In this document: positions 1 to 64,000 of the stretch, piece after piece
Position numbering within the stretch: the stretch's first letter is position 1
How the letters are laid out: each line of letters opens with the position of its first letter
Assembly: GCF_003351345.1 (NCBI RefSeq)
Contig: NZ_QQTO01000001.1
Span: forward strand, 62,001 to 126,000
Length of the DNA: 64,000 nt
From: Allobosea caraganae
GTDB taxonomy: Bacteria; Pseudomonadota; Alphaproteobacteria; Rhizobiales; Beijerinckiaceae
Reading direction: 5' to 3'
Notes under the pieces: generated by a model
Databases searched by the model: none
What the model saw: only the letters and a program-made list of their open reading frames with translations
What the model was told of the DNA's origin: nothing
Translations under genes and position numbers: made by a program

Positions 1-5
1 CGCAA

Positions 6-1067
6 ATGCTGATCGCGACGACGCGGGTCGCGCTCGCCGATCCGCGCGGCCTGCACGACAAGCTCTGCGGGCATTTCGTCGAGCATGGCACGGTCAGCCG
101 CAGCCACGGTAGCAGCCGGCTCGACGGGCCATTCGGCGCAGTGCTGATCTCGGAGGGCGTGGATGCACTCGATATCCGCGTCGAGGCGCCGAGCGAGGGC
201 TATCTCTTCGTCGTGAAGTCCTCGGTGGCCGAACATCTGGTCGCATTCGCCGAGGGCGAGGCACCTGTCGTTGCCTGGAACGGCGATCGCGCGGCAGCGA
301 CCGAGATCCCCTATTTCCGCGCCATGACGGTGCGCGGCGCCCGCGACGTCACGCCGAAGATGCGCCGCGTCACGCTCGCCGGCGACATCGCGCATTTCGA
401 GACGGGCGGCCTGCATGTCCGCGTGCTGATCCCGCCGAAGGGGCACGAGCCGCGCTGGCCAAGCGTTGGCAGGGACGGGCGCGTCGCCTGGCCAAAAGGC
501 AGGGACGAGCTCGTTGCCCGCGTCTACACGATCCGCCGCCTCGACCGCGCCAGCGGCGAGCTCGCTATCGACGTCGTGCTGCATGAGGACTCGGCCGGTT
601 CGGTCTGGGCCCGGACGGCGCAGGAGGGCGATCCCATCGGGTTGATGGGACCGGGTGGTGGCGAGATCGTCCCGGCCGACTGGTACCTGCTTTGCGGTGA
701 CGAGACCGCGCTTCCGGCCATCGCCCGCATCGCCGAGAGCCTCCCGACGACGGCGCGCGCAACGATCCTGCTCGAGATCGCCGATGCCGGTGAGGAGCAG
801 CCGATCGCCTCAGCGGCGACGCTCGACCTGCGCTGGCTGCACCGCAACGGCGCCGAGCCGGGAACGACCGACCTGCTGGAGACGGCGATCCGAGCCGTGG
901 ACTGGCCGGCGGAGGGCGAGCCCTACGTGCTGGCCGGCTGCGAGCAGAAGGCGGCGCGCGCGATCCGCGGCTACCTGCGCAAGGAGCGAGGGTTGGCCAG
1001 GGAACGCCATCTCGTCGCCGCCTATTGGCGGCGCGGGCATGAGGGGGTGCTTCCGGAGCGGGACTGA
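6..1067 (+). CDS. Siderophore-interacting FAD-binding reductase with N-terminal DUF2218 domain
   Basis: A 353-residue protein. Residues 1 to about 95 look like a DUF2218 domain; the rest is a siderophore-interacting protein (SIP) of the ferredoxin-reductase fold. The flavin-binding stretch starts near residue 104, the R-x-Y-T type motif ARVYTIRR lies near residue 170, and GDETALPAI in the NAD(P)H side lies near residue 230. The family reduces ferric siderophores in the cytoplasm so that iron is released. Only five bases precede the ATG, so an upstream start or operon partner cannot be excluded. No transporter gene is visible beside it. The family call is firm; the substrate is not known. Confidence 0.85.
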   Translation: MLIATTRVALADPRGLHDKLCGHFVEHGTVSRSHGSSRLDGPFGAVLISEGVDALDIRVEAPSEGYLFVVKSSVAEHLVAFAEGEAPVVAWNGDRAAATEIPYFRAMTVRGARDVTPKMRRVTLAGDIAHFETGGLHVRVLIPPKGHEPRWPSVGRDGRVAWPKGRDELVARVYTIRRLDRASGELAIDVVLHEDSAGSVWARTAQEGDPIGLMGPGGGEIVPADWYLLCGDETALPAIARIAESLPTTARATILLEIADAGEEQPIASAATLDLRWLHRNGAEPGTTDLLETAIRAVDWPAEGEPYVLAGCEQKAARAIRGYLRKERGLARERHLVAAYWRRGHEGVLPERD

Positions 1068-1071
1068 GGTT

Positions 1072-1108
1072 GCATTCTGGCGCCCGGAAGCAAATCCGGC
1101 TAGAATGC
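1072..1108. repeat. Interrupted palindrome between SIP gene and Fic module
   Basis: GCATTCT at 1072-1078 pairs with AGAATGC at 1102-1108, and an inner CCGGA pairs with TCCGG. It sits 4 bases before the start of the Fic partner gene, where no Shine-Dalgarno sequence is seen. It could be a terminator for the SIP gene or an autoregulatory site of the toxin module. That role is inference. Confidence 0.45.
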
Positions 1109-1112
1109 CGAT

Positions 1113-1334
1113 ATGAGCAAGAAGCCGGCCCCTCAGCTCTCGCCAGACATGGAGATCGCCCGCGAGCGGCGGCTCGTCGCCATGCATTTGCAGGAGATCG
1201 AGGACAATCCGCTGGATACCGCAGACGTGGCCATGTTTGAGATGTTCGAGCGCGAAGGCTGGTCTCCCGACAAAAGGCGGAGCTACATCGCCGAACGCGC
1301 ACTGGCGGCAGGCTTCATATCCGCCGCAGAATGA
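1113..1334 (+). CDS. Small partner (probable antitoxin) of the Fic protein
   Basis: A 73-residue, highly charged, probably helical protein. Its stop overlaps the start of the fic gene (ATGA), the usual layout of Fic toxin-antitoxin pairs, where a class I antitoxin inserts an (S/T)xxxE(G/N) helix into the Fic active site. Here the most similar segment, EIEDNPL at residues 28-34, has Asp where Gly/Asn is expected and Leu where Ser/Thr is expected, so the inhibitory motif is not canonical. The middle (DVAMFEMFEREGW) resembles small proteins that precede fic genes in other alphaproteobacteria, from memory. The antitoxin call rests mainly on gene context. Confidence 0.6.
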   Translation: MSKKPAPQLSPDMEIARERRLVAMHLQEIEDNPLDTADVAMFEMFEREGWSPDKRRSYIAERALAAGFISAAE

Positions 1335-1915
1335 GCGGCGACACCGCCTACTGCTATCCGCCGGATTATAAAGTCCTCAAGAACAAGCTGGGCTTGCGGG
1401 ACGAGCACGCGCTGGAGCGTTTCGAGCGGCGCTCGGTCGTCCAGCGTGCCGGCGAAGGCATTCCTGATGGTGACTTCGACCTCAACCACCTGCGAACGAT
1501 CCATCGGCACCTGTTTCAGGATGTCTACGATTGGGCCGGCACCTTGCGCACGGTCGAGATTTCGAAGGGCGGCAACCAGTTCCAGTTTCTTCGCTACATC
1601 CGAACCGGTATGGCCGATGTCCACCGCCGGGTCGTCGCCAAGACCTATCTGAAAGGACTGACGCCGCGGGTCTTCGCCGAAAGTGCCGGAGAGATCATCG
1701 GCGACGTCAATTACGTGCATCCGTTTCGGGAAGGAAATGGCCGCACGCTTGCCCTCTACCTGGAACAACTCGCCTCAAATGCCGGTCATCCCATCGACCT
1801 CCGGCTCATTCGAAAAGATCATTGGATCGAAGCTTCGAAGGCGGCGCATGCCGGGAACCATGCGGTTTTTGGAGCTTGCATCCAGAATGCGATCCGATCG
1901 GAGCAAAAGGCGTAG
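1331..1915 (+). CDS. Fic family AMP-transferase (toxin)
   Basis: A 194-residue Fic/DOC-fold protein with a complete active-site motif HPFREGNGRT at residues 130-139. The His is the catalytic base, and the second Gly, Asn and Arg bind the nucleotide phosphates. The flap segment around residues 70-90 (TLRTVEISKGGNQF) is also typical. Such proteins transfer AMP from ATP to Ser/Thr/Tyr of targets; DNA gyrase and topoisomerase IV are known targets for toxin members. The gene overlaps the upstream partner by 4 bases, so the two are co-translated. The intact motif suggests an active enzyme; the target is unknown. Confidence 0.88.
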   Translation: MSGDTAYCYPPDYKVLKNKLGLRDEHALERFERRSVVQRAGEGIPDGDFDLNHLRTIHRHLFQDVYDWAGTLRTVEISKGGNQFQFLRYIRTGMADVHRRVVAKTYLKGLTPRVFAESAGEIIGDVNYVHPFREGNGRTLALYLEQLASNAGHPIDLRLIRKDHWIEASKAAHAGNHAVFGACIQNAIRSEQKA

Positions 1916-1951
1916 AGGTCCAGGAGCCGAGCAGACTTATCTCTCCGATCG

Positions 1952-1974
1952 GATAGGAGCGCTCACCTCCTATC
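1952..1974. terminator. Hairpin between convergent fic and CAP-domain genes
   Basis: GATAGGAG (1952-1959) and CTCCTATC (1967-1974) form a perfect 8-bp stem with a 7-base loop at the meeting point of two convergent genes. It overlaps the last codons of the minus-strand gene. No long T run follows on either side, so a bidirectional terminator is plausible but not proven. Confidence 0.4.
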
Positions 1975-2547
1975 ACCCGCGCCAACCGGCCCCAGCGGCG
2001 ACATCAGCACGCCCGGCCCTTCGCTCCGCTTCTCCGGCTCGGCCGCAACGACCATCGCCCAGTAGGTCCGGTACTGCGTGCGCGGATCCTTGGCCAGCGC
2101 GATGCCGAAGCGGGTCGCCTGCGGCATCAGCAGGTTGGCATTGTGCTCCGACGAGCTGCGCCAACCGGCGAAGGCCTCCTCGGTCGAATAATAGCCGCCG
2201 CCGAGGTTCTCGCCGGCCCGCACCGTGTCGAGCCCGGCCGCCGCGACGCGCGAGAAGAAATTCCCGGCCGCATCATGCGACAGGTTGTTGCTTGCGGCCA
2301 TCGCATCGGCCTGGCGCTGGGCCATCGCGGTCAGCAGCGGGTCGAGCCTGACAGGGCCGAGCCCACGGCCGGCGCGATAGGCGTTCAGCATCCTGATGGC
2401 GCCGGCAGGGTCGACGCGGACATTCGCGACCGACTGCAAGGTCTTCTCATTGATCGGCCCGGCGCGCCGCGGTTCGCCCGCACAGCCGGCGATGAGCAGG
2501 GCAACGCCCAGCGCGGCACCCCATGATCCGGTTCTGATGTTCAGCAT
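1963..2547 (-). CDS. CAP/SCP domain lipoprotein
   Basis: A 194-residue protein of the CAP (SCP/PR-1) superfamily. The chosen start at 2547 is followed by a short hydrophobic signal with lipobox LIAGC, so the protein should be lipidated at Cys near residue 20. An upstream extension of 73 residues is arginine-rich and unlike a protein. CAP hallmarks follow: LNAYRAGRGLGPV, then LSHDAAG, AGENLGGGY and a C-terminal FGIALA...YWAMVVAA block with the conserved Trp. These bacterial proteins are envelope-associated and of poorly known function. An AGGG upstream of the ATG fits a ribosome binding site. Confidence 0.8.
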   Translation of the reverse strand: MLNIRTGSWGAALGVALLIAGCAGEPRRAGPINEKTLQSVANVRVDPAGAIRMLNAYRAGRGLGPVRLDPLLTAMAQRQADAMAASNNLSHDAAGNFFSRVAAAGLDTVRAGENLGGGYYSTEEAFAGWRSSSEHNANLLMPQATRFGIALAKDPRTQYRTYWAMVVAAEPEKRSEGPGVLMSPLGPVGAGDRR

Positions 2548-2930
2548 ATCGCCCTGGCTCGCCTCGATGGCGGCCCCTGTCGCCCAGGATGATGTCGCCT
2601 TTGAGGTCGCGGGCGCCCGGCCGTGCCCGGGCCTTCGGCGAGGGGTGGTCCCGAAGAGCGCTCGACGTGACGGCGGCAACAAAAGGCCCCACCGGCCGGA
2701 GGCCAGCGGGGCCAGTCTAGGGGAGAAACAAACGAATGAAGACAGTGCGGCGCTCAATGCGAGCACCCGCGCTACTCCATCGCATCGCTGCGATGCCCGA
2801 ACCCTAGCCCGCGCGCATCCTTCATTTCAGTGATGCGCATCACATAGTTCGCGACCAGAGCATCGGCCCGAAAAGTGGCATGCGGTTTTCGGAAAAAGCC
2901 GATGCCAAATCAAGGCTGCAGCGCCGGCGT
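2548..2930. other. Intergenic region with no supported gene
   Basis: This stretch lies between the CAP lipoprotein start and the LysR gene end. It would carry the lipoprotein promoter. Apart from the palindromic repeat at 2860-2905, nothing else is supported here. Confidence 0.5.
2860..2905. repeat. Palindromic intergenic repeat, copy 1 (diverged)
   Basis: GCATCGGC at 2860-2867 pairs with GCCGATGC at 2898-2905. The inner part (CCGAAAA ... TTTTCGG) matches the cores of three further copies at 6629, 59412 and 61590. The outer arms differ from those copies. This is a repeat type widespread between genes of Hyphomicrobiales. Confidence 0.7.
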
Positions 2931-3827
2931 TCAGCGGAAGAACTCGGCGAGCTGATCCAGCACGACCCGCGTCTTCGGCGGCATGCGGCGTCCGACCGGG
3001 ATCAAGGCATGGACCGGCGGCCCGTCGGCATCGGCCTCGGGCAGGACGTGCTGCAGCTCGCCGGAGACGACATGCGGATGTGCGACGCGGTCGAAGATCT
3101 GGGCGACGCCGAGACCCTTGATGGCCGCATCGATCAATGCGCGGCCGTCGCTCGTCACCAGGCCAGCCTTGGGGGCAATCTGGGTGGCGCGGCCGCCGTC
3201 GAGCACCGTCCAGGGCCGGAGCTGCCCCGAGCCGGAGCGGAAGACGATCGCCTCCTGGTTCCAGAGCTCCTTCACCGCTGCGATCGGCCCGCGCTGCGCC
3301 AGGTAGTCGGCTGAGGCGTAGAGTCCAAGGCGGAGGTCGCAGAGCTTGCGAACGGTCATGTCGCCGCTATCGGGCAAGGGGCCGACGCGCACGACGATGT
3401 CCCAGCCCTCGCCGACGGCGTCGGATTGCCGGTCGTTCAGCGCCAATTCCAGCGTGACCTGCGGATGGCGCGAGCGCACCAGCGCGAAGACCGGCAGCAG
3501 CAGCCGGCCGAAGCCGACCGGCACGTCGATCCTGACGCGCCCGACCGGCTCCTCGCGGCGGGCGGCGAGCGCGGCCTCGGCCTCGCTCAACCCGTCGAGT
3601 GCGGTGCGGGCGGCTTCGAGATAGGTCTCGCCCTCTTCCGTGAGGCGCACGGCGCGCGTGGTGCGCTGGAACAGGCGGATGCCGAGCCTGGCCTCCAGCC
3701 GCTGCACCGCCTTGCCGACATTCGACTTGCTGGTGCCGAGCTGCTCGGCCGCGCGAGTGAAGCTCGCATTCTGCGCCACCGCGATGAAGCTGGCGATATC
3801 CTCGATCGGCAACGCCCCGCGCGTCAT
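2931..3827 (-). CDS. LysR family transcriptional regulator
   Basis: A 298-residue LysR-type regulator. Residues about 8-67 form the winged helix (FTRAAEQLGTSKSNVGKAVQRLEARLGIRLFQRTTRAVRLT), and residues about 95-295 are the periplasmic-binding-like effector domain. The subgroup resembles those near redox and small-molecule efflux genes, judging by the motif style. GGGAGG lies just upstream of the start. It is divergent from the ChaC-like gene and the MFS gene, both preceded by the same 47-bp block, which is a strong candidate for its binding site. The effector is unknown. Confidence 0.88.
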   Translation of the reverse strand: MTRGALPIEDIASFIAVAQNASFTRAAEQLGTSKSNVGKAVQRLEARLGIRLFQRTTRAVRLTEEGETYLEAARTALDGLSEAEAALAARREEPVGRVRIDVPVGFGRLLLPVFALVRSRHPQVTLELALNDRQSDAVGEGWDIVVRVGPLPDSGDMTVRKLCDLRLGLYASADYLAQRGPIAAVKELWNQEAIVFRSGSGQLRPWTVLDGGRATQIAPKAGLVTSDGRALIDAAIKGLGVAQIFDRVAHPHVVSGELQHVLPEADADGPPVHALIPVGRRMPPKTRVVLDQLAEFFR

Positions 3828-3888
3828 CCCGCCCTCCCCGTTGGCGCTGGAACGCCCGCCTGCCGATGCCTAGCACGAGCTTGCGCAA

Positions 3889-3935
3889 ATTGTCTCTTCA
3901 TGGGCGACAGAGCATCGCCTCTCGCCTCATTTATC
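3889..3935. promoter_or_regulatory. 47-bp conserved block upstream of the ChaC-like gene (putative LysR operator)
   Basis: The block reappears at 4734-4780, upstream of the MFS gene. Shared parts are ATTGTCTC, then GGCGACAGAGC(A/G)TCGCC, GCCTC and ATTTATC. Inside it are an inverted repeat GGCGA-N7-TCGCC (3903-3919) and a TGTC-N11-GACA pair (3891-3909), whose spacing recalls LysR half sites. It ends 81 bases before the gene start. Repetition before two neighbouring genes suggests one regulator controls both. Confidence 0.6.
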
Positions 3936-4016
3936 TCGCTTCGCGCTCAAGGCTCATTGCGGCCGGACGATTCCGCGCAGGCGAAATTTCACCGCGCCAT
4001 GATACAGAGGCGAACC

Positions 4017-4703
4017 ATGGACAAGCACTTCCTCACCCGCGAACTGATCGAGAGCGGCGGCATCGACGCCCTCGTCGCCCGCGACGCCCCGACCATGCGG
4101 GTCCTCAGCGAGGCCGAGCGCACCGCCTCGCTCAAGGCGACGCTCGCCGCCCGGCCGGCCGGCGACGCCTGGCTCTTCGGCTACGGCTCGCTGATCTGGA
4201 ACCCGACCATCGACGCCGTCGAGCGGCGCACCGCCCGCATCATCGGCTGGCACCGCGCCTTCTGCCTGACGACGATGGTGGGGCGCGGCTCGGCCGCCAA
4301 TCCCGGCCTGGTGCTCGGGCTGGACCAGGGCGGCGACTGCACCGGCGTCGCCTTCCGCCTCTGCGAGGAGAAGCTCGAAGCGGAGCTCGCCATCCTGTGG
4401 CGGCGGGAGATGCTGTCGGGCGCCTATATCCCGCGTTGGCTCGACCTGCTCGACGAGGCCGGCGAGCGCTTCGGCAGCGCCATCGCCTTCACCATCGACC
4501 CCGCCGGTCTGTATTATGCCGGCGGGCTCGAGCCCCCCGACGTCGTCCGGCGGCTCGCGACCGCCTCGGGAGCGCTGGGCAGCGCCGCCGACTACCTGTT
4601 CCAGACCTGCAAAGGGCTGCACGAGCACGGCATCCCCGACCCGGCGCTGGATCAGCTCGCCGCAAGCGTGCTGGCGGCGCAGGCCGCCGAGACCGGCAAG
4701 TAA
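4017..4703 (+). CDS. ChaC-like gamma-glutamylcyclotransferase
   Basis: A 228-residue protein of the ChaC/GGCT-like family, which cleaves gamma-glutamyl peptides such as glutathione to 5-oxoproline. The glycine-rich substrate loop LFGYGSLIWNP lies near residues 52-62, and GRGSAANPGLVLGLD follows near residue 92. The chosen start has an AGAGG six bases upstream; an in-frame ATG at 3999 is less well placed. Cytoplasmic, with no signal sequence. It lies between a LysR gene (divergent) and an MFS gene (downstream, own putative operator), so the three look like one regulatory unit. Natural substrate is not shown. Confidence 0.82.
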   Translation: MDKHFLTRELIESGGIDALVARDAPTMRVLSEAERTASLKATLAARPAGDAWLFGYGSLIWNPTIDAVERRTARIIGWHRAFCLTTMVGRGSAANPGLVLGLDQGGDCTGVAFRLCEEKLEAELAILWRREMLSGAYIPRWLDLLDEAGERFGSAIAFTIDPAGLYYAGGLEPPDVVRRLATASGALGSAADYLFQTCKGLHEHGIPDPALDQLAASVLAAQAAETGK

Positions 4704-4733
4704 GCACCTCATCGCGCCGATCGGCGACGCCGC

Positions 4734-4780
4734 ATTGTCTCACTTCAGGCGACAGAGCGTCGCCTTGCCTCGTATTTATC
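4734..4780. promoter_or_regulatory. 47-bp conserved block upstream of the MFS gene (putative LysR operator, second copy)
   Basis: This block copies the one at 3889-3935 at nearly every position. The inverted repeat is longer here: AGGCGA-N7-TCGCCT at 4747-4765. The TGTC-N11-GACA spacing (4736-4754) is kept. It ends 73 bases before the start of the transporter gene. Confidence 0.6.
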
Positions 4781-4853
4781 GCCCCTGCCCGGCGAATTAC
4801 CTCTCGCGCAGCGCCGCCGACCCGGCGGCCCTTCTCTCGAAGCGAGACCGCGC

Positions 4854-6434
4854 ATGCATCCCCAACCAGAACCCGCCGGCCGCCTATCGGTCGCGTTCAT
4901 CGTCTGCCTGGCGGCGCTGATCCTGCCGCTGAGCTTCTCCGGCGGCGCGGTGGCGACGCCGGCGATCGGCCGCGACCTCGGCGGCAGCGCCACCGCCCTG
5001 ACCTGGATCACCAACGCCTTCATGCTGACCTTCGGCAGCCTGCTGATGACGGCGGGCGCGCTCGCCGACCAGTTCGGCCGCAAGCGCATCTTCATCGGCG
5101 GCGTCGCCCTCTTCGTGCTGTTCTCGGGGGCGTTGAGCTTCGCGCCCTCGCTCCTCGTCGTCGACCTGCTGCGCGCCGGCCAGGGCGTCGGCGCAGCCGC
5201 CGCCCTGGCCGGCGGATCGGCGGCGATGGCGCAGGAATTCGAAGGCCGCGCCCGGATCCGCGCCTTCAGCATGCTCGGCACGACCTTCGGCATCGGCCTC
5301 GCCTTCGGGCCGATCGTCGCCGGCGTGCTGATCGCGCAATTCGGCTGGCGCTCGATCTTCCTGACCAGCACACTGGTCGGCGCGGGCGCGCTCGTCCTCG
5401 GCATGCGGCGGCTGCGCGAGACGCGCGATCCCAACGCTGCCGGCCTGGACTGGCCGGGCGCGCTCAGCTTCACCGGCATGCTCTCGCTCTTCACCTTCGC
5501 CATCATCCAGGCGCCGGAAAGCGGCTGGACGAGCCCGCCGGTGCTCGGCCTGTTCACCGGCGCGGCGATCCTGCTGGCAAGCTTCATCCTGGTCGAGACA
5601 CGGGTCGCGCGGCCGATGCTGGACCTCTCGCTCTTCCGCTACCCGCGCTTCGTCGGCGTCCAGGTGCTGCCGATCGCGACCTGCTACTCCTACGTGGTGC
5701 TGCTGATCCTGCTGCCGCTGCGCTTCATCGGCATCGAAGGCCTGAGCGAGATCGAAGCCGGCTGGCTGATGATGGCGCTGTCGGCCCCGATGGTGGTCGT
5801 GCCCGCGCTCGCCGCAGCCGGCACGCGCTGGCTTTCGGCCGGCGCGATCTCGGCGCTCGGCCTGCTGATCGCCGCCGCCGGCCTGCTCTGGCTCGGGCGG
5901 ATCGGGCCGGGCGCGCCGCATGAGGCGATCGCGCCGATGCTGCTGATCGGGCTCGGCGCCGGCATGCCGTGGGGCCTGATGGACGGTCTCTCGGTCACCG
6001 TGGTGCCGAAGGACCGCGCCGGCATGGCCTCGGGCATCTTCAACACCACGAAGGTGGCGGGCGAGGGCGTGGCGCTCGCCATCGTCAGCGCCGGGCTGGC
6101 GCTGCTGAGCAGCACCGGCCTGCAGGGCCTCGCCAGTCAGGCGCGGACAGCTTCGCCGCAGCACTTGTCGGAAGCCGGGCTGCGCCTCGCCACCGGCGAC
6201 CTGGCGCAGGCCGCGACGCTGCTGCCGGAGATCGGCCGCGCGCTGCTGGTTCAAAGCTATTTCGGCGCCTTCGAGACGCTGACCCACGCGCTCGCGGCGG
6301 TCACGATCCTCTCGGCGCTGATCATCTTCTGGTTCCTGAGCCGCGAGCGCTCCGAGGACCACGCTACCGGACAGGTCGCGGCATCGGCCGCAGAGCTTGA
6401 GCCAGTCGCGGCGGATTGCTCCGCCCAGGCTTGA
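4854..6434 (+). CDS. MFS transporter, DHA2 (14-segment) drug:H+ antiporter type
   Basis: A 526-residue integral membrane protein with about 14 hydrophobic segments, as in the EmrB/QacA group. MFS motif A is seen as GALADQFGRKR after segment 2 (residues about 65-75). Motif C-like GTTFGIGLAFGPIVAG lies near residue 150, and SGIFNTTKVAGEGVAL near residue 392. The group exports toxic organic molecules using the proton gradient. No membrane-fusion partner (EmrA) is adjacent. The upstream conserved block suggests co-regulation with the ChaC-like gene by the divergent LysR protein. Substrate unknown. Confidence 0.88.
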   Translation: MHPQPEPAGRLSVAFIVCLAALILPLSFSGGAVATPAIGRDLGGSATALTWITNAFMLTFGSLLMTAGALADQFGRKRIFIGGVALFVLFSGALSFAPSLLVVDLLRAGQGVGAAAALAGGSAAMAQEFEGRARIRAFSMLGTTFGIGLAFGPIVAGVLIAQFGWRSIFLTSTLVGAGALVLGMRRLRETRDPNAAGLDWPGALSFTGMLSLFTFAIIQAPESGWTSPPVLGLFTGAAILLASFILVETRVARPMLDLSLFRYPRFVGVQVLPIATCYSYVVLLILLPLRFIGIEGLSEIEAGWLMMALSAPMVVVPALAAAGTRWLSAGAISALGLLIAAAGLLWLGRIGPGAPHEAIAPMLLIGLGAGMPWGLMDGLSVTVVPKDRAGMASGIFNTTKVAGEGVALAIVSAGLALLSSTGLQGLASQARTASPQHLSEAGLRLATGDLAQAATLLPEIGRALLVQSYFGAFETLTHALAAVTILSALIIFWFLSRERSEDHATGQVAASAAELEPVAADCSAQA

Positions 6435-6565
6435 AGTCAGGCTTGCGGAGCTGCGGCGGCGCGTTGGCCCAGCCAGCGCCCGCCGCAGAGACTGCCGGTC
6501 CGCAGCCACACGTCGTCAGGCCTGCGAGACAGCCCGATCAACGCGCCCTCGGCCTAGAGCCGGAT

Positions 6566-6604
6566 GATTTCAGATGGAATCACGAAGCGATCCCATCTGA
6601 AATC
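6566..6604. repeat. Palindromic intergenic repeat, second family
   Basis: GATTTCAGATGG (6566-6577) and CCATCTGAAATC (6593-6604) are perfect 12-bp arms around a 15-base loop. Weaker outer pairing (CCGGAT / AATCCG) extends the structure. It lies between the convergent MFS and GH3 genes and may also act as a terminator. Confidence 0.6.
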
Positions 6605-6628
6605 TGAATCCGTCTCTCATCAAAGAGT

Positions 6629-6678
6629 TAGAGCATGATGTCGTCCGAAAACCGGGGCCCACTTTTCGGCATCATGCT

Positions 6679-6681
<3 letters not shown>
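6629..6681. repeat. Palindromic intergenic repeat, copy 2
   Basis: TAGAGCATGATG (6629-6640) and CATCATGCTCTA (6670-6681) are perfect 12-bp arms with the inner CCGAAAA ... TTTTCGG core. The outermost CTA at 6679-6681 is the stop codon (TAG) of the minus-strand GH3 gene, so the repeat reaches into the coding sequence. Confidence 0.8.
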
Positions 6682-9114
<2,433 letters not shown>

Positions 9115-9275
9115 TTCGATTGGGGTCGCCGGAGGCGGCGCGGGTGCAGGTCGAGGTGTTTGGCGCTCATTCCTTGACCCTTGTCTCGATGATAGGCATT
9201 TGTGCTCGTGCGCGCCGTCGCCAACGCAGGACGGGCGCGCCGCCCTGCCGTTCGAGCCTTTTTAGAGGAGCTTCT

Positions 9276-11009
9276 GTGAACTTGTCGACCCGTTCCGCGG
9301 CAGGGCTCTGCGATCAGGCCCGGCGCATTCCGGCCTGGCGTAGATTGGCTTCGGTTTGGTGCCGTTTGGCTCGGCGCAAGCCGGATTCGGCGCGCCTTCG
9401 CCCGGCTTTGGGCTGGCTGGCCGCCGGCGTCTTCGCGCTCGGCACGTCGGCGTTCGCGCAGGATCGGCCGACCGGCTTCGGGCTGGAGGAGGTGACGGCC
9501 AGGGCGAAGGCGCTGGCGGATGCGCCCTACGCCGCCCCGGTCAGCAACCTGCCCGACGTCTTCAGCAGGATGCAGTTCTCCGACTATCTGAAGCTGCAGC
9601 CCCGGCGCGACCGGTTCGCATGGGTGGAGCTCGACACGCCCTTTCAACTGGCTTTCTACCATCAGGGGATGCAGTTCAACACGCCGGTGAAGATCAACGA
9701 GATCGTCGACGGCGCCGTGCAGGAGATCCGCTACGATCCGGACCGCTTTGATTTCGGCGACCTGCGCTTCGACCGCAACCAGACCAGCAAACTCGGCTGG
9801 GCGGGGTTCCGGGTGACGTATCCGATCAACCAGCCCGGCAAGAACGACGAGATCATGAGCGTGCTGGGCGCGAGCTATTTCCGCGTCATCGGCAAGGGCC
9901 AGATCTACGGCCTGTCGGGGCGCGGGCTGGCCCTCGACACCGGCCTGCCGATCGCCGAGGAGTTTCCCGCCTTCCGCGAATTCTGGATTCGCCGCCCCGC
10001 GCCGCAGGACCGGTCGGTGACCTTCTATGCCCTGCTCGATTCGCCGCGCGCGTCGGGCGCCTACGAGTTCACCCTGACGCCCGGCGCTGAGACGCTGCTC
10101 GGCGTCAAGGCGCGCGTCTTCCTGCGTGCGGGCGCTACGCCGGCGGCGCTCGGCGTCGCGCCCTTGACCAGCATGTTCCTCTTCGGCCCCAACCAGCCCT
10201 CGCCGACCTATAACTTCCGCCCCGCGATCCATGACTCCAACGGGCTTGCGATCCACACGGGCAGTGGCGAATGGCTCTGGCGCCCCCTCAACAACCCTTC
10301 CATGGTGGCGACCAGCAACTTCGCGGCGGAGAATCCGAAGGGCTTCGGCCTGCTCCAGCGCGGCCGGGCCTTTTCGCGCTACGAGGATCTGAAGGACCGC
10401 TACGATCTGCGCCCCAGCGCCTGGATCGAGCCGACCAACGACTGGGGCAAGGGCCATGTGCGCCTCGTCGAGATCCCCACGGCCGACGAAACCAACGACA
10501 ACATCGTCGCCTTCTGGGCGCCGGACACGCTGCCGCCGCCCGGCCAGGCCATGCAGTTCGACTACCGCGTCCGCTGGACCATGGACGAGCCCGATATCCT
10601 GAAGGACGGCCTGTCCTACGTCTGGCAGACCATGCGCAGCACGGGCGAGGTCTATCAGTCCAACCTGATCCGCGCCTATGACGGCACGCTCGCCTTCCTG
10701 GTCGATTTCAAGGGCCCCTCGCTAGGCGATCTCGCGCCCGATGCGCCGGTCGCCGCGCGCGTCAGCGCCAACGACAATGTCGAGATCGTCGGAACGGAGC
10801 TTCAGCCCAACCCCGCCATCAAGGGCTGGCGCCTGACCTATCGGGTCAAGGTCAAGGATTCGACCGAGGCCTCCGAGCTGCGTGCTGCGCTGGAGCTGGG
10901 CGGACGCACGCTCACCGAAACCTGGAGCTTCCAGCTCCCGCCCTTGCCGGCCGCCAGGTCCGCCAAGGACAGAGAGCGCTATCTCAACCTCTTCAAGGCG
11001 ATCGAGTAG
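9276..11009 (+). CDS. opgG: Periplasmic glucan biosynthesis protein OpgG/MdoG
   Basis: A 577-residue OpgG/OpgD-type protein. The GTG at 9276 is chosen because AGAGGAG lies 5 bases upstream; an open frame reaching back to 9036 overlaps the GH3 gene and is not protein-like. A signal peptide ([15 protein letters not shown]) ends near residue 66. Then comes the beta-sandwich domain ([51 protein letters not shown]) and an Ig-like C-terminal part. The family is needed for osmoregulated periplasmic glucans, and some members were shown to be beta-1,2-glucanases (GH186). No opgH glucosyltransferase is visible nearby. Confidence 0.88.
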
Positions 11010-11039
11010 CACGGCCGCCGGAGCCGTGCGCTCCGGTGG
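11009..11039. terminator. Hairpins after opgG
   Basis: GCACGGC (11009-11015) pairs with GCCGTGC (11023-11029). An alternative, overlapping pairing joins CCGGAG with CTCCGG just downstream. They lie at the opgG stop. No T run follows, so this would be an atypical terminator. Confidence 0.35.
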
Positions 11040-11430
11040 CGCAAACTCATGGACCGAGGCGGAATGCGCCTGGTGTCCGGGCGCGGTGATCAAGGTTTAC
11101 GGAACAGCGGCTTCGGCAACGGGCCGTCCCGTTGCCGGGACGGCTCGAGCTGCGCCCGCCGCAGTTGCGGGGGGAGGTCGACGCCGGAATGGCACTCGCC
11201 CGCCTCGTCAAACTCGCTCCTGCGCTTGTGGTGCGGCTGTCCGGCCGGCACTCCCGTGATCATGGGAGCAGGCGACGGGCGCGCGCCGGCCGATTGAACG
11301 CGACGACGAGGGGCTCGCTCGTTGCCCAGTTTTACACATTGGCGAGGGTCGACAGGATTGCGCCTGCGGACCCTGCTCGGCGAAGTCGTCCCAAGAGCGA
11401 AAATCAGAAAAGCTCTCCAGGGAGGATATC
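11040..11430. other. Intergenic region upstream of the sugar ABC operon; no supported gene
   Basis: About 390 bases between opgG and the binding-protein gene. Short open frames exist on both strands, but none has a ribosome site or a recognisable protein. The operon promoter should lie here. No sigma-54 -24/-12 promoter (TGGCAC-N5-TTGC) is found. Confidence 0.5.
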
Positions 11431-12660
11431 GTGCTGACAAGGTCAGGATTACTCGCGGCTGCGATCCTATGCGCCCTTACCGGCTCGGCAATCGCCCAGC
11501 CGAAGACGATCAGCCTGTGGCACCCGTTCACGCTTGAGACCGACATGATCTATGGCGGCATCAAGGCCTTCAACGAGTCGCATAGCGAATACCGCATCGA
11601 CCCGCGCATCGTGCCCGGGCCGCAAATGGATTCCGAGCTGATCAAGGCGATCGCCAGCGGCTCGGTGCCGGATCTGGTGACGCTCGACAACCCGGTCGTC
11701 GCCAGCTTCTCGGCGCAGGGCACGCTGACCGACCTGACCGAGCGCGTCGGGAAGTCGACGACCGTCAAGCCGGACCTCTACTTCAAGGGCCCCTGGGCCT
11801 CCGGCCTCTGGAAGCAGCGCATCTTCGCCGTGCCGCGCGACGCCAACACCCTGGCGCTCTGCTACAACGCCGACATGTTCAAGGCGAAGGGGCTCGATCC
11901 CGACAAGCCGCCGAAGACCTGGACCGAGCTGCTCGCCGCCGCCAAGGCGCTGAAGGACCCGGCCAAGAACGTCTACGGCTTCGGCTTCAGCGCCGTGCAG
12001 GCCGACGAGGGCGTGTTCCAGTTCCTGCCCTTCCTGCACCAGGCCGGCGGCGCGGTCGACAAGCTCGATGCGCCGGAGGCGACCGAGGCGCTCGAGTTCT
12101 GGGCCGGGATGGTCAAGGACGGCATCGCCTCGCGCGACGTCATCAACCAGCGCCAGTATGAGGTCACCAACACCTTCATGGCCGGCAATGCCGCGATGGT
12201 GATGTGCGGGCCGTGGGAGCTGCCGCGCCTGCAGAAGGAGGCGAAGTTCGAGTGGCGCCTCGCGCTGCTGCCGGTCAAGGCCGGCAAGGACATCGCCGCC
12301 TCCGCGCTCGGCGGCTATGACTGGGTCGTGCCCAAGGGCGCCAAGCAGGTCGACGGCGCCTTCCGCTTCATCGAGTTCATGTCGGACCCGAAGATCCTGA
12401 ACGAGGGCTGGAAGACCGGGCGGCTAGCGCCGCGCACCGACGTCACCGTCTCCGACCCGCTCTGGCCGCAAGCCTACGGCATCTACCGTAAGCAGCTCGA
12501 GAGCGCCCGGGCGCGGGGTCCGCACCCGCAATGGCCGGAAATCTCGCGCGCGATCCAGATCGCGATGCAGGAGGCGGTGACCGGCACCAAGCCGGCCGCG
12601 GCCGCGCTCGCCGACGCGGCGCGGAAGATCAAGCCGATCCTGGCCAAGACGCCGTTGTGA
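11431..12660 (+). CDS. Sugar ABC transporter periplasmic binding protein
   Basis: A 409-residue family 1 extracellular solute-binding protein. The GTG start has GGAGG eight bases upstream. The signal peptide (LLAAAILCALTGSAIA) is cleaved before QPKTISLWHPF. Typical features follow: GSVPDLVTLDN, FAVPRDANTLALCYNADMF, MAGNAAMVMCGPWELP and the C-terminal KILNEGW region. It should deliver a carbohydrate to the two permeases that follow. Its position at the head of a cluster with ThuA, Tm-1-like and PEP-hydrolase-type genes suggests the ligand is the substrate of that pathway. The ligand itself is unknown. Confidence 0.87.
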   Translation: MLTRSGLLAAAILCALTGSAIAQPKTISLWHPFTLETDMIYGGIKAFNESHSEYRIDPRIVPGPQMDSELIKAIASGSVPDLVTLDNPVVASFSAQGTLTDLTERVGKSTTVKPDLYFKGPWASGLWKQRIFAVPRDANTLALCYNADMFKAKGLDPDKPPKTWTELLAAAKALKDPAKNVYGFGFSAVQADEGVFQFLPFLHQAGGAVDKLDAPEATEALEFWAGMVKDGIASRDVINQRQYEVTNTFMAGNAAMVMCGPWELPRLQKEAKFEWRLALLPVKAGKDIAASALGGYDWVVPKGAKQVDGAFRFIEFMSDPKILNEGWKTGRLAPRTDVTVSDPLWPQAYGIYRKQLESARARGPHPQWPEISRAIQIAMQEAVTGTKPAAAALADAARKIKPILAKTPL

Positions 12661-12674
12661 TCTGACGCGAACGG

Positions 12675-12696
12675 GGAGCGGCCCACCCGCCGCTCC
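12675..12696 (+). promoter_or_regulatory. Intra-operon stem-loop after the binding-protein gene
   Basis: GGAGCGG (12675-12681) and CCGCTCC (12690-12696) form a 7-bp stem. It lies between the binding-protein gene and the permeases. Such stem-loops commonly stabilise or attenuate the message so that more binding protein than permease is made. Confidence 0.45.
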
Positions 12697-12748
12697 TGCC
12701 TGCTCAAGCCTTCTGCCTGCCCAAGCCGAATTCGGAGCGAAAAAGGAT

Positions 12749-13633
12749 ATGCCGGGATCACCCTCAGCGCTGCTCTATGTCTTCCTGGCGCTCCCGATCC
12801 TCTATCTCATCGGCTTCGTCGGCTTCCCGATCGCCTACAACCTGATGATGAGCGTGCAGGAGGTGAATCTCGGCAATATCACCGAGTTCATCCGGCCCTT
12901 CGTCGGGCTCGACAACTACCGCACCGTCCTGGCCGACGAGTCGTTCCAGAAGGTGCTGGTCAACACCTTGCTCTTCGTCGGCTGCAATGTCGTAGCCCAG
13001 GTCGGGATCGGGCTCGGCGTCGCCCTGTTCTTCGCCCAGGATTTCCCGGGAGCGGGCTTCATGCGCGGCCTCCTGCTCTGCTCCTGGATGCTGCCGGCGC
13101 TGGTCGTCGGTGCCCTGTGGAAATGGATCTTCGCCACCGAATACGGCGTCGCCAACTACGTGCTCTCGGCCCTGCACCTGGTCGGCTCGCCGATCCACTG
13201 GCTCTCGGACCCGACGGTGGCGCTGACCTCGGTGACATTAGCCAATATCTGGTTCGGCATGCCCTTCAGCATGATCCTGATCGCGGCGGCGCTCACCGCG
13301 ATCCCGAAGGAGCATTACGAGGCCGCCTCGCTCGACGGCGCCGGCAGCGCGGCGCGCTTCTGGTACATCACCTTGCCGGCGCTCAAGCCCGCGCTGCTCG
13401 CCGTCGCCTGCCTGGTGACGATCTACACGATGCGCGCCTTCGACCTGATCTTCGCGATGACGCAGGGCGGGCCGCTCGACGCCTCCAACGTGCTGCCGCT
13501 GCTCTCCTACCAGTTCTCGTTCAAGCAGTTCGACTTTGGCGTGGGCTCGGCTATGGGCTCCTTCGCCTTCCTGATCGTCTTCGGCGTGGCGCTGCTCTAC
13601 GTCCGCACGCTGAAGCAGGAGACGGCGTCATGA
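12749..13633 (+). CDS. Sugar ABC transporter permease (MalF/UgpA type)
   Basis: A 294-residue inner-membrane permease with about six transmembrane segments. The EAA loop that contacts the ATPase is visible as YEAASLDGAGSAARFWYITLP near residues 190-210. A conserved QGGPLDASNVLPLLSYQ block follows. Its stop overlaps the next permease start by four bases. It works with the binding protein encoded just upstream. No ATPase gene lies in this cluster, so energy must come from an ATPase encoded elsewhere. Confidence 0.9.
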   Translation: MPGSPSALLYVFLALPILYLIGFVGFPIAYNLMMSVQEVNLGNITEFIRPFVGLDNYRTVLADESFQKVLVNTLLFVGCNVVAQVGIGLGVALFFAQDFPGAGFMRGLLLCSWMLPALVVGALWKWIFATEYGVANYVLSALHLVGSPIHWLSDPTVALTSVTLANIWFGMPFSMILIAAALTAIPKEHYEAASLDGAGSAARFWYITLPALKPALLAVACLVTIYTMRAFDLIFAMTQGGPLDASNVLPLLSYQFSFKQFDFGVGSAMGSFAFLIVFGVALLYVRTLKQETAS

Positions 13634-14478
13634 GCGTCAGGCTCCGCCAGCTCGGCGTGCTGCCCTTCGGCGGCTGGCCGGCTACGGCCGTCGCCATCAT
13701 CGGCGTCTGCATCTACCTGTTCCCGATCTACTGGATGCTGATCTCCGGCCTGAAGGACTCGGCCGAGATCTTCGCCAACCCGCCGACCTTCGTGCCGCGG
13801 GCGCCCTCGCTCGCCGCGTTCGAATACGTCTTCGTGCGCGAGAACGTGCTGCGCTACCTGCGCAACAGCCTGACCATCGCGATCCCGGTCACGCTGCTGA
13901 CGCTCGTGCTCGGCTCGATGGGCGCCTATGCGATGAGCCGGCTGCGCAATCGCCTGGTCGATGTCGCGATCGTCGTCGTGCTGCTGCTCCAGGTTTTCCC
14001 GGAGGCGCTGCTGGCGACGCCGATGTTCATCATCTTCCGTTCGATCGACCTGCTCAACACCTTCGCCGCCGTCATCCTGGCGACGACCTCGAAGACGCTC
14101 GCCTTTGCCTTGGTGATCCTGCGGCCGATGTTCCGGCAGGTGCCGTTCGAGCTGGAGGAGGCCTCCTTCGTCGATGGCTGCACCAGGCTGCAGACCTTCC
14201 GGCTGGTCGTGCTGCCCTTGATGAAGGTGCCGCTGATCGTCGTCGGCACGCTCTGCTTCGTCCAGGCCTATGGCCAGTTCGTCTACGGGCTCACTCTGCT
14301 CAGCCAGCAGGAGCTGCAGCCGGCGACGGTCGGCATCTACAGCTTCGTCGGCGCCGAATATGCCGACTGGCACCGGGTCATGGCCTTCTCCTCGATCTTC
14401 GTGCTGCCGATCCTGGTGATCTTTTTGGCCATGCAGCGGCGCATCGTCTCCGGGCTGACCGCGGGGGCGCTGAAATGA
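13630..14478 (+). CDS. Sugar ABC transporter permease (MalG/UgpE type)
   Basis: A 282-residue inner-membrane permease starting at the ATGA overlap with the preceding gene. A long upstream open frame in the same register is only antisense-like noise. Six membrane segments are seen, and the EAA loop reads [22 protein letters not shown] near residues 177-198. The C-terminal [14 protein letters not shown] is the usual ending of this family. It pairs with the preceding permease as the membrane channel. The gene 31 bases downstream encodes ThuA, which supports a catabolic role for the imported sugar. Confidence 0.9.
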
Positions 14479-14509
14479 TCCAGATATCTGTCTTTTGGAG
14501 GCTCCAGCG

Positions 14510-15232
14510 ATGCGCGTGACGGTGTGGAACGAGTTCCGGCACGAGAAATCGAACCCGGTGGTGTCCGGCATCTATCCGGACGGCATCCATGGCGCGATCG
14601 CGACCGGGCTCACCGAGAATGGCCTCGATCAGATCACGACCGCGACGCTGGATGAGCCCGAGCAGGGGCTTTCCGCCAAGCGCCTGGCCGAGACCGACGT
14701 ACTGGTCTGGTGGGGCCATCGCCACCATGACGAGGTCTCGGATGAACTGGCGGCGGCGGTCGCCGAGCGCGTCAATGCCGGGATGGGCCTCGTCGTGCTG
14801 CATTCCGGGCATTTCTCAAAAGTGTTCAAGCGGCTGATGGGCACGCCCTGCACCTTGCGTTGGCGCGCCGAGGGCGAGCTGGAGCGGCTCTGGGTGGTCG
14901 ATCCCGCCCATCCGGTCGCTGCCGGCATCCCGCCCTTCTTCGAGTTGGAGCGCGAGGAGATGTATGGCGAGCCGTTCGAGGTGCCGCCGCCGGACGAGCT
15001 CGTCTTCCTGAGCTGGTTCAAGGGCGGCGAGGCCTTTCGCAGCGGCTGCGGCTATCGGCGCGGGCGCGGGCGGATCTTCTACTTCCGGCCCGGCCACGAG
15101 ACCTTTCCGACCTATCACGACGCGACGATCCGCAAGGTCATCGCCAATGCCGTGCGCTGGGCGGCGCCGACGCTGATCGAGGCCGAGCCCTTCCAGAACC
15201 GGCGCATCATGCCGCCGCTCGAGCCGATCTGA
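14510..15232 (+). CDS. ThuA-like protein (trehalose utilisation / glutamine-amidotransferase fold)
   Basis: A 240-residue protein of the ThuA family, a class I glutamine-amidotransferase-like fold without the usual catalytic Cys. Seen motifs are [12 protein letters not shown] at the N terminus, [12 protein letters not shown] near residue 65, [16 protein letters not shown] near residue 92 and [15 protein letters not shown] near residue 190. The start is the ATG eight bases after TTGGAGG. ThuA of Sinorhizobium and Agrobacterium acts in catabolism of trehalose-type disaccharides through 3-keto sugars. Here it sits behind a sugar transporter and near a Gfo/Idh dehydrogenase, which fits oxidative sugar breakdown. 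The precise substrate is unknown. Confidence 0.85.
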
Positions 15233-15242
15233 GGGCGGCGCG

Positions 15243-16451
15243 ATGGGCAAGCGCATCTACGTCGCCGGGACGCTCGACACCAAGAGCGCCGAACTGGCCT
15301 ATGCCCGCGACGCCATCCAGGCCATGGGCGAGCAGGCGGTGATCGTCGATCTCTCGACGCAGCCGCATGGCCATGCCGCCGATATCAGCGCTGCCGAGGT
15401 TGCGGCGCACCATCCAGGTGGCGCCCAGGCTGTCTTTACGGGCGACCGTGGCACCGCGATCACGGCAATGACCGAGGCCTTCGCCCGCTTCCTGCCATCG
15501 CGGGACGATGTCGGCGGCGTGCTCGGGCTCGGCGGTTCGGGCGGTACGGCACTGGTTGCGCCGGCGTTTCGGGCGCTGCCGGTGGGAACGCCGAAGCTGC
15601 TGGTTTCGACCGTCGCCTCGGGCAACGTCGCCGGCTATGTCGGGCCGACCGACATCGCGATGATGTATTCGGTCACCGACATCGCTGGTCTCAACCGGAT
15701 CTCGCGGCTGGTCATCGCCAATGCCGCTCATGCCGTGGCGGGCATGGTGAAGGGCGCCGCGACGATCGCGCCATCCGCCGGGGACAAGCTCTCGATCGGC
15801 CTCACCATGTTCGGCGTCACCACGCCCTGCGTGAACCAGATGGTGGCAAATCTCTCCGATGACTTCGAGTGCTTCGTCTTCCACGCCACCGGCACGGGCG
15901 GACAATCGCTGGAGAAGCTGGTCGATTCCGGCCTGATCCATGCTGCGATCGATGCGACCACGACCGAGCTCTGCGACCTGCTGATGGGCGGTATCTTCCC
16001 CTGCACGGAGGATCGTCTCGGCGCCTTCGCCCGCACCGGCACGCCCTATGTCGGCAGCTGCGGGGCGCTCGACATGGTCAATTTCGGGCCGCCGGAGACC
16101 GTGCCGCAGCGCTATGCCGGCCGGCTGTTTTATCGCCACAACCCGCAGGTGACGCTGATGCGCACCACCCTGGAGGAGAACGCCCGCATGGGCGCGTGGC
16201 TTGGCGAGCGACTCAATCGCTGCAATGGCCCGGTGCGCTTCCTGATCCCCGAAGGCGGCGTCTCGCTGCTCGACATGCCGGGTCAGGCTTTCCACGATCC
16301 CGCCGCTGATGCGGCCTTGTTCGACGCGCTCGAACGCACGCTGAAACCGGGGCCGCGCCGCAAGCTGCTGCGCCTGCCCTACGCCATCAACGACCCTGCA
16401 TTCGCCGACGCGCTCGTCGCCCAGATGCATGAAGCCCTAGCAGAGGCCTGA
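15243..16451 (+). CDS. Tm-1-like ATP-binding (UPF0261) protein
   Basis: A 402-residue protein of the UPF0261/Tm-1-like family. The N terminus reads [16 protein letters not shown], followed by [24 protein letters not shown] (residues about 97-120), [22 protein letters not shown], and a C-terminal domain with [18 protein letters not shown] and [18 protein letters not shown]. Plant Tm-1, a virus-resistance protein, has the same ATP-binding N-terminal domain; the bacterial function is not established. The gene is followed after 3 bases by the PEP-hydrolase-family gene, and the two domains are often neighbours or fused, so they probably act in one step. Cytoplasmic. Confidence 0.85.
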
Positions 16452-16454
16452 GCC

Positions 16455-17294
16455 ATGCCCCCATTCCAGAGACAGCAACTGGTCGACCGCTTCCAGGACA
16501 TGGTCCGCCGCGGCGAGAAGATCGTCGGCGGCGGCGCCGGCACCGGGCTCTCGGCCAAATGCGAGGAGGAGGGCGGGATCGACCTCATCGTCATCTACAA
16601 TTCCGGCCGCTACCGCATGGCGGGCCGAGGCTCGCTCGCCGGCGTGCTCGCCTATGGCAATGCCAACGAGATCGTCGTGGACATGGCGCGCGAGGTGCTG
16701 CCGGTGGTCAAGCGCACGCCGGTGCTGGCCGGCGTCAACGGCACCGACCCGTTCTGCCTGTTCGACAGCTTCCTCGACGACCTCAAGCGCATGGGCTTCT
16801 CCGGGGTGCAGAACTTCCCCACGGTCGGGCTGATCGACGGCGTCTTTCGGGCCAATCTCGAAGAGACCGGCATGGGCTACGGCCATGAGGTCGAGATGAT
16901 CCGCATGGCGCGCTCGAAGGAGATGCTGACCACGCCCTATGTCTTCAACGAGGCCGAGGCAGTCGCGATGACCGAGGCGGGGGCCGATATCCTCGTCGCC
17001 CATATGGGCCTGACCGTCGGCGGCAATATCGGCGCCGAGACGGCCTTCAGCCTCGCCGATTGCGTGCCGAGGATCGACGCCATCGCGGCAGCGGCGCGGG
17101 CGGTGCGCGAGGACATCATCATCCTCTGCCATGGCGGGCCGATCTCCTCGCCCGACGACGCCCGCTACATCCTTTCGCAATGCCGCCACTGCCATGGCTT
17201 CTATGGCGCCAGCTCGATGGAGCGGCTGCCGACCGAGGCCTCGCTGACGGCGCAGACCCGCAGCTTCAAGGCGATCGCGAAGGCCGCCGAATAG
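16455..17294 (+). CDS. Phosphoenolpyruvate hydrolase family (TIM-barrel) protein
   Basis: A 279-residue TIM-barrel protein of the family named after a reported PEP hydrolase. Motifs in order: [13 protein letters not shown] (24-36), [19 protein letters not shown] (47-65), GVNGTDPF (94-101), [16 protein letters not shown] (116-131), [13 protein letters not shown] (177-189) and [11 protein letters not shown] (224-234). The true reaction of most members is untested. It is translationally close to the Tm-1-like gene. Two other copies of this fold lie within 6 kb: one fused to a regulator (17911-19692) and one shortened (21702-22307). This copy has the most complete motifs and is the likely enzyme. 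Confidence 0.85.
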
Positions 17295-17327
17295 ACGCGA
17301 AGCAAAAGACTTCTGGAGGAAATGGAA

Positions 17328-17771
17328 ATGGCGAAAGTCTATGTCAGCGGGATCATCGATGCGCCGGTCGACAAGGTCTGGGCCTATGCCCGCGACTTCA
17401 ACGGCCATGGCGAATGGCATCCGCTGATCGCCGAGAGCCATGTCGAGGACGGGCTGCCGAGTGACCGGGTCGGCTGCGTGCGCAATTTCACGCTGACCAA
17501 TGGCGGCCACCTGCGCGAGCGGCTGCTCTCCTTCAGCGACCTGGAGCGGCGCTTCACCTACAACATTATCGTCTCGCCGATGCCGATCGAGAACTACGTC
17601 GCGACCTTCGGCGTCAAGCCGGTCACCGAGGGGAACAAGACCTTCGTCGAGTGGATGGCGGAGTTCGATGTTTCCGCCGCCGATGAGGCCGACATCAAGG
17701 ACAAGGTCGGGCAGGGCACATTTGCGGAGGGCATCAAGGCGCTGGAAAAGGCGGTGAAGGCGCGAGGTTGA
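17328..17771 (+). CDS. SRPBCC family protein (polyketide-cyclase/START-like)
   Basis: A 147-residue protein with the helix-grip SRPBCC fold, which forms a hydrophobic ligand pocket. Seen are the N-terminal strand with IDAPVDKVWAYARDFNGHGEWHP and a C-terminal long helix (GTFAEGIKALEKAVKA). The start at 17328 is preferred over the ATG at 17322 because GGAGGA lies 7 bases before it. It is the last gene of the plus-strand run starting at 11431 and ends before a large palindrome. It may bind or convert an intermediate of the pathway; that role is inferred from position only. Confidence 0.8.
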   Translation: MAKVYVSGIIDAPVDKVWAYARDFNGHGEWHPLIAESHVEDGLPSDRVGCVRNFTLTNGGHLRERLLSFSDLERRFTYNIIVSPMPIENYVATFGVKPVTEGNKTFVEWMAEFDVSAADEADIKDKVGQGTFAEGIKALEKAVKARG

Positions 17772-17781
17772 CGGTCAGACT

Positions 17782-17903
17782 TCCCAGCCCTCATCCTGAG
17801 GAGCGCCGTAGGCGCGTCTCGAAGGATGCTCCAGCCATCTCCGGAGCCTCCTGGATCATCCTTCGAGACGCCGCTTCGCGGCTCCTCAGGATGAGGGCTG
17901 GGA
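17782..17903. repeat. Long palindromic repeat (122 bp) between convergent genes
   Basis: Perfect 23-bp outer arms (17782-17804 with 17881-17903; the arm contains CCTCATCCTGAGGAGC) and a second perfect 13-bp inner pair (CGTCTCGAAGGAT, 17815-17827 with 17858-17870). The element closely resembles a repeat common between genes in Bradyrhizobium/Bosea-like genomes. It separates the plus-strand operon from the minus-strand regulator and may end transcription from both sides. Confidence 0.85.
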
Positions 17904-17910
17904 GTTGAGC

Positions 17911-19692
17911 TCATTCTCCCTCGGGCGCCGCCATCGATTGCAGCCCGTAGGTGCGCATCTTGTTGTAGAGGGTCTTGCGCGAGATGCCGAGATACTCGGC
18001 CGTCTGGCTGCGGCGGAAGCGGTTGCGCTTCAGCCCGTGCAGGATCCACTCCTTCTCCGAACTGAAATTCCGCGCGGAGGAAGCGGCTTCGGCGCCGAGC
18101 GGTGGCAGATGCTGCTCCAGGATGACGCTGCCGGTGCAGGCCAGCACGGCCTGCTCCAGCACGGAATCGAGCTCGCGCAGGTTGCCCGGCCAGTGATGCG
18201 CGGCGAGCAGGCGGAAGGCAGCAGGGTCGAGGCTCTTGGGCTCGCTCTGCCGGCGCAGGCCGATCGTGCGCAGCGATTCATCGATCAGCGAGGGCAGGTC
18301 CTCGCTGCGCTCGCGCAGCGGCGGCAGCACGATCGTGAAGCAGCCGAGCCATTCGGCGAAGCGCGGATCGACCCGGCTGGGCGGGAGATGGCGCAGGTCC
18401 TCGCCAGCGATGGCAAGGAAGCGGACATTGAGCGGTGACGGCGTCTCGCTGCCATGGCGCCAGAACGAGCCGGCCTCGACTGCGTCCAACAGCGCCCGCT
18501 GCACCTCGAGCGGCATCTCGTCGGCATCGTCGAGCAGCAGCGAGGAGGAATGGACGATCTCGAGCCAGCCGAGCCGGTGCTTGACGGCGCTCGGGTGCAT
18601 CCCGGCCATGCAGCCGAACAGGTCGAGCTTGAGCCGTTCGGAGCCCTGGTTGGCGCAGGGCAGGCTGACCATGTCGCGCGCCTGCCGCGGCCCGAAGCGA
18701 TGCAGGGCGCGGGCGATCTCGCGCCGGCCGGTGCCGGCCTCGCCGGCGATGACGACGGGATAGTCGGTCGTGGTCAGCCGGTTGAACAATGCGCGCGCCG
18801 TCTCGGCCGCCTGCGAATGGCCCCAGAGCGGGCGGGGGAAACGGCGCGGGTTGAAGCGGCTGTCGAGACCGTCAGGCTGCTGGCGCGCCATGCCGATCGC
18901 CTTGAAGGCGGCGGTCACGACCTCGATCGCGCTCTCCGACGGCACGCGGTCGATGGTCGAGCCGCCGATATAACCGTCGACCCGGGCGATCTGGCAGAAC
19001 TCCTCCAGCTGCTTGGGGCTGACGATCGGACCGCCCTCGACGAGGCAGCGCGTCTTGCGCGAGACGGCGCGAACCTGCTGGGCGATGGCGTTGGCCATCA
19101 GCCCGGCATCCTCGACGCGCAGATGCGAAACGGCGCCGAGCACGCCGCCGACATTCCAGCCGAGGTCGATATTGACGATATCCGCGCCTTGCCTGGCGGC
19201 TTCAGTCGCCTCTTCGGCAGTATGGGTATAGGCCAGCGTCGAGAGCCCGCGCTCGCGCGCGACGCGCAGCAATTCGAGCTCGCGGCCGAAGCCGACGCCG
19301 CTGCGCTCGAGGAAGGCGCGGTACTGGCCGTCGATCAGGATCGAGGTCGGGAAATTGGCGATGCCGCTGAAGCCGGCCCTGGCGATGCGCTCGACGAGAT
19401 CGGCCAGATCAAGCCGCGGATCGAAGCTCGCCGCGCCGAAATAGACCGGTACGGTGGCGCGCGGCAGGATCTCCGAGCGGGCGAAGCTGAGCACGAACTC
19501 GTTGCTGTCGCGCAAGGGCAGCATGGCCGCGACCGAAGGCTCGCCGATGCAGCGCATCCGGCCGGCGCTGAGGGCAATGAGAAAGTCGGCGCCGCCGCGC
19601 GTCGCCGATTGGGCCGCCATGCCAGTGCCGATCGCGGCACCGACCATGAAGCGCGGCTGCTCCCGCTGGGAGCCCGAAAGGTCCGGCCCCAT
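17911..19692 (-). CDS. Regulator: PEP-hydrolase-like sensor + degenerate NtrC-type AAA+ + Fis HTH
   Basis: A 593-residue protein. Residues about 12-266 are a PEP-hydrolase-family TIM barrel (GAAIGTGMAAQ, GFSGIANFPTSILIDG, VEGGPIVSPKQ). Residues about 285-535 follow the sigma-54-activator AAA+ domain, and a Fis-type HTH (RRSQTAEYLGISRKTLYNK) ends the protein. Key AAA+ features are altered. Walker A reads GEAGTGRRE (Lys replaced by Arg), GAFTGA is replaced by GMHPSA, Walker B is LLLDDADEM, and the arginine-finger stretch is lost. So sigma-54 activation by ATP hydrolysis looks unlikely. The start at 19692 leaves the barrel complete and lies 20 bases after the upstream gene. It probably senses a ligand of the neighbouring pathway. 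Confidence 0.82.
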   Translation of the reverse strand: MGPDLSGSQREQPRFMVGAAIGTGMAAQSATRGGADFLIALSAGRMRCIGEPSVAAMLPLRDSNEFVLSFARSEILPRATVPVYFGAASFDPRLDLADLVERIARAGFSGIANFPTSILIDGQYRAFLERSGVGFGRELELLRVARERGLSTLAYTHTAEEATEAARQGADIVNIDLGWNVGGVLGAVSHLRVEDAGLMANAIAQQVRAVSRKTRCLVEGGPIVSPKQLEEFCQIARVDGYIGGSTIDRVPSESAIEVVTAAFKAIGMARQQPDGLDSRFNPRRFPRPLWGHSQAAETARALFNRLTTTDYPVVIAGEAGTGRREIARALHRFGPRQARDMVSLPCANQGSERLKLDLFGCMAGMHPSAVKHRLGWLEIVHSSSLLLDDADEMPLEVQRALLDAVEAGSFWRHGSETPSPLNVRFLAIAGEDLRHLPPSRVDPRFAEWLGCFTIVLPPLRERSEDLPSLIDESLRTIGLRRQSEPKSLDPAAFRLLAAHHWPGNLRELDSVLEQAVLACTGSVILEQHLPPLGAEAASSARNFSSEKEWILHGLKRNRFRRSQTAEYLGISRKTLYNKMRTYGLQSMAAPEGE

Positions 19693-19711
19693 CTGAGCCG
19701 GGGCCCTGACG

Positions 19712-20782
19712 CTACGACCCGTCGAAGGAGCGGATATAGTCCTGGACATCGATGGTCTTGCCGCTGCGCGCGCTCTCGATCCCCGCAAAGATCAGGGCAG
19801 CCGCGTGGAGGTTCGCCTCGACATGGGTCTCCATCTCGGCGCCGCCGTCAAGCCAGGTGCAGAATTTCTCGATGAGCCAGTTGTTCAGCCATTTCGGCTG
19901 GGTGATGAGCTGGATCTTCTGGCCCTGGCCTTCGCGGCAGCGCTGGCGCACGAGCTGGCTGCGCGAGAAGATCTCGATCTCGCGGTTGTTCAGGATCGCC
20001 GTGCCGAATTCGCCGTCGACGCGGACATATTCCTTCATCCAGTCGTTCAGGCCGACCGCCGCTGAGGACGAGCCCTCGTAGATGCCGCGCACGCCGTTCT
20101 GGAACACCATCATGACGATGCCGTCGGTGTCTCCCGCGTATTTCGCCCAGTCCGGCTTCCAGGTCGAAGCGGTCAGCGACTGGCACTGCGCCCCGGCGAA
20201 ATCGGCGACGAGGTCGAGATGGTGGACCGCGCCCTCGATCATCAGCGGGTCCATCATCGTGTGGCGGAAGAGGGCGCCCCAGGCGAGGTGCTCGCGCATG
20301 TCGGCGAAGTAGCGGCAGCTGACATTGTTGACCCGGCCGATCTGGCCGGCGCGAATGACCTGGCGCAGCGTCGTCTTGTCCTGGTCGAAGCGGTGGCTCA
20401 TCGTCACCGCCATCTTGCGCCCGGCGGCGCGGACCTTGCGGGCGATGCGGGCGCTGGCCGCCATCGTGTCGGCGATCGGCTTCTCGCAGAGGATGTCGAC
20501 ATTGTGCGCCAGCGCGATGTCGATCACCGCCTCATGGTAGCCGGGCGGCACGACGATCGTGCAGAAATCGACCTTATGGGCGGCAAAGGCGGCCTGGGGA
20601 TCGGTATAGCAGGCGGCTTCCGGCAGCTTCAGCGCCTTGCGGCCGAATTCGAGCGCCTTGGGGTCGATATCGACCAGCGCCACCACCTCGATCGTGCCGT
20701 CGGCGATGTTCGAGGCGAGGAACTCGGTGCACCAGCGCCGCCCGAAGGTGCCGACGCCGACATGGATGACCTTCTTCGTCAT
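19712..20782 (-). CDS. Gfo/Idh/MocA family NAD(P)-dependent sugar dehydrogenase
   Basis: A 356-residue oxidoreductase. The Rossmann dinucleotide motif GVGTFGRRW lies at residues about 9-17, the EKP motif (CEKPIAD) near residue 99, and the C-terminal alpha/beta substrate domain carries GAVHHLDLVADFAGA near residue 183 with the conserved His pair. Members oxidise or reduce sugars, inositols and sugar acids in the cytoplasm. It follows the cupin gene by 3 bases and precedes the regulator gene, so the three form one minus-strand operon. With ThuA nearby, a 3-keto-sugar type pathway is a reasonable guess but is not shown. Confidence 0.87.
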   Translation of the reverse strand: MTKKVIHVGVGTFGRRWCTEFLASNIADGTIEVVALVDIDPKALEFGRKALKLPEAACYTDPQAAFAAHKVDFCTIVVPPGYHEAVIDIALAHNVDILCEKPIADTMAASARIARKVRAAGRKMAVTMSHRFDQDKTTLRQVIRAGQIGRVNNVSCRYFADMREHLAWGALFRHTMMDPLMIEGAVHHLDLVADFAGAQCQSLTASTWKPDWAKYAGDTDGIVMMVFQNGVRGIYEGSSSAAVGLNDWMKEYVRVDGEFGTAILNNREIEIFSRSQLVRQRCREGQGQKIQLITQPKWLNNWLIEKFCTWLDGGAEMETHVEANLHAAALIFAGIESARSGKTIDVQDYIRSFDGS

Positions 20783-20785
20783 GGT

Positions 20786-21433
20786 TCAGATTCTCTCGGG
20801 CTGGGGCTGGGCAAGGCCGTGGGTGTGGTTCCAGAGATGGCCGACGCGCTTGCGGCCCTCGAGCGACGTCTCGAAATAGACGGCCTTCACCGGCTCGGAG
20901 ACGCTCGCCATGTCGTGATGATGGCCCATGCCGAGCGCGACGCAGTCGCCCGGCCCGCTGTCGAAGAAGCGGCCACCGACGACGACCGTGCCGCGGCCTT
21001 CGAGGACCAGCCAGTACTCGTCGCAATCGTGGTAATGGGAATCGACCCGGGTCGCCTTGGGGTAGGAGACCGGATCGCCGTTATTGGTGGCGTCGGGCTC
21101 ATGAGCGACGCGGAAGATGCCGCAGCCGGAGATATCCTCGCCCCAGCTGCCGCAAAGCCGCACGAGCTGCGTCTTGGCGCCGTGGCCGATCACGCTCCAG
21201 GCCGCGAAGCTCGGCTTGTCGTGAATGTCGAGAAACTGGCCTTCCTTCAGGATGACGGAGCCGCCCTGACCCATGATCTGAGCCGTGCCGCCGGTGCAGA
21301 GCAGGCGCTCCTTGGCGGTTGCCTGCTTGCGCGCGGCCGTCTGGTTCTCGGGAAGGTCGATGATTTCAAAGGAGCGAAGCGTGCACCAGGCCGGCGGCGC
21401 TTCAAGACTGCGGAAAAGCGACAAGATCGGCAC
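20786..21433 (-). CDS. Cupin domain protein
   Basis: A protein of about 215 residues with a clear C-terminal cupin barrel: DSHYHDCDEYWLVLEGRGTVVVGG gives the metal-binding H-x-H-x(3)-E pattern, then PGDCVALGMGHHHDM gives the second motif. An N-terminal half (GGSVILKEGQFLDI) may be a second, weaker cupin unit. The start is uncertain. A GTG at 21433 is shown; a TTG at 21421 has GAGGTG six bases upstream, and the open frame continues to 21598 with unconvincing sequence. It is the first gene of the operon with the Gfo/Idh and regulator genes. It could be a sugar isomerase or epimerase; not determined. Confidence 0.72.
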   Translation of the reverse strand: MPILSLFRSLEAPPAWCTLRSFEIIDLPENQTAARKQATAKERLLCTGGTAQIMGQGGSVILKEGQFLDIHDKPSFAAWSVIGHGAKTQLVRLCGSWGEDISGCGIFRVAHEPDATNNGDPVSYPKATRVDSHYHDCDEYWLVLEGRGTVVVGGRFFDSGPGDCVALGMGHHHDMASVSEPVKAVYFETSLEGRKRVGHLWNHTHGLAQPQPERI

Positions 21434-21701
21434 CTCGGAACGACATGAATGCCCGTCGAAGGTGAAAGGCAGCGGTCGTCGCGCCCGCGCGAGCCCGTCC
21501 TGGCAACCTCCCGGCGAAGATCCTGCCCGCGGCCTTGAGCGACCGAAGTGAATCTCCACGATCAGAATGACCGCGCCGCCCTCAGCCGAATAGGACAAAA
21601 CTGGGAATGGTGGGTAGAATTGGGAAAGCCGGGCGCCAGCAAGGACATCCGAGAATGGCGCGGGGCAGACCGGTCTGCAACCCCTGCCAAGGAGGAGCGC
21701 C

Positions 21702-22307
21702 GTGACCGATTCGACCTATGCAAAGCCGCAGCCGCTTCGGCGCATGCCGGGGGCGGCGAAGCTGCCTGCCCGGCAAGGCGAGCCGTCCCGGCCGTTCCGG
21801 ATCGTCGCCGGCACGGAGCAGGATTGGGAGGGCGTCGCGGCGGGCGAGCTTGTTCTGGTCTGTCCCTGGCTGGCGGGGCTCGACCCCGCGACCGGCCTGT
21901 GGCTTGGGGCGCTGCCGATCCATGACTGCAACGCCTTCATCGACGGCGACTGGAGGCTCGATGCCCCGGCGCAGCTGCGCGAGCGCTGCTATGTCGGGGT
22001 CTTCGCTCTGGATCGGCTGCGCTCCGGCCCGCAGATATTCGGCCCCTTGCGCGACAAGGGTGTTAGCCGGCTGATCAACCTGCCGAGCGTCAGCTTCTTC
22101 GATGGCGCGACCGCGCAGACCTTCGGCCGGCTCTCCTTCACCCTGGAGAGCGAGATTGCCTTCCTGGCGCAGGCACGGAGCCTCGGCTTCGGCACGGCCT
22201 TGTGCGCGCGTTCGGAGGCCGAGCCGGCGCTCGCGAGAATGGCGCAGTTCGACTTCGTGCTGCGCCATCGCGGTCCCGGGCATCCGCTGGCGATCGACGA
22301 GGCCTGA
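21702..22307 (+). CDS. Shortened PEP-hydrolase-family paralogue
   Basis: A 201-residue protein starting at a GTG with GGAGGA upstream. It aligns by eye to the middle of the PEP-hydrolase fold: VGVFALDRLRSGPQIFGPLRDKG, then VSRLINLPSVSFFDG (matching [16 protein letters not shown] of the 16455 gene) and LESEIAFLAQARSLGFGTALCARSEAEPALARM. The glycine-rich N-terminal loop, the VGGNIG loop and the HGGP motif are missing, so it is probably not catalytic. It is divergent from the cupin operon and convergent with the ABC permease gene. It may be a partner subunit or a binding protein; both ideas are inference. Confidence 0.65.
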   Translation: MTDSTYAKPQPLRRMPGAAKLPARQGEPSRPFRIVAGTEQDWEGVAAGELVLVCPWLAGLDPATGLWLGALPIHDCNAFIDGDWRLDAPAQLRERCYVGVFALDRLRSGPQIFGPLRDKGVSRLINLPSVSFFDGATAQTFGRLSFTLESEIAFLAQARSLGFGTALCARSEAEPALARMAQFDFVLRHRGPGHPLAIDEA

Positions 22308-22318
22308 ACGACTGGGCT

Positions 22319-23143
22319 TCAGCCCTTGACCGAGCCCATGGTCAGGCCGCGCACCAGGAAGCGTTGCATCACCACCGCGAAGAGCACGACCGGCGTCGAG
22401 ATGATGAAGGCGGCGGCGCCGATCGAGGGCCATTGCACGCCGTATTCGCTGCGGAAGGCGACCATGGCGAGCGGTGCCGTCGAGGCGAAGCTGTTGGTCA
22501 GCGCCAACGCGAACAGGAACTCGTTCCAGGCGGCGATGAAGACGAAGACGCCGGTCGCGACGATGCCGCTCGAGGTCAGCGGCAGCATGATCTTGAGGAA
22601 GACCTGCAGCTCCGAGCAGCCGTCGATGATCGCCGCCTCGCGGATCTCGCCCGGCACGTCGCAGAAGAAGCCGCGCAGCAGCCAGATCGCGAAGGGCAGG
22701 TTGAAGGTGGCGTAGAGCACGATCAGCACGCCATGGGTGTCGAGCACGCCGAGGCGCGAGGCGACGAGGTAGATCGGGATCAGGATGGCGATGCCCGGCA
22801 CCATGCGCACGATCAGGACGAAGAGCAGGAAGCCGGTGCCGCGGATCGGCAGATGCGCCAGTGCGAAGGCCGCGGGTGCCGCGACCGTCAGCACCACCGC
22901 CGTCGTCAGCGTCGAGACGATGATGCTGTTCAGCATGTAGGCGCGGAAGATGCTGTCGCCGAGCACGCTGCGGAAGCCCTCGAGCGTCGGCTCGAAGATG
23001 AAGCGCAGCGAGAGCGTGTCCACCGCCGAGCGGAAGCCGGTCAGCACCATCCAGGCATAGGGGAAGAGGTAGACGATGCCGAGCCCGAGGCAGAGCAGGC
23101 TGAGCAGCAGCCGCTTGGTGGAATGCGAGAGAGTGAGCGTCAT
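22319..23143 (-). CDS. Sugar ABC transporter permease (MalG type)
   Basis: A 274-residue permease with six membrane segments, starting at an ATGA overlap with the upstream permease. The EAA loop is IREAAIIDGCSELQVFLKIMLPL near residues 180-202, and the C terminus reads QRFLVRGLTMGSVKG. It is the last gene of a three-gene operon (binding protein, permease, permease) running leftward. No ATPase gene follows, so an ATPase from elsewhere must power it. The ligand is unknown. Its placement beside the PEP-hydrolase paralogue suggests it may feed the same pathway. Confidence 0.9.
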   Translation of the reverse strand: MTLTLSHSTKRLLLSLLCLGLGIVYLFPYAWMVLTGFRSAVDTLSLRFIFEPTLEGFRSVLGDSIFRAYMLNSIIVSTLTTAVVLTVAAPAAFALAHLPIRGTGFLLFVLIVRMVPGIAILIPIYLVASRLGVLDTHGVLIVLYATFNLPFAIWLLRGFFCDVPGEIREAAIIDGCSELQVFLKIMLPLTSSGIVATGVFVFIAAWNEFLFALALTNSFASTAPLAMVAFRSEYGVQWPSIGAAAFIISTPVVLFAVVMQRFLVRGLTMGSVKG

Positions 23144-24117
23144 GCCGGCCTCCGCGCGGTCCGGAACAGGTGCCTGAGCAGCGGCGCGCTGGTGATCAGC
23201 ACGATGACGACGAAGATCATCGCGATCGCGGTGGTCCGGCCCATGTCGAAGGATGAGAAGGCGATCTTGTAGGTGTAGACCGTGATCGTCGTCGTCGCCT
23301 CGCCGGGGCCGCCCTGGGTGAGCAGCCAGATCTTGTCGAAATCGTTCATCGTGGCGATGCCGCGGAAGGCGGCCGCGATCAGCATGTAGGGCACGAGATG
23401 GGGCAGGACGACGTAGCGGAAGCGCTGGAAGACGTTCGCCCCATCGACGCGGGCGGCATCCATCAGGTTGCTGTCGACCGATTGCAGCCCGGCCAGGATG
23501 ACCAGCATGAAGAACGGCGTGTTCTGCCAGGAATCCATGATCACCATGGCGAAGAAGGCGTGTTCCAGCCCGAGCCACGCAACCTTGCCGAAGCCCAGCG
23601 CCACCAGCACGGAATTCAGCACGCCCTGTTCCTGCTCGTAGAGCAGCTTCCAGAAGATCGCGATCACGGCAGGGGTGATCACCATCGGGATCAGCATGAT
23701 CGAGCGGAAAAACGAGGCGAAATGCAGCTCGTTGTCGAGCAGCAGCGCCAGCAGGGTGCCGAGCGTCAGGCTCAGCGTGACCGAGGTCAGCGTATAGAGC
23801 AGAGTGACCTTGACGGCCTGCCAGAAGGACGGCGCCCCAAGCACGTCGGTGTAGTTCTCGAGCCCGGCGCGGATAGTCTCGCTGCCGGGTTCGGTCAGCA
23901 CCCAATGGGTGGTGCTGGTCATCACCGCATAGATCATTGGCCCGAGATAGACGGTCGCGAGCATGATGACCGCGGGCGCCATGAACCAGTAGGGTTCGAG
24001 CGGCACCCGGGCGCGGCGGTGGATCGAGGCCTTGCGGGCTCCGGCCGGGAGCGAAGGCCCTCCGGCCGCGAGCATTTGCGAACTCGTCACGGCTGGCCGC
24101 TCACTGGATGTAGCCAC
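23140..24117 (-). CDS. Sugar ABC transporter permease (MalF type)
   Basis: A 325-residue inner-membrane permease. A cytoplasmic N-terminal tail of about 40 residues is followed by six membrane segments. The EAA-type loop reads LMDAARVDGANVFQRFRYVVLP near residues 227-248, and a QGGPGEATTTITVYTYK block lies near residue 280. The start overlaps the end of the binding-protein gene by 17 bases. The stop overlaps the next permease by four bases. Together these form the channel of a CUT1-type importer. Confidence 0.9.
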   Translation of the reverse strand: MATSSERPAVTSSQMLAAGGPSLPAGARKASIHRRARVPLEPYWFMAPAVIMLATVYLGPMIYAVMTSTTHWVLTEPGSETIRAGLENYTDVLGAPSFWQAVKVTLLYTLTSVTLSLTLGTLLALLLDNELHFASFFRSIMLIPMVITPAVIAIFWKLLYEQEQGVLNSVLVALGFGKVAWLGLEHAFFAMVIMDSWQNTPFFMLVILAGLQSVDSNLMDAARVDGANVFQRFRYVVLPHLVPYMLIAAAFRGIATMNDFDKIWLLTQGGPGEATTTITVYTYKIAFSSFDMGRTTAIAMIFVVIVLITSAPLLRHLFRTARRPA

Positions 24118-25417
24118 GGCGCTTGAGCAGCGTCGTCACGCGCTCCTGGAGGGCGGCCGCGCCTTGTTCAGGCGTCTTGGTGCCGGAGCAGACGGCATTG
24201 GCCTCGTCGTAGATTTGGATGTTGACCTGCTCGGCATCCTTGATCGGCGCATAGGTCGCGACATTGCCCTCCATCGCCTTCAGCACGGTCGGGAAGAAGG
24301 GAAACTTCTTGTTGGTGTCGGGATCGAGCAGCGCCGAGCGGCGTACCGGGGAAAGGCTGAGCAGCGCGGTCTGCTTGACGATCTCGGGCGAGGTGAACCA
24401 ACCGAGGAAGAGCTTGGCCGCGTCGAGATTGCGCGATTTCGACCCGACCGAGAGGCCCCAGCCGCCGAGCAACACCGTCTCGGGGGTGGGAGCATAGCCG
24501 ACCCCCTTGGCGATCTTCGATTTCGACGGGTCGTAGAGCGAGCCGACGCCGCCGGCCCACATGTAGCCCTGCGCGGCCTGTGCCGAGGAGACGCTGGCGA
24601 TCATCTCGGGAAAATCCCAGGTCAGGTTGCCGGGAGGGCTGATCGGAGCGAGCTGCTCCTTCATGTAGCGGAACGCCTCGACGCTGGCCTTGCTGTCGAG
24701 CAGCGGCTTGCCGGCCTGGTCGAAATACTGGCCGCCGAAGGAGTGGAACAGGGTGATCCAGACGCAGCAGGTCTGGATCGTCTTGCCGGCCGGCATGTTG
24801 TAGCCGAACTGGTCGCCCTGCTTCAGCTTCGCACCGTTCTCGACGAGCTGCTTCCAGGTCGCCGGACCCTGTTCGGGATCGAGCCCGGCCTTCTGATAGG
24901 CCTCCTTGTTCCAGACGGTGAAGGAGGTGTCGCCGTTGATCGGGACGGTGGCGAGCTTGTCTCCGACCTTGGAATAGGCCGCCAGCGCACGCGGCGCGTA
25001 GTCGTCCCAGTTCATCGGCGGGATGCCGGCGACTTCCTTGTCCATGTTGGTGTGGTCGATGACGAAGGGAGCGACCTGCTCCTTCCACTGGTAGGCGACC
25101 AGGTAGACGTCGAAGGAGTTGGTGTTGGTCGTCGTGTCGAGCACCATCTTCTGGTAGCGCTCGGCGGTCGGCAGGGCCGAGAACTCGACATTGATGCCGC
25201 TGGCCGCGGTGAACTCCTTGGCGACCTCGGCCGAGCCGACATAGGCCGGCGTATTGCCCCAGATCACCTTCACCGTCTTGCCGGCATGGGTGCGGGGCAG
25301 GTTGCGCGTGGCTGCTGCTGCTGCGGCCTGCGCGGAGCAGTGCTGCACGAGGGCGCTGTACGAGGCGCCGGTCGCAAGGGCGCCCAGCGTGAATTGGCGG
25401 CGCGAAAGCCCCATCAT
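24101..25417 (-). CDS. Sugar ABC transporter binding protein, Tat-exported
   Basis: A 438-residue family 1 solute-binding protein. The N terminus MMGLSRRQFTLGALATG is a Tat signal, so it is exported folded. Mature features include VKVIWGNTPAYVGSAEVAKEF, YLVAYQWKEQV, TSFTVWNKEAYQKAGLDP and a conserved WAGGVGSLYDPSKS loop. It heads the operon with the two permeases at 22319-24117. Tat export is frequent for binding proteins of this order. The ligand cannot be read from the sequence. Confidence 0.88.
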   Translation of the reverse strand: MMGLSRRQFTLGALATGASYSALVQHCSAQAAAAAATRNLPRTHAGKTVKVIWGNTPAYVGSAEVAKEFTAASGINVEFSALPTAERYQKMVLDTTTNTNSFDVYLVAYQWKEQVAPFVIDHTNMDKEVAGIPPMNWDDYAPRALAAYSKVGDKLATVPINGDTSFTVWNKEAYQKAGLDPEQGPATWKQLVENGAKLKQGDQFGYNMPAGKTIQTCCVWITLFHSFGGQYFDQAGKPLLDSKASVEAFRYMKEQLAPISPPGNLTWDFPEMIASVSSAQAAQGYMWAGGVGSLYDPSKSKIAKGVGYAPTPETVLLGGWGLSVGSKSRNLDAAKLFLGWFTSPEIVKQTALLSLSPVRRSALLDPDTNKKFPFFPTVLKAMEGNVATYAPIKDAEQVNIQIYDEANAVCSGTKTPEQGAAALQERVTTLLKRRGYIQ

Positions 25418-25631
25418 TGTCGATCCTCCCAGGTGATTTTCTTTGTTGGGGGAAGGACAGCAGATCGACTATGCGGCCTCAATTGCCTTGTCGGGGCACG
25501 CTGAGTAATTGTGGGTAACCTCAATCAGATCGCCCAGGGAGGTCTGCTTTCGGGCAGGCTTCGAGCTTCTGCTCTTGTAGCGGCGGACGATTGCACGCAG
25601 ACGCCTGCGCCGCACGCTCGCCGACATTGTC

Positions 25632-27983
25632 TCATCTGCGCCCGTGGATAACCCTCCAGATGGTCTGCGGGGTCGCCGGCATGTCCACATGCCGCACGCC
25701 ATAGGGGGAGAGCGCGTCGACGATCGCGTTCATCACCGAGGGCAGCGAGCCGGCGCAGCCAGCTTCACCGCAGCCTTTCGCGCCAACCGGGTTGTTCGCG
25801 GTCGGGATGCCCTGGCTGGTGAAGGAGAAGAAGGGCACGTCCGCCGCGCGCGGCATCGCGTAGTCCATGTAGGAACCGGTCATGAGCTGGCCGGATTCGT
25901 CATAGGCCGTCATCTCGTAGATCGCCTGGCCGATGCCCTGCACGACGCCGCCGTGTAGCTGCCCCTCGACGATCATCGGGTTCACCAGCGTCCCGAAATC
26001 GTTGACCATGACATAGCTGACGACCTCGACCTGTCCGGTCTCCGGATCGATTTCGACCTCGGCGATATGGCAGCCATTGGGATAGGCTGACGGCGCCGCC
26101 TGGAAGACATGGTCGACATCCAGGCTGTGCGGCAGCTCCTCGGGCAGGGCCGGTCCCGTCCGCAGCCTCTCGGCGAGCTCCATGACGCCGATCGAGCGGT
26201 CGGTCCCGGCGATGGTGAAGCGGCCGCGGGCGAATTCGATGTCGGCCACACCCGCCTCCAGGAGATGCGCGGCGACGAGCTTGCCCTTCTCGATGACGCG
26301 ATCGCCCGCTTCCATGATGGCCGAGCCGCTCGCCATGATCGATTTGGAGCCGCCCGTCCCGCCACCCGCGATCAGCCGGTCGCTGTCGCCCTGCACCAGG
26401 CGGATCTTGTCGAAGGGCACGCCGAGCTTGCTCGTCAGCACCTGAGCGAAAGGCGTCCAGTGGCCCTGGCCGTAATCGAGCGTGCCGGTGACGATCGTCA
26501 CGCTGCCATCCGCCTCGAAATGGAGGCCGCCCATCTCGTTGCTGGGCGGCGCGGTCACCTCGAGATAGCAGCCGATGCCGCGGCCGCGGAGCTTGCCCGC
26601 CTTGCGGCTGTCGCGCTGACGCGTCTTGTAGCCGCCCCAATCCGCCACCTCGAGCGCCTTTGCGAGCAGGGCCGGGAAGTCGCCGCTGTCGTAGAGCGTC
26701 CCGATCGGAGTGGCCCAGGGCAGCTGCTGCGGTGCGACGAGGTTGCGCCGCCTCAGCGCGGCCTTGTCGATCCCCATCTCCGCGGCGGCCGTGTCGATCA
26801 GCCGCTCCATGAAGTAGTTTCCCTCCGGCCGCCCGGCGCCGCGATAGGCGCCGATCGGCGCCGTGTTGGTGACGACGCATTTGCTCTGCACCTCCACCAG
26901 CGGCGTGCGGTACATGCCGATGCTGTTCTTGCCGATGTTCATCGTCGCCATCATCGGCGCGAAGGGCGAGAGGTAGCCGCCCATGTTGCCGATGCCGCTG
27001 AAGCGCGTCGCCAGGAACGTGCCGCGTGCGTCGAGCGCGAGCTCGGCCTCGAAGACCATGTCGCGGCCATGATGGTCCGAAACGAAGCTCTCCGACCTCT
27101 GATCAGTCCACTTCACCGGCTTCTTCAGGAGGCGCGCGGCATGCAGCAGCACGACATATTCGGGAAACACCGAGGACTTCATGCCAAAGGAGCCGCCGAC
27201 ATGGCCGGTGACGAGCCGCATCCGCTCCTGCGCGACGCCCATCGCGGCTGCGAGGTTGTTGCGCATGCCGAAAGCGCCCTGGCTCGGGGCGTGCAGCGTG
27301 TAGCGGTTGGCCTTGCGGTCATAGCTGCCGATCGCGGAGCGCGGCTCGATCGGGTTCACCACGATGCGGCTGTTGACGATGCGCAGCTTGGTCACATGCG
27401 AGGCGCCGGCAAACGCAGCGGCGACCTTTTCGGCATCGCCATAGTGAAAGTCGAGGATCACGTTGCCGGGGACGTCGTCATAGAGCTGCGGCGCGCCGGG
27501 TGCGACCGCATCTTCCCCCGCCGTGACGGCGGGAAGGATCTCGATGTCGAGCGCGACAGCCTCGGCGGCATCGCGCGCCTGCACGGCGCTGCGGGCCACG
27601 ACCATCGCCACCGGATCTCCGACGAAACGGACCTTGTCGGTTGCCAGCGCCTTGCGGACCGGCTTCCTGATCGGCGTGCCGTCGCGGTTGGGCAGGTCGA
27701 TCTGGCACTTCAGCGTGCCGTAGCCATGGCCCTCGAGGTCGCCGCCGGTGTAGATCGCCACGACACCCTTCATGGCTCTGGCACCCGACACATCGATGCC
27801 CCGGATGACGCCGTGCGCATGCGGGCTGCGGACAAAGGCGGCGTAGAGCTGCCCCTCCAGCGAGAGGTCGTCGGTGTAGCGGCCGTCGCCGCGCACGAGG
27901 ATCGCGTCCTCTTGGCGCGGGACCGACTGGCCCACCTCAAACGTCATCGCAGAAGGGTCGGCCGGGGACATGCGCATATTCAT
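25632..27983 (-). CDS. Xanthine dehydrogenase family molybdopterin-binding subunit (orphan)
   Basis: A 783-residue large subunit of the molybdenum hydroxylase family. Seen are RQEDAILVRGDGRYTDD (N-terminal a/b hammerhead), GHVGGSFGMKSSVFPE near residue 263 (Mo-pterin binding), PIGAYRGAGRPEGNYFMER near residue 375, and the catalytic Glu in GAKGCGEAGCAG near residue 740. The CO-dehydrogenase-specific Cys motif (AYxCSFR) is absent, so CO is not the substrate. Medium (FAD) and small (2Fe-2S) subunits, normally adjacent, are missing, so partners must be encoded elsewhere. It could oxidise an aldehyde or N-heterocycle. No promoter was identified. Confidence 0.85.
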   Translation of the reverse strand: MNMRMSPADPSAMTFEVGQSVPRQEDAILVRGDGRYTDDLSLEGQLYAAFVRSPHAHGVIRGIDVSGARAMKGVVAIYTGGDLEGHGYGTLKCQIDLPNRDGTPIRKPVRKALATDKVRFVGDPVAMVVARSAVQARDAAEAVALDIEILPAVTAGEDAVAPGAPQLYDDVPGNVILDFHYGDAEKVAAAFAGASHVTKLRIVNSRIVVNPIEPRSAIGSYDRKANRYTLHAPSQGAFGMRNNLAAAMGVAQERMRLVTGHVGGSFGMKSSVFPEYVVLLHAARLLKKPVKWTDQRSESFVSDHHGRDMVFEAELALDARGTFLATRFSGIGNMGGYLSPFAPMMATMNIGKNSIGMYRTPLVEVQSKCVVTNTAPIGAYRGAGRPEGNYFMERLIDTAAAEMGIDKAALRRRNLVAPQQLPWATPIGTLYDSGDFPALLAKALEVADWGGYKTRQRDSRKAGKLRGRGIGCYLEVTAPPSNEMGGLHFEADGSVTIVTGTLDYGQGHWTPFAQVLTSKLGVPFDKIRLVQGDSDRLIAGGGTGGSKSIMASGSAIMEAGDRVIEKGKLVAAHLLEAGVADIEFARGRFTIAGTDRSIGVMELAERLRTGPALPEELPHSLDVDHVFQAAPSAYPNGCHIAEVEIDPETGQVEVVSYVMVNDFGTLVNPMIVEGQLHGGVVQGIGQAIYEMTAYDESGQLMTGSYMDYAMPRAADVPFFSFTSQGIPTANNPVGAKGCGEAGCAGSLPSVMNAIVDALSPYGVRHVDMPATPQTIWRVIHGRR

Positions 27984-28248
27984 AAGGAGGCACCGCGACT
28001 AAAGCTGGGCTGATCGGCAGGCGATCCGGCTACTGTGGACCCAAAAGGGCGGCGCCCGCCCTGCAGATGTCGCATGGGCGGTATCCTCGCCGTGGATCAG
28101 CGGGCACGCTTTCCACGTCCGCCACGCACGCCGTGGCGGTCGTCTCGGGCGCCTGGCGCTGGCGTGGCGTTGACGCGTTTCTTCGGGCCGAATGCGCTCG
28201 TCTACTCCGTCTTCGTCGCCTGGCTGCCGGCGATCCTGCCCGCCATCA

Positions 28249-29535
28249 TCAGGCCCTGGCCAGGACGCGCTCAGCCTCCGAGACGAGTTCGTCGGCCGCC
28301 TGCTTCGGCGTCAGCTGCTTGAAGCCGGTCTTTTCCGCGGCCTGCCGGATCAGGGCCGTGACCTCGCCCGCTCCCTTTGGCGGCGCCGGCGGCAGGGGCG
28401 CGGGGCCCCGCTTGCTGAGCGCGGAGAGGTGATCGACCTGGATCCGGCCCGTCTCATCAAGGTCGCCCGCCAGGAGTGCGCGGATCTTCTCGGAAGGCGA
28501 GACGCCGCGCTCGACGCCGAGCAGCTTGGCGCCGTCGGGCTTGAGGACCATGAAGTCGATCAAAGCGGCGGCCAGCTTCGGATCGGCGGCCTTCGCGGCG
28601 ACGCACAGCATCATCGAGGGCTTGAGGTATTCGCCGGGCTTTTCGCCCTTTGGATGGAAGGCCATCCCGAGCTTGCCCTTGTTCGCGGTCTGGTAGCCGA
28701 CGATCTGGTTGCTGTTGGTGAAGGTGATCGCGGCGTGCCCCGTCGTCAGCAGGTCGGTGTCGATGGTGATCTTGTCCGTGGCGGCGACGTCGGCCGGTGC
28801 GATCGCCCCTTTTGCCCGCATCTCGGCGCAAAGCGTCAGCCAGGACTCGGCGTCGTCGCGGGTGAAGCCGAGGCGCCCCGACGCGTCGTAGAGGGTGCGC
28901 CCGCGCGTCAGCACCCAATATTCGAGCTCGGGTTCCATCACGCTCGGATCGGCGGCGCCGAAATAGCCGCGCCGGTTGGCCTTCTTGGTGATGCTTTCAC
29001 TGAGCGCCGTGAATTCGGCCCAGCTCATCTCTGGAGTCGGCGCCGGCAGGCCGAGCGTGTCGAGCATCGTCTTGTCGTAGAGCAGGACGTCGCTGTTCAT
29101 CCCCATCGGGATGCCATACTGCTTCCCATCGATCTTTCCGGCCTCGATGACCGACGGGACGTAGTCGCTGGGGTCGATGACCGACGGAATGAGATCGTCG
29201 AGGGGCCGCAAGGCGCCGCGTCGCGCGTATTCCGGCAGGTAGCGATAATCCATCTGAATGATGTCGGGCGGACTGCCGCCGGCGACCTGCGTCGCGAGCT
29301 TGGTCCAGTAGGCGTCCCAGCCCACGCTTTCGTAGACGACCTCGACGCCGACGTTCAGACGCTTGAAGGCGTCGATCGCGGCCTGCGTCCGCTTGGCGCG
29401 GTCGGCCCCGCCCCACCAGGCGATCCTGAGGCGGCCCTCCGCCGCAGCGGCGGGGGACGCCAGCTTCAGGACGGCAGGCGCCGCAATCAGGGACCCGAGG
29501 CGCAACACATCGCGCCGTGATAGCTTCTTCGCCAT
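28249..29535 (-). CDS. Sugar ABC transporter binding protein, Tat-exported, without permeases
   Basis: A 428-residue family 1 solute-binding protein. The start at 29535 has AAGGAG 8 bases upstream; a longer open frame to 29622 is ignored. MAKKLSRRDVLRLGSLIAAPAVLKLA is a Tat signal. The mature part begins RLRIAWWGGADRAKRTQAAIDAFK, with IDGKQYGIPMGMNSDVLLYDK and HAAITFTNSNQIVGYQ later. No permease or ATPase gene adjoins it; the neighbours are the orphan molybdenum subunit and an RpiR regulator. It may serve one of the permease pairs elsewhere, or its permeases were lost. Ligand unknown. Confidence 0.85.
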   Translation of the reverse strand: MAKKLSRRDVLRLGSLIAAPAVLKLASPAAAAEGRLRIAWWGGADRAKRTQAAIDAFKRLNVGVEVVYESVGWDAYWTKLATQVAGGSPPDIIQMDYRYLPEYARRGALRPLDDLIPSVIDPSDYVPSVIEAGKIDGKQYGIPMGMNSDVLLYDKTMLDTLGLPAPTPEMSWAEFTALSESITKKANRRGYFGAADPSVMEPELEYWVLTRGRTLYDASGRLGFTRDDAESWLTLCAEMRAKGAIAPADVAATDKITIDTDLLTTGHAAITFTNSNQIVGYQTANKGKLGMAFHPKGEKPGEYLKPSMMLCVAAKAADPKLAAALIDFMVLKPDGAKLLGVERGVSPSEKIRALLAGDLDETGRIQVDHLSALSKRGPAPLPPAPPKGAGEVTALIRQAAEKTGFKQLTPKQAADELVSEAERVLARA

Positions 29536-29655
29536 TGCTGCTCTCCTTGGATACCTTGCTCGCCATCCCTGTGGCTGGGCATCTTGTTTGACAAAAGCGC
29601 CCGCGCGGCGCGAACCTTTCATAGTTGAATCCCTGACGCAACGATGTGTCTGGCA

Positions 29656-30528
29656 CTATTGGTGAAAGGTCCAGAGTAGGCTTTCGCTGAGTTCCTTCAA
29701 TGCCTCGACGGCGTCCGGCCGCTCGCGCGCGACGGCTGCGATCAGGGCATCCGCGAGCGCGAACACTGCCGTCGGCGAATTCGGGAGGAGGCGACTGCGG
29801 GCCGGCGCGAATAGCGTGACGTCGGCGATCGGCGCGAGCGGCGATGTCGGGCTGTCCGTCAGCACGAGCAGCGCCGCGCCGCGCTTCTTGGCGAAGTTGG
29901 CGAGGTCGAGCGTCGCGCGGGAGTAGCGCGGGACCGAGATCGCCACGACGAGATCGTTCGGCCGGGCCGACATCATGTGGCGGATGGCGCGCTCGGGGCC
30001 AGTGCGCGAGGATGCGAAGATCACGTCGGCATCGAGATACAGAGCCAGCCCATCCTCGAGGAAGGAGGCGACGTGGTGGCTCGCGCCGGAGGCGGCGATG
30101 AAGACGCGCGGCGCCTTCAGCAGGAGCTCCACGGCCCGCGTCGCGGCTGCCTCCGTCAGCCCGTCGCGCGCGGCCTGGAGGTTTGCGGCCTGGTCGGCGA
30201 GGGCGTCTGCGAACGTCGCGAAGGTCGACCCCGCGGCCGAGCGCGCACCGGCGAAGCTGTCGACCGGGTCGTGCGCGAACTTCAGCGCGGCCGAAAGCGC
30301 GCTGCGGAACTCGCCATAGCCACCATAGCCCAGCGTCCGGACGAAGCGCGTCACCGTGGCGTTGGAGGTCCCGCTGCCCTCGGCCAGCCCCTCGATGGTC
30401 ATCGTCGCGACGTCGAGCGGATGCTGCAGCACGAAATCGGCGGCACGGCGATGGCCGTTGCTCAGCGACGGGTAACTCTGCGCGATCCGGTTGGAGAGAT
30501 CCGTCGTCGGCTTCAGGCCCTGGGACAT
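29656..30528 (-). CDS. MurR/RpiR family transcriptional regulator
   Basis: A 290-residue regulator. Residues about 1-80 form the RpiR-type HTH (MTIEGLAEGSGTSNATVTRFVRTLGYGGYGEFR), and residues about 125-260 form a SIS phosphosugar-binding domain (APRVFIAASGASHHVASF, PNDLVVAISVPRYSRATLDLANFAKKRGA). Such proteins usually repress sugar or amino-sugar catabolic genes and respond to phosphosugars. The gene is upstream of the orphan binding-protein gene on the same strand and divergent from the peptide transporter operon, so either could be its target. Confidence 0.88.
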   Translation of the reverse strand: MSQGLKPTTDLSNRIAQSYPSLSNGHRRAADFVLQHPLDVATMTIEGLAEGSGTSNATVTRFVRTLGYGGYGEFRSALSAALKFAHDPVDSFAGARSAAGSTFATFADALADQAANLQAARDGLTEAAATRAVELLLKAPRVFIAASGASHHVASFLEDGLALYLDADVIFASSRTGPERAIRHMMSARPNDLVVAISVPRYSRATLDLANFAKKRGAALLVLTDSPTSPLAPIADVTLFAPARSRLLPNSPTAVFALADALIAAVARERPDAVEALKELSESLLWTFHQ

Positions 30529-30542
30529 GCGTCGCCACCCGA

Positions 30543-30582
30543 TTGACGTTCAAATATTTTCATGTTTGCTACTAGACGAAAA
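30543..30582 (+). promoter_or_regulatory. Putative promoter and inverted repeat before the peptide ABC operon
   Basis: TTGACG at 30543-30548 fits a -35 box; a weak -10 (TTGCTA, 30566-30571) follows after 17 bases. An inverted repeat TTTTC (30557-30561) / GAAAA (30578-30582) overlaps it and could be the RpiR operator. Transcription would begin near 30579, which argues against translation starting at the ATG at 30582. Confidence 0.4.
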
Positions 30583-30623
30583 TGAAGCTGTCAAAAGCGT
30601 CCAAGTCGGGAGCGGATTTCACC

Positions 30624-32237
30624 ATGCGTCAGTCCCTGTTCGCCGCGGCCTTTGCCGCCCTCTGCCTGCCCGCGACCGCGGTCTCGGCGCAAACCCTGCG
30701 CATCGCGCTGGCGTCGGAGCCGACGGCCGTCGATCCGCATTATCACGACCTCACCCCGAACAACGCCTTGGCGCAGCATATCTTCGACTCGCTCGTCAGC
30801 CAGGACGAGCAGCAGAAGCTGCATCCGAGCCTCGCCTCGTCCTGGGAGAATGACGGCAAGAACCGCTGGACCTTCAAGCTGCGCCAGGGTGTGAAATTCT
30901 CGAACGGCAAGCCGTTCACCGCGGAGGACGTGGTCTTCACCTTCTGCCGGACGCTGAAGAACGAGACCAAGGTCTCGGATTCCTTCGCCGACGTCACCGG
31001 TAACTTCGCTTCGGTCGAGACGCCGGACCCGCAGACGCTGGTGATCAGCACCACCAATCCCGAGCCGCTGCTGCCGAACCTGCTCTCGGCGCTCAGCATC
31101 CTCTCGGCCGGGATCGTCGAGCATGGGCCGATCAGCTACGACGTCGCCAAGAACTGCGGCGTCACCGGCCCCTGGCCAACGGTCAGCGGCTTCAACGATG
31201 GCACGCTCGCCATCGGCACCGGTCCCTACAAGCTGAAATCCTATGTGCGCGGCTCGGCGATCGAGCTGGAGCGCAACCCGACCTATTGGGGCAAGGCCGA
31301 GCCCTGGGCCAGCGTGCGCCTGCTGCCCGTCAGCAATGCCGGCCCGCGCCTCGCGGGCCTTCTGGCCGGCGACTACGACGTGATCGAGAACCCGGCGGCG
31401 CGCGATCTCGGCCGGATCAGGGGCGACAAGCGCTTCGGCCATGTCGTCACCCCCTCGACCCGGGTGATCTACCTCCAGCTCGACGTCGCGCGTGACCAGA
31501 GCCCCTTCGTCAAGTCGGAGGACGGCAAGAACCCGCTCAAGGACCCGCGCGTGCGCCAGGCGATGTCGCTCGCCATCGACCGCGACGCCATCGTGAAGCG
31601 CATCATGGATGGCGCGGCGGAGCCGGCCTATCAGTACCTGCCGACAGGCATGTTCGGCACCCAGCCGAACCCGCCGAAGCTCGCCTATGATCCCGCGGCG
31701 GCCAAGAAGCTGCTGGCCGAGGCGGGCTACGCCAAGGGTTTCCAGCTTACCGTGGCGACGACCAATGATCGCTACATCAACGACAGCCAGATCACCCAGG
31801 CGGTGGCGCAGTATCTGACCCAGGTCGGCATCAAGACCGAGGTCGACGCGATGACGCGGGCGATCTATTTCCCGCGCCGCGCCAAGAAGGAATTCAGCGT
31901 CGCGCTCGGCGGCTGGGGCTCCGCCACCGGCGAGGCAGCCTCCTTCCTGCGCCAGTGGCCGCCGACCCCGAACGAGGCCAAGACGATCGGTGGCTCGAAC
32001 TATGGCGGCTACAAGAACGAGCAGTTCGACAAGGTGATCCGCGAGGCGATCACCACGCTCGACGACGCCAAGCGCGCAGCGCTTCTGCAGGAGGCCGGCA
32101 AGCTTGTCCTCGCCGACAACGCTTTCATCCCGCTGCACTTCGAGAGCGGCATCTGGGCCTTCAAGTCCGATCTCACCGTTGCCGGCCGCGCCGACCAGTT
32201 CATGCTGGCGATGTCGGTGAAGCCGGTCGCGAAATAA
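30624..32237 (+). CDS. Peptide ABC transporter binding protein (DppA/OppA type)
   Basis: A 537-residue family 5 solute-binding protein. The start at 30624 directly precedes a signal peptide (MRQSLFAAAFAALCLPATAVSA, cleaved before QTLRIA). Family features are LASEPTAVDPHYHDLTPNN, FKLRQGVKFSNGKPFTAEDVVFTF near residue 85 and GTGPYKLKSYVRGSAIELERNPTYWG near residue 200. It binds di- or oligopeptides, or sometimes sugars or opines, in the periplasm and passes them to the permeases downstream. It heads a five-gene transporter operon plus a hydrolase gene. Confidence 0.9.
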   Translation: MRQSLFAAAFAALCLPATAVSAQTLRIALASEPTAVDPHYHDLTPNNALAQHIFDSLVSQDEQQKLHPSLASSWENDGKNRWTFKLRQGVKFSNGKPFTAEDVVFTFCRTLKNETKVSDSFADVTGNFASVETPDPQTLVISTTNPEPLLPNLLSALSILSAGIVEHGPISYDVAKNCGVTGPWPTVSGFNDGTLAIGTGPYKLKSYVRGSAIELERNPTYWGKAEPWASVRLLPVSNAGPRLAGLLAGDYDVIENPAARDLGRIRGDKRFGHVVTPSTRVIYLQLDVARDQSPFVKSEDGKNPLKDPRVRQAMSLAIDRDAIVKRIMDGAAEPAYQYLPTGMFGTQPNPPKLAYDPAAAKKLLAEAGYAKGFQLTVATTNDRYINDSQITQAVAQYLTQVGIKTEVDAMTRAIYFPRRAKKEFSVALGGWGSATGEAASFLRQWPPTPNEAKTIGGSNYGGYKNEQFDKVIREAITTLDDAKRAALLQEAGKLVLADNAFIPLHFESGIWAFKSDLTVAGRADQFMLAMSVKPVAK

Positions 32238-32249
32238 GTCCTGGGAACG

Positions 32250-32275
32250 ACGGGCCGCCCGCGAGGGTGGCCCGT
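32250..32275 (+). promoter_or_regulatory. Intra-operon stem-loop after the peptide-binding-protein gene
   Basis: ACGGGCC (32250-32256) and GGCCCGT (32269-32275) form a 7-bp stem between the binding-protein and first permease genes. As at 12675, it probably shapes relative message levels. Confidence 0.45.
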
Positions 32276-32306
32276 GCGGAACGCGTAGCGGAGCCGGTCG
32301 AGCCTC

Positions 32307-33284
32307 ATGACCGCCTATGTCCTGCAGCGACTGATCCAGAGCGTGCTCGTTCTGCTCGCGGTTTCGGTCGTGGTCTTCTTCGCCGTCTACGGCATCGGCG
32401 ATCCGATCGAGCTGCTGGTCTCGCCGCAGGTCAGCGCGGCCGAGCGCGAGGCGCTGATCCGGCGCCTCGGCCTCGACCTGCCGGTCTGGCAGCAATATTT
32501 CGTGTTCATGGGCAATGCCCTGAAGGGCGATCTCGGGCGCTCCTTCGTGCATGGCGTGCCGGCGATCGAGCTGATCCTCGCCCGGCTGCCTGCGACCTTC
32601 GAGCTCGTGCTGCTGGCGATGACGTTCGCCATCTTTACCGGCGTGCCGCTCGGCCTCTTCGCCGGGCTCGACCCGGAGAGCCGGCCCTCCCGCATCATCA
32701 TGGCCGGCACGGTGCTGGGCTATTCGCTGCCGAGCTTCTGGAAGGGCATGATGCTGATCCTGCTCTTCGCCGTCGTGCTCGGCTGGCTGCCGACCGCCGG
32801 GCGCGGCGAGACGGTCACGGTGCTCGGCATCTCGACCAGCCTGCTGACGCTGGACGGGCTGCGGCATCTCGTGCTGCCGGCGCTCAACCTCGCCATCCCC
32901 AACATGGCGCTGATGATCCGCCTCGTCGCCGCCGGCACCACCGAGACGATGACGCAGGACTACGTGAAATACGCTCGCGCCAAGGGCGTGAGGCCCCGGC
33001 GCATCGTCGGCCGGCACGTGCTGCGCAACATCCTGATCCCGGTCGTCACCGTGGTCGGCATCGAGTTCGGCAGCCTCGTCGCCTTCTCGACGATCACCGA
33101 GACCGTCTTCGCCTGGCCGGGCATGGGCAAGCTCCTGATCGATTCGGTCTACCAGCTCGACCGGCCGGTCGTCGTCGCCTACGTCCTACTCGCGACGCTG
33201 CTCTTCGTCACCGTCAACTTCCTCGTCGACATCCTCTACGCCGCGCTCGACCCGCGGGTGAAGCTGACGGGAGAGATGGCATGA
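32307..33284 (+). CDS. Peptide ABC transporter permease (DppB type)
   Basis: A 325-residue inner-membrane permease of the DppB/OppB type: an N-terminal segment, a periplasmic loop (RRLGLDLPVWQQYFVFMGNALKGDLGRSF), then the transmembrane core. The EAA-type loop is KYARAKGVRPRRIVGRHVLRN near residues 220-240, and TVFAWPGMGKLLIDS near 268 is a family hallmark. The stop overlaps the next permease start (ATGA). Confidence 0.92.
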   Translation: MTAYVLQRLIQSVLVLLAVSVVVFFAVYGIGDPIELLVSPQVSAAEREALIRRLGLDLPVWQQYFVFMGNALKGDLGRSFVHGVPAIELILARLPATFELVLLAMTFAIFTGVPLGLFAGLDPESRPSRIIMAGTVLGYSLPSFWKGMMLILLFAVVLGWLPTAGRGETVTVLGISTSLLTLDGLRHLVLPALNLAIPNMALMIRLVAAGTTETMTQDYVKYARAKGVRPRRIVGRHVLRNILIPVVTVVGIEFGSLVAFSTITETVFAWPGMGKLLIDSVYQLDRPVVVAYVLLATLLFVTVNFLVDILYAALDPRVKLTGEMA

Positions 33285-34189
33285 GCGCGAAGGCGAAGAC
33301 GCCGGCCGTTCCGGCCTATGCCGATACGCAGCTGCGCGGGAAGGTGCTGCGCCGGATCCGCAGCCGGCCGACGACGCGCGGCGCTGCCATCCTGCTCGGC
33401 GTCATGGTGCTGCTGGCGCTGCTGGCGCCGGTCATCGCACCGCAGAACCCGCACGACCTCGCCTCGCTCAGCGTGATGGACAACCGCCTGCCGCCGGGCG
33501 AGGCCGGCATGACCGGCGTGACCTACTGGCTCGGCACGGATTCGCAGGGGCGCGACATGCTGAGCGCGATCCTCTACGGCCTGCGCACCAGCCTGATGGT
33601 CGGCTTGTCCGCGACGCTGGGCGCGCTCTTCATCGGCATCTCGGCCGGGCTTCTGGCGGCGCAGTTCGGCGGGGCGGTCGATGCCGTGATCATGCGCGTC
33701 GTCGATTTCATGCTCGGCTTTCCCTCGATCCTGATCGCGCTCGTGCTGCTCGCCTCGATCGGGCGCGGGGTGGACAAGGTCATCCTCGCCATCGTGCTGG
33801 TGCAGTGGGCCCAATACGCCCGGCTGATGCGCGCCTCCGCGCTGGTCGAGCGGCGCAAGGAATACATCGAGGCGGCGCTGAATTTCGGCCTGCCGACCCG
33901 GTACATCATGATCGCGCATCTGCTGCCCAATTCGGTCGGCTCGGTGCTGGTCGTCGCCTCGATCAGCGTCGCCAGCGCGATCACGCTGGAGGCGACGCTC
34001 TCCTTCCTCGGCGTCGGCGTGCCGGTGACGCAGCCCTCGCTCGGCCTGCTGATCGCCAACGGCTTCGAGTTCCTCCTGTCGGGCGAATACTGGATCGCGG
34101 TCTTCCCCGGCATCGCGCTGGTGCTGCTGATCGTCTCGCTCAACCTCGTCGGCGACAGGCTGCGCCGCAGCTTCAACGTGCGCTCATGA
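33281..34189 (+). CDS. Peptide ABC transporter permease (DppC type)
   Basis: A 302-residue permease beginning at the ATGA overlap. It has an N-terminal cytoplasmic tail, a first segment (AAILLGVMVLLALLAPVIAP), the typical YWLGTDSQGRDMLSAILYGLRTSLMVG block near residue 83, and an EAA loop YIEAALNFGLPTRYIMIAHLLPN near residue 197. A long upstream open frame in the same register is not real. Its stop overlaps the ATPase start by four bases. Confidence 0.92.
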   Translation: MSAKAKTPAVPAYADTQLRGKVLRRIRSRPTTRGAAILLGVMVLLALLAPVIAPQNPHDLASLSVMDNRLPPGEAGMTGVTYWLGTDSQGRDMLSAILYGLRTSLMVGLSATLGALFIGISAGLLAAQFGGAVDAVIMRVVDFMLGFPSILIALVLLASIGRGVDKVILAIVLVQWAQYARLMRASALVERRKEYIEAALNFGLPTRYIMIAHLLPNSVGSVLVVASISVASAITLEATLSFLGVGVPVTQPSLGLLIANGFEFLLSGEYWIAVFPGIALVLLIVSLNLVGDRLRRSFNVRS

Positions 34190-35166
34190 GTGACGCCCTG
34201 CTCGAGGTCCGCGGCCTCAGGACCGTGTTCCATGCGCTCGACGGCGCCTGGCCCGCCGTCGACGGTGTCGATTTCAATGTCGCGCGCGGCGAGGTGCTGG
34301 GGCTCGTCGGCGAATCGGGCTCCGGCAAGTCGGTAACCGGCTTCTCGCTGGTCAGGCTCATCGATCCGCCGGGCGAGATCGTCTCCGGCACGATCAGCTT
34401 CGACGGCGAGGATCTGCTTGGCGCCTCCGAGGAACGGTTGCGCGCCCTGCGCGGCGACCGCATCGCGATGATCTTCCAGGACCCGCTGATGACGCTGAAC
34501 CCGGTGCTCAGCATCGGCGAGCAGATGAGCGAGGCGATCCTGGAGCATCGCGCATGCAGCCGGGCGGAGGCGCTGGCTAAAGCCGCTGAGGCGCTGGCGC
34601 GCGTCGGCATCTCCTCGCCCGAGGCGCGACTGCGGCAGTTTCCGCATGAATTCTCCGGCGGCATGCGCCAGCGCGTCGCCATCGCCACGGCGCTGCTCAA
34701 CGCGCCCGACCTGATCATCGCCGACGAGCCGACGACGGCGCTCGACGTCACCATCCAGAGCCAGATCCTGTTCGAGGTGCAGAAGCTCAGCCGCGAGACC
34801 GGCACCGCGGTGCTCTGGATCACGCATGATCTCGCCGTGGTGGCCGAACTCGCCGACCGGGTAGCGGTGATGTATGCCGGCCGCATCGTCGAGATCGGCC
34901 CCGTCGACCAGGTGCTCGACGCGCCGCGCCATCCCTATACGATCGGGCTGCTGAAATCCTCCGCCACCATGGTCGCGCCGGGCGAGCGGCTCCACCAGAT
35001 CGACGGCGTCGCACCGCGCATCGACGCGCGGCCGAGCGGCTGCCCGTTCCGGCCGCGTTGCCTGCGCGTCCAGCCGATCTGCGCCGATGAGGACCCCGCC
35101 GCGACGGGGCAGGGCGGGCACAGCTTTCGCTGTCACAACCCGGTGCCGGCGGGAGACGCGGCATGA
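34186..35166 (+). CDS. Peptide ABC transporter ATPase (DppD type)
   Basis: A 326-residue ATP-binding protein. Walker A is GESGSGKS (about residues 42-49), the signature FSGGMRQRVAIA lies near residue 155, Walker B is LIIADEPTTALD near residue 178, and the switch His lies in WITHDLAVV. The C-terminal oligopeptide-transporter tail has the Cys-rich CPFRPRC pattern known in this family. It starts at an ATGA overlap and ends at another with the second ATPase. It energises import together with the downstream DppF-type protein. Confidence 0.92.
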   Translation: MSDALLEVRGLRTVFHALDGAWPAVDGVDFNVARGEVLGLVGESGSGKSVTGFSLVRLIDPPGEIVSGTISFDGEDLLGASEERLRALRGDRIAMIFQDPLMTLNPVLSIGEQMSEAILEHRACSRAEALAKAAEALARVGISSPEARLRQFPHEFSGGMRQRVAIATALLNAPDLIIADEPTTALDVTIQSQILFEVQKLSRETGTAVLWITHDLAVVAELADRVAVMYAGRIVEIGPVDQVLDAPRHPYTIGLLKSSATMVAPGERLHQIDGVAPRIDARPSGCPFRPRCLRVQPICADEDPAATGQGGHSFRCHNPVPAGDAA

Positions 35167-36170
35167 GCGCGCCGATCATCGAGCTCAAGGGCGTGGCCAA
35201 GCACTTCCGCCGTAGCCCGACGCTGGCGGAGCGCATCCTGATGGCGACCGGGCGGGGCAAGGCGCCCCCGGTGCTGCGCGCCGTCGACGGCGTCGATCTC
35301 AGCGTGCGGCGTGGCGAGGTGCTCGGCCTCGTCGGCGAATCCGGTTGCGGCAAGTCGACGCTCGCGCGCGTCGTCACCGGCATTCTGAAGCCGAGCGCGG
35401 GCGAGGTGGTCTACGAGCAGCGGCCAGTGGCCAGGCTCAAGGGCAAGGAGCGGCTCGATTTCCTGCTCAAGGTCCAGATGATCTTCCAGGACCCTTACGC
35501 CTCGCTCGATCCGCGCATGAAGGTCAGCCGCATCGTCGGCGAGGCGCTGAGCGTCCACAAGCTTCTGCCCAGGGCCGAGATCGACAAGGCGGTGGACCAG
35601 GCGCTGAGCGAGGTCGGGCTCGATCTCGCCTATCGCGAGCGCTATCCGCACCAGTTCTCGGGCGGGCAGCGCCAGCGCATCGGCATCGCGCGAGCCCTGG
35701 CCGTGAAGCCCGATTTCCTCGTCTGCGACGAGCCGGTTTCGGCGCTCGACGTCTCGATCCAGGCGCAGGTCGTCAACCTGTTCATGGATGTGCGTGCCCG
35801 CCACGGCCTGACCTATCTTTTCGTCAGCCACGATCTCGGCCTGGTGCGCCATATCAGCGACCGGGTCGCGATCATGTATCTCGGCCGCATCGTTGAGATC
35901 GGCGCGGCGAACGAGGTGTTCGCTGGGCCCGCGCACCCCTACAGCGCGGCGCTGATCGCGGCGATACCCTCGGCGGCGCGGCGCAAGCAGGCCTTCCAGC
36001 CGCTCAAGGGCGAATTGCCGTCGCCGCTCGCGCCGCCGCCGGGCTGCCCTTTCCATCCGCGCTGCGAGCAGGCGATGCCGGTTTGCCGCGAGGTTCGGCC
36101 GGTCCTGACCGAGATCGCGCCCGGCCGCAGCGCCGCCTGCCACCTGCACACGGCTTCGGAGTCCGCATGA
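35163..36170 (+). CDS. Peptide ABC transporter ATPase (DppF type)
   Basis: A 335-residue ATP-binding protein. Walker A is GESGCGKST near residue 59, the signature FSGGQRQRIGIARAL near residue 164, Walker B FLVCDEPVSALDVSI near residue 185, with the switch region FVSHDLGLV. The tail carries CPFHPRCEQAMPVC. It forms the ATPase heterodimer with the preceding gene product. Its stop overlaps the start of the alpha/beta hydrolase gene, so the hydrolase is part of the operon. Confidence 0.92.
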   Translation: MSAPIIELKGVAKHFRRSPTLAERILMATGRGKAPPVLRAVDGVDLSVRRGEVLGLVGESGCGKSTLARVVTGILKPSAGEVVYEQRPVARLKGKERLDFLLKVQMIFQDPYASLDPRMKVSRIVGEALSVHKLLPRAEIDKAVDQALSEVGLDLAYRERYPHQFSGGQRQRIGIARALAVKPDFLVCDEPVSALDVSIQAQVVNLFMDVRARHGLTYLFVSHDLGLVRHISDRVAIMYLGRIVEIGAANEVFAGPAHPYSAALIAAIPSAARRKQAFQPLKGELPSPLAPPPGCPFHPRCEQAMPVCREVRPVLTEIAPGRSAACHLHTASESA

Positions 36171-37042
36171 CCACCACGACCCTCAATCCGCCGCTCGGGC
36201 GCAGCACGCTGCCCTTCGTCGACGGCCGCCATCCGGACCGGCCGCTCGCCGTCAATGTCTACCGGCCGGTGCGCCACCAGCCGAACGATCCCGTCATCGT
36301 CGTGCAGCACGGCATGATGCGCAACGGCGACGATTATCGCGATTTCTGGATCGACGCGGCCGAGAAGCACGGCCTGCTGATCGTGGCGCCGACCTTTCCC
36401 AACGAGCACTTCCCCAAGGCCGAAGGCTACAACAACGGCCTGCTGGTCACCGATGATGGCGCGATCGCCCCGCGCGAGCAGTGGCTCTATGCGGTGCCGG
36501 AACGCGTGCTCGACGCGCTGCGGGCCGGTGGCGTGATCGAACGCCCCGTCATTCGCATCTTCGGCCATTCGGCCGGCGGCCAGTTCGTGCATCGCATGCT
36601 GGCGACGGAAGGCGGCGCGCTGTTTACGGCGGCGATGGCCGCCAACTCGGGCTGGTACACGCTGCCGACGCTCGAACGCCGCTTCCCGGAGGGGCTCGGC
36701 GGCGCCGGTCTCGACCGGGATGCGCTGGTGCGCTGGCTCGCCTATCCGATGATCATCTTCGCCGGGGACCGCGACATCGTCACCGACGATCCCAATCTGC
36801 CGGCGCAGGCCGAAGCGCTGGCGCAGGGCCCGCACCGCTATGGGCGCGCCCATTTCATGCTCGACTTCGCCCGCACCGAGGCCAGCCGGCTCCGCGTGCC
36901 CTGCAACTGGCAGCTGATCACGGTCGGCGGGATCGGCCACGACGGCGCTGCGATGTCGCGCGCGGCGGCGGCCTACTGGTTCGAAGGCGGCCGAATCCCT
37001 CCGGCGGAGGAACTCGGAAGACAGGCCGAACCGGTGCTCTGA
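36167..37042 (+). CDS. Alpha/beta hydrolase, last gene of the peptide ABC operon
   Basis: A 291-residue alpha/beta-fold hydrolase. The oxyanion region is [15 protein letters not shown] near residue 45, the nucleophile Ser is in FGHSAGGQF near residue 138, and a catalytic Asp candidate lies in [12 protein letters not shown] near residue 198. The His is probably in [10 protein letters not shown] near residue 260. There is no signal peptide, so it is cytoplasmic. The four-base overlap with the upstream ATPase suggests it acts on the imported compound, perhaps by opening an ester or amide. Substrate unknown. Confidence 0.82.
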
Positions 37043-37231
37043 GGTCGGCGCGCGACTGCGCGGGACAAGCTGGTAGGGCGCTCGCGACGGAGGCGGGCCG
37101 CCTCAAGGGTCGAAGGGATCTGATTTCTCCGGACCATTTCGACGAGGATCCGGAGCAGTCCCCGCTTGGCTATTCATGCGGCTTCTCCGCGTCTGGCGCC
37201 CGGCGCACCGCCGATGCGCCGGAATCTCATT

Positions 37232-37259
37232 TTGACGGCAACGCTGGAATTGTTAGCAT
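37232..37259 (+). promoter_or_regulatory. Putative sigma-70 promoter of ilvD
   Basis: TTGACG (37232-37237) is followed after 16 bases by TAGCAT (37254-37259). The predicted start of transcription is about 25 bases before the ilvD ATG. The match to consensus is moderate. Confidence 0.4.
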
Positions 37260-37290
37260 TCTCGTTTCTGACCTACCGATCGAGATCATC

Positions 37291-39132
37291 ATGCCTGCCT
37301 ACCGCTCTCGCACGACCACCCATGGCCGCAACATGGCCGGAGCGAGGGGGCTCTGGCGCGCCACGGGCATGAAGGACAGCGATTTCGGCAAGCCCATCAT
37401 CGCCGTGGTCAATTCCTTCACGCAATTCGTGCCGGGCCATGTCCATCTCAAGGATCTCGGCCAGCTGGTGGCGCGCGAGATCGAGAAGGCCGGCGGCGTC
37501 GCCAAGGAGTTCAACACCATCGCGGTCGATGACGGCATCGCCATGGGCCATGACGGCATGCTCTACAGCCTGCCTTCGCGCGAGCTGATCTCCGACAGCG
37601 TCGAATACATGGTCAACGCCCATTGCGCCGACGCCATGGTCTGCATCTCGAACTGCGACAAGATCACGCCCGGCATGCTGATGGCGGCGATGCGCCTCAA
37701 CATCCCCACGGTCTTCGTCTCCGGCGGCCCGATGGAGGCAGGCAAGTTCATCGCCGAGGGCGTGTTGAAGAAGGTCGACCTCGTCGATGCGATGATCGCC
37801 GCCGCCGACGACAGGGTCAGCCAGGCCGATCTCGAGGTGATCGAGCGCTCGGCCTGCCCGACCTGCGGCTCCTGCTCGGGCATGTTCACGGCCAACTCGA
37901 TGAACTGCCTGACCGAGGCGCTGGGCCTGGCGCTCCCCGGCAACGGCTCGACGCTCGCCACCCATGCCGACCGCAAGCGCCTCTTCGTCGAGGCGGGGCA
38001 TCTCATCGTCGATCTGGCGCGCCGCCATTACGAGCAGGACGACGCCTCGGTGCTGCCGCGCAACGTCGCCAGCTTCAAGGCCTTCGAGAACGCGATGACG
38101 CTCGACATCGCCATGGGCGGCTCGACCAATACGGTGCTGCATCTGCTCGCCGCCGCGCATGAAGCGGAGATCGACTTCACCATGGCCGATATCGACCGGC
38201 TGTCGCGGCGCGTGCCGGTGCTGTGCAAGGTCGCGCCCGCCGTGGCCAACGTCCATATGGAGGATGTCCATCGCGCCGGCGGCATCATGGCGATCCTCGG
38301 CGAGCTCGATCGCGCCGGGCTGATCGACACCTCGCTGCCGACCGTTCACAGCGCCAGCCTCAGCGAGGCGCTGGCGCGCTGGGACGTCAAGCAGACGGAG
38401 AGCGAGAGCGTCCGCAGCTTCTACAGCGCGGCACCCGGCGGCGTGCCGACGCAGGTCGCCTTCAGCCAGGACCGGCGCTTCGAGGAGCTCGATCTCGACC
38501 GCGAGGCCGGCGTGATCCGCGATCTCGACCACGCCTATTCAAGGGATGGCGGCCTCGCCGTGCTCTACGGCAATATCGCGCTCGACGGCTGCATCGTGAA
38601 GACGGCGGGCGTCGACGCCTCGATCCTGACCTTCTCGGGCCCGGCGGTGATCTTCGAGAGCCAGGACGCGGCGGTCGAGGGCATCCTCAACAACAAGGTC
38701 AAGGCCGGTGAGATCGTGCTGATCCGTTACGAGGGGCCGCGCGGCGGCCCGGGCATGCAGGAGATGCTCTATCCGACGAGCTACCTGAAGTCGAAGGGCC
38801 TCGGGAAGCTCTGCGCGCTGGTCACCGACGGCCGCTTCTCGGGCGGCTCCTCGGGTCTCTCGATCGGCCATGTCTCACCGGAGGCGGCCGAGGGCGGTGC
38901 GATCGGCCTTGTCGAGACCGGCGATGTCATCGCGATCGACATTCCCAACCGCAGCATCAACCTGCGGGTCCCGGACGAGGAGCTGGCGCGCCGGCGTGCC
39001 GCGATGGAGACCAAGGGCAAGGATGCCTGGAAGCCGGCCGCCCCGCGCAAGCGCAAGGTCTCGACGGCCTTGAAGGCCTATGCGGCCCTGACCACCAGCG
39101 CGGCCAAGGGTGCGGTGAGGCAGGTCGACTGA
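37291..39132 (+). CDS. ilvD: Dihydroxy-acid dehydratase
   Basis: A 613-residue IlvD that converts 2,3-dihydroxy acids to 2-keto acids in valine, leucine and isoleucine synthesis. The sequence follows the E. coli enzyme closely: [23 protein letters not shown] at the start, Fe-S ligand Cys122 in [10 protein letters not shown] and Cys195 in [12 protein letters not shown], and [20 protein letters not shown] near the C terminus. Length is normal (about 616 in E. coli). The ATG at 37291 matches the usual N terminus; the open frame to 36481 is not coding. The closeness of the match argues against a sugar-acid dehydratase (Edd-like) role. Confidence 0.95.
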
Positions 39133-39220
39133 CGGGCGGGCCGCAGTCAGCCGGCAAACGCGGGAAATCGGCGCGAGGGAAGCCGGTCGGCGCAAGGCCG
39201 ACCGGGATGTGCGGAGCCCC

Positions 39221-40573
39221 TCAGCCCTGTTCGCTCTTGGCCAGGACTGGCGCGAAGGTCTCGGTCGCCTTCTTCAGCTCGGCCGCCACGTCGGCGCCAC
39301 CGAGGGCATTGGTCAGCGCGACGCCGAAGACGTCGCGGAACTCGGTCACCGGCACGATCTGCGGCAGCCCGGCGCGGGCGATCTTGGCCGAGGCCAGCAG
39401 GCAATCGAAATACTGCTTGCCGAACTTCGACTGCGCGATCAGCTCCTTGTCGAGATAGGGCGAGGAACGCGCCGGTGCGCCTGCGCCGGTCCGCAGCATC
39501 GCGGCCTGTCTCGCCTTGCTGGTCATGAACTGGATGTAGAGCCAGGCGGCCTGCTTCTTCTGCGAGCCGCGCGAGATGCCGATGCCGTCGGCGAACATGC
39601 CGGCGTAGTGCGCCTTCGGTCCCGGCGGCATGATGCCGTAGCCGACCTTGCCGACGATGCGCGACTTGGACGGGTCTTCGAGCGGCGTGGCGAAGCCGAT
39701 GCCGTCGAGCCACATCGCGGCGCGGCCCTGCATGAAGGTGGTTTGGCATTCGTTCCAGTTGAAGCCGACGGCGCCGGCGGGGCCGCTATCCTTGTTCAGC
39801 TTCTTGTAGAGTTCGGCCCCCCAAATCGCCTCGGGCGTATCGGTCAGCAGCTTGCCTTCGGGTGAAACCGTCTCCACGCCCTGCCCGAGCACGAAGCTGG
39901 TCCAGACCGGGACGTTGGCGTTCTTCAGGCCGCGCGAGACGAAGCCGGCGATGCCCTTGGCCGGATCGTGCAGCTTGGCCGCGACGGTGGCGATCTCCTC
40001 CATCGTCTTCGGGTAGGACACCCCCTTCGCGTCGAAGAGCTCCCTGTTGTAGTAGACGACCCAATAATCGACGAAGGTGGGCAGGGTATCGAGCGAGCCG
40101 TCTGCCTGCCTGGCATAGGCGACCGGGCCGGCGCCGAAATCGGCGAAGTCGAAATCAGGCGCGGTCAGCGAGGCGTCGGCGATATAGGGCCTGAGATCCT
40201 CCATCCACTTGCCCTTGAAGAGAAGGCGCTTCTGGACGTGCAGCGAGATGTTGCTGACGTCGAAACTCGGCTTGCCCGAGGCGAACTCGATCATCGCCTT
40301 CTGGCGCTGCTGCTGCTCCGGCACCTGCTCGGAGGAGACCTTGATGCCGGTGAGCTCGGTGAACTCCTTCTCGCCGCTCTGAGCCAGGTCGGAGCGCGGG
40401 TTCTTCACCATCAGCACGTCGAGTGTCGTGCCCGAGAAACGCTTCCAGTTGAACGGCGCCTGGGCGCGGGCTTCGCGCAGCACCATCGGCGAGCCGATCG
40501 CGCCGGCCGCGCCCAATGCTGCCGCCCCGCGCAGGAGCGCACGCCGGCTCGGCTTCAGAATCGTGCCCGTCAT
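39221..40573 (-). CDS. Sugar ABC transporter binding protein, Tat-exported (paralogue of 41027 gene)
   Basis: A 450-residue family 1 solute-binding protein with a Tat signal (PSRRALLRGAAALGAAG). The mature start FNWKRFSGTTLDVLMVKNP parallels FNWKQFDGQTITFLSSNHP of the second binding protein, and GFVSRGLKNAN parallels PFVSRGLKGAA, so the two are paralogues. It has its own promoter with the shared GntR-type operator at 40813-40822. It probably offers the permeases at 43564-45308 a second specificity. Ligand unknown; polyol is a guess from the alditol-oxidase-like gene in the same putative regulon. Confidence 0.87.
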   Translation of the reverse strand: MTGTILKPSRRALLRGAAALGAAGAIGSPMVLREARAQAPFNWKRFSGTTLDVLMVKNPRSDLAQSGEKEFTELTGIKVSSEQVPEQQQRQKAMIEFASGKPSFDVSNISLHVQKRLLFKGKWMEDLRPYIADASLTAPDFDFADFGAGPVAYARQADGSLDTLPTFVDYWVVYYNRELFDAKGVSYPKTMEEIATVAAKLHDPAKGIAGFVSRGLKNANVPVWTSFVLGQGVETVSPEGKLLTDTPEAIWGAELYKKLNKDSGPAGAVGFNWNECQTTFMQGRAAMWLDGIGFATPLEDPSKSRIVGKVGYGIMPPGPKAHYAGMFADGIGISRGSQKKQAAWLYIQFMTSKARQAAMLRTGAGAPARSSPYLDKELIAQSKFGKQYFDCLLASAKIARAGLPQIVPVTEFRDVFGVALTNALGGADVAAELKKATETFAPVLAKSEQG

Positions 40574-40789
40574 GATAGTCCTCCCTGTGGACTTGAGGCC
40601 GCGGCCCGTTTGCTGGGCCCGTTTTTATTCGGCGATGGCGGTTAGCGAGGAGCCGGTGTGCAAGCCTCCGTCAGAGGGGCAGCAAGACTTCATGCCTTCT
40701 GTGCGCTGGGCTGTACCTGCCAGCACTTGGGCGTATGGCCCTGCTTGTTATTTTACGGCGATATGGACGCGGCCGGCCTCTACCTGGGC

Positions 40790-40823
40790 AGCATAAGAAA
40801 ATGTCGAATATTTTGTCAACAAT
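40790..40823 (-). promoter_or_regulatory. Promoter with GntR-type operator, site A
   Basis: On the minus strand TTGACA (40814-40819) is followed after 18 bases by TATGCT (40790-40795). The palindrome TTGTCAACAA (40813-40822) covers the -35 box and fits the T-x-G-T-x(0-3)-A-C-x-A pattern of GntR regulators. It faces the binding-protein gene ending at 39221. Together with the hairpin at 40878, it occupies the roughly 450-base gap; nothing else is seen there. Confidence 0.6.
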
Positions 40824-40877
40824 CTGGCCGACCAGGCGCCGGCTGTACGGCGGCGGGCGGGCCAGGACCTGACGAAA

Positions 40878-40912
40878 CTGCCCAGCCACCCGCTTTGCAG
40901 GTGGCTGGGCAG
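40878..40912 (-). terminator. Terminator of the sugar/polyol ABC operon
   Basis: CTGCCCAGCCAC (40878-40889) and GTGGCTGGGCAG (40901-40912) form a perfect 12-bp stem with an 11-base loop. It lies 115 bases after the stop of the last gene of the leftward operon, followed on the minus strand by TTTCG. It also insulates the downstream site A promoter. Confidence 0.65.
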
Positions 40913-41026
40913 CAATATGGCGACGCAGTTCGTGCGGGATGCAGCGCCGCGGCCGAGTTTGGCGCTGCATCCCAAGAGCCTGCCCCGGCTTCCGCTGCAA
41001 GGTGCGGAGCAGGCCGAGGCGGTTTC

Positions 41027-42361
41027 TTACTGGTTGAGCGCCTTGAGCTTGGTATCGGCCTCGCAGGCGGCGGTCTTGACGTCGGCATCCTTGGTCAGCA
41101 CGCGGCTGATCGATTCGCCGAGGATGTCGACCGCCTCGGGCGTGCGGGTCGTCTTCGGCGTGACGAAGCTCGAGCCGATGCTGCCCAACTGCAGGATCGC
41201 GCCCATCCAGTTGGTGCGATTGGGATACTCGCTGAGCCAGGCCTTGAACTTGGGGTCCTCGCCGATCGACTTGCGCGGCGGGGCGACGCCCTTCAGCGCC
41301 AGGCGCGCCTCCATCTCCGCCGAGGTCGCCCACTGGATGAAGTACCAGGCGGGCCCCTTCTTCTGCGACGAGGCAGGAATCGCGATGTGCCAGGAGATGA
41401 CCGACGGCTTGGTGATGCCGGTATCGCGGCCGGGCGGCACCAGCTTCACGTCGATGTCCTTCTGGCGCCCTTCGAACGAGGTCAGCTTGCCGAACTCGTT
41501 GCTCGATTCGAGCGCCATGAAGGCCCGCCCCTGCCCGATCAGCTCGGTGATCTGGTAGAAGGTGTAGTTGCTAACGCCGGGCGGGCCGTACTTGATCAGC
41601 ATGCTGGTGTAGAGGTCGAGCGCCTTGATGCCGTTGTCATTGCACAGGAAGCCCTTGGCGGGGTCCTCGTAGCTGCCGCCGGAGTTGAAGAAGACCGGGT
41701 TCAAGGTCGAGTAGGCCGCGCCCTTCAGCCCGCGCGACACGAACGGCGTGATTCCGGGCTTGCAGGCCTTCAGCTTCTCGGCGGTAGCAGGCAGATCCTC
41801 GAGCGTGGCGGGGAACGGCACGTTGCAGGCTTCGAACAGGTCCTTGCGGTAGTAGACGACCGGCCCCTCGATGTTGAGGGGGATGCCGACCGTCTGGGCG
41901 TCCATGGTCGAGAGCTTGACCAGGACCGGGCTGAAATCGCCGTAGTTGTAGTCGGGCGCGGTCAGCTTCTTGTCGTCGAGCATCGGCTTCAGGTCGGCAT
42001 ACCAGCCAGATGCGCGGTATTGCTGGCCCTCGCGGGTCGGCAGGGTCATGAACAGGTCGACATCGGACGAGCGCGTCTGCAGGACGGTCGTCAGGCGCTG
42101 CCGCATCTGCTCTTCGTTATAGGTGTCGAACTTGAGCTTGATGCCGGTCTTGGCCGTGAATTCGGGCAGGAACTCGTTGAGCGCCGTCGGCCAGGGATGG
42201 TTGGACGACAGGAAGGTGATGGTCTGGCCATCGAACTGCTTCCAGTTGAAGGCCTCCTGCGCCTGCGCCAGCGCGATGCCGGACAGGCTTGCGAGCGCGG
42301 CTAGGCCGACACCCGCATGCAGATTGCGCCAAGTCTTTTTACGCCAGGTCTTCGCTGCCAT
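41027..42361 (-). CDS. Sugar/polyol ABC transporter binding protein
   Basis: A 444-residue family 1 solute-binding protein. The ATG at 42361 has AGAGGGA upstream; the open frame to 42535 is arginine-rich noise. A Sec signal (LHAGVGLAALASLSGIALAQAQ) precedes EAFNWKQFDGQTITF. Features are MTLPTREGQQYRASGWYADLKP, VGIPLNIEGPVVYYRKDLFE and QGRAFMALESSNEFGK. It is the last gene of the operon that begins at 45308 (permease, permease, ATPase, binding protein) and is followed by a strong hairpin. It is a paralogue of the 39221 gene. Confidence 0.88.
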   Translation of the reverse strand: MAAKTWRKKTWRNLHAGVGLAALASLSGIALAQAQEAFNWKQFDGQTITFLSSNHPWPTALNEFLPEFTAKTGIKLKFDTYNEEQMRQRLTTVLQTRSSDVDLFMTLPTREGQQYRASGWYADLKPMLDDKKLTAPDYNYGDFSPVLVKLSTMDAQTVGIPLNIEGPVVYYRKDLFEACNVPFPATLEDLPATAEKLKACKPGITPFVSRGLKGAAYSTLNPVFFNSGGSYEDPAKGFLCNDNGIKALDLYTSMLIKYGPPGVSNYTFYQITELIGQGRAFMALESSNEFGKLTSFEGRQKDIDVKLVPPGRDTGITKPSVISWHIAIPASSQKKGPAWYFIQWATSAEMEARLALKGVAPPRKSIGEDPKFKAWLSEYPNRTNWMGAILQLGSIGSSFVTPKTTRTPEAVDILGESISRVLTKDADVKTAACEADTKLKALNQ

Positions 42362-42431
42362 TTTAGTTCCCTCTTCTTTTGGTGGTTTCTTATGTCGACC
42401 GGGAGCACCTGCGCGCCCGTCTACCCCGGCT

Positions 42432-43559
42432 TTACGCGTAGCCGATCGCCTGCCCGTCGCCGGCGTCGAACAGCGCGCATTTCGACGCGTCGATGCGCAG
42501 TCCGACCCGCTCTCCCGGCCTGAAGCCGCAATCATTCGGGCTGCGCACGGTCAGCGGGATGGTCGCCTGCGCCTGCTCCGGCCCCGTCTTGACCAGCACC
42601 AGCGCCTCCGCGCCGAGCGGCTCGACGACATCGACCCAGCCGGTCATCCAGATGTCCGGCGCATCGGCCGCGACCAGTTCGAGGTCCTCCGGCCGCAGGC
42701 CGACCAGCACGTCGGTGCCTGCCTTGGCCTGCTCGGCCTTCACGCCGGGGCGCGCCAGAACGGGCAATGCGGATTGGCTGCCATCGGGCAGGATTGCCTT
42801 CAGCCCGACGATCGCCTGGGCGAGGCGCGCCGGAATCAGGTTCATCGCCGGCGAGCCGATGAAGCTGGCGACGAAGGTGGTGGCGGGGTAGCGATAGAGT
42901 TCCGCCGGCGTGCCGAGCTGCTCGATATGGCCGGCGCGCAGGACCACGATCTTGTCGGCGAGCGTCATCGCCTCGACCTGATCATGGGTGACGTAGATCA
43001 TCGTCGCCGACAGCCGCTGGTGCAGCCGCTTGATCTCGGCCCGCATCTCGACGCGAAGCTTGGCGTCGAGATTGGAGAGCGGCTCGTCGAACAGGAAGAC
43101 CTTCGGCTCGCGGACGATGGCGCGGCCCATCGCGACGCGCTGGCGCTGGCCGCCGGAGAGCGCCTTGGGCTTGCGCTCGAGCAGCGGCTCGATCTGCAGC
43201 ACCTTGGCGGCATAGCTGACGCGCTTCTCGATCTCGGCTGCCGGATCGCCGCGCATGCGCATGGCGAAGGACAGGTTGTTCTTCACGTTCATGTGCGGGT
43301 AGAGCGCGTAGTCTTGGAACACCATCGCGATGTCGCGGTCGCTCGGCAGGCGGTCGTTGACGACGTGCCCGTCAATGCTGACGGTGCCGTCGCTGATGCT
43401 TTCGAGGCCGGCGATCATGCGCAGCAACGTGGACTTGCCGCAGCCGGAGGGGCCGACCAGGACGCAGAATTCGCCGTCCTCGATGTCGAGCGACAGGTTG
43501 GGCAGGATGACGTGGCTGCCATAGCGCTTGACGACGGAGTTGATCGCGACGTTTGCCAT
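42432..43559 (-). CDS. ugpC: Sugar ABC transporter ATPase (UgpC/MalK type)
   Basis: A 375-residue CUT1 ATPase. Walker A is GPSGCGKST near residue 37, Q-loop [11 protein letters not shown] near residue 82, signature [15 protein letters not shown] near residue 134, Walker [13 protein letters not shown] near residue 154, and the switch His in [10 protein letters not shown]. The C-terminal regulatory OB/TOBE domain (ETVVGL-like [10 protein letters not shown]) is present, as in MalK/UgpC. It is the only sugar-type ATPase in this window. Since the permease pairs at 12749-14478 and 22319-24117 have none, it may energise them too, as multitasking MalK-type ATPases do in some bacteria. Confidence 0.92.
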
Positions 43560-43563
43560 TGTT

Positions 43564-44391
43564 TCAGCCCTTTACCGATCCGCCGCTGAGGCCGCTGATC
43601 AGGCCCCGCTGCATGATGAAAATCAGCACGAGCGGCGGCAGGCAGATCAGGACGGCGGCGGCCATCAGCCGGCCCCAGTCCGTCGCGCCCTCACCGACGA
43701 AGTTGAACGACGCGACGATCAGCGTCTTGGTATCGATGCCGCCGAGCACCAGCGCGAACAGGAAGTAGTTCCACGAGGCGATGAAGCTGAGGATGATCGC
43801 CACCATCAGCCCCGGCAGCACGAGGGGGATGGCGATGTGAACGAGGCACTTCACGCCCCGGCAGCCATCGACGAAGGCGCTCTCGAAGATCGAGCGCGGC
43901 AGCGCGTCGAAATAGGGCAGCAGGACCCACAGCGCCAAGGGCATGGTGATGACGGTGTGGGTGAGGATGAGCACCCAATATCCGCCGGTCATGCCAAGGT
44001 TGGAGAACAGCACGAACCAGGGCAGCACGAACAGGGTGCCCGGCGCCATGCGGGTGATCAGGGCGATGGTCGCCGGCCAGCTCACGCTGTGCCAGGAGAT
44101 GGCGAACGCGCAGGGCAGGGCCAGCGCCAGGCCGAGCAGCGTGGAGACGACCGAGACGATCAGGCTGTTGAGGCCGTATTCGAAGAACGGCACCTCGGCG
44201 AAGAGCTTCGCGTAGTTGGCGAGCGTCGGATCGAAGATCACGGTGGGCGGGTAGCGCGTCACCTCGCCCGGCCGCTTCAGGCTGGAGAGCGCCATCCAGA
44301 TCACGGGGATGAGCAGGACGACCGCGACCGCGAAGACCTGGAGGGTCGTGGAGACCGCGGCTATCCGGCGGGAGCTCGACTGGCTTACCAT
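43564..44391 (-). CDS. Sugar/polyol ABC transporter permease (MalG type)
   Basis: A 275-residue permease with six membrane segments. The start at 44391 overlaps the end of the preceding permease by seven bases. The EAA loop is [23 protein letters not shown] near residues 180-202, and the C terminus is [15 protein letters not shown]. It pairs with the 44385 gene product and is followed after 4 bases by the ATPase gene. A longer open frame upstream in the same register is not coding. Confidence 0.91.
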
Positions 44392-45308
44392 GACACAGCC
44401 TTTTTCAGGTTGGTCAGCACGAAGACGAAGCCGAGGATGATGGTGGTCAGCGTGAGCATCATGGCGCTCGCGTAGCCCATATCCAGGAACTCGATGCCGC
44501 GCTGGTAGGAGTAGATGTTGAGCGTCCGCGAGGCGTTGCCCGGCCCGCCCTGGGTCGTGATGTAGATCAGGTCGAAGAAGCGCAGCAGGTCGACGCTGCG
44601 CAGGATCGCGGCCGTGACCAATGTCGGCCCGAGCAGCGGCAAGGTGATGTGCAGGAAGATCTTCCCGCGGCTGACGCCGTCGATCTGCGCGGCCTCGTAG
44701 ACATTGGTCGGCAAGGTCTGCAATCCGCCCAGCACAAGCAGCGCCACGAAGGGCGTCCATTGCCAGGTGTCGATCAGGGCGACGACCGGCAGCACCAGCT
44801 GCGTCGAGGCGAGCCAGTCCGAAGGCGGCAGGTGCATCAATTCGAGCAGGTAGTTCGCCGCCCCGAGCGACGGGTCGAGGATGACGATCCACATCATGCC
44901 GATCACGACCGGCGGCATCAGGAAAGGTGAGATCAAGATGGTGCGGACGAGTTGCTTGAGGACCGTGACGCGGTTCATCAGCAGCCCCAGGTAAAGCCCC
45001 AGGACGAGCTGCAGCACGATCGCCAGAACATAGAGCAGCACGGTGATCTTCAGCCCGTTCCAGAAGAGCGGGTCCGCCACCATGCGGGTATAGTTGCTGA
45101 GGCCGATGAACTTGGTCACCGCATTGCCCATGCGGAAGTCGCTGAGGCTGAACCAGATCGCGTAGCCCAGCGGCACCGCCACCATCAGCGCGACGAAGAT
45201 CAGCGAGGGCGCGGCCATCCACATCAACTGCGGCGGCTTCTGGGTGGGCTTCGACCCTGTCCCGGCCACGGCGGCCGATACGGGCGCCCTTTCGACGGCA
45301 GCCGACAT
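44385..45308 (-). CDS. Sugar/polyol ABC transporter permease (MalF type)
   Basis: A 307-residue permease with six membrane segments after a cytoplasmic N-terminal tail. The EAA loop is YEAAQIDGVSRGKIFLHITLPL near residues 205-226, followed by the QGGPGNASRTLNIYSYQ block. GGGAGG lies upstream of the ATG. It is the first gene of the four-gene operon. A promoter with a GntR-type operator lies about 285 bases upstream at 45570-45602. Confidence 0.91.
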   Translation of the reverse strand: MSAAVERAPVSAAVAGTGSKPTQKPPQLMWMAAPSLIFVALMVAVPLGYAIWFSLSDFRMGNAVTKFIGLSNYTRMVADPLFWNGLKITVLLYVLAIVLQLVLGLYLGLLMNRVTVLKQLVRTILISPFLMPPVVIGMMWIVILDPSLGAANYLLELMHLPPSDWLASTQLVLPVVALIDTWQWTPFVALLVLGGLQTLPTNVYEAAQIDGVSRGKIFLHITLPLLGPTLVTAAILRSVDLLRFFDLIYITTQGGPGNASRTLNIYSYQRGIEFLDMGYASAMMLTLTTIILGFVFVLTNLKKAVSW

Positions 45309-45569
45309 ATTGCCTCCCTGTCTGAGGTCCCTTTGTGGGACTCCCGCTTTTTATGTGGCGCCGCGACTTGCCCGCGATCGCAGAGATTTGCCGGCGACCC
45401 GGCGACGCTCATCGCTTTTGCGTGGCGCTCATTCGCGCCTTCTATCCGCCGCGCTTGGGGCGGCCAGCTCCGCAACTTGGCCTTCATTACTCCAGCGCGA
45501 ACAGGCCGCCGGCCTCGTTCCCACCGGCCCCGTCGAGGGGCGCAAGCGATGCTGGTCTCCCGTTTCCGA

Positions 45570-45602
45570 ACCCTAGAAAATGTCGACTAGATTGTCAACA
45601 TT
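45570..45602 (-). promoter_or_regulatory. Promoter with GntR-type operator, site B
   Basis: ATTGTCAACATT (45591-45602) covers a minus-strand TTGACA (45593-45598). The 17-bp spacing leads to a poor -10, TAGGGT (45570-45575). The flank GAAAATGTCGA is shared with site A, and TTATC...ACGAT...GACA downstream is shared with site C. It faces the permease/ATPase/binding-protein operon. The rest of the 353-base gap between 45309 and 45661 shows nothing else. Confidence 0.6.
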
Positions 45603-45661
45603 ATCATTTACGATCATGACGACAACGCAATCGTGGCGGGCGTACCCCGGCCCGGCCCCCT

Positions 45662-46906
45662 TCACCCGAACACGTGCTTGTCGAGGAAGGCGTTGCGGAA
45701 CTTGCCGTCCGGGTCGTAGCGGCGGGCGCAGGCGCGGAACTCGGCGATGCGCGGGTAGAGCGGCGCCAGAGCCGCGGCATCGGCATGGATCAGCTTGCCC
45801 CAATGCGGCTTGGCGCCGAGCGGGATGAGCGCCGCCTCGAGCTCGCGGGTGACGGCGGCCACGGCTTCGGCCTCGAACTTCCAGGTGAAGTGGATGCCGA
45901 TGGTGTCCTGCCGATAGGCCGGACTCAGCCAGAGCTCGTCTGCCGCCATCGTCCGGATTTCCGTGACGTGCAGGACGGGATCGACCCGGTCCGCCATCGC
46001 GCGGATGATCGCGACGGCCTCGGCGAAGCGCGGCCGGGCGATCAGGTACTCGCTCTGGATCTGCTCGGCGGGCGTCGGCGGGAGATGGGGCGGCGAATGC
46101 GCCAGGCGCTCCGACCAGGGCCCGGGCACGCCGAACGGATTGAGTCGCGCGAGCGGGTCGGGGCTGGTCGCGGGAACGGCGTAGGGCGGGCCCGGCCGCA
46201 GCCGCAGAGACGCGATCTCCGGCTCCGGCACGTCGAGCCGGGTCTTCAGCCAGATGCGGCCCGCCGTGGCCGCCGACCATTTGGTGAAGATGCTGACGCT
46301 GTAGGCGGCCGAGGTGAGCGCGTCGAAATTGCCGAGCAGATCGTCCCACGGCATGTCGACGAATGAGTCCTGGCGGATGTCGAAGCTCGGGCCGACATCG
46401 AGCGTCACCCGGCTGACGATTCCGAACGCTCCGAGGCCGACGACCACGGCCGGAAAGTCCGGGTCGCCGCGCACGACGTGCCTGACGCTGCCGTCGCTCG
46501 CGACGAGTTCGAGTCCGGCGACGGCGCTGGCCAGGGTCTGGTTGCGATCGCCCGAGCCATGCGTTGCCGTCGCGACGGCGCCTGCGATCGAGATATGCGG
46601 CAGCGACGCCAGGTTGTGCAGCGCGAGACCTTCCTGCTGAAGCCGGTCGATCAGGACGCTGTAGGAGGTGCCGGCGCCGACGGTCACGGTCAGCCGCGCG
46701 CGGTCGATCACGATGTCCGGGGCGATGCCGCTGAGGTCGACCATGACGCCTGGCGTGTCCGCGATCCCGTTGAAGGAATGCCGCGTCCCGACCGCACGGA
46801 TCCGCGGCGACGCGGCAATGAGGCGCCGCAGCTCATCGATCGACGACGGACGATCCAGCCGCGCGGCCGTGAATGCATAGTTGCCAGCCCAGTTCTGCAT
46901 TCTCAC
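45662..46906 (-). CDS. Alditol-oxidase-like FAD-linked oxidoreductase
   Basis: A 414-residue flavoprotein of the vanillyl-alcohol-oxidase fold, close in motif to AldO-type alditol oxidases. VGTRHSFNGIAD near residue 40 holds the His that binds FAD covalently in AldO. ISIAGAVATATHGSG near residue 106 is the second FAD motif. AKPHWGKLIH and the closing RNAFLDKHVFG are typical of the ALO/AldO C-terminal domain. AldO enzymes oxidise terminal hydroxyls of xylitol or sorbitol with O2. A GTG at 46906 is six bases after GGAGG; an ATG at 46900 is the alternative. There is no export signal. It shares its operator with the ABC operon, which suggests polyol use. Confidence 0.82.
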   Translation of the reverse strand: MRMQNWAGNYAFTAARLDRPSSIDELRRLIAASPRIRAVGTRHSFNGIADTPGVMVDLSGIAPDIVIDRARLTVTVGAGTSYSVLIDRLQQEGLALHNLASLPHISIAGAVATATHGSGDRNQTLASAVAGLELVASDGSVRHVVRGDPDFPAVVVGLGAFGIVSRVTLDVGPSFDIRQDSFVDMPWDDLLGNFDALTSAAYSVSIFTKWSAATAGRIWLKTRLDVPEPEIASLRLRPGPPYAVPATSPDPLARLNPFGVPGPWSERLAHSPPHLPPTPAEQIQSEYLIARPRFAEAVAIIRAMADRVDPVLHVTEIRTMAADELWLSPAYRQDTIGIHFTWKFEAEAVAAVTRELEAALIPLGAKPHWGKLIHADAAALAPLYPRIAEFRACARRYDPDGKFRNAFLDKHVFG

Positions 46907-47102
46907 CAATCTCCTCCCGGGTCCGGCTCAAAGGCCGGCAGCGGTCGACGCTCCAGGGTCGCGCGCCCGCCTGTCCGGTGCTTTGCTTGCGCACGATCGG
47001 CCCGGGAGCGTGCGACAGCGCCTGCTGGTCAGTCGCTGCGCCCCGCGCAGTTTTCCGGCACTGATGCCGCCGGCCGCCGCCGCGTGCATTGTTCTTCTTC
47101 AG

Positions 47103-47136
47103 ACCGTATGAATTGAAGACTTTATTGTCAACAATC
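47103..47136 (-). promoter_or_regulatory. Promoter with GntR-type operator, site C
   Basis: ATTGTCAACAAT (47124-47135) is a perfect 12-bp palindrome over a minus-strand TTGACA (47126-47131). TACGGT (47103-47108) follows at 17 bases as a weak -10. It faces the alditol-oxidase-like gene. It is the best match to the shared operator. Confidence 0.65.
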
Positions 47137-47252
47137 TTATCTACGATAATGAAGACAATGATGGGCCGGCTTAGTCGGCGGGCGCCGGCGCTTGCCCACG
47201 TGGCGACGCTCCAGCCACTTGCTCATCGTTCAGCCCTCCACCTTCAAATTGG
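47137..47252 (-). pseudogene. Third remnant of the DUF3987 stop / small-gene start junction
   Basis: About 43 bases (47210-47252) match the junctions at 49770-49814 and 51366-51408: the end of a DUF3987 gene, its stop, and the start MSKWL of the following small gene. Here the small gene breaks down after MSKWLER and stops at 47137. It marks the left edge of the accessory region, right beside the alditol-oxidase promoter. Confidence 0.55.
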
Positions 47253-47399
47253 ATTGCTTGTCGCGAGTGCAAGCACGTCGCCTACCAGGCTCGCCTAATT
47301 CGTGCGGACTACGGCCTACCCACTTTGCTCGTCTTGATTGCGATCGAGGATCAGCAGCATCGTGCCGGCCAGACGGCTCGTCACTCCGGGGGGCAGGGA

Positions 47400-48563
47400 G
47401 TGTATTGTCTGGCAACTGCGTTGAATCCTCAGGTGGTCGTTCTATTGACTCTCCTGGTGGCCGCGGATTCCGCCTGCGCAATCGACAAACATGATGCACC
47501 CAACACGGCGCTTGTCCGGCAAGGCGGCCTGTTGTCGGATCGGGTGGAGCCCCATCTCCATGTTGCGCAAGTCTCCCCACAGGTTTCGGCTTCGGTGGGG
47601 GGCTGCGGCGGCTCCTATGTCTTCGCCCAACTCGATACGTTGAGCTACACTCCTCTGCTTGGACCAAGGGCGGACCGGAAATGGCTCTCGGCGCAGGGCG
47701 ATGCGGCCTCATGGTACGACGTCGAATGTGACACCAAGGACAGGCCGTCGGTATTTACCCGCTACCGTTTTGGCCAAAAGGCTGAAACCAATGCACTTGA
47801 GTACGATGACGCGACCGGCCACGTGGCGCGGAATGTAACCAAACGGCCGGATGGTACGGTCAACTACGTAACGCACTACCGTCGGGATACGGCGGGGCGT
47901 CCGATCGGGGCAGAAAATGTGGGTCCTGACGGCGAGCGACAGCTCGAAGCCGTATTCAACTACAAGGACGGCGTGCAGGAACTGAACCTGACCGATCCGC
48001 AAAAAGGCGCACCCCTTAGCCGGGCACGCAAGTGGTTCAACACCGAGGGGGCGCTGACCAAAGCCTACTGGTATTATCCTCGCTATTGGTTCGGTTATGA
48101 TTATGATCCAAAGACTGGACTGTATATGCGCTTGGACAAGTATGACGGATCGAAGAAATTCGCCACGACAGCTTATGAATACGACAGTTTCGGCAATCCC
48201 GTTCAACGAATGTCACGGTGCCTGACGGCCGAATGCTATCCACCTGTTTCACGGGGGCAATTCGACCACGGTAACATGGTTCGAGAGGAGGCCGAGCAAA
48301 AAGATCGGACCAAGTTGGTTTGGGACAATCAGTTCAATGCCGACGGGCAAATGATCGCTTCGCTCCTTAGCGTCAACGGCCACTTCGCTCTAAAGTTCGT
48401 CATCGAAAGAAACGGTACGGCCGTTCAGCGGACACTTGCGTATTCGCCGAAAGGCGAGAAGCTGTTCGCATATGACAGTGCCGAGACCGTCTACCTGAAC
48501 CGCGATGGATCTCCAGTCAATGGCGGGAAGTTTGAGAGATTTACGCAGAAGAATATTTGGTAG
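47400..48563 (+). CDS. Secreted protein with YD-like repeats, function unknown
   Basis: A protein of about 387 residues from a GTG at 47400; the exact start is uncertain and the open frame reaches 47325. A signal-like stretch (VVVLLTLLVAADSACA) is followed by a 300-residue part rich in Tyr-Asp and Gly turns (YRFGQ, LEYDDATGHV, YDYDPKTGLYMRLDKYDG, YEYDSFGNPVQR). This recalls YD/RHS-type beta repeats but without an RHS core or a toxin tail. Base composition is lower in GC than the core genes. It begins a three-gene plus-strand run with two membrane proteins. No function can be assigned. Confidence 0.6.
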   Translation: MYCLATALNPQVVVLLTLLVAADSACAIDKHDAPNTALVRQGGLLSDRVEPHLHVAQVSPQVSASVGGCGGSYVFAQLDTLSYTPLLGPRADRKWLSAQGDAASWYDVECDTKDRPSVFTRYRFGQKAETNALEYDDATGHVARNVTKRPDGTVNYVTHYRRDTAGRPIGAENVGPDGERQLEAVFNYKDGVQELNLTDPQKGAPLSRARKWFNTEGALTKAYWYYPRYWFGYDYDPKTGLYMRLDKYDGSKKFATTAYEYDSFGNPVQRMSRCLTAECYPPVSRGQFDHGNMVREEAEQKDRTKLVWDNQFNADGQMIASLLSVNGHFALKFVIERNGTAVQRTLAYSPKGEKLFAYDSAETVYLNRDGSPVNGGKFERFTQKNIW

Positions 48564-48661
48564 GTTTTTCGACTGCAGCTTGAGGCCCAGGCGGTCTTAT
48601 TCTCCAAAAGGCAGCGGCCCGCCCAGATTTGCTGTTTAACAACGAGCGCGCGGAATACGTC

Positions 48662-49162
48662 ATGTCGAGTAACAACCCGTGGAATACGCCTCTCCATGGT
48701 GCGGCGGCCTTTACGCCGCAACAGGTGCAATTCCGGCAGGACTGGGGGCTGGAGCCCAGGCCTCAGGTTCCCCCGCCTGGAGGCGGCGGATTCGGGCCCC
48801 CCGGCCCACCGACGGTCGGCCAGATCACGTTCGGCTCCCATGATAGTGGAGGACGCATTGGGCGCACTGGCAACCCCAGAGAACCCATGTCCGGGCAGGA
48901 ACTGGCGCGACTATTGCTTTCGATCGTTCTGTTTCCGGCCTGTGTTTATGTCGTTGCCGGCACCCTCGCGACCTTTCCCTGGTGGGCCTATGTGGTCGCG
49001 AGCTTTGTGCTTCTCGTTGTGGCCACCAGGTCCGAATGGTTCGGTGAGGCAATGCTGCGATGCGGCACCGTTGCCGTCCTATTGCTGGCCACAGCCTCTC
49101 TCTTTCAGGTGGTTCCGCTGGCCAACCGCGCATGCTCGGTGCGATCCTTCTGGCAGCGCTGA
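48662..49162 (+). CDS. Membrane protein with Pro/Gly-rich N terminus, unknown
   Basis: A 166-residue protein starting at MSSNNPWN. Residues 1 to about 80 are Pro/Gly/Gln-rich (PQVPPPGGGGFGPPGPP) and presumably unstructured. The rest holds about three hydrophobic segments (LLLSIVLFPACVYVVAG, WAYVVASFVLLVVA, GTVAVLLLATASLF). It overlaps the next small membrane gene by 31 bases. No family is recognised. Context with the secreted YD-like protein suggests a shared envelope role. Confidence 0.5.
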   Translation: MSSNNPWNTPLHGAAAFTPQQVQFRQDWGLEPRPQVPPPGGGGFGPPGPPTVGQITFGSHDSGGRIGRTGNPREPMSGQELARLLLSIVLFPACVYVVAGTLATFPWWAYVVASFVLLVVATRSEWFGEAMLRCGTVAVLLLATASLFQVVPLANRACSVRSFWQR

Positions 49163-49410
49163 CCTTCTCACTGTTCACCCTGCTGACCGGAAAGGGAGCC
49201 CGAATCAATGAGGTGCTGGGTGAATTGATCAATTACTGGCTCGGCCTTATCAGCATCCTGATCATCGCGATTGTTATCTGTTACGTCCTGAAAGTATTGA
49301 ACATCCAGACCTACGATTTTGAATATTACGCTTTTCGCGCTCTGAGATTTATGACGGTGTCCATATACGATGCTGGAATTGAACTGTGGGCGCGCGCACT
49401 TGGATCATAG
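49132..49410 (+). CDS. Small membrane protein, unknown
   Basis: A 92-residue protein from the ATG at 49132, with two hydrophobic segments (LGAILLAALTFSLFTLL and YWLGLISILIIAIVICYVLKVL) and a short tail. It overlaps the end of the preceding membrane gene in another frame. It may be a separate subunit or the frameshifted continuation of the same protein. No family recognised. Confidence 0.45.
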   Translation: MLGAILLAALTFSLFTLLTGKGARINEVLGELINYWLGLISILIIAIVICYVLKVLNIQTYDFEYYAFRALRFMTVSIYDAGIELWARALGS

Positions 49411-49528
49411 CAGAGGGCTTTCCGGCAGTACGTCATGCCGGCTAAGAGAAACCCTGAAAATCGGCTCTCCTCACTAACGTAGCGCGGTGAACCTGGGCAA
49501 GCTATTGTCTCTTGGGGCATGCACTCAA

Positions 49529-49787
49529 TGAATGGTGTTGTTGATCTGAAGCCAGGCAAGGCGCTCAGCCTCGTCCCGTGATAGTCCGCACTCGTATTCG
49601 AGCATGCCGGCGCGCTGGTCGAAGAGGGCTGTCGCTTCATCTTCCATCGAAGAGGAATCCTCGGATTCCCGCCTAGGGCGAGCTGACAAACCCCTTCCGG
49701 CTGACTTTTGTCAGTTTTGTCAGTCCCGGTTTGGGCCATTCGACGATTTTCTTCATGCTCACGCAGGCGGTCCAGCCACTTGCTCAT
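49529..49787 (-). pseudogene. Frameshifted small gene that follows DUF3987 (MSKWLDRLREHE type)
   Basis: The N terminus MSKWLDRLREHEENRR...TDKTDK is in one frame from 49787. The natural C-terminal part (DEATALFDQRAGMLEYECGL... ending at TGA near 49529) is in another frame, so a frameshift lies near 49690. The intact family usually sits right after a DUF3987 gene in integrated elements of this order. Its upstream partner here is the remnant at 49791-49936. Confidence 0.55.
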
Positions 49788-49790
49788 CGC

Positions 49791-49936
49791 TTAGCCCTCG
49801 ACCTTCAAATTTGGGTTCCAGACGTAGAGAGTGGATGGCCGGCCCGTGCTGTTGCTGCCGGCGACTTCGCGGCAGTGATGAGTGCCGAGCAGCACCTCGA
49901 TCGCAGATGCAACCGCCTCTCGATCGGTCATCTATG
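49791..49936 (-). pseudogene. 3' end of a DUF3987 gene, inverted copy
   Basis: Read leftward, it encodes DREAVASAIEVLLGTHHCREVAG, then GRPSTLYVWNPNLKVEG and a stop. This is almost identical to the last 45 residues of the gene at 50303-51388. The match breaks sharply at 49936. It is an inverted partial duplication. Confidence 0.7.
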
Positions 49937-50175
49937 ACGTACGCGGCCATCCCTGCGCGGTCGCGTTCCGGAAGCTCAAGATCAAGCCCGACTGGCGGCT
50001 CCACTTTCCCAATGATGAGGCGCGCAACCGCAGGATCGCCGAGCACTTCGAAGCTGCCGCCGCCGTCGAGGCTGCGGCACGGCTCGGAGCGCGCTCGCGA
50101 ACGAAATCGGCTCGATCGGCTTTGCGCATGAAAGTGCCGCCAGCGGAACGGCGTGCCATGGGCTGGCGAGGCTGA
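49933..50175 (+). pseudogene. Coding fragment of unknown type
   Basis: About 80 codons with strong G/C third-position bias (containing RKLKIKPDWRLHFPNDEARN and a helical AEHFEAAAAVEAAARLGA). It is joined at 49936 to the inverted DUF3987 fragment, so no natural start remains. It ends 80 bases before the left attachment-like repeat. No family recognised. Confidence 0.35.
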
Positions 50176-50254
50176 CATGTGCCGCGTCAGCGTACGAATC
50201 AGCGCGCCAAAGCCCCGCAATCAAGCGGGTTTTCAGGATATCAACGACTTGGAG

Positions 50255-50273
50255 AAGGATGGTGGAGCCAGGC
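50255..50273 (+). repeat. Attachment-site-like copy of the tRNA-Ala 3' end (left)
   Basis: AAGGATGGTGGAGCCAGGC is identical to 58623-58641, which is the last 14 bases of tRNA-Ala plus 5 flanking bases. The two copies are direct repeats about 8.4 kb apart, as left by tyrosine-recombinase integration at a tRNA 3' end. Confidence 0.7.
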
Positions 50274-50302
50274 TCCGCCGAACATAGTTTCCATAGCGGT
50301 CC

Positions 50303-51388
50303 ATGGACGTCCATAACGATACCCGTAAACCTCTGGTTTCACGAGTGATTCTGTGCCATCATGTCCACATCGGTTCGCAGCGTTCGCTTACAGGTTGCCG
50401 CGAACCGGCACATAAACTAGGGCCGGAGGTAATCGTCAACGACGCAACCGTGGAGAAGCTCGGCGAGTTGCTGAACGAGAACCGGAACGGCCTCTTGCTC
50501 ATCCGCGACGAACTGCCTGGCTTCCTCTCCCGAATGGAAGATCAGGAGTGCCAGGGCGAACGGGCGTTCTATCTGGAGGCCTTCAACGGCGACGGCTCCT
50601 TCACCTTCGATCGGATCGGCCGCGGCACGGTGCGCATCGAGGTCTGCACCGTCTCCATCATCGGGGGCGTTCAGCCCTCGCGGATCATCCCGCTGGTGCG
50701 AGGCGCCGTCTCGGGTTCCAGCAATGACGGCCTGCTCCAGCGTCTCCAAGTGACCGTCTGGCCGGATGCGAGTTCGTCCTGGCAATGGGTCGACCGCTCG
50801 CCCAACGCCGCGGCCCGTATTGAGGTAGATCGGATCTTCCGGGACACGCGAGACATGCCCGCACAAGCCGATGGCGAGCCGCGTATCATGCGGTTCGATC
50901 CCGCTGCGCAGGACGCCTTCCGCGAGTGGATGGAGGGCATCCAAAAGGAGGCGCGCTCCCGGTCTCTCCCATCGGCCCTGGAGAGCCATATTCTTAAGAT
51001 GCCGAAGACGGTCGCGAGCCTCGCGCTGATCTTCGACATGATCGAGGGCGACGGCGACGACCTGATTGGGGATACCGCCATCCTGCGCGCTCTCGGTTGG
51101 GCCGATTATCTCCGCACGCATGCCAACCGGCTCTACGCAGCCGGACAGACGATGGCAGAGGAAGGCGCCCGGCTGGTCGTAGAACGCCGCGGAACGCTAC
51201 CCGAGGCGTTCACAGCCCGTGACATTCAGCGGAGGCAGTGGACCGGGCTGACCGATCGAGAGGCGGTTGCATCTGCGATCGAGGTGCTGCTCGGCACTCA
51301 TCACTGCCGCGAAGTCACCGGCAGCAACAGCACTGGGCGGCCGAGCACTCTCTACGTCTGGAACCCCAATTTGAGGGTGGAGGGCTGA
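50303..51388 (+). CDS. DUF3987 (YfjI-type, primase-like) protein, N-terminally truncated
   Basis: From about residue 42 the 361-residue open frame matches the DUF3987 family found in mobile elements: VNDATVEKLGELLNENRNGLLLIRDELPGFL, ERAFYLEAFNGDGSFTFDRIGRGT, VSIIGGVQPSRIIPLVRG and a C-terminal helical domain. Full members carry several hundred more N-terminal residues; here the first 41 residues look like joined non-homologous sequence. It begins 30 bases after the left attachment-like repeat, so the deletion probably removed integrase and early genes. It overlaps nothing and is followed by a small gene after 3 bases. Probably non-functional. Confidence 0.7.
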   Translation: MDVHNDTRKPLVSRVILCHHVHIGSQRSLTGCREPAHKLGPEVIVNDATVEKLGELLNENRNGLLLIRDELPGFLSRMEDQECQGERAFYLEAFNGDGSFTFDRIGRGTVRIEVCTVSIIGGVQPSRIIPLVRGAVSGSSNDGLLQRLQVTVWPDASSSWQWVDRSPNAAARIEVDRIFRDTRDMPAQADGEPRIMRFDPAAQDAFREWMEGIQKEARSRSLPSALESHILKMPKTVASLALIFDMIEGDGDDLIGDTAILRALGWADYLRTHANRLYAAGQTMAEEGARLVVERRGTLPEAFTARDIQRRQWTGLTDREAVASAIEVLLGTHHCREVTGSNSTGRPSTLYVWNPNLRVEG

Positions 51389-51391
51389 ACG

Positions 51392-51664
51392 GTGGGCAAG
51401 TGGCTTGATCCACTGCGCGAACACGAAAAAATCGCCAAATGGCCGAAACCGAAACTGACAAAACTGACAAAACCTCTTCCAGGTGACTTTTGTCAGTTTT
51501 GTCAGTTCGCTCTAAGCGCGACACCGCGAATTTTTCACCCTCTCACGCCCACGACCGGATTGTCCTGCGCGGCGGCGGAGCGCTTGCGGATCGCCTTTCA
51601 ACGGCTCCGGCATTACTGCATAAACCACCCTTGGCGCCTAGGGCGGCTAGGTTGGCGTTCGTGA
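51392..51664 (+). CDS. Small gene following DUF3987 (MGKWLDPLREHE type), degenerate C terminus
   Basis: A 90-residue open frame starting at a GTG six bases after GGAGGG, right behind DUF3987. The N terminus MGKWLDPLREHEK and the TKLTKP...GDFCQFCQ centre match the small partner gene seen at 49787. The last 40 residues do not match and the conserved acidic tail is missing, so it is probably truncated. The centre is encoded by a perfect inverted repeat (51454-51506). Function unknown. Confidence 0.45.
   Translation: MGKWLDPLREHEKIAKWPKPKLTKLTKPLPGDFCQFCQFALSATPRIFHPLTPTTGLSCAAAERLRIAFQRLRHYCINHPWRLGRLGWRS
51454..51506. repeat. Perfect 19-bp inverted repeat inside the small gene
   Basis: ACTGACAAAACTGACAAAA (51454-51472) and its exact complement (51488-51506) flank a 15-base loop. 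Each arm is itself a tandem of ACTGACAAA. The related gene at 49787 has one such arm and a partial second. The structure would form a very stable hairpin. Confidence 0.85.
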
Positions 51665-51871
51665 GCATAATCTCGGGTAGAAAGTCGGATGCTCGATATC
51701 GAGAGCGTTTGGGCATTCTAGATCGTGGGACTCGCAGTAGGCTCAATAGCCAAAGAGAACACCTGCCTCAAAAAAGAGAATGCAGATTCAGCGGAAAAGA
51801 TTTTACTATCGTCAAATTTATGGTCTAGGCTAAACATGAGACTTTCTCGGCGAACTCCGAAAGGTTGCGAG

Positions 51872-52114
51872 ATGAAAGCGGTAATCTTGGGCTGGCTTTT
51901 GTGCTTGGCATCCGCGACAGCCTTTGCCGAGACTATTTGCATTGGAAACGGTAGCGAGCGTCAATGCCGAGACGCGCGCCCTCAAGGCGGTTATTCAGCC
52001 CCTTACCGACCGCAGAATACTAATACTCGCGACCCCAACTTGGATAACAACGTCAATAAGTACAATAATCGATCAAATACGAATATTCGAAGCGACACCC
52101 GCGAGAGGCGATAA
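51872..52114 (+). CDS. Small secreted protein, unknown
   Basis: An 80-residue protein. MKAVILGWLLCLASATAFA is a signal peptide cleaved before ETICIGNG. The mature part has two Cys residues and an Asn/Arg/Asp-rich tail (NTNTRDPNLDNNVNKYNN). The local DNA is AT-rich compared with the core. No family recognised. The roughly 200 bases before it, from 51665, hold no supported gene. Confidence 0.5.
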   Translation: MKAVILGWLLCLASATAFAETICIGNGSERQCRDARPQGGYSAPYRPQNTNTRDPNLDNNVNKYNNRSNTNIRSDTRERR

Positions 52115-52237
52115 TAAAAAATCGTATAATCAATAACTATAATTGAGTGCTGTTAAATTTATAGCATTTACCTCGATATATAAATTTACAGAAAAGAAGC
52201 AATATAATGCTACTTTCAGACATACATACATAATAAT

Positions 52238-52624
52238 CTAGAATTGACGCTTTTGAGGCGGAATAAAATCTACTCTAGTGCAAGTTCCACGCTCTCGCAA
52301 AAACACTCTTGGATTTGGCCTGAAGAAAGAAGTCCATCTACCTGTAAAGCGATTCACGGTCTCGATGTCACTAAAGAATATATTCTCGTTATCGTAGTCC
52401 TTAATTCTATTCTCCTTGGCTGTATTATGATCGTAGTAAGTTCTATGGAAAAGATTTACATTTCGGTATATTTCAAGCGGCTCTCTTTTACACTCTGCTT
52501 CCCCGTCAACGCATGTTTCTTGCTGCAGTCGGCAAAACAACGTAAATGGCGGATCAATTGCGGGCTGCCTCGCTAGCGCGTGACATGAGAGCGATAGATA
52601 AAAAAACGTAGCAAATTTTAACAT
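52238..52624 (-). CDS. Small secreted protein, AT-rich gene, unknown
   Basis: A 128-residue protein from the ATG at 52624. MLKFATFFYLSLSCHALA is a signal peptide. The mature part has Cys residues (FTLFCRLQQETCVDGEAECK) that may form disulfides, and a basic C terminus. The gene is strongly AT-rich, a sign of foreign origin. An upstream open frame to 52756 is less likely to be translated. No family recognised. Confidence 0.5.
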   Translation of the reverse strand: MLKFATFFYLSLSCHALARQPAIDPPFTLFCRLQQETCVDGEAECKREPLEIYRNVNLFHRTYYDHNTAKENRIKDYDNENIFFSDIETVNRFTGRWTSFFRPNPRVFLRERGTCTRVDFIPPQKRQF

Positions 52625-52891
52625 ATGAATTCGCCCCGAACTTAAGCCGCCAAGCGCGAGTGTCGAGTATCCTAGTGTCGATTGGACGTTGGAGCAACGG
52701 GGCATAGCGCGGCTGAAAGGTGTGGCCATTATGGTCACACCTTGTAGCGATGTCATTCCCCAGCTGTACTCGCTATTCGTTTTTCCGACGATGAGCAGTT
52801 TGACCTTAACAAAGAGCCGTTTGGTATAATATGCCGGCGTCTACTTATACTCGATGGGGATCGCTCGGCCCGATAGCGCTGGCAGGGCGGA

Positions 52892-52930
52892 CAGGGCGGG
52901 CTTTAAACCCGCGGTGCGGTTTTCAGTCGG
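52892..52930 (-). other. tRNA-3'-end-like scar (Ser type), copy 1
   Basis: On the minus strand this reads like the variable arm, T arm and acceptor 3' strand of a tRNA-Ser: ACCGCGGG, a 7-base loop, then CCCGCCCTGTCCGCC. The T loop (TTTAAAG) is altered and no 5' half exists. A related sequence lies at 56065-56102. It is best read as a decayed attachment site. Confidence 0.45.
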
Positions 52931-53238
52931 CGAAGAGCTGTCTCGCGACGAAGCTGAGCGCCTTGCCCGCATCCAAGTCAGCAACACCGTCCACTGACAC
53001 CAACATGACCATCGAACCCGACGCCGCCTCCTGGCTTCGGATGCAGGTCGCCTACGCCGCTTGCCCCGCAGAGCGCGAAGTTGACGTGTCGACGATTTCC
53101 AGCCTCAACACGGAATGAGCGCAGCTAACGACGTATGTCGATTATGACGACGAGCCTTACGCCCGCATCCCGCAACTCATCGCCGCTACTTTGCCTCGAA
53201 ATTAACAGGCAGGGGTAGGCCGACCGCGGATTGGTGGA
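52931..53238. other. Gene-free stretch
   Basis: About 300 bases between the tRNA-like scar and the membrane protein gene. A short open frame (52831-53118) crosses it, but it has no ribosome site or recognisable product. Nothing supported is seen. Confidence 0.4.
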
Positions 53239-53670
53239 TCAGTGCCGACCAGAGCCGGTGCACTGCATTTCCATCTCGAATTTCGACAAACTCTCGTTTT
53301 CTCGCTCCTGGTAACTGACCCCGTTCAGCCACGTGAAAAGGTAGCCCGCTACCCGATCTCCTTCCTTTATCTCGCTGGTATACGGCTGGTAAGGAGCAGG
53401 AGCTGGTGGGATAGAATAAATCCGCGGCGATGAAGCATAATCACCTGCCCCCGCGCACCGCAGGGGTATTTTGACGTAACTTTGACCGCCAGCATAAACA
53501 GGAAGCGTAACCTTAAATGTTCTCTTTTCAGGCGGACCAAAGCACCCAAGCTGGGGGCACTCTTTGTAGAGCGTCCACAACCCGAAAATTGCCGCCGCCC
53601 CTACTCCTCCACCGCCAAACAACTCAACAAATATTCGCCATTTTGACTTTACTGGAAGTGTCTCCGGCAA
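53239..53670 (-). CDS. Single-pass membrane protein, unknown
   Basis: A 143-residue protein with a short cytoplasmic start, one membrane segment (FGGGGVGAAAIFGLWTLY, residues about 18-35) and a C-terminal extracytoplasmic part with Cys residues and a Pro/Tyr-rich stretch (PPAPAPYQPYT). It lies in the accessory region downstream of the collagen-like gene on the same strand. No family recognised. Confidence 0.5.
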   Translation of the reverse strand: MPETLPVKSKWRIFVELFGGGGVGAAAIFGLWTLYKECPQLGCFGPPEKRTFKVTLPVYAGGQSYVKIPLRCAGAGDYASSPRIYSIPPAPAPYQPYTSEIKEGDRVAGYLFTWLNGVSYQERENESLSKFEMEMQCTGSGRH

Positions 53671-53722
53671 TTTTTTCCCCCCATCTTGTAACGCTGCCTT
53701 GCTATGAGCGGTCGGTAGGAGG

Positions 53723-54027
53723 CTACTGGCTCTGAGCCGTGATGGCTAGCGCAGCGCGGCCTCGCGCGACGTCGAGCACGAGGTTGCTAACTTGATCGTC
53801 TGAGAGCTGGTCGATGACTTCGGCCCCTTGAGCGGAGCGGCCTCCGGGGCTCCGTTGGCCTTCGGGAGCTGAATCAGCTCGGGCACAGAAGCCTTCACGA
53901 TATCGCGTTGCGTGGCGATGTCATGGATGGACAGATCCGCAAACGCGATGGATGCGGCTGCAACGCGGTCCCGGTTAGAAGAGACAACCCGAAGGTCGGT
54001 TGCGCGCGGAGCGCTGGTCGATCGCAT
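53723..54027 (-). pseudogene. Probable frameshifted gene remnant
   Basis: AASIAFADLSIHDIATQRDI and VPELIQLPKANG read well in one frame from about 54020. A protein-like C terminus (GAEVIDQLSDDQVSNLVLDV... ending with TAG at 53723) reads in another, so one frameshift is likely near 53850. No start is clear. It directly follows the collagen-like gene. Unknown family. Confidence 0.35.
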
Positions 54028-54048
54028 CGTCCGGAGGTTCGCTGACGA

Positions 54049-55743
54049 CTATGGTTCTGTATGAAGCAGGCGACCGGTTCCCGTAATGACCCGGTCGGAA
54101 CCAATGCGCAGTACGATCGAGCCGGACATTCCCGTCGAACCGACCGGACCAGTTCCCCCTGCTTGACCGTTAGGCCCCGGAGATCCATTTCTTCCGGCAG
54201 TTCTACAAAATCCGATCGGAAGGCCCTCCGGACCGCCCGGACCACCGCCGCCGCCCGGACCACCATGCCCCGAAACACCGCCGGGGCCGCCGACCGCAAT
54301 TATCTCAAGGACAGTGCCAGGTTCGATTCGACCAAGGGTGACTTCAACACTTCCTGCCGGCCCCCCATCGCCGCCTGCGCCTCCGTCGCCACCGCGCCCC
54401 CCCTCTCCGCCATCGCCGCCGCGCCCCGGACCTCTCCGACAATCAAAAACGCCTGGAGTGGATGGCGTTCCGGTAGCGCCGGGGCCGCCCGCCCCACCTG
54501 AGCCACCAGGACCACCCGAGCCGCCTGCTTGACCGCTGGTATCGAGAACGAGCCGACCTGATAGATTGTCGGCGATAAGTGCCAGGCCGGCAGCCTGGGC
54601 GCCACGCGCGCCCGGTTTTCCACTGTCGCCCGATTGACCAGGTGAGCCCGCTCGCCCAGAAGCCCCCCCTGGGGCTCCGGGCGCTCCCGGAGCCCCAGGC
54701 AAGCCCGACAAAGCAGAGCCTTTCGGCAATGCACGAAGTACACCGTCGGTGGATCGGAGCGCGGTGAACCGGAGCGGCTGTCCTGATGCTGGTATCAGCG
54801 ACTCGCCGCGTATCTCTTCAGACGCAGCCGGCGGAGCTTGCGCCCCAGCTGTTGTATGATCGTTTATAGTGGGCGCGGGCGCGGCCGAGGCACTCTGTTG
54901 AGCCTCGGGCGCAAACAGAATTTGAACCTGCCGAGAAGTCGGTTGTGATCTTCCACCCCAGCTATCCTGGACAACCAACTGAACCATATGCTGCCGCGCC
55001 AGACGGTCTCGGCTGTCGACTTTTAGCGTGTACTGCTCGCCCCGAGAAACAAATCTGTTGTCAACCCTCCATTCAAATGTAACCGGCCCGTCGTCGAACG
55101 CAGAAGTTCTCACCACATCGAAAGTGTAGTCGGAACTCGCTCTATCAGGCCCTGGGGCGAGCTCGATCTCAGGTTTAGTATGTTCGCGGGCCTCCAGAAT
55201 GGTAGTTATGCTCTTCCTTTTACTGCAAGCAAAAAAGATCAACTTTTGAATCCAGAGGCAGCCAGGGTCGTTCGTCACAGTAAGTGCGACGGCGTAAAAG
55301 CCCTCTTCCGGAGCAAGCCACCGCCACGAGATGTCGCTGCGGCTCAATGCATTTGGGCAAGCCGAACCAGCGCTCGGCACTGGTTCGCACGGGAGCTTTC
55401 TTATCGCCCAGTTGTAGGCTAGCTGTTCCCCGTCCCCGCTCGACCGGTCTGCACTCAGCAGTAGCGGCACGCCGGTTGGCACGACAAGAAGCTGACCATC
55501 TTCTATCTTGCGAGCGGTCTGACGCCCCATCCCTTTTGCGAGCACCGCGATTTGTGCTTCTGGTGGCTGGTTCGCTGTTCCGTCAATCGTGATGAGAGCG
55601 CCAATGCCCCCGAGTATTACTGTCGTTGTCGTAATAAGGGTGGCAAAGTGTTCGCGAAAGAATGGCTTCGGCTTTGCCGGCTCTGGCGCGACGATCTGGA
55701 TAATGGGGCCTTCAGATTTTGGCTGTTCCGGATCACCAACCAT
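54049..55743 (-). CDS. Membrane-anchored collagen-like protein
   Basis: A 564-residue protein. One membrane segment at residues about 33-53 follows a Pro-rich cytoplasmic start. Residues about 60-280 look like two beta-sandwich (PKD/Ig-like) units, e.g. TFEWRVDNRFVSRGEQYTL. Residues 347-382 are uninterrupted Gly-X-Y triplets (GLPGAPGAPGAPGGASG...), and further Gly-rich blocks lie at about 404-465, 485-508 and 517-541, separated by short beta-like stretches. Bacterial collagen-like proteins are usually surface or phage-tail proteins. The C terminus would be outside the cytoplasm. Function unknown; phage or adhesion origin is possible. Confidence 0.72.
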   Translation of the reverse strand: MVGDPEQPKSEGPIIQIVAPEPAKPKPFFREHFATLITTTTVILGGIGALITIDGTANQPPEAQIAVLAKGMGRQTARKIEDGQLLVVPTGVPLLLSADRSSGDGEQLAYNWAIRKLPCEPVPSAGSACPNALSRSDISWRWLAPEEGFYAVALTVTNDPGCLWIQKLIFFACSKRKSITTILEAREHTKPEIELAPGPDRASSDYTFDVVRTSAFDDGPVTFEWRVDNRFVSRGEQYTLKVDSRDRLARQHMVQLVVQDSWGGRSQPTSRQVQILFAPEAQQSASAAPAPTINDHTTAGAQAPPAASEEIRGESLIPASGQPLRFTALRSTDGVLRALPKGSALSGLPGAPGAPGAPGGASGRAGSPGQSGDSGKPGARGAQAAGLALIADNLSGRLVLDTSGQAGGSGGPGGSGGAGGPGATGTPSTPGVFDCRRGPGRGGDGGEGGRGGDGGAGGDGGPAGSVEVTLGRIEPGTVLEIIAVGGPGGVSGHGGPGGGGGPGGPEGLPIGFCRTAGRNGSPGPNGQAGGTGPVGSTGMSGSIVLRIGSDRVITGTGRLLHTEP

Positions 55744-56182
55744 TACTTATCCCCTTAATTCTGAGAAGGAAGGTAATAGCCACAAAATGCCGTCTACCAG
55801 ACGAACACCTTCAAATTGCTTCAATCTTTCGCTATCGAAGTATCTTTGCAATCTGAGTGTGTCGGTGAATTGAAAACCTCACCTACCTGTTTAGCCCTCG
55901 CTTGCCAATTTTTACAGCGCCAGAAAAATCGTAAGCTGTGGTCGCCCGATACCTCGTACGTGATCGGCTCGCAAATATCATCGCGGTCGTTCTTGCGACG
56001 AGGCGCAGCTAGCAAACCCGTTCCGCTATTCGTCCTGTAAAACGGGAGCACGGCAACAAAGGAAAGGGCGGGATTCGAACCTGCGATACGGTTTCCTAAC
56101 GGCCCAAAATAGCCGCGCTATTGAGCGACTTTTGGATTGGAGCACTTTTGCGCTGATTGGTCCGCATGGCGCATTCAGTGAT
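55744..56182. other. Gene-free stretch with tRNA-like scar
   Basis: About 440 bases without a supported gene, between the collagen-like gene and the methyltransferase fragment. Short open frames on both strands lack ribosome sites and protein character. The scar at 56065-56102 is the only recognisable item. Confidence 0.45.
56065..56102 (-). other. tRNA-3'-end-like scar, copy 2
   Basis: On the minus strand it contains GCAGG-TTCGAAT-CCCGC, a T-arm-like unit with the standard loop, preceded by AAACCGTATC and followed by CCTTTCC. Over about 38 bases it resembles the site at 52892-52930. No full tRNA can be folded. It is probably another decayed integration site. Confidence 0.45.
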
Positions 56183-57226
56183 TTAGCGACGTTTCCTCGC
56201 TTTTGCTTCGACTGGATTGAACAGTAGCGGCTCTTCCAGCGGCAACGGCTGTTGTTGCCGAGCCGGCTTCCCGCCGCTTATCGGCATGGGCGGTAGTGGC
56301 GGCTCCCTGCGAAGTTCCTCCGGCGTCGGCTTGCGCTGGGGCTTCTTTCGCTGGACGGCGCGAGCTTCCTGCGTGGCTCTAACGGTGTTGAGTTCGGTAA
56401 GGATGCCGAGGTTTGGGCCTGCAATCAAATCCCTTACCGTCACGATCTGGATGCGCGGCCGCTCACCCCCAGGTAGTTCAATCCTACCACCCAAAGCCGC
56501 TTCAGTCCTCATGTCGGAAGTCGGGTCGTTCAAGCAAATGAACACGCCCATATCGGCGCCCTCGCGTTGAACGACGCTCTTGAGAACTCGGATTGCGTCC
56601 GGGCCAACATGACGACCGCTTTTGACAGAGACGATTGCGTGTCCATAGCGCCCAGGACCTGAGATGAACGAAATCTCGCCGTCGATTCCCTTATCCGGCC
56701 CCCTGCCCTTTGCTTGGCCTCCAATGCGACCAACGGCCCATTCCTGGAAGGTATACGGCGGAAGCTCCGCAAGCTTCCGAGCAGCGAATTCGTCCTTAGG
56801 AATACCTTCGACCGCATATTTTGCGGACGGCAACCATGTTTTGATCCGATCCTCGATAACTTGGATCGCCAAGTAGGTGATATCGATCCCAATCCATGAG
56901 CGCCCCAATCTCTCAGCTGCGTGAACCGCTGTTCCGCAACCACAGAATGGATCGAGCACGACGTCGCCTTGCTTGCTGGACGCAGAGATAATTCTTTCTA
57001 GCAGAGCCAAAGGCTTCTGCGTCGGGTAGCCAACACAAAATTGCTGTTGCCATTCCCCCTCCGTCAGAACCGCGCTCAACTCTTCTCGCTGATCTACAAA
57101 CGTGCCCGCAAGGCTCTCCTGCCATTCCTCATCCGTGAGGGGTCTGTCGCTGACGGTGTAGCGAATGCCGTTGCCGTGTATCGCCCGTTCGAGCGCCACA
57201 AGGCGCCTAGAAATCTCCCGGCTCAT
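56183..57226 (-). CDS. Chimeric DNA methyltransferase/nuclease fragment
   Basis: A 347-residue open frame of mixed origin. Residues 1 to about 64 (MSREISRRLVALERAIHGNG...) resemble a small phage-type protein. Residues about 66-130 are only the C-terminal part of an N4/N6 DNA methyltransferase: TQKPLALLERIISASS and the AdoMet motif DPFCGCGTA (92-100). The catalytic (D/N/S)PPY motif, which precedes these in this class, is missing. Residues about 150-270 form an Mrr-like nuclease domain (GPDKGIDGEISF, AIVSVKSG) with a possible PD-(D/E)xK-type site. Methylation should be impossible; nuclease activity is conceivable. Probably the product of a deletion. Confidence 0.7.
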   Translation of the reverse strand: MSREISRRLVALERAIHGNGIRYTVSDRPLTDEEWQESLAGTFVDQREELSAVLTEGEWQQQFCVGYPTQKPLALLERIISASSKQGDVVLDPFCGCGTAVHAAERLGRSWIGIDITYLAIQVIEDRIKTWLPSAKYAVEGIPKDEFAARKLAELPPYTFQEWAVGRIGGQAKGRGPDKGIDGEISFISGPGRYGHAIVSVKSGRHVGPDAIRVLKSVVQREGADMGVFICLNDPTSDMRTEAALGGRIELPGGERPRIQIVTVRDLIAGPNLGILTELNTVRATQEARAVQRKKPQRKPTPEELRREPPLPPMPISGGKPARQQQPLPLEEPLLFNPVEAKARKRR

Positions 57227-57435
57227 GCGACGCTCCTTACGGCCTCGTATGGGCTGATGATCATGCGGAAGATGTAGAAGACGTTCTCGGGACTGGCAGC
57301 GACGATAGCCGCAATCTTGGCCTCGCGCTCGGCTTCATCGGTGCCATGGATGATATGACGCTCGACGCTGCGCGCCGGGTTGCGGATAGCGTGGGCAACC
57401 TCCAGCTTGGCCAACCGACCCGATATCCGTGTCAT
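57223..57435 (-). CDS. Small phage-type protein, unknown
   Basis: A 70-residue protein whose stop overlaps the start of the chimeric gene (ATGA). The N terminus MTRISGRLAKLEVAHAI resembles that of the next gene (MSREISRRLVALERAI), so the two may be distant tandem paralogues. Such RLxxLE proteins are frequent in integrated elements of this order. Function unknown. Confidence 0.5.
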   Translation of the reverse strand: MTRISGRLAKLEVAHAIRNPARSVERHIIHGTDEAEREAKIAAIVAASPENVFYIFRMIISPYEAVRSVA

Positions 57436-57515
57436 GCCGGCCTCGTGATGCCTACGATGATGGCCTGATCCAATTCGCTATCGGAAACCCGCCCCCAAAT
57501 CATCGGAGATACCAG

Positions 57516-57749
57516 ATGCCAAACGCACATGTTGCGGCAGCCGCCACCGGCTTGCCCGCCGCCATCTTCAATCGCCGCCGTATGCTTCTCGGCTTGGCCG
57601 CGGCGTCAACGGCTGCCGCCGCGCCCATCGCGGTCGTGGCCGCCACCGATGAACTGCCCGAGAACACGGCCCTGCTCAATCTCGGTAATGGGACTTCCGC
57701 TCTTCTGGAGGCCTCCGCCGAGGAAGCAGCCGCGCTTCCACTACCGTGA
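57516..57749 (+). CDS. Small protein with Tat-like/hydrophobic N terminus, truncated
   Basis: A 77-residue open frame. FNRRRMLLGLAAASTAAAAPIAVVAA is a Tat-like signal, followed by DELPENTALLNLGNGTSALLEA. Proteins with such a signal and PEN...LLxLG are common in integrated elements, but they are longer. Here the frame ends early, and a second protein continues in another frame. It is probably the 5' part of a gene cut by a deletion. Confidence 0.4.
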   Translation: MPNAHVAAAATGLPAAIFNRRRMLLGLAAASTAAAAPIAVVAATDELPENTALLNLGNGTSALLEASAEEAAALPLP

Positions 57750-58485
57750 CTTTCCGAGGATCATTTTCAGCGATTGCGAGAGCGCGCTAAGAGGCGATAG
57801 CAGGCCGATCGACCGCTATCTCGACAACTATCTCAGCTACTCGAATTTTGAAGCTCTTGAGGAGCGACAGAGGGGGTTCCACGGCGCCAACCGCGTCGTC
57901 GTGAACGCAACGGTGACGACAAAGGATAATCTGAGCGTTCGCCTCTGGATGAAGAGGCTTGATGATCGCGGGCGATGGACACCGGCGCCGGAGTGGCGAG
58001 ACATTCCATACTATGGCCAGTCAGCCGTGATGGAGCGGCCGGATGACGAAGTGCTGTTCATTCGCGATGTCGATCGCCTCCTGGTCGAGAAGGTCGCCCA
58101 CTACGAGCGCTACGACCGCGTCGATAAGGACGAGCGGAGGTTGGTCGAGGCATCGTGTCAGCTGGTCAACGCAGTGTTCTGGCTGACGGTCCCCCCACAG
58201 GCCGAGCCATTGGAGGTCCGCTCCCCATTTGATGCACCGTCCTATGCGGGATTGAGAACCGCGCCGTGGCGGGACGATCTGACCCAAGAGTTCGCGGTCG
58301 AAAGCACACTCGAATTCGTGTCGTTCGTGAACGAGCTTCGGCGCGCTGAGAAACGCTTGCCGATTCCGCAAGGCAGCTTCCCGGCAAAGGCGAGTGATCT
58401 GGAGAAACTTGTGAAGGAGGCTCGTTCAGCTCGGGCTCGCCAGCAGCGCCGCCCTCCTCCCGCTTCGGATTCTGCTTCGGAATAG
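57688..58485 (+). CDS. Hypothetical protein with lost 5' end
   Basis: The protein-like part begins near 57750 (YRDFPRIIFSDCES) and runs to residue about 265, ending in a basic, Arg/Ala-rich tail. It contains ERQRGFHGANRVVVNATV, WRDIPYYGQSAVMERPDDEVLF and a helical LRRAEKRLPIPQG region. The bases before it belong to the truncated gene at 57516, in another frame, so the natural start is lost. The ATG at 57688 is only nominal. No family recognised. It lies just left of the tRNA-Ala attachment site. Confidence 0.45.
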   Translation: MGLPLFWRPPPRKQPRFHYRDFPRIIFSDCESALRGDSRPIDRYLDNYLSYSNFEALEERQRGFHGANRVVVNATVTTKDNLSVRLWMKRLDDRGRWTPAPEWRDIPYYGQSAVMERPDDEVLFIRDVDRLLVEKVAHYERYDRVDKDERRLVEASCQLVNAVFWLTVPPQAEPLEVRSPFDAPSYAGLRTAPWRDDLTQEFAVESTLEFVSFVNELRRAEKRLPIPQGSFPAKASDLEKLVKEARSARARQQRRPPPASDSASE

Positions 58486-58627
58486 CGCGTCAAACGGAGA
58501 GCATTTTGTCCGCAGTCGTCCACGGAACGCCGCGCCAATCCAGCCGCGAGACTAGGGCCGGAGATAGGGCCGGAATTTGGAGGTCGGATTTTTCTGTAAT
58601 TAAATCAGCTATTTAAGCTGGAAAGGA

Positions 58628-58703
<76 letters not shown>

Positions 58704-58884
58704 ACATAAGCCGCCGATTTGGGGATCGGCCGGGTCTTTCCTGGACATCCAGGCTTCGCCCTGGTGGGCGTCGGCCTCTCGATGTCCGCTCGCCGCAACC
58801 GCGGCGAAGCGCTCTATAGGCGGGCTAGCTCGAAGACTCAAGCACCCTTGTGACGGTTTTCCGTCAATTCTTCAGCGAGGCGCC

Positions 58885-59286
58885 TCAGACGTCCTCGTCG
58901 CCCTCGATATCGCCGTCGATCAGGTCGGCGACGTCGTCGTCGCCTTCCTCGTCCTCCTCGAGGAAGGTGTCGTCCTCCTCCGGCGCGATGTCGTCCTCGA
59001 CCTCGATATCGTCCTCGCTGGTGACGACGACGTCCTTCTCGGCCGTTTCGGCGTCGGCCTCGTCGAGCGAGACGAGCTCGACGGCGCCGTCGGCGACCTC
59101 GGCCTCCTCCTCGTCATCGGCCGGCTTGGCCGCAGCCACCGCCGCTGCCTTCGCCTGCGGCTCGAACATCGAGCGCGGGAAGGACTGCCCCGTATAGGGG
59201 GAGACGATGGGATCCTTGTTCAGATCGTAGAATTTGCGCCCCGTTGTTGGGCAAACGCGCTTCGTACCAAGTTCCGGTTTCGCCAC
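58885..59286 (-). CDS. TIGR02300-type acidic protein, unknown function
   Basis: A 133-residue protein. The N-terminal 45 residues are conserved (AKPELGTKRVCPTTGRKFYD, DPIVSPYTGQSFPR) and have a zinc-ribbon-like look with only one Cys. The rest is a very acidic, probably disordered tail (EEDDTFLEEDEEGDDD). The family is typical of alphaproteobacteria and often lies beside tRNA-Ala and aroA, as here. Cytoplasmic; role unknown. Confidence 0.85.
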   Translation of the reverse strand: MAKPELGTKRVCPTTGRKFYDLNKDPIVSPYTGQSFPRSMFEPQAKAAAVAAAKPADDEEEAEVADGAVELVSLDEADAETAEKDVVVTSEDDIEVEDDIAPEEDDTFLEEDEEGDDDVADLIDGDIEGDEDV

Positions 59287-59411
59287 TGCGTCGGACCTTC
59301 AATTTTCGGACATGTTCTGAAAAGCAGGCGCGTCCGTTAGTCGGGCAAGAGGGCCCTGTCAAATGCTGATTTCATCCGGGCCGCTGATGTCGTCCACGGC
59401 TCAATGGCTGG

Positions 59412-59459
59412 AGCATGACGTCGTCCGAAAAACCGGCCCCCGCTTTTCGGCGTCATGCT
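59412..59459. repeat. Palindromic intergenic repeat, copy 3
   Basis: AGCATGACG (59412-59420) pairs with CGTCATGCT (59451-59459), with the CCGAAAA ... TTTTCGG core. It lies between the divergent TIGR02300-type gene and aroA and could affect the aroA leader. Confidence 0.8.
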
Positions 59460-59517
59460 TGTGCGTGACGTGCGCGGGAAGGTCATGCTAGGCAGCCTGC
59501 GTTCTTCGTCAGCTCCC

Positions 59518-61524
<2,007 letters not shown>

Positions 61525-61589
61525 CGCTGCACAGCATTCGCCCTTGGCGATACCGAAATCGAAGCGCACACTCGCATGACATTTGCTTG

Positions 61590-61638
61590 AAGCATGACGT
61601 GATCCGAAAACCGCTTCGCATTTTTCGGCATCATGCTT
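61590..61638. repeat. Palindromic intergenic repeat, copy 4
   Basis: AAGCATGA (61590-61597) pairs with TCATGCTT (61631-61638) around the CCGAAAA ... TTTTCGG core. It lies between cmk and the DUF1194 gene, 25 bases before the latter's start. Confidence 0.8.
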
Positions 61639-61663
61639 GGCTATATGACGACGGGAGGTGGCG

Positions 61664-62476
61664 ATGCGGCGTTGGCTGTTCGGTCTCTTGAGTCTCGCGG
61701 CGGCCGGATTGTGCACCGGCTCGGCGCCGAACGCGCAACAGCCCTCGACGCCACCGGAAGAGGTCGATGTCGCGCTCGTGCTCGCGGTCGACGTCTCCTA
61801 CTCGATGGATATCGACGAGCTCGCCCTGCAGCGGAACGGCTATATCGAGGCCTTCCGCTCGAAACAGCTGCACGAGGCGATCGGCAAGGGAGCGATCGGC
61901 AAGATCGCCGTGACCTATTTCGAATGGGCCGGCGGCAATTTCCAGTTCGTGGTCAAGCCCTGGACGATCATCGACACCCCGCAATCGGCCATCGCCTTCG
62001 CTGAGGAGCTGGGCGAGGCGCCGACGCGGCGCGGCCGGCGGACCTCGATCTCGGGCGCGATCGACCTCGGCATGTCCCTGCTCGACCAGGCCAACGTCAC
62101 GGCGATGCGCAAGGTGATCGACATCTCCGGCGACGGCGCCAACAATGATGGCCGCCCGGTGACGGTGGCGCGCGACGAGGCTCGCGACAAGGGCATCAGC
62201 ATCAACGGCCTGCCGGTGATGCTGAAGCAGGCGAGCTATTTCGACATCGACAATCTCGACGTCTACTACGAGGACTGCGTCGTCACCGGCATCGGCGCCT
62301 TCGTCATCCCGATCCGCGAGCGCCACCAGTTCGTCGACGCCACCCGCACCAAGCTGGTGCGCGAGATCGCCGAGCTGCCGGCCGGCGAGGCGCGGGTCCA
62401 GAAGGCGCAGGCGCAGAAGCCGCGGACGGAATGCATGTCCGGCGAGCGGCAATGGCGCGATCGGATGGGGAATTGA
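61664..62476 (+). CDS. DUF1194 (von Willebrand A-like) secreted protein
   Basis: A 270-residue protein. The ATG at 61664 is 5 bases after GGGAGG. A signal peptide (WLFGLLSLAAAGLCTGSA) precedes the DUF1194 domain. VDVALVLAVDVSYSMD gives the D-x-S-x-S metal-ion (MIDAS) motif near residue 40, and VIDISGDGANNDGRPV near residue 150 completes it. Such periplasmic VWA-like proteins may mediate protein contacts; their role is unknown. It stands alone between cmk and the convergent parE gene. Confidence 0.85.
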   Translation: MRRWLFGLLSLAAAGLCTGSAPNAQQPSTPPEEVDVALVLAVDVSYSMDIDELALQRNGYIEAFRSKQLHEAIGKGAIGKIAVTYFEWAGGNFQFVVKPWTIIDTPQSAIAFAEELGEAPTRRGRRTSISGAIDLGMSLLDQANVTAMRKVIDISGDGANNDGRPVTVARDEARDKGISINGLPVMLKQASYFDIDNLDVYYEDCVVTGIGAFVIPIRERHQFVDATRTKLVREIAELPAGEARVQKAQAQKPRTECMSGERQWRDRMGN

Positions 62477-62483
62477 AGGTCGT

Positions 62484-62810
62484 TCAGTTCGGGGAATCGT
62501 CGTCGCCGGGCGCCAGCAGCGCTTTGACGTCGCGACCGCGATAGAGGATGCGCAGCACGATGACCTCATCGGCCGTCACAACGAAGGCAATGGTCGCACG
62601 TCTCCGGTAGCCGAGAAGCCGTAGCCCCGGCGCGAGATCGTCGCGCCGCGTTCCCCGCTCCGGCGCGATGCCGAGCCCGAGACAATAGTCAGTCAAACTG
62701 CCGGTGAAGCTGCGAGCCGGACTTCTGCCCGAGCGATCGGCGATATAGGCGAAAAGCGCATCGAGATCGTCCTGCGCCTCAGGGGCAAAGAGAACCCTGA
62801 ACGATCTCAT
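62484..62810 (-). CDS. parE: RelE/ParE family toxin
   Basis: A 108-residue ParE-type toxin: VLFAPEAQDDLDALFAYIADRSG forms the N-terminal helices, RRDDLAPGLRLLGYRRRATIAFVV the central strands, and VIVLRILYRGRD the C-terminal strand. ParE members poison DNA gyrase. It starts at an ATGA overlap with the antitoxin gene upstream, the usual parDE layout. Length is normal. Confidence 0.87.
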   Translation of the reverse strand: MRSFRVLFAPEAQDDLDALFAYIADRSGRSPARSFTGSLTDYCLGLGIAPERGTRRDDLAPGLRLLGYRRRATIAFVVTADEVIVLRILYRGRDVKALLAPGDDDSPN

Positions 62811-63097
62811 CCGCGGCCCGAGGCCGGCTTCTTCTTCGCATCGTAGCGCGCCTCGAGCCCGGCCATGACCTGCTCGGCCGGGATCGCGCGCGACGGGTCG
62901 GCCCGATAGGCCTCGTAGGCGGGAACGACCTCCTCGCGCAGCCAGGTTTCAAGCGCGGCATCGCGCGCTTGCAAGGTCCGCAAACCGTCGCGAATGACCT
63001 CGCTCTCCGACGCATATTCGCCGGATGCGACCTTGTCCTTGACCATCTGCGCCATCTCGTGGGGCAAGGTGATGCTGAGCGAGGTGGTGCTGCGCAT
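62807..63097 (-). CDS. parD: ParD family antitoxin
   Basis: A 96-residue ribbon-helix-helix antitoxin starting at 63097, with AGAGGAGA upstream. RSTTSLSITLPHEMAQMVKDKVASGEYASESEVIRDGLRTLQARD is the DNA-binding dimer unit; the C-terminal acidic/helical tail (EEVVPAYEAYRAD) should bind and block ParE. It probably represses its own operon. A decayed relative lies at about 63743-63830. Confidence 0.87.
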   Translation of the reverse strand: MRSTTSLSITLPHEMAQMVKDKVASGEYASESEVIRDGLRTLQARDAALETWLREEVVPAYEAYRADPSRAIPAEQVMAGLEARYDAKKKPASGRG

Positions 63098-63166
63098 GGC
63101 TCGGTCTCCTCTGATCAAGAATAGCAAACACGATTCAATCGTGCCAGCGCCGCAAGATCAGCCGCT

Positions 63167-63739
63167 TCACCCCAGCGCGCGCTTGATCGCGGCGATGTCG
63201 ACATTGCGCAGGTAGCGCGGGATGTTGCGCCACATCGTGTGATAGCCGAAGCCGCCGTTGCGCAGCTCGTCCAGCGCCTGCTCCCTGCTCCAGCCCTGGA
63301 ACACCATCCGGTACATCGCCGTGACGACCCCGGTGCGGTCGGCGCCGTGCTGGCAATGCAGCAGTACCGGGCCGAGTGCCTCCGCAGCCCTGATCGCGCG
63401 CAGCGCCGCGATGACGTCCTCATCCTCGATGTGCCAGGTCTTCATGGGAATGCGGACCAGCCTGATGCCGGCAAGCCCGGGCAGGCGCTGATCGGAATGA
63501 AAGGCGCGGAGGTTGACGATCGTCCTGACGCCGAGCGAGCGAATGGCCTTCACATCGCCTTTGTGAATCTGCGCGCTGCGGAAGAGCATGGGCGTCACGC
63601 GATGCAGGTTCATCGCGGCTGCGACCGGCGTCGCCCATTCGCGCCTTTGCACGGCATCGGCGGCATGAACCGAAGGCAGGGGCGGAAGGAACTGGGCGGC
63701 GACGAGAAGAGGCAGGGTGAGCAGTCGGCGGTGTTTCAT
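63167..63739 (-). CDS. Exported tyrosine/dual-specificity phosphatase
   Basis: A 190-residue phosphatase. MKHRRLLTLPLLVAAQFLPPLPSVHA is a signal peptide, so it acts in the periplasm. The active-site C-x5-R loop is HCQHGADRTGVV near residue 125, and the general-acid loop is probably the WHIEDEDV region near residue 97. An ATG three bases upstream (63742) is an alternative start. The earlier part of the open frame is the parD remnant. Similar proteins include small DSP-like phosphatases with unknown substrates. Confidence 0.83.
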   Translation of the reverse strand: MKHRRLLTLPLLVAAQFLPPLPSVHAADAVQRREWATPVAAAMNLHRVTPMLFRSAQIHKGDVKAIRSLGVRTIVNLRAFHSDQRLPGLAGIRLVRIPMKTWHIEDEDVIAALRAIRAAEALGPVLLHCQHGADRTGVVTAMYRMVFQGWSREQALDELRNGGFGYHTMWRNIPRYLRNVDIAAIKRALG

Positions 63740-63742
63740 CAT

Positions 63743-63830
63743 GCCCTGCAAGCTTCGCAGGTCATCGCGGATGACCTCGCTGTCCGAGATGCGCCGCCCG
63801 AGGCGGCTTTGCCTTTGGCGATCTGCACCT
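63743..63830 (-). pseudogene. Remnant of a second parD
   Basis: Read leftward, one frame gives AKGKAASG and the next gives RISDSEVIRDDLRSLQ. These match KDKVASG and YASESEVIRDGLRTLQ of the intact ParD at 62807. One frameshift separates them, and both ends are missing. It lies immediately before the phosphatase start. Confidence 0.6.
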
Positions 63831-63887
63831 TCTCTTGAGGCCGAACGATGGCACAAGCCCAGGCGCCGGGCATCGCGTGCCGGTCCT

Positions 63888-64000
63888 TCAGGTGCCGCGC
63901 GGCTTCGCCCGCGTCGTCGGCAGGGCGGCAGCTGGATCGTCGGGCCAGAGATGGCGCGGGTAGCGGCCCTTCATGTCGGCCTTCACCGCCGCCCAGGAAC
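63888..64000 (-). CDS. hrpB: ATP-dependent helicase HrpB, 3' end only
   Basis: The last 36 codons of a minus-strand gene that continues past the window end: SWAAVKADMKGRYPRHLWPD, then DPAAALPTTRAKPRGT and stop. This is the characteristic C terminus of HrpB-type DEAH helicases. Only the tail is visible, so nothing more can be said. Confidence 0.75.
   Translation of the reverse strand, partial: SWAAVKADMKGRYPRHLWPDDPAAALPTTRAKPRGT

Follow-up and report, generated by a model that had tools for sequence, protein, structure and literature searches.

One enzyme barrel that appears to be used in three ways at a probable catabolic locus of a soil bacterium

Why one barrel family, PF09370 ("PEP hydrolase"), should occur three times in a single catabolic locus is the question raised by the stretch of 64,000 nucleotides analysed here (the window). 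A sequence-only reading had described three architectures of the family (a free protein from 16455, the sensor half of a regulator at 17911 and a shortened form at 21702) and had proposed that the enzyme fold was copied for sensing. Pfam and a phylogenetic tree confirm the three architectures, that of the short form also by its fold, and the copying is supported by the sensor clade, by the retention of pocket residues and by the loss of two histidines in all sensors. The bacterium appears to have put one enzyme shape to three uses: a working enzyme, an inactivated copy attached to a gene switch, and a small inactivated copy that goes with this switch in related organisms. Judged from sequence, the locus is probably a catabolic regulon in which the regulator senses through a dead paralogue of the pathway enzyme, and in which a second dead paralogue, S, serves the regulator. 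Such a regulator gives a handle on an enzyme family without known function because a sensor that is an inactive version of the enzyme can be expected to respond to an inducer similar to the enzyme's substrate.

Layout and conservation of the locus

The locus is flanked by two importers of the carbohydrate type. Importer 1, a solute-binding protein (SBP1) with two permeases (11431–14478, plus strand), shares its direction with the enzyme genes, and importer 2, two permeases with a solute-binding protein (SBP2), occupies 22319–25417 on the minus strand. The plus strand continues with a ThuA-family protein (14510–15232; PF06283, 122.6 bits), which probably starts at ATG 14510 within the open frame 14495–15232, a UPF0261/Tm-1-like protein (15243–16451) related to the Tm-1 structures 3wry and 3wrw, both Pfam halves of which pass (205 and 290.1 bits, cut-off 27), the free PF09370 barrel, presumed to be the active enzyme (16455–17294), and an SRPBCC (Polyketide_cyc2) protein (17322–17771; 90.9 bits). 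On the minus strand follow the regulator (17911–19692) and, assigned by Pfam, a Gfo/Idh/MocA dehydrogenase (19712–20782) and a cupin protein (20786–21433, with a longest frame extending to 21598); S (21702–22307, plus strand) diverges from the cupin gene. NCBIfam named no function for either binding protein or for S, nor for the Gfo/Idh protein, whose best match (78.5 bits) stays below the cut-off of 355. An ORF opposite S (21582–22433, minus strand) was rejected, having no Pfam family and being interrupted by stops in three of four orthologues.

Five genomes from a single genus, probably Bosea, share the locus. The three PF09370 forms recur as a set in seven of the 61 related genomes, and these seven are the ones with the regulator fusion; this recurrence indicates that the pattern is not due to chance. 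What would have spoken against the earlier proposal did not occur: the tree, and for the short form also the fold, places the three proteins in one family, and related genomes keep the neighbouring genes. Only the neighbouring genes and the sites before the importers suggest a sugar-derived pathway; in many relatives these enzymes and this regulator are accompanied by importers of the LIV type, so that the sugar reading may not extend to them.

Three branches of one barrel

The free protein matches PF09370 at 434.4 bits (cut-off 33.8) and is a close relative of 2p10 (Mll9387; 422 bits), the solved relative of the free enzyme. One further full PF09370 protein is encoded elsewhere in the genome (C37). 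The dN/dS of the free protein is 0.05–0.18 among same-genus orthologues. It has K35, H183, H226 and E256. Among free enzymes, H183, H226 and E256 are kept in 82 of 82 and K35 in 81 of 82, new free-type matches below 300 bits being left out of these residue counts. Hydrolysis of PEP or phosphonopyruvate is indicated by family names only, and the title of 2p10 says 'putative'; literature consulted at the level of search results gave no function for bacterial UPF0261 or PF09370 and no assigned reaction. The database name 'Tm-1-like ATP-binding' suggests that UPF0261 presumably binds a nucleotide. PMC5028733 describes the PF09370 barrel and UPF0261 as fused halves of plant Tm-1-like proteins and both as common in bacteria; relative to that description, the window carries them as adjoining genes.

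In the regulator, an N-terminal PF09370 domain that passes the Pfam cut-off (249 bits) is joined to an AAA+ domain (Sigma54_activat, 95.7 bits; AAA_lid_14, 67 bits) and a Fis HTH (43.3 bits). The start is probably ATG 19692 within the frame 17911–19788, as judged from an N-terminus identical in L033 and L036. The sensor barrel itself spans 18883–19656 on the minus strand. In Pfam, PF09370 was once characterized as a barrel for signal transduction, carried by sigma-54 regulators. H183 and H226 are absent from all 92 regulator sensors, whereas none of the 82 free enzymes lacks them; K35 is found in 5 of the 92 and E256 in one, with Asp in the other 91. D43, R54, P122, E145, S253 and R257 are invariant (92/92), while D98 is kept in only 82. 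The sensor looks like a catalytically dead enzyme that may still bind a ligand, because both histidines are lost and the pocket-type residues D43, R54, E145 and R257 are kept.

The three barrels form three ancient paralogous branches of one family. The sensor barrels are a single clade (support 100/98), as are the S proteins (100/97), and, unlike 2p10 and the Tm-1-like barrels, both branches lack the two histidines of the enzyme. Each clade spans many families, and the copying is ancient and not local to this locus; an origin of the sensor or of S within this locus is contradicted by the tree. In one set, 11 of 80 loci were removed as duplicates prior to counting. One barrel split into catalyst, sensor and partner, with residue signatures in about 90 loci, represents a clean natural case of an enzyme becoming a sensor.

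S as a probable companion of the regulator

S matches PF09370 at 31.2 bits, just below the cut-off, with the match confined to profile positions 56–178. It is identified as a homologue by its E-value (1.6e-7), its fold, its place in the tree and relatives such as the short form of G051 (68.7 bits). Compared with the PDB, the AlphaFold model of S finds nothing but chains of 2p10 at E ≤ 0.001 (six matches), and the model of the L049 short form is eight-stranded. The equivalents of N71, D98, N120, P122 and E145 are kept in 87–89 of 89 S proteins. S, described earlier as shortened and motif-poor, is a degenerate barrel but not a leftover; it adjoins the regulator in 89 of 92 non-redundant loci, the remaining three being cut by contig ends. 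S and the regulator are divergent in 18 loci and on the same strand in two, so no single layout joins them. Of the 397 genomes in the order sample, 18 score at least 152 bits with an S profile built without two fragments that come from the broken regulator of L057. Exactly these genomes carry an intact regulator fusion, and the next best genome reaches 105.6 bits; a PF09370 match is present in 117 of the 397. Partial distance correlations are 0.52 for regulator and S, 0.11 for S and enzyme and −0.03 for S and UPF0261; that for regulator and UPF0261 is also sizeable (0.45). These sequence comparisons point to S being the companion of the regulator, with which it co-varies, rather than of the enzyme.

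Three other roles for S can be weighed against this. As a homologue of the enzyme that retains four of its conserved residues, S could serve the free barrel (or UPF0261) as a non-catalytic subunit or a chaperone, but its genome distribution, much narrower than that of PF09370, and its low partial correlation with the enzyme disfavour such a partnership, which we regard as improbable. That S acts without contacting the sensor, as a free buffer or decoy for the metabolite or as a separate regulator of its own, is somewhat unlikely: it would fit the pocket-type residues kept in S and the repeat element at the S gene itself, yet direct contact explains more easily the pairing with one regulator type, and Pfam finds no DNA-binding domain in S. 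Shortness, a score below the cut-off and a dN/dS higher than that of the enzyme (0.16–0.37 against four same-genus orthologues) are what a decaying, pseudogene-like remnant might show; the ratio is nevertheless well under 1, and a single clade retained beside the regulator with an eight-stranded member makes decay hardly credible. A companion of the regulator remains the preferred role for S.

A repeat element, sigma-54 promoters and a proposed mechanism

The GTG start of S is preceded by aaggaggagcgcc, and three phased boxes, TGGGAA/TGGGTA/TGGGAA (21602–21626, plus strand), occupy the interval from which the cupin and S genes diverge. TGGGTA-N4-TGGGTA is found upstream of S in 74 of 88 loci (about 0.02 expected), the other 14 having no repeat at S within two mismatches; these promoter regions leave out L071, L072 and L120, which have no S, and L097, whose region is cut to 70 nt. 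The site at 21611–21626 is the only TGGGWA-N4-TGGGWA in the genome of 6.17 Mb. Weaker copies precede both importers, so that the three sites of the window stand ahead of three transcription units: TGTGTAAAACTGGGCA (11323–11338, minus strand; two mismatches) is 93 nt from the SBP1 start, and TGAGTAATTGTGGGTA (25502–25517, plus strand; one mismatch) is 85 nt from the SBP2 start. They form conserved islands in five and four same-genus sequences, respectively. Because the motif comes from the very loci in which it was counted, only the genome uniqueness and the importer sites are partly independent evidence. A three-box operator score separated poorly (41% of GAFTGA loci and 24% of others above the control's 99th percentile) and the two-box form was preferred. 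The repeats might instead belong to another regulator, with the fusion protein controlling something else, and the importer copies could be chance, shuffled sequence giving a mean of 0.62 sites and reaching three in 2 of 100 shuffles; we consider this quite unlikely, as the repeat recurs at the S gene of the same regulator and, in the GAFTGA-type loci among the sequences listed, lies upstream of sigma-54 promoters in an enhancer-like position. The repeat element would also mark the limits of the pathway.

The window regulator lacks the GAFTGA loop, which 17 of 92 relatives have, and its Walker A motif, GEAGTGRR, has Arg in place of Lys; G..G.GK is found in 17 of 17 GAFTGA-type and 31 of 75 other regulators. 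By a graded score, 17 of 17 GAFTGA loci have a sigma-54 promoter directed into the enzyme operon or into a linked transporter operon, against 0 of 71 others (random-window control, 6.7% and 3.7%); as the loop and the promoter each change once on the tree, this contrast counts as a single evolutionary event. The first gene after the promoter is UPF0261 in 14 of the GAFTGA loci and a LIV-type permease in three; L049 and L099, of Pleomorphomonas, belong to the GAFTGA type. The 5′ regions of S in the window and in 70 other GAFTGA-less loci contain no −24/−12 site that scores ≥10. A strict pattern found only seven sites, three in the 17 GAFTGA loci and four in 75 others. The difference in sigma-54 use is traceable at both protein and promoter level. 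The importer promoters of the window, scanned with the strict pattern only, gave one match (9076–9091), which falls inside an upstream gene; the scanned part ends, on its SBP1 side, about 350 nt beyond this match.

In the proposed mechanism, the importers would take up a compound resembling a carbohydrate, a metabolite derived from it would be acted on by UPF0261 and the free barrel, and this metabolite or a close relative would bind the dead sensor barrel. S would pair with the sensor barrel and, acting either as an anti-activator or as a co-sensor, set the threshold of that barrel, and the Fis HTH would bind the TGGGTA repeats. GAFTGA-type regulators would activate sigma-54 RNA polymerase; in the window lineage the regulator may work at ordinary promoters, in the manner of NtrC proteins that lack GAFTGA. 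Whether sensor and S assemble into a two-barrel module that jointly reads the metabolite of the live barrel and acts through the repeats, here without sigma-54, we judge to be evenly balanced.

The regulator shares the Sigma54_activat AAA+ domain and Fis HTH with sigma-54-dependent bEBPs, and its 17 GAFTGA relatives keep the loop beside a sigma-54 promoter, but it departs from them in the loop, the Walker A lysine and the −24/−12 promoter at S. PMC10274813 reports that bEBPs without GAFTGA (NtrC of Rhodobacter capsulatus and Caulobacter, VspR) act at sigma-70 promoters. The window regulator likewise lacks GAFTGA, but its sensor is an enzyme-derived barrel and not a receiver domain; no barrel-sensor bEBP was found in the literature at the level of search results. 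Dedicated partner proteins of bEBPs are known from NifA–NifL and PspF–PspA, and similar control of the regulator is proposed for S; unlike those partners, S is paralogous to the very domain that does the sensing.

Three forms of the PF09370 barrel

The gene list that the sequence-only reading gave for this locus matches the gene and Pfam annotation. The free barrel (16455–17294, +), closely related to the solved structure 2p10, has a PF09370 score of 434 bits; the regulator (17911–19692, −) joins a PF09370 barrel (249 bits), here termed the sensor, to a Sigma54_activat AAA+ domain, an AAA+ lid and a Fis HTH; and the short divergent protein S (21702–22307, +) reaches 31.2 bits, below the cut-off of 33.8. 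One additional full PF09370 copy is found in the genome, away from the locus; the same stretch has a UPF0261–ABC ATPase fusion and a LIV-type binding protein.

In a tree of 124 domains, one branch (100/97) sets apart all 66 short forms and another (100/98) all 33 sensors, with the proviso that only 121 columns were used and that some of the short forms sit on long branches. Because each falls on one side of its own branch, the sensor and the short form are, judged by this tree, of ancient origin. Residue conservation (numbered as in the window's free enzyme) was compared between 82 free proteins and 92 sensors. K35 is present in 81 of the free proteins and H183, H226 and E256 in all 82; the corresponding counts among the sensors are 5, 0, 0 and 1. 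The sensors invariably keep D43, R54, P122, E145, S253 and R257 (92/92), and nearly always N120 (91/92), N71 (90/92) and D98 (82/92). From this pattern we infer that the residues lost in the sensors are catalytic and those kept line the pocket. Together, residue pattern and tree add strong support to the earlier proposal that the enzyme fold serves as a sensor.

The short form as a companion of the regulator

Our results go beyond that proposal in identifying S as a conserved companion of the regulator, with an associated repeat element and a sigma-54 history. Of 61 related genomes, 7 have S, and exactly these carry the regulator fusion. When a profile built from 23 S proteins was searched over 397 genomes of the order, 18 genomes matched at 152–251 bits, the next best match (105.6 bits) being a full-length free protein; both match lists lack only their weakest entries. 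Among the matches listed, an intact fusion occurs in these 18 genomes. Nine genomes whose matches were surplus or irregular were searched with the sensor profile, and judged by frame length none of them has a further intact fusion. In genome G207 the regulator (L057, 4808–5937) is interrupted by stop codons and no match reaches S grade, although the adjoining Gfo/Idh and cupin genes look intact. A better test, since the S profile was trained on fusion-bearing loci, is the set of 80 loci retrieved with the sensor domain alone, of which 77 have S. Overall, with 11 duplicates removed, S is present in 89 of 92 regulator loci; its position is cut by contig ends in L071, L072 and L120, and it is partial in L097. 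The two genes are convergent in 69 of the 89 loci (at most 50 nt apart in 61 of the 69), divergent in 18 and on the same strand in 2 (L037 and L055).

Partial distance correlations over 44 thinned loci having all four genes (of 74) are 0.52 for regulator–S, 0.11 for S–enzyme and −0.03 for S–UPF0261; those for enzyme–UPF0261, regulator–UPF0261 and regulator–enzyme are 0.94, 0.45 and −0.33. By these measures S follows the regulator, the distances being crude and block movement of a locus possible.

Bradyrhizobium S proteins score 124–165 bits with the S profile, whereas neither the enzyme nor the sensor profile gives them more than about 23. Equivalents of N71, D98, N120, P122 and E145 are retained by S in 87–89 of 89 cases; for its first strands and last motifs no alignment to the enzyme was obtained. 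The AlphaFold model of the window's S (pLDDT 82) gave six matches at E ≤ 0.001, all 2p10 chains (TMq 0.54–0.61). That of S from L049 (pLDDT 90, eight strands) gave 81, of which the best six are 2p10 (TMq 0.75–0.78). As modelled, the end of the barrel, which other S proteins keep, seems to be lost in the window's S.

Repeat element and sigma-54 history

A repeat, TGGGTA-N4-TGGGTA, sits 5' of S. Of 88 S 5' regions, 74 contain a copy with at most two mismatches (none in 33, one in 34, two in 7), against a background of about 0.02 per region in the rest of the same loci, where inspection of coordinates places many matches close to genes for UPF0261 or transporters. The whole 6.17-Mb genome to which the window belongs has a single TGGGWA-N4-TGGGWA, at window position 21611, and no copy of the reversed control. 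Allowing two mismatches, the 64-kb window contains three sites: one precedes SBP1 (importer 1, 11431–14478, +), one separates cupin from S and one precedes SBP2 (importer 2, 22319–25417, −); shuffled windows average 0.62 and reached three in 2 of 100. In same-genus alignments the sites at SBP1 (5 sequences) and SBP2 (4 sequences) stand out as conserved islands; at S the flanking sequence is conserved as well. The candidate repeats are probably bound by this regulator. The element is missing at S in 14 of 88 loci, and neither gene layout nor repeat is universal among S loci; S at L056 8757 has no close repeat in its 5' region.

GAFTGA, the loop motif of sigma-54 activators, is present in 17 of 92 regulators. 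The Walker A lysine is kept in all 17, versus 31 of the other 75, and a −24/−12 site scoring at least 10 lies in the S 5' region at 17/17 GAFTGA loci versus 0/71 others (6.7% and 3.7% of random windows). All 17 sites point away from S; the next gene in that direction is UPF0261 at 14 loci and a LIV-type permease at the other 3. As motif and promoter each change once on a tree of 49 thinned sensors, their match is one event and no basis for statistics. The repeat accompanies both classes (13/17 GAFTGA loci, 61/71 others). A precedent for the window's regulator is provided by NtrC proteins that likewise lack GAFTGA and are reported to act at sigma-70 promoters (PMC10274813).

Locus conservation and pathway

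Four same-genus genomes (L033–L036) retain the locus at 71–99% identity per gene, SBP2 extending beyond the compared stretch in L033. The same-genus genome G006 has a locus that duplicates the one from Bosea lathyri (L061), which makes Bosea the probable genus of the window. Acuticoccus (L046/L077) and one MAG (L064) retain SBP1, ThuA, UPF0261, free barrel, SRPBCC, regulator, Gfo/Idh and cupin; Microvirga (L065) has the same set minus SBP1 and ThuA, and in Chelatococcus (L063) the stretch has no intact gene for UPF0261 or the free barrel. Matches over >60% of the window protein are found in 108 comparison loci for the PF09370 protein (a query that also matches sensor domains), 101 for the regulator, 92 for UPF0261, 51 for SRPBCC, 22 for Gfo/Idh, 21 for cupin and 9 for ThuA, 11 of the 108 loci being duplicates.

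Judging by the carbohydrate-type importers and the Gfo/Idh, ThuA and cupin genes, the substrate may be a sugar derivative, and the LIV-type importers of other loci suggest that the shared step is not bound to one substrate class. UPF0261 and barrel proteins are described as co-evolving, and as fused in plants, by Yang et al. 2016 (PMC5028733); literature searches found no reaction for either family.

UPF0261–ABC-transporter ATPase fusions were also seen at L039 6662–8875 (by Pfam) and L056 14606–16984 (by length and homology), both adjoining a LIV-type importer and a PF09370 gene. In the window, a xanthine-dehydrogenase-type molybdenum subunit (25632–27983) adjoins importer 2; a similar gene set, with FAD, Fe-S and molybdenum subunits, lies at L039 13739–17864, 3' of the genome's second PF09370 copy. 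Just upstream of importer 1, window positions 6679–11009 encode a glycoside hydrolase family 3 protein and an MdoG periplasmic glucan protein. Elsewhere, the stretch 48001–60000 has a G+C of 0.55–0.62, versus 0.65–0.70 in the rest of the window, and is possibly an integrated element; it adjoins a tRNA-Ala (58628–58703, −) and encodes a DUF3987 protein (50303–51388), a DNA methylase/Mrr-type protein (56183–57226) and three longer ORFs that match no Pfam family.
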